A DNA stretch of 21,815 nucleotides, from the IMG/VR virus record IMGVR_UViG_3300010885_011287, positions 1 through 21,815 of that record. One strand, 5' to 3'. The stretch is from a virus. A program made the translations under genes and the position numbers. A model generated the notes under the pieces. It worked only from the letters and a program-made list of their open reading frames with translations. It was not told the DNA's origin and did not search any database. Positions 1 through 21,815 of the stretch are shown here, one piece after another. The first letter of the stretch is position 1, and each line of letters opens with the position of its first letter.

Positions 1-315
1 ATAGATGAAGAATCTGCTTATCCAATTAACACGGCTGATCCAAATAACTATGTTGAAAATTTTGATCCTCCACCAACTGATGAATTTGCTGGCATAGATC
101 AACAGATAACAAATAATACCTATATTGAAAATTTTGATCCGCCGGCGACTGATGAAGAAGTTGCTGCTGCTATAGCTGCATCAAAAGAAAATGTAGAAAA
201 TGCTGATGTTCCAGCAACAGAAGTAGATGAACTATCTGCATATCCAGATAACCCAGTCGATCAAAAAGATGTAGTAGATGAATTATCTGCATATCCACCA
301 AATCCAGTAGATCAA
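1..315 (+). repeat. Imperfect repeats in the acidic N-terminal tail of the gp48-like protein
   Basis: Two peptide repeats alternate. Repeat A is NYVENFDPPPTDE (46-84) and TYIENFDPPATDE (118-156), 72 bases apart. Repeat B is IDEESAYPINTADP (1-42), VDELSAYPDNPVDQ (223-264) and VDELSAYPPNPVDQ (274-315); the last two are 51 bases apart. The repeats are also recognisable in the DNA, which suggests recent slippage or duplication. More copies may lie upstream of the window. The composition (Asp, Glu, Pro, Asn) suggests a disordered linker. Confidence 0.85.
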
Positions 316-1200
316 GTTCAATCAGAAGATCCAAATCAAAGTGGAGCAGAATCTAATAGATTAGCATTAAGAAATACGCAGGCTGCACAGACAGAACAGG
401 TTACACAAAAGTTTAAAGCACAAGAAGACTGGCGGGTGCGTTTGAGTTTAGCACCCGGTGCCAATTATTTGTATAAAGTTGCTCAGGGTGCAGCTGGTAT
501 ACTTAATCCGTTACAGGCAACAGAAGGAGTTATCTTTCCTTATACTCCGGCAATCTCAGTCTCATATAATGCAGCATATGATGCTACAGAGGTAACACAT
601 AGTAATTATAAATTCTTCTCATACAAAAGTAGTAATGTAGATAACATAACAATAACGGCTGACTTTACTGCACAAGATACATCAGAAGCACAATATTTAT
701 TAGCAGTAATTCATTTTTTTAGATCAGTTACTAAAATGTTTTATGGTAAAGACCCGGGACCAGGTCCCGGGGTTCCTCCACCATTGTGCTATCTGTCAGG
801 TTTAGGTTCTTTTCAATTTGATTGGCATCCATTAGTAATTAATAATTTTACATACACATTACCAACTGATGTAGATTATATTCGTGCTATGGATACATCA
901 AGTAGACCGGGTATAAACGTTGGATCAGGTCAACCCAAAGGTAAACCGGGGGAAAACTTAATGGCTCAACGCATGTCCGGATCAAACATACAAACAGGTG
1001 CGTTGGCTGCTCCCCCAAAATTTAAAAATGATTCAGGCGTTAAAGATGCAGTAACATATGTGCCTACAAAAATGTCAATAACAATACAAGCACATCCTAT
1101 CATATCTAGAAACGATATCAGCAATAGTTTCAGTCTTAAAGAATATGCAACAGGTGCATTGCTAAGAGGATCACAACGTCAATCAGGAGGAATCTGGTAA
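1..1200 (+). CDS. 48: gp48-like baseplate tail-tube cap protein, 5'-truncated by the window edge
   Basis: The frame is open from base 1 to the TAA at 1198-1200 (399 codons visible), so the true start lies upstream. A GTG at 436 falls inside the conserved segment and is not a credible start. Visible residues 1-140 form an acidic, Pro/Asn-rich tail with imperfect repeats. The folded core starts near residue 142 (DWRVRLSLAPGANYLYK) and continues through GVIFPYTPAIS, THSNYKFFSY, LLAVIHFFRSVTKMFYG and LPTDVDYIRA. It ends with PTKMSITIQAHPIISRNDIS and LLRGSQRQSGGIW. This core matches my memory of a protein conserved in T4-like cyanophages and pelagiphages. The final beta strand and short tail resemble the end of T4 gp48, which caps the hub and nucleates the tail tube. 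gp54 is the main alternative because the two are related. The gene overlaps gp53 by one base and contains that gene's ribosome binding site. A Pro/Gly loop at residues 252-260 is encoded by a GC-rich palindrome. Confidence 0.78.
   Translation: MDEESAYPINTADPNNYVENFDPPPTDEFAGIDQQITNNTYIENFDPPATDEEVAAAIAASKENVENADVPATEVDELSAYPDNPVDQKDVVDELSAYPPNPVDQVQSEDPNQSGAESNRLALRNTQAAQTEQVTQKFKAQEDWRVRLSLAPGANYLYKVAQGAAGILNPLQATEGVIFPYTPAISVSYNAAYDATEVTHSNYKFFSYKSSNVDNITITADFTAQDTSEAQYLLAVIHFFRSVTKMFYGKDPGPGPGVPPPLCYLSGLGSFQFDWHPLVINNFTYTLPTDVDYIRAMDTSSRPGINVGSGQPKGKPGENLMAQRMSGSNIQTGALAAPPKFKNDSGVKDAVTYVPTKMSITIQAHPIISRNDISNSFSLKEYATGALLRGSQRQSGGIW
753..771. repeat. 19-base GC-rich interrupted palindrome inside the gp48-like gene
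   Basis: The sequence CCCGGGACCAGGTCCCGGG has perfect 9-base arms around a central A, and each arm contains its own CCCGGG. It sits in an AT-rich gene and encodes most of the PGPGPG loop (ccg gga cca ggt ccc ggg). Confidence 0.9.
1185..1190 (+). promoter_or_regulatory. Strong Shine-Dalgarno site for gp53
   Basis: AGGAGG lies inside the last codons of the gp48-like gene, nine bases before the gp53 ATG at 1200. It is the clearest ribosome binding site at an annotated start in the window. With the TAATG overlap it supports re-initiation or coupled translation of gp53. Confidence 0.8.
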
Positions 1201-1511
1201 TGGCTACAACTAATTTATACCCAGCAACAAGTCCGTACTATAATACAAACACGTACAATAATAATTTTTTAGACGTAATGATTAATCGTCCAATTCCAAT
1301 GCAACCATCAGACATATATTGGGAAATAACAACGGTCTACGAATACAGACCGGACTTACTTGCATATGATTTATACGGTGATAGTAGATTGTGGTGGGCA
1401 TTTGCACAACGAAATCCAAACAGATTAAAGGATCCTTATTTTGATTTTGTAACAGGGGTGGGTATATATCTTCCCAAATTAGATATGTTGAAACAAGTAT
1501 TAGGTATATAA
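1200..1511 (+). CDS. 53: gp53-like baseplate wedge protein
   Basis: This 103-residue protein is about half the length of T4 gp53. The family signature is clear: WEITTVYEYRPDLLAYDLYG (residues 41-60), then DSRLWWAFAQRNPN (61-74), then DPYFDFVTGVGIYLPK (78-93). The pattern of a Tyr/Arg-Pro-Asp/Leu helix, a Trp-Trp pair, a polar turn, DP..DF..G and a terminal strand belongs to the gp53 family with a LysM-like fold. In T4, gp53 joins neighbouring wedges around the hub during baseplate assembly. The start at 1200 is set by AGGAGG at 1185-1190 and the overlap with the upstream stop (TAATG). The first 35 residues are Asn/Tyr-rich and probably extended. The hub gene follows after three bases. Confidence 0.92.
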   Translation: MATTNLYPATSPYYNTNTYNNNFLDVMINRPIPMQPSDIYWEITTVYEYRPDLLAYDLYGDSRLWWAFAQRNPNRLKDPYFDFVTGVGIYLPKLDMLKQVLGI

Positions 1512-1514
1512 GAT

Positions 1515-4500
1515 ATGTACGATGGTCCTAAAGTAACAGTCAATGGATATACATTTGTAGAAACTGGCGGCGGCAATGTCATTATGTATGGGCCCGGCAT
1601 ACGCAGTGCTGGATATGCTGTTGGTCCAGCCAACAACCTGTCTCCTGCTGATTTTGCTAAATTAATAGATAATCCAAATAATGGTCCTGAGGCAACAGCA
1701 GCAATTACTGCGTTTTCTAATGACGCTCAATCTGTAGGTTCAATCTCGGCGGGTCTTAAAGCTGCTTCCGCGCCGTCAACTCCTAACTCAGATACACCAA
1801 AAGTAGAAACGACAGAACAGCAAGCGCCGACCCCGCAAACTGAACAACAAAACAAGGCATATATCGCCTCAGGTAGTGCAGATGGCGATAGGGGTGGCCC
1901 ACAAGGAGATCAAACTAATAATACAGTTACTGATACTCAATACAGTGAAACTGATCCAAGAGTAACTCCCGGCACTCCACCTCCTCCACCAGTTACACCC
2001 ACCACAGTTGCAGGTAAATCTGGAACAGATGCAGCTAAAAAATCTAATCCATCGCCTAGGTTACGAAAAAATCCGTTGGGTGATCTTAGTAGTTACACAT
2101 ACCAATTAACACTATATATGATAACCCCGGATGCATATAATGCATTTGTTATGTCTGGTAAAAAAAATATAAACGCTTTTCAAACTGCATTAGATTCCGC
2201 TAATCAAAGAATAGAAGAAGATAATGCAAATATAGCAACTAGCAACAGTTCACCAACCGCATCAATGGGTAGTCCACCTGCATCATCAACTCCAAAATCT
2301 ACCGTTACGGGTGGAGGAGTATATGTAGTTGCACAAAGTGGTGGTGTTGGGCCCGGTAAGAAAAGAGCACCTGGATTTGAGGAAGATTTTTTTATAGATG
2401 ATTTAAGAATGGTTAATAATGTTAATGGTAAAAGCACCTTGACCGCAGTAAATGTTACTAAAATAGATTTTACTATTACTGAACCCTATGGATTTTCTTT
2501 TTTATCAAAATTACAATATGCACATGAACAATTAAAAAAAGTATGTAAAGTAAAAAATTATCAAGATTCAAAAAACCCTACAAAACAATTTTTTATATTA
2601 GGTGTTAGATTTTTAGGATATGATAAAAATGGCAGCTTGGTAAATTCAAAAGATATACCGGGTGCAGAAGGAGATCCAACGGCAAATCAATTTGGATTGT
2701 TTGAAAGATATTTTGATATATATCTTACCAAAGTTTCGTTTAAAATGGATGGAAAAAGTGTAATATATAATATAACTGCTTCCTGCATTGCTGATTCGCC
2801 ATTTGGAACTAAAAGAGGGTTAGTAGAAAATGGAACCACTATTATAGGTAATACAGTATATGAAGCATTAAAGGGATCATCAACGTCCACAGCAATGCAA
2901 AACAATGCAAACCCTAATGCAGATAGAATGGGACAAGCAGCGGCAGGACAATACATGGGTAATAAAATAGGATTACTTACATCATTAAACGAAACACAAA
3001 AAAAGCAAGTTGGAAATGCCATTGAAATAGCAAATGAATGGGATGTAAAATTTATAGGTGGAGCAGAAGATTTAATAGCTAAGGCAAGTATAGTTAGTCC
3101 CAATGATTTGAATAAACACAGATGGGGTAGAAATCCTCAAGTAACGAATACTAAAGAATCAAATGATGCCAATGGCGCAAAACCCGGAACCCCTGATCCT
3201 AATTCCAGAACGATACAGATAATTGGAGGTACACCTATTCTTCAATGTATAGAAAATATAATTAAACAAAGTTCATATATGGAGAAGGCTTTAAAAACAG
3301 TTAATATAGCAAATGAAGAACTTAAACAAGGTGAAGGTGGAAAACAAACAATAAGATGGTTTAATCTTAGTGCAGAGGTTGAAGTATTGGGATGGGATTC
3401 AAAAGTTGGTGATTTTGCATATAGAACAACATATGTTATTCAACCATATGAGACCCCTACATTCCTTAGCACTTACGCAAATGGCCCTGCTCCATATTAT
3501 GGTCCGCATAAACGCTATCATTATATGTATACCGGACAGAATTCTGAGATTGTTAGTTTTCAACAACAGTTTGATAATACGTTTTTTACAGTTACATTAA
3601 ACCCAAATGGATCTCCAAGTTCTCAGGCTGGATCAGTAGATGTAGCAACCAAAGGTAATCAACCACAACCCGGTGATAAATCTGGTGGTGAAGCAGGTGG
3701 ACAGAGTGTTGATCCACAAAATTCATATATTACTAGTTTGCATGATCCATCGGCGCTTGCCAATGCTAAATTGACAATCATAGGGGATCCTGATTATCTA
3801 ATGCAAACCTCAACGTCAAGCCTAAATTCTCTATATAACAAATATAATGGCACAGATGGATTTACTATAAATCCAAATGGGGGGCAGGTGTTTATTGAAA
3901 TAGATTTTAATGAGCCGAAAGATTACAATATGGAGACTGGATTATTGAACATCAATAATAGAATTAAATTTTGGGAATATCCAGATTCAATAAAAGATCA
4001 AATTCAAGGCATTGCTTATATGGTTATAGATGTTACTAGTAGATTTAGTAAAGGTAAGTTCGAACAAGACTTAAATACTACAATAGCTACCTTCCCTGAA
4101 TTTGCTGCTAGTAAGATAGATGCCAAGGCGGCAGCAGCGGCGGAGCGTCCGGGCGGCGGTACAGGGAAACCGGGCGAAAGTGAAATGGCTCATAATGCAT
4201 CACTTCCGCCTAATAGAGATATAAGTAACGAATCAAATGTGGAAACAAATAGAAATGCTAGAAATAATAATACACTTTCAAATGCAGGTATTCAATCTCC
4301 TATAGACGAATCTAATGCTGAAACAAATAGGTTAAATAGACAAAGTGCAAGTATGCCAACAATGCCAGACGGCGTAGGAACATCGCCATTAACACCATAT
4401 GCTTCACAAGCATCATCAAACTTTTTAGACCCGGCACAAAATGCACAATTAGCATCGCTTAACTCTGTGGGAAGTATTAACAACGTAATGGATCCAAGTC

Positions 4501-4601
4501 AAAGACCTGTACCAAATCAAACTATAACCATTTCTACACCAACTGGACAGGTACAAGATGATGAAGCAGGAATTGCTACTAACCTTATTACTAACTGGTA
4601 A
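1515..4601 (+). CDS. Putative baseplate hub protein (gp27-type role), 1028 residues
   Basis: The N-terminal patch (1-55; GYTFVETGGGNVIMYGPGIR) is followed by a Pro/Thr/Gln-rich linker to about residue 188, including PPPPPVTPTT. The structured part begins with DLSSYTYQLTLYMITPDAYNA (from 190). It continues with KIDFTITEPYGFSFL (316-330), QFFILGVRFLGYD (358-370) and RYFDIYLTKVSFKMDGKSVIY (from 398). A second core has WDSKVGDFAYRTTYVIQPYETP (627-648) and YHYMYTGQNSEIVSFQQQF (668-686). A third has GQVFIEIDFNEP (from 790) and GKFEQDL. From about 870 the protein is Ala/Gly-rich, then Asn/Ser/Pro-rich. From memory, marine T4-like hub proteins share EPYG, QPYE/KPYE and YTG.N with this protein. Its position between gp53 and the gp5-like gene also fits a hub partner of the spike, but no single motif proves equivalence to gp27. 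The start at 1515 has no clear Shine-Dalgarno site, and it lies three bases after the gp53 stop, so coupling is likely. I am sure it is a virion gene and less sure of the exact role. Confidence 0.68.
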   Translation: MYDGPKVTVNGYTFVETGGGNVIMYGPGIRSAGYAVGPANNLSPADFAKLIDNPNNGPEATAAITAFSNDAQSVGSISAGLKAASAPSTPNSDTPKVETTEQQAPTPQTEQQNKAYIASGSADGDRGGPQGDQTNNTVTDTQYSETDPRVTPGTPPPPPVTPTTVAGKSGTDAAKKSNPSPRLRKNPLGDLSSYTYQLTLYMITPDAYNAFVMSGKKNINAFQTALDSANQRIEEDNANIATSNSSPTASMGSPPASSTPKSTVTGGGVYVVAQSGGVGPGKKRAPGFEEDFFIDDLRMVNNVNGKSTLTAVNVTKIDFTITEPYGFSFLSKLQYAHEQLKKVCKVKNYQDSKNPTKQFFILGVRFLGYDKNGSLVNSKDIPGAEGDPTANQFGLFERYFDIYLTKVSFKMDGKSVIYNITASCIADSPFGTKRGLVENGTTIIGNTVYEALKGSSTSTAMQNNANPNADRMGQAAAGQYMGNKIGLLTSLNETQKKQVGNAIEIANEWDVKFIGGAEDLIAKASIVSPNDLNKHRWGRNPQVTNTKESNDANGAKPGTPDPNSRTIQIIGGTPILQCIENIIKQSSYMEKALKTVNIANEELKQGEGGKQTIRWFNLSAEVEVLGWDSKVGDFAYRTTYVIQPYETPTFLSTYANGPAPYYGPHKRYHYMYTGQNSEIVSFQQQFDNTFFTVTLNPNGSPSSQAGSVDVATKGNQPQPGDKSGGEAGGQSVDPQNSYITSLHDPSALANAKLTIIGDPDYLMQTSTSSLNSLYNKYNGTDGFTINPNGGQVFIEIDFNEPKDYNMETGLLNINNRIKFWEYPDSIKDQIQGIAYMVIDVTSRFSKGKFEQDLNTTIATFPEFAASKIDAKAAAAAERPGGGTGKPGESEMAHNASLPPNRDISNESNVETNRNARNNNTLSNAGIQSPIDESNAETNRLNRQSASMPTMPDGVGTSPLTPYASQASSNFLDPAQNAQLASLNSVGSINNVMDPSQRPVPNQTITISTPTGQVQDDEAGIATNLITNW
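4230..4334 (+). repeat. Two copies of an ES-N-(A/V)-ETNR motif in the hub protein C-terminal tail
   Basis: ESNVETNRN (4230-4256, residues 906-914) and ESNAETNRL (4308-4334, residues 932-940) are 78 bases apart. A related motif, QSGAESNRL, lies in the tail of the gp48-like protein at 337-363. The surrounding sequence is Asn/Ser-rich and probably disordered. Confidence 0.8.
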
Positions 4602-4623
4602 AGATAATAACTAATTTAAATAT

Positions 4624-7600
4624 ATGGCAAATGATAATTTTAAACCAAAAGGCCAAGCTAAGAATTATAAAAACGATTCCGGTGGTGGTGTCGTTCGTAA
4701 TAGCCCAATCATTGGTGTTGTAAAAAACAACATCGACCCTAACCACAGCGGTAGAATTGATGTATATATTGCTGACTTTGGCGCTCGTGATCCTGATGAC
4801 AGCAAGAACTGGACAACTGTTGGTTATATGAGTCCATTTTTTGGTAGTACTAGACCAAGTGGACCTAACGGAGAAAAAGATTATGGAAGCTATTCACAAA
4901 ACCCAAGTTCATATGGCATGTGGTTTAGTCCACCTGATATCGGTAGTAAAGTAGTTTGTATATTCATCAACGGTGATGTAAACTATGGTTACTATATAGG
5001 TGGTATCATAGATCCTGAGTTACTACAAATGATTCCTGCCATTGGAACTAATACAAAAAATAGTCCGGTAATATTTAATGGTGCCGAAGCAAAAAGTTAT
5101 GGTGGCTCAACACAACTCCCTGTTACTAATCTAAATACAAATAATCCTAAAATTACAAATAGTGCAGGATTTTTAAATGCACCAAAACCAGTTCATAGCT
5201 ATTCAGCGTCTATATATTTCCAACAGGGATTAATCAGAGATCCAGTAAGAGGCCCTGTATCTAGTAGCGCATTACGTGAATCTCCGTCTAGAGTTGGATG
5301 GGGAGTTAGTACCCCGGGCAGACCTATATATCAAGGTGGTTATACTGATGAAACTATTGCTAAACAAAAGGGATCAGAAAATACTGACTCATTAAAAGTT
5401 GTTGCTCGACGGTCCGGTCATACTCTAGTAATGGATGACGGGGATATTACAGGCAAAGATCAATTTATTAGACTTAGAACATCACTGGGTCATCAAATAT
5501 TAATGAGTGATGATGGTCAAACTTTATTCATTGTTCATAGTAACGGACAAAGTTATATTGAATTGGGCAAAGAAGGTACAATTGATATGTACTCTACTAA
5601 TAGCGTAAACATTAGAACACAGGGTGATTTAAATTTACATGCTGATAACAATATCAATATTAATGCTAAAAAAGATTTAAACATTGCAGCCGATAATATT
5701 AAAATAAATTCAACCAATAATTATGATGTAAGAGTTGGCAAAAACTATAGTGGTTACACTATGGGAAAATATACTGTTAAGGTTAATGGTGCAATGAGTA
5801 TGGGTGCAGGCGGCGAAGGTTCTTATGCTAGTGGTGGTACAATGTATGTTAATGGCAGTATCATTAATCTGAATACTGGCTCTACATCAAACCCTCCAGC
5901 AGAAGTGCCATTGATTCCTCAAGTTGCACATACAGATACATTGGGTGATAAGACTAAGGGATATGCAGCAGCGCCGGGCTTATTGTTATCTATTGTTAGT
6001 CGTGCTCCCGCTCACTCACCGTGGGCAAGCGCAGGTCAAGGAGTCGATGTTAAAGTAACAACCAGTGCTAGTGCAGCATTGCCGGCCGCGCCTGCCCCGG
6101 CAGCAGCAGCAGCAAACAAAGCTGCATCAACAACCGCACCTGCTAATCCATCAAGTGCCTCAACGTTATCAACTGTACCGGGATCCGGCTCAGCAAGCAA
6201 TGCATTAACATCAGCAACTACAGCTGGATTGGTAGGATCAGCCGCAAGTCAAGCAGCAGGAACAGCAGCAGAAGCGGTAAACACTGGCACTAGTGTTATA
6301 ACTGATGCCGCAGGAAAAGTTAACGCAGCAGTTGGGACACTAGCTATGACACCTCAACAAATGGAAGCGGCTGTATTAAAACCGGGCGCAGCAGACCTGG
6401 TTACAGGATTAGTACAAAACGGGTCTAATGTAACAGCGGCTATGACACAGAATTTATTTACAGGCGCCCCGGGTGCAGAAAATTTAGCAGCATTCACTAA
6501 TAATCTTACGGCACAGGTTAGTGCTAAAGTTGACACTTTTAAACAAGCACAAACTGCCTTGACAAATGTTGGAGCAATAACAGGCAGCGAATCAGCTGGT
6601 TCTATTGCTGGTTTAGTATCAGCGGCATCATCGGTGGGTGTTAGTGCTACTACTGATTTTATTAAAAACGCCGCCGGCGGGTTGCCGGGGGTAGGAGACG
6701 CTACCAAACTAGTATCATCAGCAGGTGATGCAGTATCTAGCGCAATGGCTGCCGGAAACCTTTCAACAAATTTAATGACAAATGTAACCGGCGGGTTAAA
6801 TTCTATAACCACCGGAGTAGAAGGTATGTTAGGGAAAGTAATGGACGGTGCTGAAAGTTTAATTGATAGCGCAAAGGGCATAGCGGGTTCAGCATTCTCT
6901 GCAATTACAGGATCATTTAAAGATTTTGTCCCGGGGGTGCCTCAAAATTTGGCAGCTATCGTAGAAAAAAATGCATCCGCTATGGCAGCAGGCGCATCTG
7001 GGTTAGGTGCCATAGCTGACGCAGCTAAAGGAGTTACTAATTTAACCGGAACACTTGCCAGCGGCGGATCCTCTCTTATTGGAGATATAGGTAGTGCTGT
7101 TGCCGGCGCAGCAGGAACAGCAGTAGATGCTGTTACCGGTGCCGCCGGCGATGTAGGGAAGATTGTTACAGGCGCAGCCGGGATAAATGCAGCAGTTGAC
7201 GTTGCGGGAGGTATTAGTAACCTAACAAGTGGCGCAACTCGTGGACTAATTAGTGGAATAACTAGTGGAGCAGCTTCTATTGCCAGTGGTGTAAATAACA
7301 TACCCGGCGGACAAGATGCAATAGCAGCAGTAACAAATGCTAACTCTAAAGCTGCAAACATGCTTCCGGGCGTGGCAGGGCTTGGTGATATGGCAAAAAC
7401 ATTGTCAACTGCTGCCCAGAATGGTATAAATCCTGCTGATGCAGTAAATAGCAAACTTACATCATTAACCGCAGATGCCTCTTCGGCAGCCGGAGATTTA
7501 TTGGGCAAGATAGCCGCTGGCCCCGTAACACTAGCAGGCGCACTTGCAGCAGGAAAAGATAAACTATCATCTCTTGCTAGTGCAGGACTACCACCGGGAC

Positions 7601-8016
7601 TCGGGGCCCAATTAGCATCAAGTATTAATTCACTTAATACAGCAGGAGCCGATCCAATAAAAATGCCAAGTATTGGTTTAGGAACAGTAGATAGAAGTGA
7701 GTTAACTGCCTCAATTGGAGCAGTATTGGGGGATAAGAAAATATCAGCTCCGAACTTCTCCGGTGAAATTTCATCCGCTGCAACAGCGCAGTCCGACAAA
7801 CTTAGTTCAATATTGACTCAAGTGGAGACTCTACGTGCAAAACAAGATACTCAATATGAAATACTAGCAAAAGCCAATGAAGCAGTAAATAATGCACGAA
7901 ATAATTTACCTGAGGGTGATCCTGGAATAGAAACTGCTCGTATTGTAGCAGTTGCCGAATACAATAAATTATCAGATATATCTCAACAAATTAGAGATTT
8001 GGTAAGTCAAGCCTAA
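4624..8016 (+). CDS. 5: gp5-like baseplate hub spike protein with a long Ala/Gly-rich C-terminal extension
   Basis: This 1130-residue protein would form the central membrane-puncturing needle. Residues 26-131 are an OB-type domain: SPIIGVVKNNIDPNHSGRID, then YGMWFSPPDIGSKVVCIFIN and YGYYIGGIIDP. A linker and conserved patch follow (RGPVSSSALRES and GVSTPGRPI, about 209-234). Residues 260-420 have VgrG/gp5 needle character: RRSGHTLVMDDGD, IRLRTSLGHQILMSDD, and short polar repeats such as DLNLHADNNININAKKDLNI ending near INLNTG. There is no T4-lysozyme domain between OB domain and needle; the roughly 130 residues there are too few and show no catalytic motif. Residues 421 to about 1045 are Ala/Gly/Ser/Thr-rich. 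Residues 1046-1130 look helical and possibly coiled-coil (KLSSILTQVETLRAKQ). T4 gp5 is 575 residues, so this protein is about twice as long. The start at 4624 lacks a clear Shine-Dalgarno site; the preceding 22 bases are almost all A/T. Confidence 0.88.
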   Translation: MANDNFKPKGQAKNYKNDSGGGVVRNSPIIGVVKNNIDPNHSGRIDVYIADFGARDPDDSKNWTTVGYMSPFFGSTRPSGPNGEKDYGSYSQNPSSYGMWFSPPDIGSKVVCIFINGDVNYGYYIGGIIDPELLQMIPAIGTNTKNSPVIFNGAEAKSYGGSTQLPVTNLNTNNPKITNSAGFLNAPKPVHSYSASIYFQQGLIRDPVRGPVSSSALRESPSRVGWGVSTPGRPIYQGGYTDETIAKQKGSENTDSLKVVARRSGHTLVMDDGDITGKDQFIRLRTSLGHQILMSDDGQTLFIVHSNGQSYIELGKEGTIDMYSTNSVNIRTQGDLNLHADNNININAKKDLNIAADNIKINSTNNYDVRVGKNYSGYTMGKYTVKVNGAMSMGAGGEGSYASGGTMYVNGSIINLNTGSTSNPPAEVPLIPQVAHTDTLGDKTKGYAAAPGLLLSIVSRAPAHSPWASAGQGVDVKVTTSASAALPAAPAPAAAAANKAASTTAPANPSSASTLSTVPGSGSASNALTSATTAGLVGSAASQAAGTAAEAVNTGTSVITDAAGKVNAAVGTLAMTPQQMEAAVLKPGAADLVTGLVQNGSNVTAAMTQNLFTGAPGAENLAAFTNNLTAQVSAKVDTFKQAQTALTNVGAITGSESAGSIAGLVSAASSVGVSATTDFIKNAAGGLPGVGDATKLVSSAGDAVSSAMAAGNLSTNLMTNVTGGLNSITTGVEGMLGKVMDGAESLIDSAKGIAGSAFSAITGSFKDFVPGVPQNLAAIVEKNASAMAAGASGLGAIADAAKGVTNLTGTLASGGSSLIGDIGSAVAGAAGTAVDAVTGAAGDVGKIVTGAAGINAAVDVAGGISNLTSGATRGLISGITSGAASIASGVNNIPGGQDAIAAVTNANSKAANMLPGVAGLGDMAKTLSTAAQNGINPADAVNSKLTSLTADASSAAGDLLGKIAAGPVTLAGALAAGKDKLSSLASAGLPPGLGAQLASSINSLNTAGADPIKMPSIGLGTVDRSELTASIGAVLGDKKISAPNFSGEISSAATAQSDKLSSILTQVETLRAKQDTQYEILAKANEAVNNARNNLPEGDPGIETARIVAVAEYNKLSDISQQIRDLVSQA
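5884..7758 (+). other. Ala/Gly-rich extension of the spike protein (residues about 421-1045)
   Basis: This segment follows the predicted needle and uses mostly Ala, Gly, Ser, Thr, Val, Leu and Ile with few charges. It has recurring short amphipathic stretches such as GLISGITSGAASIASGVNNI and LIGDIGSAVAGAAGTAVDAV, separated by PG-containing turns (LPGVGD, VPGVPQ, IPGGQD, LPGVAG). It is visibly more GC-rich than its neighbours because of GCN, GGN and CCGGG codons. The composition resembles tape-measure or membrane-interacting helical repeats more than an enzyme. The frame is intact, so it is a real coding segment rather than a broken gene. Confidence 0.75.
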
Positions 8017-8023
8017 ATTATAG

Positions 8024-8031
8024 AATAAATA
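8024..8031 (+). promoter_or_regulatory. AATAAATA box before gp25 (weak late-promoter candidate)
   Basis: AATAAATA fits the NATAAATA late-promoter form reported for T4-like cyanophages (T4 uses TATAAATA). It ends only four bases before the gp25 ATG at 8036, which leaves no room for a leader with a ribosome binding site. It may instead simply be an unstructured AT-rich initiation region. A similar TTTAAATA ends two bases before the spike-gene ATG at 4624. Confidence 0.2.
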
Positions 8032-8035
8032 CATT

Positions 8036-8485
8036 ATGCCAGCATATATCGGTTATAGTTCAGTAAATGGAAATAGACCTAGGTCCACTAATCTTCCTTT
8101 TGGTACAGGAGGGGGAGTGGGGTCAATGGTCAACCCCGTTATTATTGGGAATAAATTTCGCTCAGTAGACACTGCCATAGTGGTACAAGACTTTATAAAT
8201 GCATTGAATATTCAAAAGGGACAAAAAGTTGGTCAACCAGGTTACGGCACTACTCTTTGGACCTTTGTTTTTGAACCAAATACCCCGGATACACAATTTC
8301 AAATTGAAAATGAAATACGTAGAATTGCCAATCTAGACCCTAGGATGATATTAAATACTGTAAATTCTTACCCTCAAGAAAACGGAATTTTGCTCGAATT
8401 AGAGATGGCTATTGCCCCTTTTAATAACGCATTTGATTTAAGCGTATTCTTCAATAACGCAACAAATCAAGCAGTTATACAATAA
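8036..8485 (+). CDS. 25: gp25-like baseplate wedge protein
   Basis: This 149-residue protein belongs to the GPW/gp25 family; T4 gp25 is 132 residues. The domain spans about residues 42-149: VDTAIVVQDFINALNIQKGQ, then QPGYGTTLWTFVFEPNTPD, then FQIENEIRRIANLDPRMILN, and a final strand pair (GILLELEMAI). The family hallmarks are an ALNI..G-type helix end followed by P.YGT.LW, and a helix ending in DPR. gp25 binds gp6 and forms the inner wedge contact that triggers sheath polymerisation. It lies directly before gp6 here, whereas T4 gene 25 is distant from gene 6. The start at 8036 has no Shine-Dalgarno site. An in-frame ATG at 8126 (Met31) has strong GGAGG/GGGAG sites at 8108-8117. I keep 8036 because the early IGYSS segment resembles the N-terminus of marine gp25 proteins as I remember them. 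Confidence 0.92.
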   Translation: MPAYIGYSSVNGNRPRSTNLPFGTGGGVGSMVNPVIIGNKFRSVDTAIVVQDFINALNIQKGQKVGQPGYGTTLWTFVFEPNTPDTQFQIENEIRRIANLDPRMILNTVNSYPQENGILLELEMAIAPFNNAFDLSVFFNNATNQAVIQ

Positions 8486-8497
8486 CCCTAAAAAACC

Positions 8498-8537
8498 AAG
8501 ATTCTCAGGTATGATAAATACTTAAAAGAGAATACTT
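8498..8537 (+). other. Weak inverted repeat covering the gp6 ribosome binding site
   Basis: AAGATTCTC (8498-8506) can pair with GAGAATACTT (8528-8537) through nine pairs with one bulged A, around a 21-base loop. The right arm includes part of the AAGAG ribosome binding site (8526-8530), and the loop carries GATAAATA. The stem is AT-rich and of modest stability. There is no T-tract, so it is not a typical terminator. Confidence 0.35.
8513..8520 (+). promoter_or_regulatory. Candidate phage late promoter (GATAAATA) upstream of gp6
   Basis: GATAAATA matches the NATAAATA form of T4-like late promoters. It lies in the longest intergenic gap of the window (8486-8537), and 17 bases separate it from the gp6 ATG. 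A transcript starting a few bases downstream would have a very short leader that barely includes AAGAG at 8526-8530. Confidence 0.35.
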
Positions 8538-11500
8538 ATGGCTACAAGTTCAAGACAATCAGCATTATTCGGGGTAAATGACTGGAAAGCCATTTATCAA
8601 ACCTTTCAACAGGCCGACTTCAGAAGTTATGATTATGAAACACTACGCAAGACTTTTATAGATTACTTGCGTATATACTATCCTGAAACTTTTAACGACT
8701 ATATTGAAAGTTCAGAATTCATTGCCTTGCTTGATGTTATATCATTTATGGGACAAGGTCTTGCCTTCCGTAATGATTTAAATGCCCGTGAAAACTTTAT
8801 GGATACTGCTGAACGTAGAGATTCAGTTATCAAGTTAGCTAATTTAGTAAGTTACACACCTAAGCGTAATTTAGAGTCACAGGGTTATTTGAAAGTTACT
8901 AGTATTCAAACTACACAAAATATCACAGACTTAAATGGATTTAATTTAAGTAATACTCCGATATTATGGAATGACCCTGCAAATTCATATTGGTTGGAAC
9001 AATATAATACCATTATTAATGCTGCATTAGTTAACACACAAAGAGTGGGTGTTCCTGGCAATTCGGCACAAATTTTAGGTGTTAAGACAGATGAATATAC
9101 TATACAAATCCCTGCAGGTAGTTTACCTGTAATTCCGTTTGCATCAAATGTTAATGGAATGAACATGAATTTTGAATTGTGTAGTGTAACCACTGTGGGA
9201 GAAGATTATGTTTATGAATTACCACCTGCGCCTACAAACAGATTCAATATGTTATATCGTAATGATAAATTGGGATATGGTAGTCCAAATACAGGATTTT
9301 TCTTTTATTTTAAACAAGGATCATTGACAAACTTTGATTTTGTTCTACAAAATCAAATCTCCAACCAAGTAATTGACATTGATATTCAAGGTATCAACAA
9401 TACTGATACTTGGTTATATCAAGTAAGTCAAACAAATGGTTTGTTTGGGTTATGGCAAAAGGTAGAAAACGTATACGCAAATGCTTATCTACAAACTGAA
9501 TCTAGTGCTAAGAAAATATTCTCTGTTGGTAGCAGGTTTAATGATCAAGTAAGTTATGTTTTTGGTGATGGTGTATTTAGTGAAATTCCAGTTGGAAACT
9601 TTAGAGCATATGTTCGTTCTGGTAATGCATTAACATACACTATTGATCCAACACAAATGCAAGGTATTAGTGTTAGTATTAATTATGTAAGTAGAGTTGG
9701 TCGCATAGAAACTTTAACACTTCAGTTGGCATTACAAGTACCTGTCTCAAACGCACAGGTTCGTGAATCATTGGCTAATATTAAACAACGTGCTCCAAGC
9801 CGATACTATACTCAAAATCGTATGGTTAATGGTGAAGATTATAATAACTTTCCATACACGTTGTATAGTTCAATTATTAAATCAAAAGCAATTAATCGCA
9901 GTAGTGTTGGTATAAGCAAAAATTTAGATTTACTAGATCCAACTGGAAAATATTCTAGTACAAATAGTTTTGCCAATGACGGCGGCGTATATTTGAATAC
10001 TACTGAGGGTAACGCTTTGTTAGTAGTTAATAGTACCAGTGATATTATTACTTTTTTAACAGGTACCTTAACTTCTATATTACAAGATAATCGTTCTTTA
10101 CAATACTATCTACAAAATTATACTAGATATAATATTAATGCTGCATCAGGTGATGGTACTACTTATTGGCAAACTAAAACAGTTAACGCTAATAGCATGA
10201 CCGGATATTTCTACAATTTTGTCAACGGCGGAGAAAATCCTGTACCAGTTGGAACATATTCAACATACAACACAAAATATATAACCAAAGGTGCAATGTT
10301 AAAATTTACAGCACCATCAGGATATTATTTTGATGTTAACAATAGATTAGTAAACGGTGTAGCTAGTCCATCTGATGCTACTTATGTTTGGACTACTGTA
10401 TTAAATGTAATTGGTGATGGTTATAATAATGGCGCAGGCGGATTTGCAAATGGCACAGGCCCAATAACATTAAATGCTTATATACCAACTGGTGCAGTAT
10501 TATCTGTAGTAATACCGTCGTTTAGTAATTCATTACCTAACACAGTAATTAATGAATGCTTGACTCGTATTGAATTACAACAAGATTTTTCATTGGTCTT
10601 TAATAATTCATTAACTATTGCTCAAACCCGTTGGAGCGTTGAAGCATATAATGCTTCTAACTATTTTGTAAATTTTGTTAGTACCGGTTATAATAGATAT
10701 ACCGTCACATATCGTTCATTGATTTATTATTTTGGTAGTGTAGCAGATACTAGATTTACTTTTGAATTAGGTAAATTGGTTTATGATCCATTTACAGGAA
10801 AAATTCTACAAGATTATGTAAATGTATTGGCTACAAATACACAACCAACTTCCAACTACCCATTAAACAAAGCTATTTCTGCTAGCATAATTGGACAAAC
10901 TGTTCAATCTAATGGATATATAAATGACTTTGAAGTTGAGGTTGCTAGTATCGATACAAATGATAGAACTATTGTGCAGAATCCAGATTTCTTTAATGAA
11001 ATCACTGGCTATATTACTGGAAATACTAATATTGGTATATATGCATTTTTTGAAGAAGTTCAGGATGCTATTAATTTAACTAGTTATCAATTAATACCCT
11101 CAACTGATGTAGTATATCAATATCCAACTAAAACTCAAATTGAAGTAGTTAAGTATGAATATCCAGAAGGACAATTGTTCTATGCATACAATGACAATGT
11201 TTTTTACATTACTGTACAAGATCCTACAATTCTTACTCCATTTTATACTTTAGTAGCACAACCACAATACAGTATGAAACCCGGACGTCAAGGATTGCAA
11301 TTTCAATATCGTCATAACAGTAATAATACAACACGTATTGATCCTGCAACAACAAACATTATTGATTTATACGTAGTCACCCAGGCATATTATACTCAAT
11401 ATCAAAATTGGATACAAGACAGCACTGGCACTGTTCCTATGCCAACTAGACCGACTATAAATGAATTGAGTCAAAATTATCCTAGAATTCAAGATTATAA

Positions 11501-11909
11501 AATGTTAAGTGATAGTGCTATATTAAACAGCGTTATATTTAAACCTTTGTTTGGGCCTAAAGCAGCGGCTGCATTAAGAGGAACAATCAAAGTTATTAAA
11601 AATTCTAACACTAATGCAAGCGATAGTGAAATACGTAGTGCTGTACTAGCATCAATGGATAATTATTTTAACATTAACAATTGGAATTTTGGTGACACCT
11701 TCTATTTTAGTGAATTGAGTGCTTATATTCATAATCAGATAGGAGAATACGTTAGTTCTTGCGTATTGGTACCAAATGATCCTACAATGGCATTTGGTGA
11801 TTTGTATGAAATTAAATGTTTACCATATGAAATATTTGTAAATGCTGCAACAGCAAATGACGTAATTGTTATTGCCGCACTTACACCCGCCGAATTACAG
11901 ATAGCATAA
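8538..11909 (+). CDS. 6: gp6-like baseplate wedge protein, enlarged (1123 residues)
   Basis: The N-terminus is a clear gp6 signature: YETLRKTFIDYLRIYYPETF, then NDYIESSEFIALLDVISFMG, QGLAFRNDLNARENFMDTAE and VSYTPKRNLESQGYLKV. gp6 forms the continuous ring of six dimers that holds the wedges together around the hub and changes shape on contraction. The C-terminal part (about residues 1025-1095) has the expected dimerisation region: SAVLASMDNYFNINNWNFGD, FYFSELSAYIHNQIGEYVSS and CVLVPNDPTMAFGDLYEIKC. T4 gp6 is 660 residues, so this protein carries several hundred more. The extra material appears to lie in the middle, for example a Gly/Asn/Thr-rich beta segment at about residues 535-660 followed by QTRWSVEAYNASNYFVNF. 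The ribosome site AAGAG ends seven bases before ATG 8538. gp25 lies just upstream, and the giant gp7-position gene starts 29 bases after the stop, matching the T4 order 6-7. Confidence 0.93.
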   Translation: MATSSRQSALFGVNDWKAIYQTFQQADFRSYDYETLRKTFIDYLRIYYPETFNDYIESSEFIALLDVISFMGQGLAFRNDLNARENFMDTAERRDSVIKLANLVSYTPKRNLESQGYLKVTSIQTTQNITDLNGFNLSNTPILWNDPANSYWLEQYNTIINAALVNTQRVGVPGNSAQILGVKTDEYTIQIPAGSLPVIPFASNVNGMNMNFELCSVTTVGEDYVYELPPAPTNRFNMLYRNDKLGYGSPNTGFFFYFKQGSLTNFDFVLQNQISNQVIDIDIQGINNTDTWLYQVSQTNGLFGLWQKVENVYANAYLQTESSAKKIFSVGSRFNDQVSYVFGDGVFSEIPVGNFRAYVRSGNALTYTIDPTQMQGISVSINYVSRVGRIETLTLQLALQVPVSNAQVRESLANIKQRAPSRYYTQNRMVNGEDYNNFPYTLYSSIIKSKAINRSSVGISKNLDLLDPTGKYSSTNSFANDGGVYLNTTEGNALLVVNSTSDIITFLTGTLTSILQDNRSLQYYLQNYTRYNINAASGDGTTYWQTKTVNANSMTGYFYNFVNGGENPVPVGTYSTYNTKYITKGAMLKFTAPSGYYFDVNNRLVNGVASPSDATYVWTTVLNVIGDGYNNGAGGFANGTGPITLNAYIPTGAVLSVVIPSFSNSLPNTVINECLTRIELQQDFSLVFNNSLTIAQTRWSVEAYNASNYFVNFVSTGYNRYTVTYRSLIYYFGSVADTRFTFELGKLVYDPFTGKILQDYVNVLATNTQPTSNYPLNKAISASIIGQTVQSNGYINDFEVEVASIDTNDRTIVQNPDFFNEITGYITGNTNIGIYAFFEEVQDAINLTSYQLIPSTDVVYQYPTKTQIEVVKYEYPEGQLFYAYNDNVFYITVQDPTILTPFYTLVAQPQYSMKPGRQGLQFQYRHNSNNTTRIDPATTNIIDLYVVTQAYYTQYQNWIQDSTGTVPMPTRPTINELSQNYPRIQDYKMLSDSAILNSVIFKPLFGPKAAAALRGTIKVIKNSNTNASDSEIRSAVLASMDNYFNINNWNFGDTFYFSELSAYIHNQIGEYVSSCVLVPNDPTMAFGDLYEIKCLPYEIFVNAATANDVIVIAALTPAELQIA

Positions 11910-11938
11910 GTAATATATAACCATAAAGAATTTTAAAG

Positions 11939-14900
11939 ATGGCAACAAGAATTAGAACATTAAATTTCTTACCAGAGGTATTTAAAACACCAACCAATAG
12001 TCAATTTTTACAGGCTACACTAGACCAGTTGGTAGCTGAACCCAATACTAAAAAGATAGAGGGTTATGTTGGTAGTAAATTTGGGTATGGGATTAACGCT
12101 AATGATTATTATGTTACTGAACCAACAAAAATCAGAACAGACTACCAATTAGATCCGGGTGTTGCTTTTTTAAAAGAAAATGATACTACCGCTACAGATT
12201 TTATTAGTTATCCGGGCATAATTGATTCGCTAAAATTAGAAGGTGCATTAACAGATAACAATAACAGATTATTCAATAGTGAATTTTATTCATGGGATTC
12301 ATTCACCAATTTAGATAAAATAATTAACTTCAACCAATACTATTGGTTACCAACTGGACCTGAGCGTGTAGTTGTTGCGACTGATATTGTATATAATGCA
12401 GCATCATATGTAGTTCAAAGTTTGCCAAATGAATATTTGATATCTTCTGAAACACTTACCACTCCTAGTTCTAATCCATCATTAACCTTAATAAGGGGAG
12501 GTACATATACATTTACCGTCAATCAAAACACTCAATTTTGGATTCAAGGCGAACCCGGTGTCACTGGATACAGCCCAACTCAACATAACGTACAGACTCG
12601 TGATGTATATGGAGTCACCAATAACGGGGCTAAAAACGGTGTAGTAACTTTCACTGTACCACAAAAAGATGCACTTAATGAATATAATTTCCCGGTTGGC
12701 CCTACTGTGGGTGTTGTATCTACTTTGCCGTTTAGTCAAGTTAACGGAGCATTAGTAAATGATATTGGTGGGATTGACGGAGTAACTGCATTAAACGGAT
12801 TAACCGTGATGTTTTATAACACCGGCGAACCCGACGAATTGGGGTATGTACAAAACTTTTTTAGTCAAACTACATATGATACAAATGATAATAATATTGT
12901 AGCCCCATTAACTATTACTGCTACCCGAACAGCAGCGTCTACAAATATTACAGTTGGTGGAAATCCCGCAACTTACTACAATGTAGTAACGTGTGCGTCA
13001 ACCGCCGGACTTGTTGAAGGACAAACTATAACATTTGACGGCACTGCATTTGGGGGCTTGACTGCATATTCAGAGTCAGGCTATATAGGTTCAGTACCAG
13101 TTGGCCCTTGCATTTACACAATCACCGGCAGTTTGGTTAATGCCGGCACATTTGTTGTTGGACACCAATATACAATTGTTTCTGTCGGTACTACAAATTG
13201 GACAGCCATTGGTGCTCTTAATTCAGAACCTGGCACAATTTTTGTAGCTACAGGTATTGGTTCAGGAACAGGCACTGCATCAACGTCAGCAATACCTAGT
13301 GCTACACAATTTACAATAGCAATACCCGGTTCATCTAATGCAGTGGGAGGAATTCCTCCATTGCAATTAACTGCTGCAACTGGTACAATGACCGGGAATA
13401 TAAATCAAGGTTTATATGAAGAAGGGGTGTATACTACAGTAAATCAAAATTTTTATACTATAAAACTATTGGGTGATCAATCTAATCCACAAATTCAATT
13501 AACTCTAGCTGATGTTATGCCTAATAATCAAAGAATAACCCCATTGTTTGGGGCTGAATTCTCAGATAGAGGTTTCTATAGAAACGCAACTGGAACTATA
13601 GCTTTAATACCTTATAATAGTGCTATCTTAGATAGATTGTATTACCAGGATGGTACTAACTCAAATAAAGTAGGCATATTAAAAATTGTAGATAGTAACG
13701 TTACTAATACATTAAACATATTAACACAAATTTTAGGTAAGAAAAATTATACAGCGCCAAACGGGGTTGTATTTACTAATGGGTTAAAAGTTTTATTTCA
13801 AGGCAATATATATCCAGAAAGTTACAACAACGTAGAATATTATGTCGAAGGGGTCGGTACTGCTATTGAATTAATACCAGTAACAACTTTAGTTACTCCG
13901 GGATTATTTTCTGAAGGCACATATATTCCATATGATACATTGGCGTATGATGTGGGTAATTATGATTCAAGTTTAAACATTCCAGTTGAACAAGATTATA
14001 TTACCATTGCTAGAAATGCAATTAACAAAAATGCATGGTCAAGAAGTAACCGCTGGTTTCATATTGACGTAATTACCGCAACTGCGGAATACAATAATAC
14101 TCCAGATCTAGTTACACAATTAGCTACTTTGAATAACAAAGCAAAGCGACCTATTATAGAGTTTTATCCAAACTTAAGATTATTTGATTCAGGTGTATAT
14201 GGCAAGGCTCCAATTGATTTTATGGATACCCGCACTACTGATGCATTTAGTCAAGTAGCAGGACAGAAAAATTATTATCCCGATGTTGCAGGTTACACAA
14301 CTTATAATGCAACTATAGACCCAGTTACTGGCCCAATTACTACTAGAACTGCAACGGCAACCACTGCAATAACAAATCAAATTACATTAAGTAGTACCGC
14401 CGGGCTGCACGTTAATGATACTATAGTGTTTGCCGGAATTCCGTTTGGTGGAATACAAGTTACTGTTGATCCGGTTACCACTTACTACATTACTAGTATT
14501 TTTGGCAACAATATTACAATATCAACGGAAAAACAAGGAACTGATCTTCCACTAACAACTGATAGTGGTACAATGACTACTATCATTAATTCATATACCA
14601 CAATAATTACAATTCCTACGGAAGATGTATTTGGTTTGTTTGAAGTTGGACAATATATACTTGATTCTACAAATTTATTACCTAGTATAACTTATATTAC
14701 AGACGTAACTACATTGGGGTCAGATACAATTATAACAATTTCTTGGGATAAAACAAATGCAACTATTGCAGCAACTTCAGTGGCTTCAGTAGTTACGGCT
14801 GATACTCCTTTAACAAATTATTCATTATTTGAAGGTTCAAGAGTAGTTTTTGCAAAAGACACTAATTTAGAAGTTAGAAACAAAATATATGTTTCACATT

Positions 14901-17900
14901 TTTCTACTATTTCCGGTTCCTCTGCCCCAGTTATAACGCTTACTGAAGCAGAAGATGGATTGATATTGGCAGATGAACAAACTGCTGTTTATAGAGGATA
15001 TACTAATAGAGGCAAAGACTTTTATTTTGATGGACTTTATTGGGATCTTTATTTTAACGGTGTTTATTGGACAGCCCGTGGTCAACAAAAAACACAAATT
15101 AATCAAGCCCCTAAATTTGATGTGTTTGATAATAACAATATAAGTTTTGGTAATTCTGAATATTATATTGGTACTTCATTTACAGGCTGCACATTGTTTG
15201 CATTTGGAATTGGCACGGGCTCTAATGATTCTGTATTAGGATTCCCGCTACGCTACAGCTCCGTAGATAATGTAGGTGATATCAGTTTTGATGTTACATT
15301 AAATAGTCAAACTTTTAATTACGTATCAGGAACTGCACCAAAAACACAAAATGTTAACACTGGTTATGTTTTTAATTACGTTGATAGAATTTCATATGTG
15401 AGAGAATTGGGTTGGCAAACAGCAGTATCACCCAGTATACAATATCAAATTTTTGAATTTGATTGGACTATTTTAAATCCAACTAATGATTTTGTATGTG
15501 ATATTCCTGCATCATATAGCACGCCAACTAGTTGGCCTTTAGTTCAAGTTTATATTAATAATACTTACTTGCCGTCTACATTATATACAGTAGTTACAAC
15601 TGATACCACAACTACAATATCTATTCCGGATGTTTCAGCAATTGATACTGTTGTTCAAATATTGGTATTAAGTGATGAAGTGAGTGCAACTGCTTACTAT
15701 CAAACACCTATCAATTTAAATAATAATCCATTGAATGCAGACATTACCTCAGCCAACATAGGTGACATTCGTGGGCAATATCAAAGTATTTTCTTTAACA
15801 ATCCTAATACCTTAGGAGAAGTTTTTGGTCCTAATAACTATCGTGATTTGGGTAACTTAGTACCCTGGGGAAATAGAATTATTCAGAATAGTGCTTCATT
15901 AGTATTGCCTGGCACGTTTTTGCGTAAACAAAATCACAATTTGTTTAATTCAATTTTATATAACAGCAGACAATATATTGGTTTCAAAAATTTACTAATA
16001 GACACCATTAATAATACTGATTATAGTTATTATATGACTGCTTCTGCAATGCTTGATGACGCACTAGACAAAATGAACGCAGCACATACAGACGGAGATT
16101 CATTCTTCTGGAGTGACATGTTGCCGCAAAAAGCACCATATATATCTAACACCTATAGTTTTGCAAATTCATTAGATATTAGTATATACCCATTAAGCAA
16201 AATTTATGATTACGCGGCTGCAAATTATTATGGAGTATTAGTATATTTGATACGTAATGGAGTACAATCACAATTAATAAAAGGTGTTGATTATACAATA
16301 AGTGCAGATGCACCTTCATTAACTGTAACTAAAGATTTGCTACAAAATGATGAGATTATCATTAATGAATATAATCAAACATACGGAAGTTTTGCACCAA
16401 ACACTCCTACTAAATTGGGATTATATCCTGCAACTATTCCAAATGTAGTATTGGATACAGCTTATTTTATTCCCACTTATTTTATAGTGGGACATGATGG
16501 ATCATATAATAAATTATACGGAGATTATGATCCTATAACAGGTACACTAAGTGATTTTAAAGATCAAGTATTATTTGAATATGAAACTCGTGTTTATAAT
16601 AATTTAAAATTAAGCAACACTATTCCTGTAGAGGCATATGAAATATTGCCAGGTTTCTTTAGAAATACCGGATATTCTTATGCTGAATTTTTACAAATAT
16701 ATAGTGAGTCATTTTTAAACTGGGTTGGGCAGAACAGAGTTAATTATAAAACACAATTATATTCATCAAGCAACAAATACAGTTATAACTATGCCAACAG
16801 TGGCAATAGAATAAACAATGAACCAATTGAACAAGGTTATTTTAGAGGATTGTATCTATTCTATTATGATACAAGCACTCCAAATGTTACCCCATGGGAA
16901 ATGTTAGGTTATACTAATCAACCATCATGGTGGGAAACACGTTATGGACCTGCGCCATATACAAGTGATAACTTAGTGTTGTGGGGAGATTTGGCGGCAG
17001 GTGAAGATTGGGGAACAATTGACCCAATAACCGGCCGCGGGATAGTGTTACCTAAATATGTTCGTCCTGGGTTGTTAAATGTATTACCAGTAGATAGCAG
17101 CGGTAATTTAGTTTCTCCGTTTGTTTCAATTGTTGGTAACTATGATGAAAACCTGTTTAGAAACCAATGGCAAGTGGGAGATGTGGGTCCAACAGAGTTT
17201 AGCTATCGCAGAAGCAGTTCATGGCCATTTGATTTGATGCGTATACTAGCGTTAACTAAACCAGCAAAATTCTTTAACTTGGGTGTAGATGTAGACAACT
17301 ACAAATATAATTTTGAATTTGATCAATATTTAGTAAATGATAGAAGCCACTTGGTGATTAGTGATATTCCAATTTATGGTAGTGGTACTCCTGCAACTAG
17401 TTATATCAATTGGATCGTAGACTTTGAGAAACAAGTTGGTATTGATGCTACAACAAACATAACTACATTATTAGATAACTTAGATGTTCGCTTAGTTTAT
17501 CGTTTGGCTGGATTTAGTGATAAAAACTTATTAAAATTCTATGTTGAAAAGAGTTCAGCAAATAGTAATAATAGTTCATTGTTAATTCCTGACGAAAGCT
17601 ATAGTGTATTATTATACGATAATCAAGCATTTGATAGAATTGTATACACTGGTGTAATTGTTCAACTTGCAACAATAGATAATGATCCCCTTAAAGGGAC
17701 ATGTTTTAAAGTATTTGGCAATTCACAAACAAATGCATATTTTAAAACGTTAACCCCTAGTTACGGCGGTCAGACTGAAAAAATTATTGTTGAAGGTGCA
17801 AGCGTAACAGTCGCTAGCACATATACCAATAATGTTCAAATAGTTCCATATGGTACAACATTTTACACTGTGCAAGAAGTTTCACAGTTCCTAGCTAGCT

Positions 17901-20900
17901 ATGGAAAATATTTAGAAAATCAAGGTGTAAAATTTGATCAAATAGAAAATGGTGTTCCTGTCAATTGGCTACAAATGGTTGCGGAATTCTTGTATTGGTC
18001 ACAAACAGGATGGGAAGTTGGAAGTATTACTACACTTAACCCGGCAGCTAATACTTTTACAGTAGATAAGGATAGCTATATAGTACAACCATTAACACTG
18101 CGTCAATTAAATTTTGTACTAAATCAAAACTTATACCCAATTCAATCAATTGATTTGTCAGTCGTTCGTGATGGGACTATATTTAATGCAACCCCATTAA
18201 ATACCGGAGATGCAATTGCATACGGTCAATTTAACATTAGCAATATTGAACATGGTATTGTATTTGACAACGTAACATTATTCAATGATATAATTTATAA
18301 CCTAGTTACCGGATTACGTCAAAATCGTATTTTTGTTAGAGGTACTAAAACGGCTGACTGGAATGGCACAATGGACGCCTACGGTTTCATACTCAATCAA
18401 GATAACATTGCTGAATGGACCAAAGAAATAAAATATACTAAAGGTTCAATTGTAAAATATAAAAACAAATATTGGACAGCACTAACAATTATTCAAGCAA
18501 AAGAATTATTCGATGAGCGTGATTGGAGAAGAACTGACTATAACGAAATACAAAAAGGATTATTACCCAATAGTCAAACACGTTCTTATGAAAGTACATT
18601 GTACTATGATGTAAATAATGCTAACTTAGAAAACGATGCAGATTTATTATCATTCTCATTGATTGGATACCGCCCAAGAGATTATATGGCTACGGCTGAT
18701 CTTACTGATATCACACAAATTAATGTTTATCAGAACATGATTAAAGATAAAGGTACATTAAATGCAGCTAGTGCATTTAAAGGTGCAACACTAGCCCAAG
18801 GCGGAATTGATTATGACCTATATGAAAATTGGGCAATTAAATCAGGTGAATTTGGCGGAACCTTAAATGATAACTTCATTGAATTTCAATTAAAACAAAG
18901 TGAATTAACCGGTAATCCATCTATAGTTGGTTTAACTAACGGTGTAAACAACGAAGGAGTACAGCAAGAAGTACCTATCTACTCTATTACAAACTATGGC
19001 AGACCAATCTCTAGTGTTGACGTATTGCCAACAATAGAGCCAACTAGCCCTTCTACGTTATTACCTAGTGCAGGTTATGTTAATTTTAATGATGTTAAGA
19101 TGGCTAGCTATTTTTATTCTGGTTTGGCTAGTGCTATTAATTCTGTTGGAACTACAATCCCAATTAACAAATTCTATGTACGTGATTATACATGGGTAGC
19201 AAATTATCTTTCTGAGTGGAAAGTATTTACTCCTGCAAGTTTGGGATCAATTGTTAACGCTAGAAACAATTTAAACAATACTGTAACTATAACATTTAGT
19301 CAAGCACATAACTTAAGTCGTTATGAATTATTTGCTATTGTTAATTTTGACATTAGTATTAATAATTATTATCTTGTGGCAGCAGTAGTTGATCCATTCA
19401 ATATCATTATTAATTTAACATTAAATCCTAGTATTCGAAATATTACTGGATTGGGAATTGGCTTCAGACTTCAAAATCAACGTGTAGCAACTGCACCTGA
19501 AATTGGTAATCTACCATTGTTGGATAACGAATTTAACAAACTTAAAGTTTGGGTAGATACAAATAATGACGGTAGCTGGGCCGTATTCCGTAAAAGTTTA
19601 AACTATCAGTATGATAAAGAAATACTAAACGAAAATAGTCAATCATTCGGTAGCGCAGTAGCATATACAACTGACATGGGTTATTTAATTGGTGATGCGG
19701 ATGCGGGTGAAGTTTACAGATACAAGTATAATACCTTTACTGATTCATATGTGTTAAATCAAACTATTAGTCACGGCGCATCATTTGGATCTACTATTTC
19801 ATACACAGATGATTTTTTTGTTATATCAGAACCAACTAGTGCTAAAAATGTTTATATATATCAATTGATATCAACTTTATTAGTTAACCGTGTTGATTTA
19901 TATCAGACCATTGCTGCCAAAGATGGATCTACAAACTGGGGCAGTTCTACAACATTATCAGGTGATAAGAATTGGCTGTACATTTCTGCAACTGACTTGA
20001 ATAGAGTTTATGTATATAGAAAATCACAAGTAACTGATTTATATGAATACATGACATATGTTACAACATCTGGATTAACCTCGGGTGATGAGTTTGGTTA
20101 TTCAATTGCTACTGATTATTATGGTGATACTGTAGTTATTGGCGCACCATATCAGAATTATGATAGTGCAACAGAAAACTATGGTTATACATATGTATTT
20201 GATAGAACGGTTCAAAATTTTGAATCACAACAAACTATACAACCGTATGTTCCATTACAATTCCAATTAGCATGGACTCCTGCTAATATACCCGCTAAGA
20301 CTGCCACAAATATTAGTAGCAATGCTATAACATTAAACAACGTTACTGAGTTATCTTCGGGGGCAACAGGAACACCAGTCGTATTTACGGGCACAGTGTT
20401 TGGTGGCATCTCACAAAACCAAGTATATTATGTTAAATCTATTGTAAGTTCTACAATTACACTTTCGTTGACTCGTGATGGCACAACATTGTCATTGAAT
20501 AACAGTTCTGGTTCAATGACAATGGTACCACAAACATCACCATTGTATGTTTCTGTTAACGGAACATTAATTGAAGATAACACATATGCTGTAATTGATT
20601 CAACCTTATATACATATAGTAGCAGTGGTACACCATTAATTAATGCTGGCGATCTTATTAATGTTAGTGGTATCAATTTTGTATTAGCACAAATATTGAC
20701 TAATGGATTAACCCCAAGAGTTGGTGTTGAATTTGGCACAAGTGTAGATACTAATAAGTTTGCAAATGAAATATTAGTTGGTGCTCCTTTTGAATTGAAT
20801 AGTCTGAATTATGAGGGAGCAGTACATAGATTTACAAACGGCGGCGAAAGTTACGGTATAATTATTGGAACTGTAGATTGTAATATAACTACAGATAGAA

Positions 20901-21815
20901 CAATACTATTAAATGGTTATAGCGTTATATTGCCGGCCGGCAATGCAACTCTTGCAGTCGATACAATTAATTCAGCAAATATTACCAATGTTACTGCAAC
21001 TGCATTAGATGGCAAATTAATAATTGAATTAGTTAATATAGATTTAAGTACACCAAATAATAAATTATCATTAACTGCACTTAATTCTGCTACCTTTGCC
21101 GAGATGGGTGTAACTGTCTTTACTGAAACACAAATAGTAAATTGTCCTCACCCAACCGGTAGAACACAATTTGGTACAACAATTAAGTTTGATAAATCAA
21201 ATTCAGGTTCATTCATTGCAAGCGCGCCGGTTGGAGCAAGATTTGCTGCCACAACGTTTGACTTCACAGATGATGAATTAGATAACGATACAGTATTTGA
21301 TAACAACGCAACACAATGGGTTGACACATTCCGTAATGCAGGCGCAGTATATATGTTTGATTACTTATCTACATATAATGAAAGTTTATCTGCCCCGGGT
21401 AAATTTGTATACGCTCAAAACACAAATGCACATGATTTAGATTACGGAGCACAACCATACTATGGTACAGCATTAGATTTTAATAATAATCGTGTTACAA
21501 TTGGAACACCTAACTTTGCGCCAACTAGTAATGCAAATGACACCAATGGACAAGTAGTTACATATGTGAGTTTAAGCAGTGAACCTGATTGGGCGGTATT
21601 TAGAAGTACTAGTGCAATTGTTGATGTTAACAGTTTGGGGCCAATACAATTGTTTAGTGCAAGTACTAATCAAACATTAGAGAACTTAGATTATTTTGAT
21701 CCATTGCAAGGAAAATTATTAGGTGCAGTACAAGAAAACATAGATGTTATTTCTAATGTTGATCCGGCTGGTTACAATAGCCCAGGATACACGCAAGGCA
21801 ATTTAGTTTGGGGAC
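11939..21815 (+). CDS. Giant virion structural protein in the gp7 (baseplate wedge) position, 3'-truncated by the window edge
   Basis: The frame is open from ATG 11939 to the window end (3292 codons plus one base) with no stop. The ribosome site is weak (AAAGAA at 11925-11930). The N-terminus RIRTLNFLPEVFKTPTNSQF, then GYVGSKFGYGINANDYYV and NFNQYYWLPTGP, is strongly conserved, from memory, in giant structural proteins of T4-like cyanophages and pelagiphages. Further landmarks are RGKDFYFDG (from 1024), GFPLRYSSVDNVGD, SESFLNWVGQNRVNYKTQLY (from about 1590), WGDLAAGEDWG, FSYRRSSSWPFDLMRILALT, WNGTMDAYGF and, near the end, DYFDPLQGKLLGAVQENID (from 3251). Beta-sandwich-like modules lie at 328-485, 802-881 and about 2787-2863. 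A probable FG-GAP propeller spans 2570-3211. The position right after gene 6 argues for a gp7 counterpart, but it is at least three times longer than T4 gp7 (1032 residues), so the name remains an inference. Confidence 0.85.
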   Translation, partial: MATRIRTLNFLPEVFKTPTNSQFLQATLDQLVAEPNTKKIEGYVGSKFGYGINANDYYVTEPTKIRTDYQLDPGVAFLKENDTTATDFISYPGIIDSLKLEGALTDNNNRLFNSEFYSWDSFTNLDKIINFNQYYWLPTGPERVVVATDIVYNAASYVVQSLPNEYLISSETLTTPSSNPSLTLIRGGTYTFTVNQNTQFWIQGEPGVTGYSPTQHNVQTRDVYGVTNNGAKNGVVTFTVPQKDALNEYNFPVGPTVGVVSTLPFSQVNGALVNDIGGIDGVTALNGLTVMFYNTGEPDELGYVQNFFSQTTYDTNDNNIVAPLTITATRTAASTNITVGGNPATYYNVVTCASTAGLVEGQTITFDGTAFGGLTAYSESGYIGSVPVGPCIYTITGSLVNAGTFVVGHQYTIVSVGTTNWTAIGALNSEPGTIFVATGIGSGTGTASTSAIPSATQFTIAIPGSSNAVGGIPPLQLTAATGTMTGNINQGLYEEGVYTTVNQNFYTIKLLGDQSNPQIQLTLADVMPNNQRITPLFGAEFSDRGFYRNATGTIALIPYNSAILDRLYYQDGTNSNKVGILKIVDSNVTNTLNILTQILGKKNYTAPNGVVFTNGLKVLFQGNIYPESYNNVEYYVEGVGTAIELIPVTTLVTPGLFSEGTYIPYDTLAYDVGNYDSSLNIPVEQDYITIARNAINKNAWSRSNRWFHIDVITATAEYNNTPDLVTQLATLNNKAKRPIIEFYPNLRLFDSGVYGKAPIDFMDTRTTDAFSQVAGQKNYYPDVAGYTTYNATIDPVTGPITTRTATATTAITNQITLSSTAGLHVNDTIVFAGIPFGGIQVTVDPVTTYYITSIFGNNITISTEKQGTDLPLTTDSGTMTTIINSYTTIITIPTEDVFGLFEVGQYILDSTNLLPSITYITDVTTLGSDTIITISWDKTNATIAATSVASVVTADTPLTNYSLFEGSRVVFAKDTNLEVRNKIYVSHFSTISGSSAPVITLTEAEDGLILADEQTAVYRGYTNRGKDFYFDGLYWDLYFNGVYWTARGQQKTQINQAPKFDVFDNNNISFGNSEYYIGTSFTGCTLFAFGIGTGSNDSVLGFPLRYSSVDNVGDISFDVTLNSQTFNYVSGTAPKTQNVNTGYVFNYVDRISYVRELGWQTAVSPSIQYQIFEFDWTILNPTNDFVCDIPASYSTPTSWPLVQVYINNTYLPSTLYTVVTTDTTTTISIPDVSAIDTVVQILVLSDEVSATAYYQTPINLNNNPLNADITSANIGDIRGQYQSIFFNNPNTLGEVFGPNNYRDLGNLVPWGNRIIQNSASLVLPGTFLRKQNHNLFNSILYNSRQYIGFKNLLIDTINNTDYSYYMTASAMLDDALDKMNAAHTDGDSFFWSDMLPQKAPYISNTYSFANSLDISIYPLSKIYDYAAANYYGVLVYLIRNGVQSQLIKGVDYTISADAPSLTVTKDLLQNDEIIINEYNQTYGSFAPNTPTKLGLYPATIPNVVLDTAYFIPTYFIVGHDGSYNKLYGDYDPITGTLSDFKDQVLFEYETRVYNNLKLSNTIPVEAYEILPGFFRNTGYSYAEFLQIYSESFLNWVGQNRVNYKTQLYSSSNKYSYNYANSGNRINNEPIEQGYFRGLYLFYYDTSTPNVTPWEMLGYTNQPSWWETRYGPAPYTSDNLVLWGDLAAGEDWGTIDPITGRGIVLPKYVRPGLLNVLPVDSSGNLVSPFVSIVGNYDENLFRNQWQVGDVGPTEFSYRRSSSWPFDLMRILALTKPAKFFNLGVDVDNYKYNFEFDQYLVNDRSHLVISDIPIYGSGTPATSYINWIVDFEKQVGIDATTNITTLLDNLDVRLVYRLAGFSDKNLLKFYVEKSSANSNNSSLLIPDESYSVLLYDNQAFDRIVYTGVIVQLATIDNDPLKGTCFKVFGNSQTNAYFKTLTPSYGGQTEKIIVEGASVTVASTYTNNVQIVPYGTTFYTVQEVSQFLASYGKYLENQGVKFDQIENGVPVNWLQMVAEFLYWSQTGWEVGSITTLNPAANTFTVDKDSYIVQPLTLRQLNFVLNQNLYPIQSIDLSVVRDGTIFNATPLNTGDAIAYGQFNISNIEHGIVFDNVTLFNDIIYNLVTGLRQNRIFVRGTKTADWNGTMDAYGFILNQDNIAEWTKEIKYTKGSIVKYKNKYWTALTIIQAKELFDERDWRRTDYNEIQKGLLPNSQTRSYESTLYYDVNNANLENDADLLSFSLIGYRPRDYMATADLTDITQINVYQNMIKDKGTLNAASAFKGATLAQGGIDYDLYENWAIKSGEFGGTLNDNFIEFQLKQSELTGNPSIVGLTNGVNNEGVQQEVPIYSITNYGRPISSVDVLPTIEPTSPSTLLPSAGYVNFNDVKMASYFYSGLASAINSVGTTIPINKFYVRDYTWVANYLSEWKVFTPASLGSIVNARNNLNNTVTITFSQAHNLSRYELFAIVNFDISINNYYLVAAVVDPFNIIINLTLNPSIRNITGLGIGFRLQNQRVATAPEIGNLPLLDNEFNKLKVWVDTNNDGSWAVFRKSLNYQYDKEILNENSQSFGSAVAYTTDMGYLIGDADAGEVYRYKYNTFTDSYVLNQTISHGASFGSTISYTDDFFVISEPTSAKNVYIYQLISTLLVNRVDLYQTIAAKDGSTNWGSSTTLSGDKNWLYISATDLNRVYVYRKSQVTDLYEYMTYVTTSGLTSGDEFGYSIATDYYGDTVVIGAPYQNYDSATENYGYTYVFDRTVQNFESQQTIQPYVPLQFQLAWTPANIPAKTATNISSNAITLNNVTELSSGATGTPVVFTGTVFGGISQNQVYYVKSIVSSTITLSLTRDGTTLSLNNSSGSMTMVPQTSPLYVSVNGTLIEDNTYAVIDSTLYTYSSSGTPLINAGDLINVSGINFVLAQILTNGLTPRVGVEFGTSVDTNKFANEILVGAPFELNSLNYEGAVHRFTNGGESYGIIIGTVDCNITTDRTILLNGYSVILPAGNATLAVDTINSANITNVTATALDGKLIIELVNIDLSTPNNKLSLTALNSATFAEMGVTVFTETQIVNCPHPTGRTQFGTTIKFDKSNSGSFIASAPVGARFAATTFDFTDDELDNDTVFDNNATQWVDTFRNAGAVYMFDYLSTYNESLSAPGKFVYAQNTNAHDLDYGAQPYYGTALDFNNNRVTIGTPNFAPTSNANDTNGQVVTYVSLSSEPDWAVFRSTSAIVDVNSLGPIQLFSASTNQTLENLDYFDPLQGKLLGAVQENIDVISNVDPAGYNSPGYTQGNLVWG
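12920..13393 (+). repeat. Beta-sandwich-like module, copy 1, with an inserted mini-module
   Basis: The module starts ATRTAASTNITV, continues with TAGLVEGQTITFDGTAFGGL and closes with LQLTAATGTMTGN. It shares the pattern 'TAGL..(G/N)..I.F.G..FGG ... Y.I/V.SI ... L....G.MT' with copies 2 and 3. A mini-module at 13142-13279 is inserted (FVVGHQYTIVSVGTTNWTAI ending in GIGSGTGTA). I recall that short module recurring in tail proteins of many environmental phages. Confidence 0.65.
14342..14581 (+). repeat. Beta-sandwich-like module, copy 2
   Basis: About 80 residues: TRTATATTAITNQITLSS, TAGLHVNDTIVFAGIPFGGI, TTYYITSIFGNNITISTEKQ and TTDSGTMTT. This is the same motif order as copies 1 and 3 of the same protein, without the inserted mini-module. 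Confidence 0.7.
18416..18493 (+). other. Short W..(Y.KG..V.Y...YW.A) segment, possibly carbohydrate-binding-like
   Basis: Residues about 2160-2185 read WTKEIKYTKGSIVKYKNKYW followed by TA. The spacing of Trp, Tyr-x-Lys-Gly, Val-x-Tyr and Tyr-Trp-x-Ala resembles the small chitin-binding type 3 / CBM5/12 fold. The segment is short and the resemblance is by eye only. It could equally be a conserved structural loop of this phage family. Confidence 0.3.
20297..20527 (+). repeat. Beta-sandwich-like module, copy 3, inserted in the propeller
   Basis: KTATNISSNAITLNNVTELS, then VVFTGTVFGGISQNQVYYVK, then SIVSSTITLSLTRDG and NNSSGSMTMV. It matches the motif order of copy 2 closely (ITL.. / (I/V)VF.G..FGGI / YY(I/V).SI / ITLS / SG(T/S)MT). 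It lies between propeller units 4 and 5. Confidence 0.72.
20929..20944. repeat. 16-base perfect GC-rich palindrome inside the giant gene
   Basis: ATTGCCGGCCGGCAAT is a perfect inverted repeat in an otherwise AT-rich gene. It encodes part of VILPAGNAT. It is the longest perfect palindrome of this kind that I noticed in the window. Confidence 0.9.

Follow-up and report, generated by a model that had tools for sequence, protein, structure and literature searches.

The roughly 700 residues that a phage central spike protein carries past its needle were found to be modular, with a predicted lysozyme fold in the first module; neither feature had been noticed in the preliminary description of this DNA. 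The window analysed here is the whole stretch of 21,815 nucleotides (IMG/VR record IMGVR_UViG_3300010885_011287). Judged by its sequence, the product of the open reading frame at 4624-8016 is a gp5/VgrG-type central spike, for which a trimeric beta-helix needle is predicted from conserved repeats. The domain at aa ~521-685 is, by profile comparison, homologous to the phage tail-lysozyme domain, and it is very probably a dead lysozyme because the column of the catalytic Glu holds Gly in 71 of 71 sequences. The features referred to below are:

1200-1511, + strand: gp53-like baseplate wedge gene (Pfam PF11246, E 2.1e-5; PHROG 7145).
1515-4601, + strand: large virion protein gene in the gp27 (hub) position, assigned by position, with PHROG 11190 as the only match.
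4624-8016, + strand: gp5-type central spike gene, 1130 aa, with OB fold, needle, neck, degenerate lysozyme domain and helical tail.
4699-5013, + strand: OB-fold region, aa ~26-130 (Pfam Phage_base_V; strands in the AF2 model).
5461-5883, + strand: needle repeats, aa ~280-420 (conservation; PHROG 13211 and 9992 matches).
5899-6048, + strand: conserved neck, aa 426-475, with the motif RAPAHSPW (71% identity in divergent pairs; alignment A4).
6049-6183, + strand: Ala/Pro-rich linker, aa 476-520 (low AF2 confidence; length nearly fixed in relatives).
6184-6678, + strand: degenerate lysozyme-superfamily domain, aa ~521-685 (AF2, hhalign, profile A5).
6286-6288, + strand: codon of Gly555, predicted to stand where the catalytic Glu would be (all 71 sequences have Gly).
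6676-6696, + strand: fission site in six relatives (stop codon, then a new ATG).
6694-7548, + strand: Ala/Gly-rich amphipathic helical segment, aa ~691-975 (periodicity, conservation; low AF2 confidence).
7549-7773, + strand: conserved 75-aa block, aa 976-1050 (50% identity in divergent pairs).
7774-8013, + strand: C-terminal helical hairpin, aa ~1051-1130 (AF2 pLDDT about 90).
8036-8485, + strand: gp25 baseplate wedge gene (Pfam PF04965, E 1.8e-7).
8538-11909, + strand: gp6-like baseplate wedge gene (PHROG 10646, E 8e-256).

The baseplate neighbourhood around the spike is present (gp53, hub, spike, gp25 and gp6), and the placing of the spike gene between the gene in the gp27 position and gp25 is the same in cultured jumbo phages. 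Pfam and PHROG scans of the product of the gene at 1515-4601 gave no enzyme domain and no Pfam match. The OB domain of the spike matched Phage_base_V (PF04717) at aa 96-128 with an E value of 4.6e-5, just above the Pfam cut-off, and the needle-type repeats stop near aa 420, both as had been described. Conservation in the protein peaks within these repeats, which had low AF2 confidence in the monomer prediction. It may be noted that the match to PHROG 13211, a baseplate hub/lysozyme family, is limited to aa 12-409 of the spike, and that similarity to the spikes of cultured phages covers only aa ~12-466.

The extension itself runs from residue 421 (nt 5884) to residue 1130, and the open reading frame confirms its length. 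It is retained in more than 60 distinct relatives, and the tail is encoded in 290 IMG/VR stretches. Divergent pairs of relatives are 45-50% identical in aa 476-775 and 976-1050 against 9-14% expected from composition, and therefore the extension is not a chance or open-frame artefact. Much of what had been read from the letters was borne out: residues 421-1045 contain 21% Ala, 13% Gly, 11% Ser and 9% Thr, their charge is low (10.1% DEKR against 17.6% in residues 1-420), the amphipathic stretches appear as a helical periodicity of 3.5-3.67 residues at 2-4 times the shuffled level over aa 476-975, and the chain does end in a helical hairpin (AF2). The RAPAHSPW of the neck is the counterpart of a THEPW-type motif found after the needle in related jumbo-phage spikes, a tie to cultured phages that consists of a short motif only, the profile scores being weak. 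For the tail as a whole, Pfam and PHROG scans returned only compositional matches, tblastn gave no match among cultured phages, tail profiles gave only chance helical matches in the PDB, and a search of host genomes found no relatives. A search of the available literature found no description of such a spike, nor of a phage-tail pseudo-lysozyme.

The assignment of aa ~521-685 draws on comparisons of model and profile. The AF2 model of aa 505-695 has a pLDDT of 87.9 and a pTM of 0.81. On comparing the domain with catalytic tail lysozymes by hhalign, controlled by shuffled and reversed profiles, we obtained a P value of 4.6e-7 and a score of 47.5; none of 200 column shuffles scored above 15.6. 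The catalytic lysozyme profile A5 has its sole match in the window at 6403-6675 (E 4.9e-8); over the 14 relative contigs it matched the gp5 tail domain in six and nothing else, and in the PDB it found no chain. Also, 24 of the 71 members matched PHROG 27932, a tail-lysozyme family. Foldseek matches of the model in BFVD had probabilities of 0.98-1.00 and included a gp5/VgrG-type protein and the protein of Atu_ph04 annotated 'baseplate hub + tail lysozyme' (TMq 0.45, rmsd 2.9 over 111 columns, prob 0.98), while those in the PDB were all weak, 5 of 11 belonging to the lysozyme superfamily. Pfam and NCBIfam do not recognise the domain. The preliminary description had given the protein as having no lysozyme domain, which holds in so far as no working lysozyme is recognisable, but not for the fold, since a lysozyme-superfamily domain without the catalytic Glu is present at aa ~521-685. 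A lysozyme identity is thereby given to a domain present in hundreds of environmental phage sequences.

The correspondence of the catalytic Glu to Gly555 is suggested by motif spacing and predicted structure, its register being set by the G-x-Y-Q motif (Gly571), the K-P-G block and the helix and hairpin of the AF2 model; the hhalign alignment is not confident in the N-terminal lobe, where the catalytic position lies. Could the domain still be an active peptidoglycan hydrolase with its active site rebuilt, for example around E581? The domain does have conserved acids (E581 in 60 of 71 sequences, D529 in 57 of 71). Yet none of E19, Q37 and H121, which do not vary in the catalytic family A5, is matched by a conserved residue in the alignments of the window domain, E581 is aligned to the D of ALQDLGY and not to the catalytic Glu, and the active-site lobe is Ala-rich and the most diverged part, so that we regard retained activity as very improbable.

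The rest of the chain after residue ~690 is a separate gene in six relatives (L043, L054, L055, L065, L075 and L077). The fission is clean (stop, Shine-Dalgarno-like sequence, ATG), and the fused or split state has changed at least 3 times on the tree. Within this helical part aa 691-775 are conserved, aa 776-975 vary in length from 132 to 372 aa among relatives, and the block at aa 976-1050 is nearly constant (74-78 aa). The C-terminal hairpin is formed around a conserved LPxGDP turn with P1096, G1098 and D1099 invariant. By eye, the spike ends of XacN1 and RAS14 resembled aa 976-1050, a likeness that neither hmmsearch nor hhalign supported. AF2 gave no confident model for aa ~690-1049, and this, together with the length range of aa 776-975 and the Ala/Gly/Ser composition, would fit a disordered spacer of variable length with no function of its own, as had been offered earlier. 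Such a spacer is possible for aa 776-975, though helical periodicity is found even there; it is refuted for aa 521-685, where the fold is confident, and for aa 1051-1130, and the conservation of aa 691-775 and 976-1050 speaks against it in those parts. As an account of the whole extension we hold it to be highly unlikely.

PAAR genes above the family cut-off are present in 6 of the 14 relative contigs, including five of the six longest. The search for a PAAR-like tip gene, proposed earlier, gave none in the window; the phage's own PAAR and tape-measure genes did not come into view in a record of only 21.8 kb. The tail had been thought to stand where the tip should be, but as the relatives encode a PAAR tip as well, it is probably not the tip itself. 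The same tip should occupy the needle end and thus speaks against the suggestion of a membrane-active tail, in which the Ala/Gly-rich amphipathic helices would insert in the inner membrane after puncture and aid DNA passage. The helical periodicity is strongly amphipathic, although not membrane-specific, and the low charge, the glycine-zipper-like repeats (e.g. GGLAGAAGGAL in L065) and the weak, composition-driven similarity of a few members to tape-measure PHROGs agree with such a role. But the 19-residue Kyte-Doolittle maximum of the window tail is 1.42, with no segment above 1.6 and hence none of transmembrane grade, and the few relatives' tails that reach 1.6-1.8 are marginal. No profile match to pore-forming families was obtained, and about a quarter of the segment, at its start, is a confidently predicted soluble globular domain unrelated to membranes, which had been named beforehand as contrary to the suggestion. 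Membrane activity of the tail is unsupported, and a channel-forming role seems unlikely to us.

We consider it fairly probable that the payload behind the needle is a dead lysozyme fold with a helical module, forming a collar, and that cutting has passed to a tape-measure-like protein. The extra 700 residues would be the payload region that jumbo-phage spikes bear past the needle, a slot that in related jumbo-phage spikes holds GH24, SLT, SLT_3, a lysozyme-like plus a trypsin-like domain, or nothing. In the window lineage it would hold the Glu-less lysozyme fold (~521-685) and the helical module (~691-1130), the latter sometimes as a separate polypeptide. Spike-borne lysozymes are standard parts of the T4-type puncturing device, and in T4 the gp5 needle is flanked by the lysozyme domains. 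By analogy, the three chains would most likely diverge from the PAAR-capped needle at the neck and lie alongside it or fold back along it. The function we infer for the helices is to form with the dead domain a structural collar, which possibly grips peptidoglycan. The tape-measure-like protein would follow the spike into the periplasm and cut peptidoglycan with its C-terminal peptidase or GH19 module.

A trimeric stalk or collar only is possible but in our view doubtful; in it the 691-1130 helical bundle would steady the spike in the baseplate or set its orientation, and the lysozyme fold would persist solely as an aid to folding or docking, binding no sugar. The C-terminal hairpin with its 3.5-residue periodicity, the fixed length of the conserved 976-1050 block and the separate-gene form, which implies non-covalent assembly, are all in its favour, but the conservation of aa 521-690 (48% identity in divergent pairs) suggests more than packing, binding being at most a prediction.

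As tape-measure-like protein we took the large protein encoded between the portal and gp26-like hub genes of the relatives, the window's own lying outside the fragment. In all eight relatives examined it ends in an M15/VanY-like peptidase or GH19 module. Five of these pass the Pfam cut-off (M15_4 twice, GH19 twice, VanY once), one VanY lies just below it, and two were assigned by similarity to the M15 region. Family searches found GH24, SLT and M23 to be absent from the 14 relative contigs. No hydrolase module was found in the orthologues (709-734 aa) of PBECO4, RaK2 and XaC1, whose spikes bear lysozymes. The hand-over is not universal, since the spike of Paride carries no enzyme and no hydrolase is recognised in its syntenic protein.

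The window spike resembles that of T4 in its OB fold, needle and lysozyme-superfamily domain, in its gp53, gp25 and gp6 neighbours and in the PAAR-type tip gene, here in relatives. In T4 gp5, however, the lysozyme domain lies between the OB fold and the beta-helix and has the catalytic residues Glu184, Asp193 and Thr199 (PMC3004832), whereas the window domain follows the needle, belongs to a different class of lysozymes and is without the Glu, and the spike has an additional helical tail of ~440 aa. The closest recognised lysozyme class is that of Agrobacterium phage Atu_ph04 (Pootjesviridae), with WTGK, QD and AHLLG blocks in common, but there the catalytic RESSG...GYQ is intact, the domain precedes the needle and no Ala/Gly-rich tail is present; a close-relative scan of IMG/VR for the Atu_ph04 domain found none. 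PBECO4, RaK2, XaC1 and Vibrio 2.275 share the gene order and a post-needle payload, which in them is a GH24-type lysozyme (by Pfam in PBECO4, otherwise by annotation or sequence); the first three also differ in the tape-measure-like orthologue as given above. The uncultured L311 and L320-L324 have a lysozyme fold of the same class behind a HEPW motif, with Glu replaced by Leu or Ala/Ser, but form a separate gp5 clade without the Ala/Gly-rich helical tail. Dead spike lysozymes may thus have arisen more than once (L311/L322, possibly also L282/L283).

Phage phiCD508 of Clostridioides difficile, with a compact needle, no beta-helix and no enzymes identified in its structural cassette (PMC11948020), likewise has a contractile spike without wall-cutting domains; the window spike differs in keeping a dead enzyme fold, and its relatives in having a hydrolase on the tape-measure-like protein. 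Mycobacteriophage TM4 is reported to have a tape measure protein with a peptidoglycan hydrolase motif (PMC1796659), a placing of the function like that in the window's relatives, but it is a siphophage without a contractile spike of this kind.

More tentatively, a large uncultured jumbo-phage lineage may have turned its spike enzyme into a non-cutting device for gripping or guiding, joined to a long helical module working in the envelope, and handed cutting to the tape measure. The lineage is widespread, and in it the fold has been kept, the catalytic residue lost and a helical module added, with a hydrolase on the relatives' tape-measure-like protein. This raises two testable questions, namely what a spike enzyme does besides cutting and in which order spike and tape measure act on the wall. 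It may also be noted that L282 and L283, of another gp5 clade, carry a truncated GH24 behind a helical tail.

The window carries a T4-like baseplate operon (21.8 kb, IMG/VR virus record) that opens with the gene of a virion protein, followed by those of a gp53-like wedge protein, a large hub-position protein, the spike, gp25, gp6 and, in last position, a giant virion protein that extends past the window end. The features concerned are as follows.

4624-8016, + strand: gp5-type central spike, 1130 aa
6403-6675: single match of the A5 profile, within the spike gene
11939-21814: open frame of the giant virion protein, at least 3292 aa, incomplete at the window edge

In the spike, Pfam recognises an OB domain and a PHROG family matches up to aa 409; neither database gave a match beyond. 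The preliminary description had placed a low-charge, Ala/Gly/Ser/Thr-rich extra segment of about 700 residues after the needle, and its location and computed composition bear this out. The spike type itself is known, and its tail is a conserved, modular, previously unnamed payload. Scanning with the spike identified 292 IMG/VR stretches encoding relatives and scanning with the tail alone 290; the comparison set comprised more than 60 distinct full-length spike relatives. In cultured phages the spike matches stop by aa ~466 and none goes farther, and the tail had no match. Tail identity among divergent relatives is far above the composition-based expectation of 0.08-0.14, and segment lengths are near-constant except for aa 776-975 (132 to 372 aa).

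Identity of tail segments among divergent relatives
aa 476-520: 0.49
aa 521-690: 0.48
aa 691-775: 0.45
aa 776-975: 0.28, with 35% unaligned
aa 976-1050: 0.50
aa 1051-1130: 0.22

The relatives sharing the tail (the window family) form a single fully supported clade on a quick tree of the spike N-terminal part, in which branches are long and deep joins unsure.

The first tail module is well supported as being of lysozyme origin. A5, a profile of 11 catalytic tail-lysozyme domains of the type found in phage Atu_ph04 (...RESSGNYKAVNRFGFCGGYQFGGPALQDLGYARPG...WTGKNG...QD...AHLLGPGG...), scored 47.5 when aligned to the window family in hhalign (probability 92.6, P 4.6e-7), as against at most 15.6 for 200 column shuffles and 13.1 for the reversed profile. 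Searched over the window, A5 gave only the match at 6403-6675 (E 4.9e-8), consistent with the hhalign direction; over 14 relative contigs it matched the gp5 tail domain in 6 (E 1.8e-5 to 2.4e-8) and nothing outside it. Among the 71 window-family members, 24 match PHROG 27932, the family to which the Atu_ph04 protein belongs. The catalytic class is absent from Pfam, and in NCBIfam its ESxGxY...YQ region resembles, below threshold, the aggregation-promoting-factor C-terminal domain, a transglycosylase-like domain. The full-length AF2 model (45 sequences) was poor overall, aa ~520-685 scoring 70-90 and aa 1050-1130 about 90; modelled alone, aa 505-695 (71 sequences) reached pLDDT 87.9 and pTM 0.81. 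Foldseek of this domain model against PDB gave weak matches only, 5 of 11 being of the lysozyme superfamily (phi6 lysin, T4 lysozyme and three matches to DslA). Among predicted viral structures, four proteins were matched with probability 0.98-1.00: the Atu_ph04 tail lysozyme, two uncharacterised proteins and a gp5/VgrG-type protein. The last of these, the uncultured gp5-type protein A0A6J5L6V6, was also the top viral match of the full spike model.

It may be noted that the place of the catalytic Glu, anchored on the G-x-Y-Q and K-P-G blocks, is taken by Gly555, with Gly in 71 of 71 sequences. Because the lobe holding this position was not confidently aligned by hhalign, the register from Glu to Gly555 is inferred from motif spacing together with the end of the AF2 helix at 554. 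No position in aa 530-580 holds a conserved acid in the 71 sequences, the nearest being D529 (57/71) and E581 (60/71), and the Gln and His invariant in A5 are without conserved counterparts in the window family. The domain at aa ~521-685 has likely lost its activity.

In related spikes the needle is followed by a THEPW-type motif and then by a payload of varying kind.

Payloads after the needle in named phages and numbered loci
GH24 (Pfam): PBECO4, L245, L248, L256, L261, L287, L314
SLT (Pfam): L241, L257
SLT_3 (Pfam): XacN1, RAS14
Trypsin-like peptidase (Pfam): Atu_ph07
GH19-resembling (by eye only): L265, L293, L299
SleB-type hydrolase-resembling (sub-threshold Pfam): L263
None, spike stops at the motif: Paride, SCTP-2

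Two further groups of spikes outside the window family are without an intact enzyme. L311/L320-L324 carry the same lysozyme class with the Glu substituted; L277/L282 have helical tails, with a truncated GH24 in L282, and lie away from the window-family clade on the N-terminal tree, where branches are long and deep joins unsure. L282 retains GH24 model positions 45-111 of 125 and is possibly a second dead lysozyme on a spike. L282/L283, L277 and L278 form a separate gp5 clade, also with Ala-rich helical tails after the needle. Downstream of a lysozyme-like domain, a trypsin-like serine peptidase is present in the spikes of Atu_ph07 (L083:7932-10529; PF13365, E 6e-17) and, by sequence, Phosso (L082:7944-11078), the latter having a linker of roughly 200 almost pure Gly/Ser residues. 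Spikes of about 1160-1215 aa at L261:4941-8429 and L258:4989-8633 apparently carry two GH24-type lysozymes each, one upstream and one downstream of further needle-type repeats; L261 has two Pfam GH24 stretches.

PAAR matches were found in six relative contigs (frames about 91-112 aa); one contig of 524,565 bases has two PAAR genes far apart (L154 and L157, 91 and 111 aa). GH24, M23 and SLT were found in none of the 14 relative contigs. Eight relatives encode a large protein of 942-1507 aa between the portal and gp26-like hub genes, to which strong M15_4 matches and two GH19 matches map; shorter GH19 frames elsewhere appear endolysin-like. Over cut-off, M15_4 was found in 2/8, GH19 in 2/8 and VanY in 1/8; VanY was just below cut-off in 1/8, and in 2/8 the C-terminus is related to the peptidase-bearing ones. 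RaK2 ORF088, at the same gene position, is annotated as similar to tape measure protein. A precedent is the hydrolase motif in the TM4 tape measure protein (PMC1796659). The PBECO4, RaK2 and XaC1 orthologues (709-734 aa) match the family profile with E 1.5e-11 to 2.6e-13, and no hydrolase module was found in them, the Pfam scan covering that of PBECO4; their spikes carry a lysozyme, by Pfam (GH24) in PBECO4 and by annotation or sequence in RaK2 and XaC1. This small contrast, eight relatives with the tape-measure-like hydrolase module against three phages in which none was found, supports a hand-over of cutting to the tape-measure-like protein in relatives, the window phage's own tape-measure gene lying outside the record. 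The hand-over is not universal, Paride having neither enzyme.

In T4 the lysozyme domains sit beside the needle and act once it has come off (PMC3004832). A similar arrangement is proposed here: the probably dead domain, with the helices (aa ~691-1130), would be placed beside a PAAR-capped needle as a collar, which may grip the wall, and the wall would be cut by a module of the tape-measure-like protein, which follows the spike.

In six relatives (L043, L054, L055, L065, L075, L077) the spike gene is interrupted by a stop near aa 685-690, and the remaining tail is encoded in a new frame with its own ATG; this part must therefore be capable of functioning as a polypeptide of its own. Four fused/split changes are needed on the tree, three of them forced by starred branches. 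At L321:3702-5369 the spike frame is 556 aa long, with the degenerate lysozyme encoded in the overlapping next frame 5282-6421, a frameshift, an assembly error or another fission. The separate tail gene L065:8045-9838 encodes many GGLAGAAGGAL tandem repeats, 11 residues corresponding to three helix turns.
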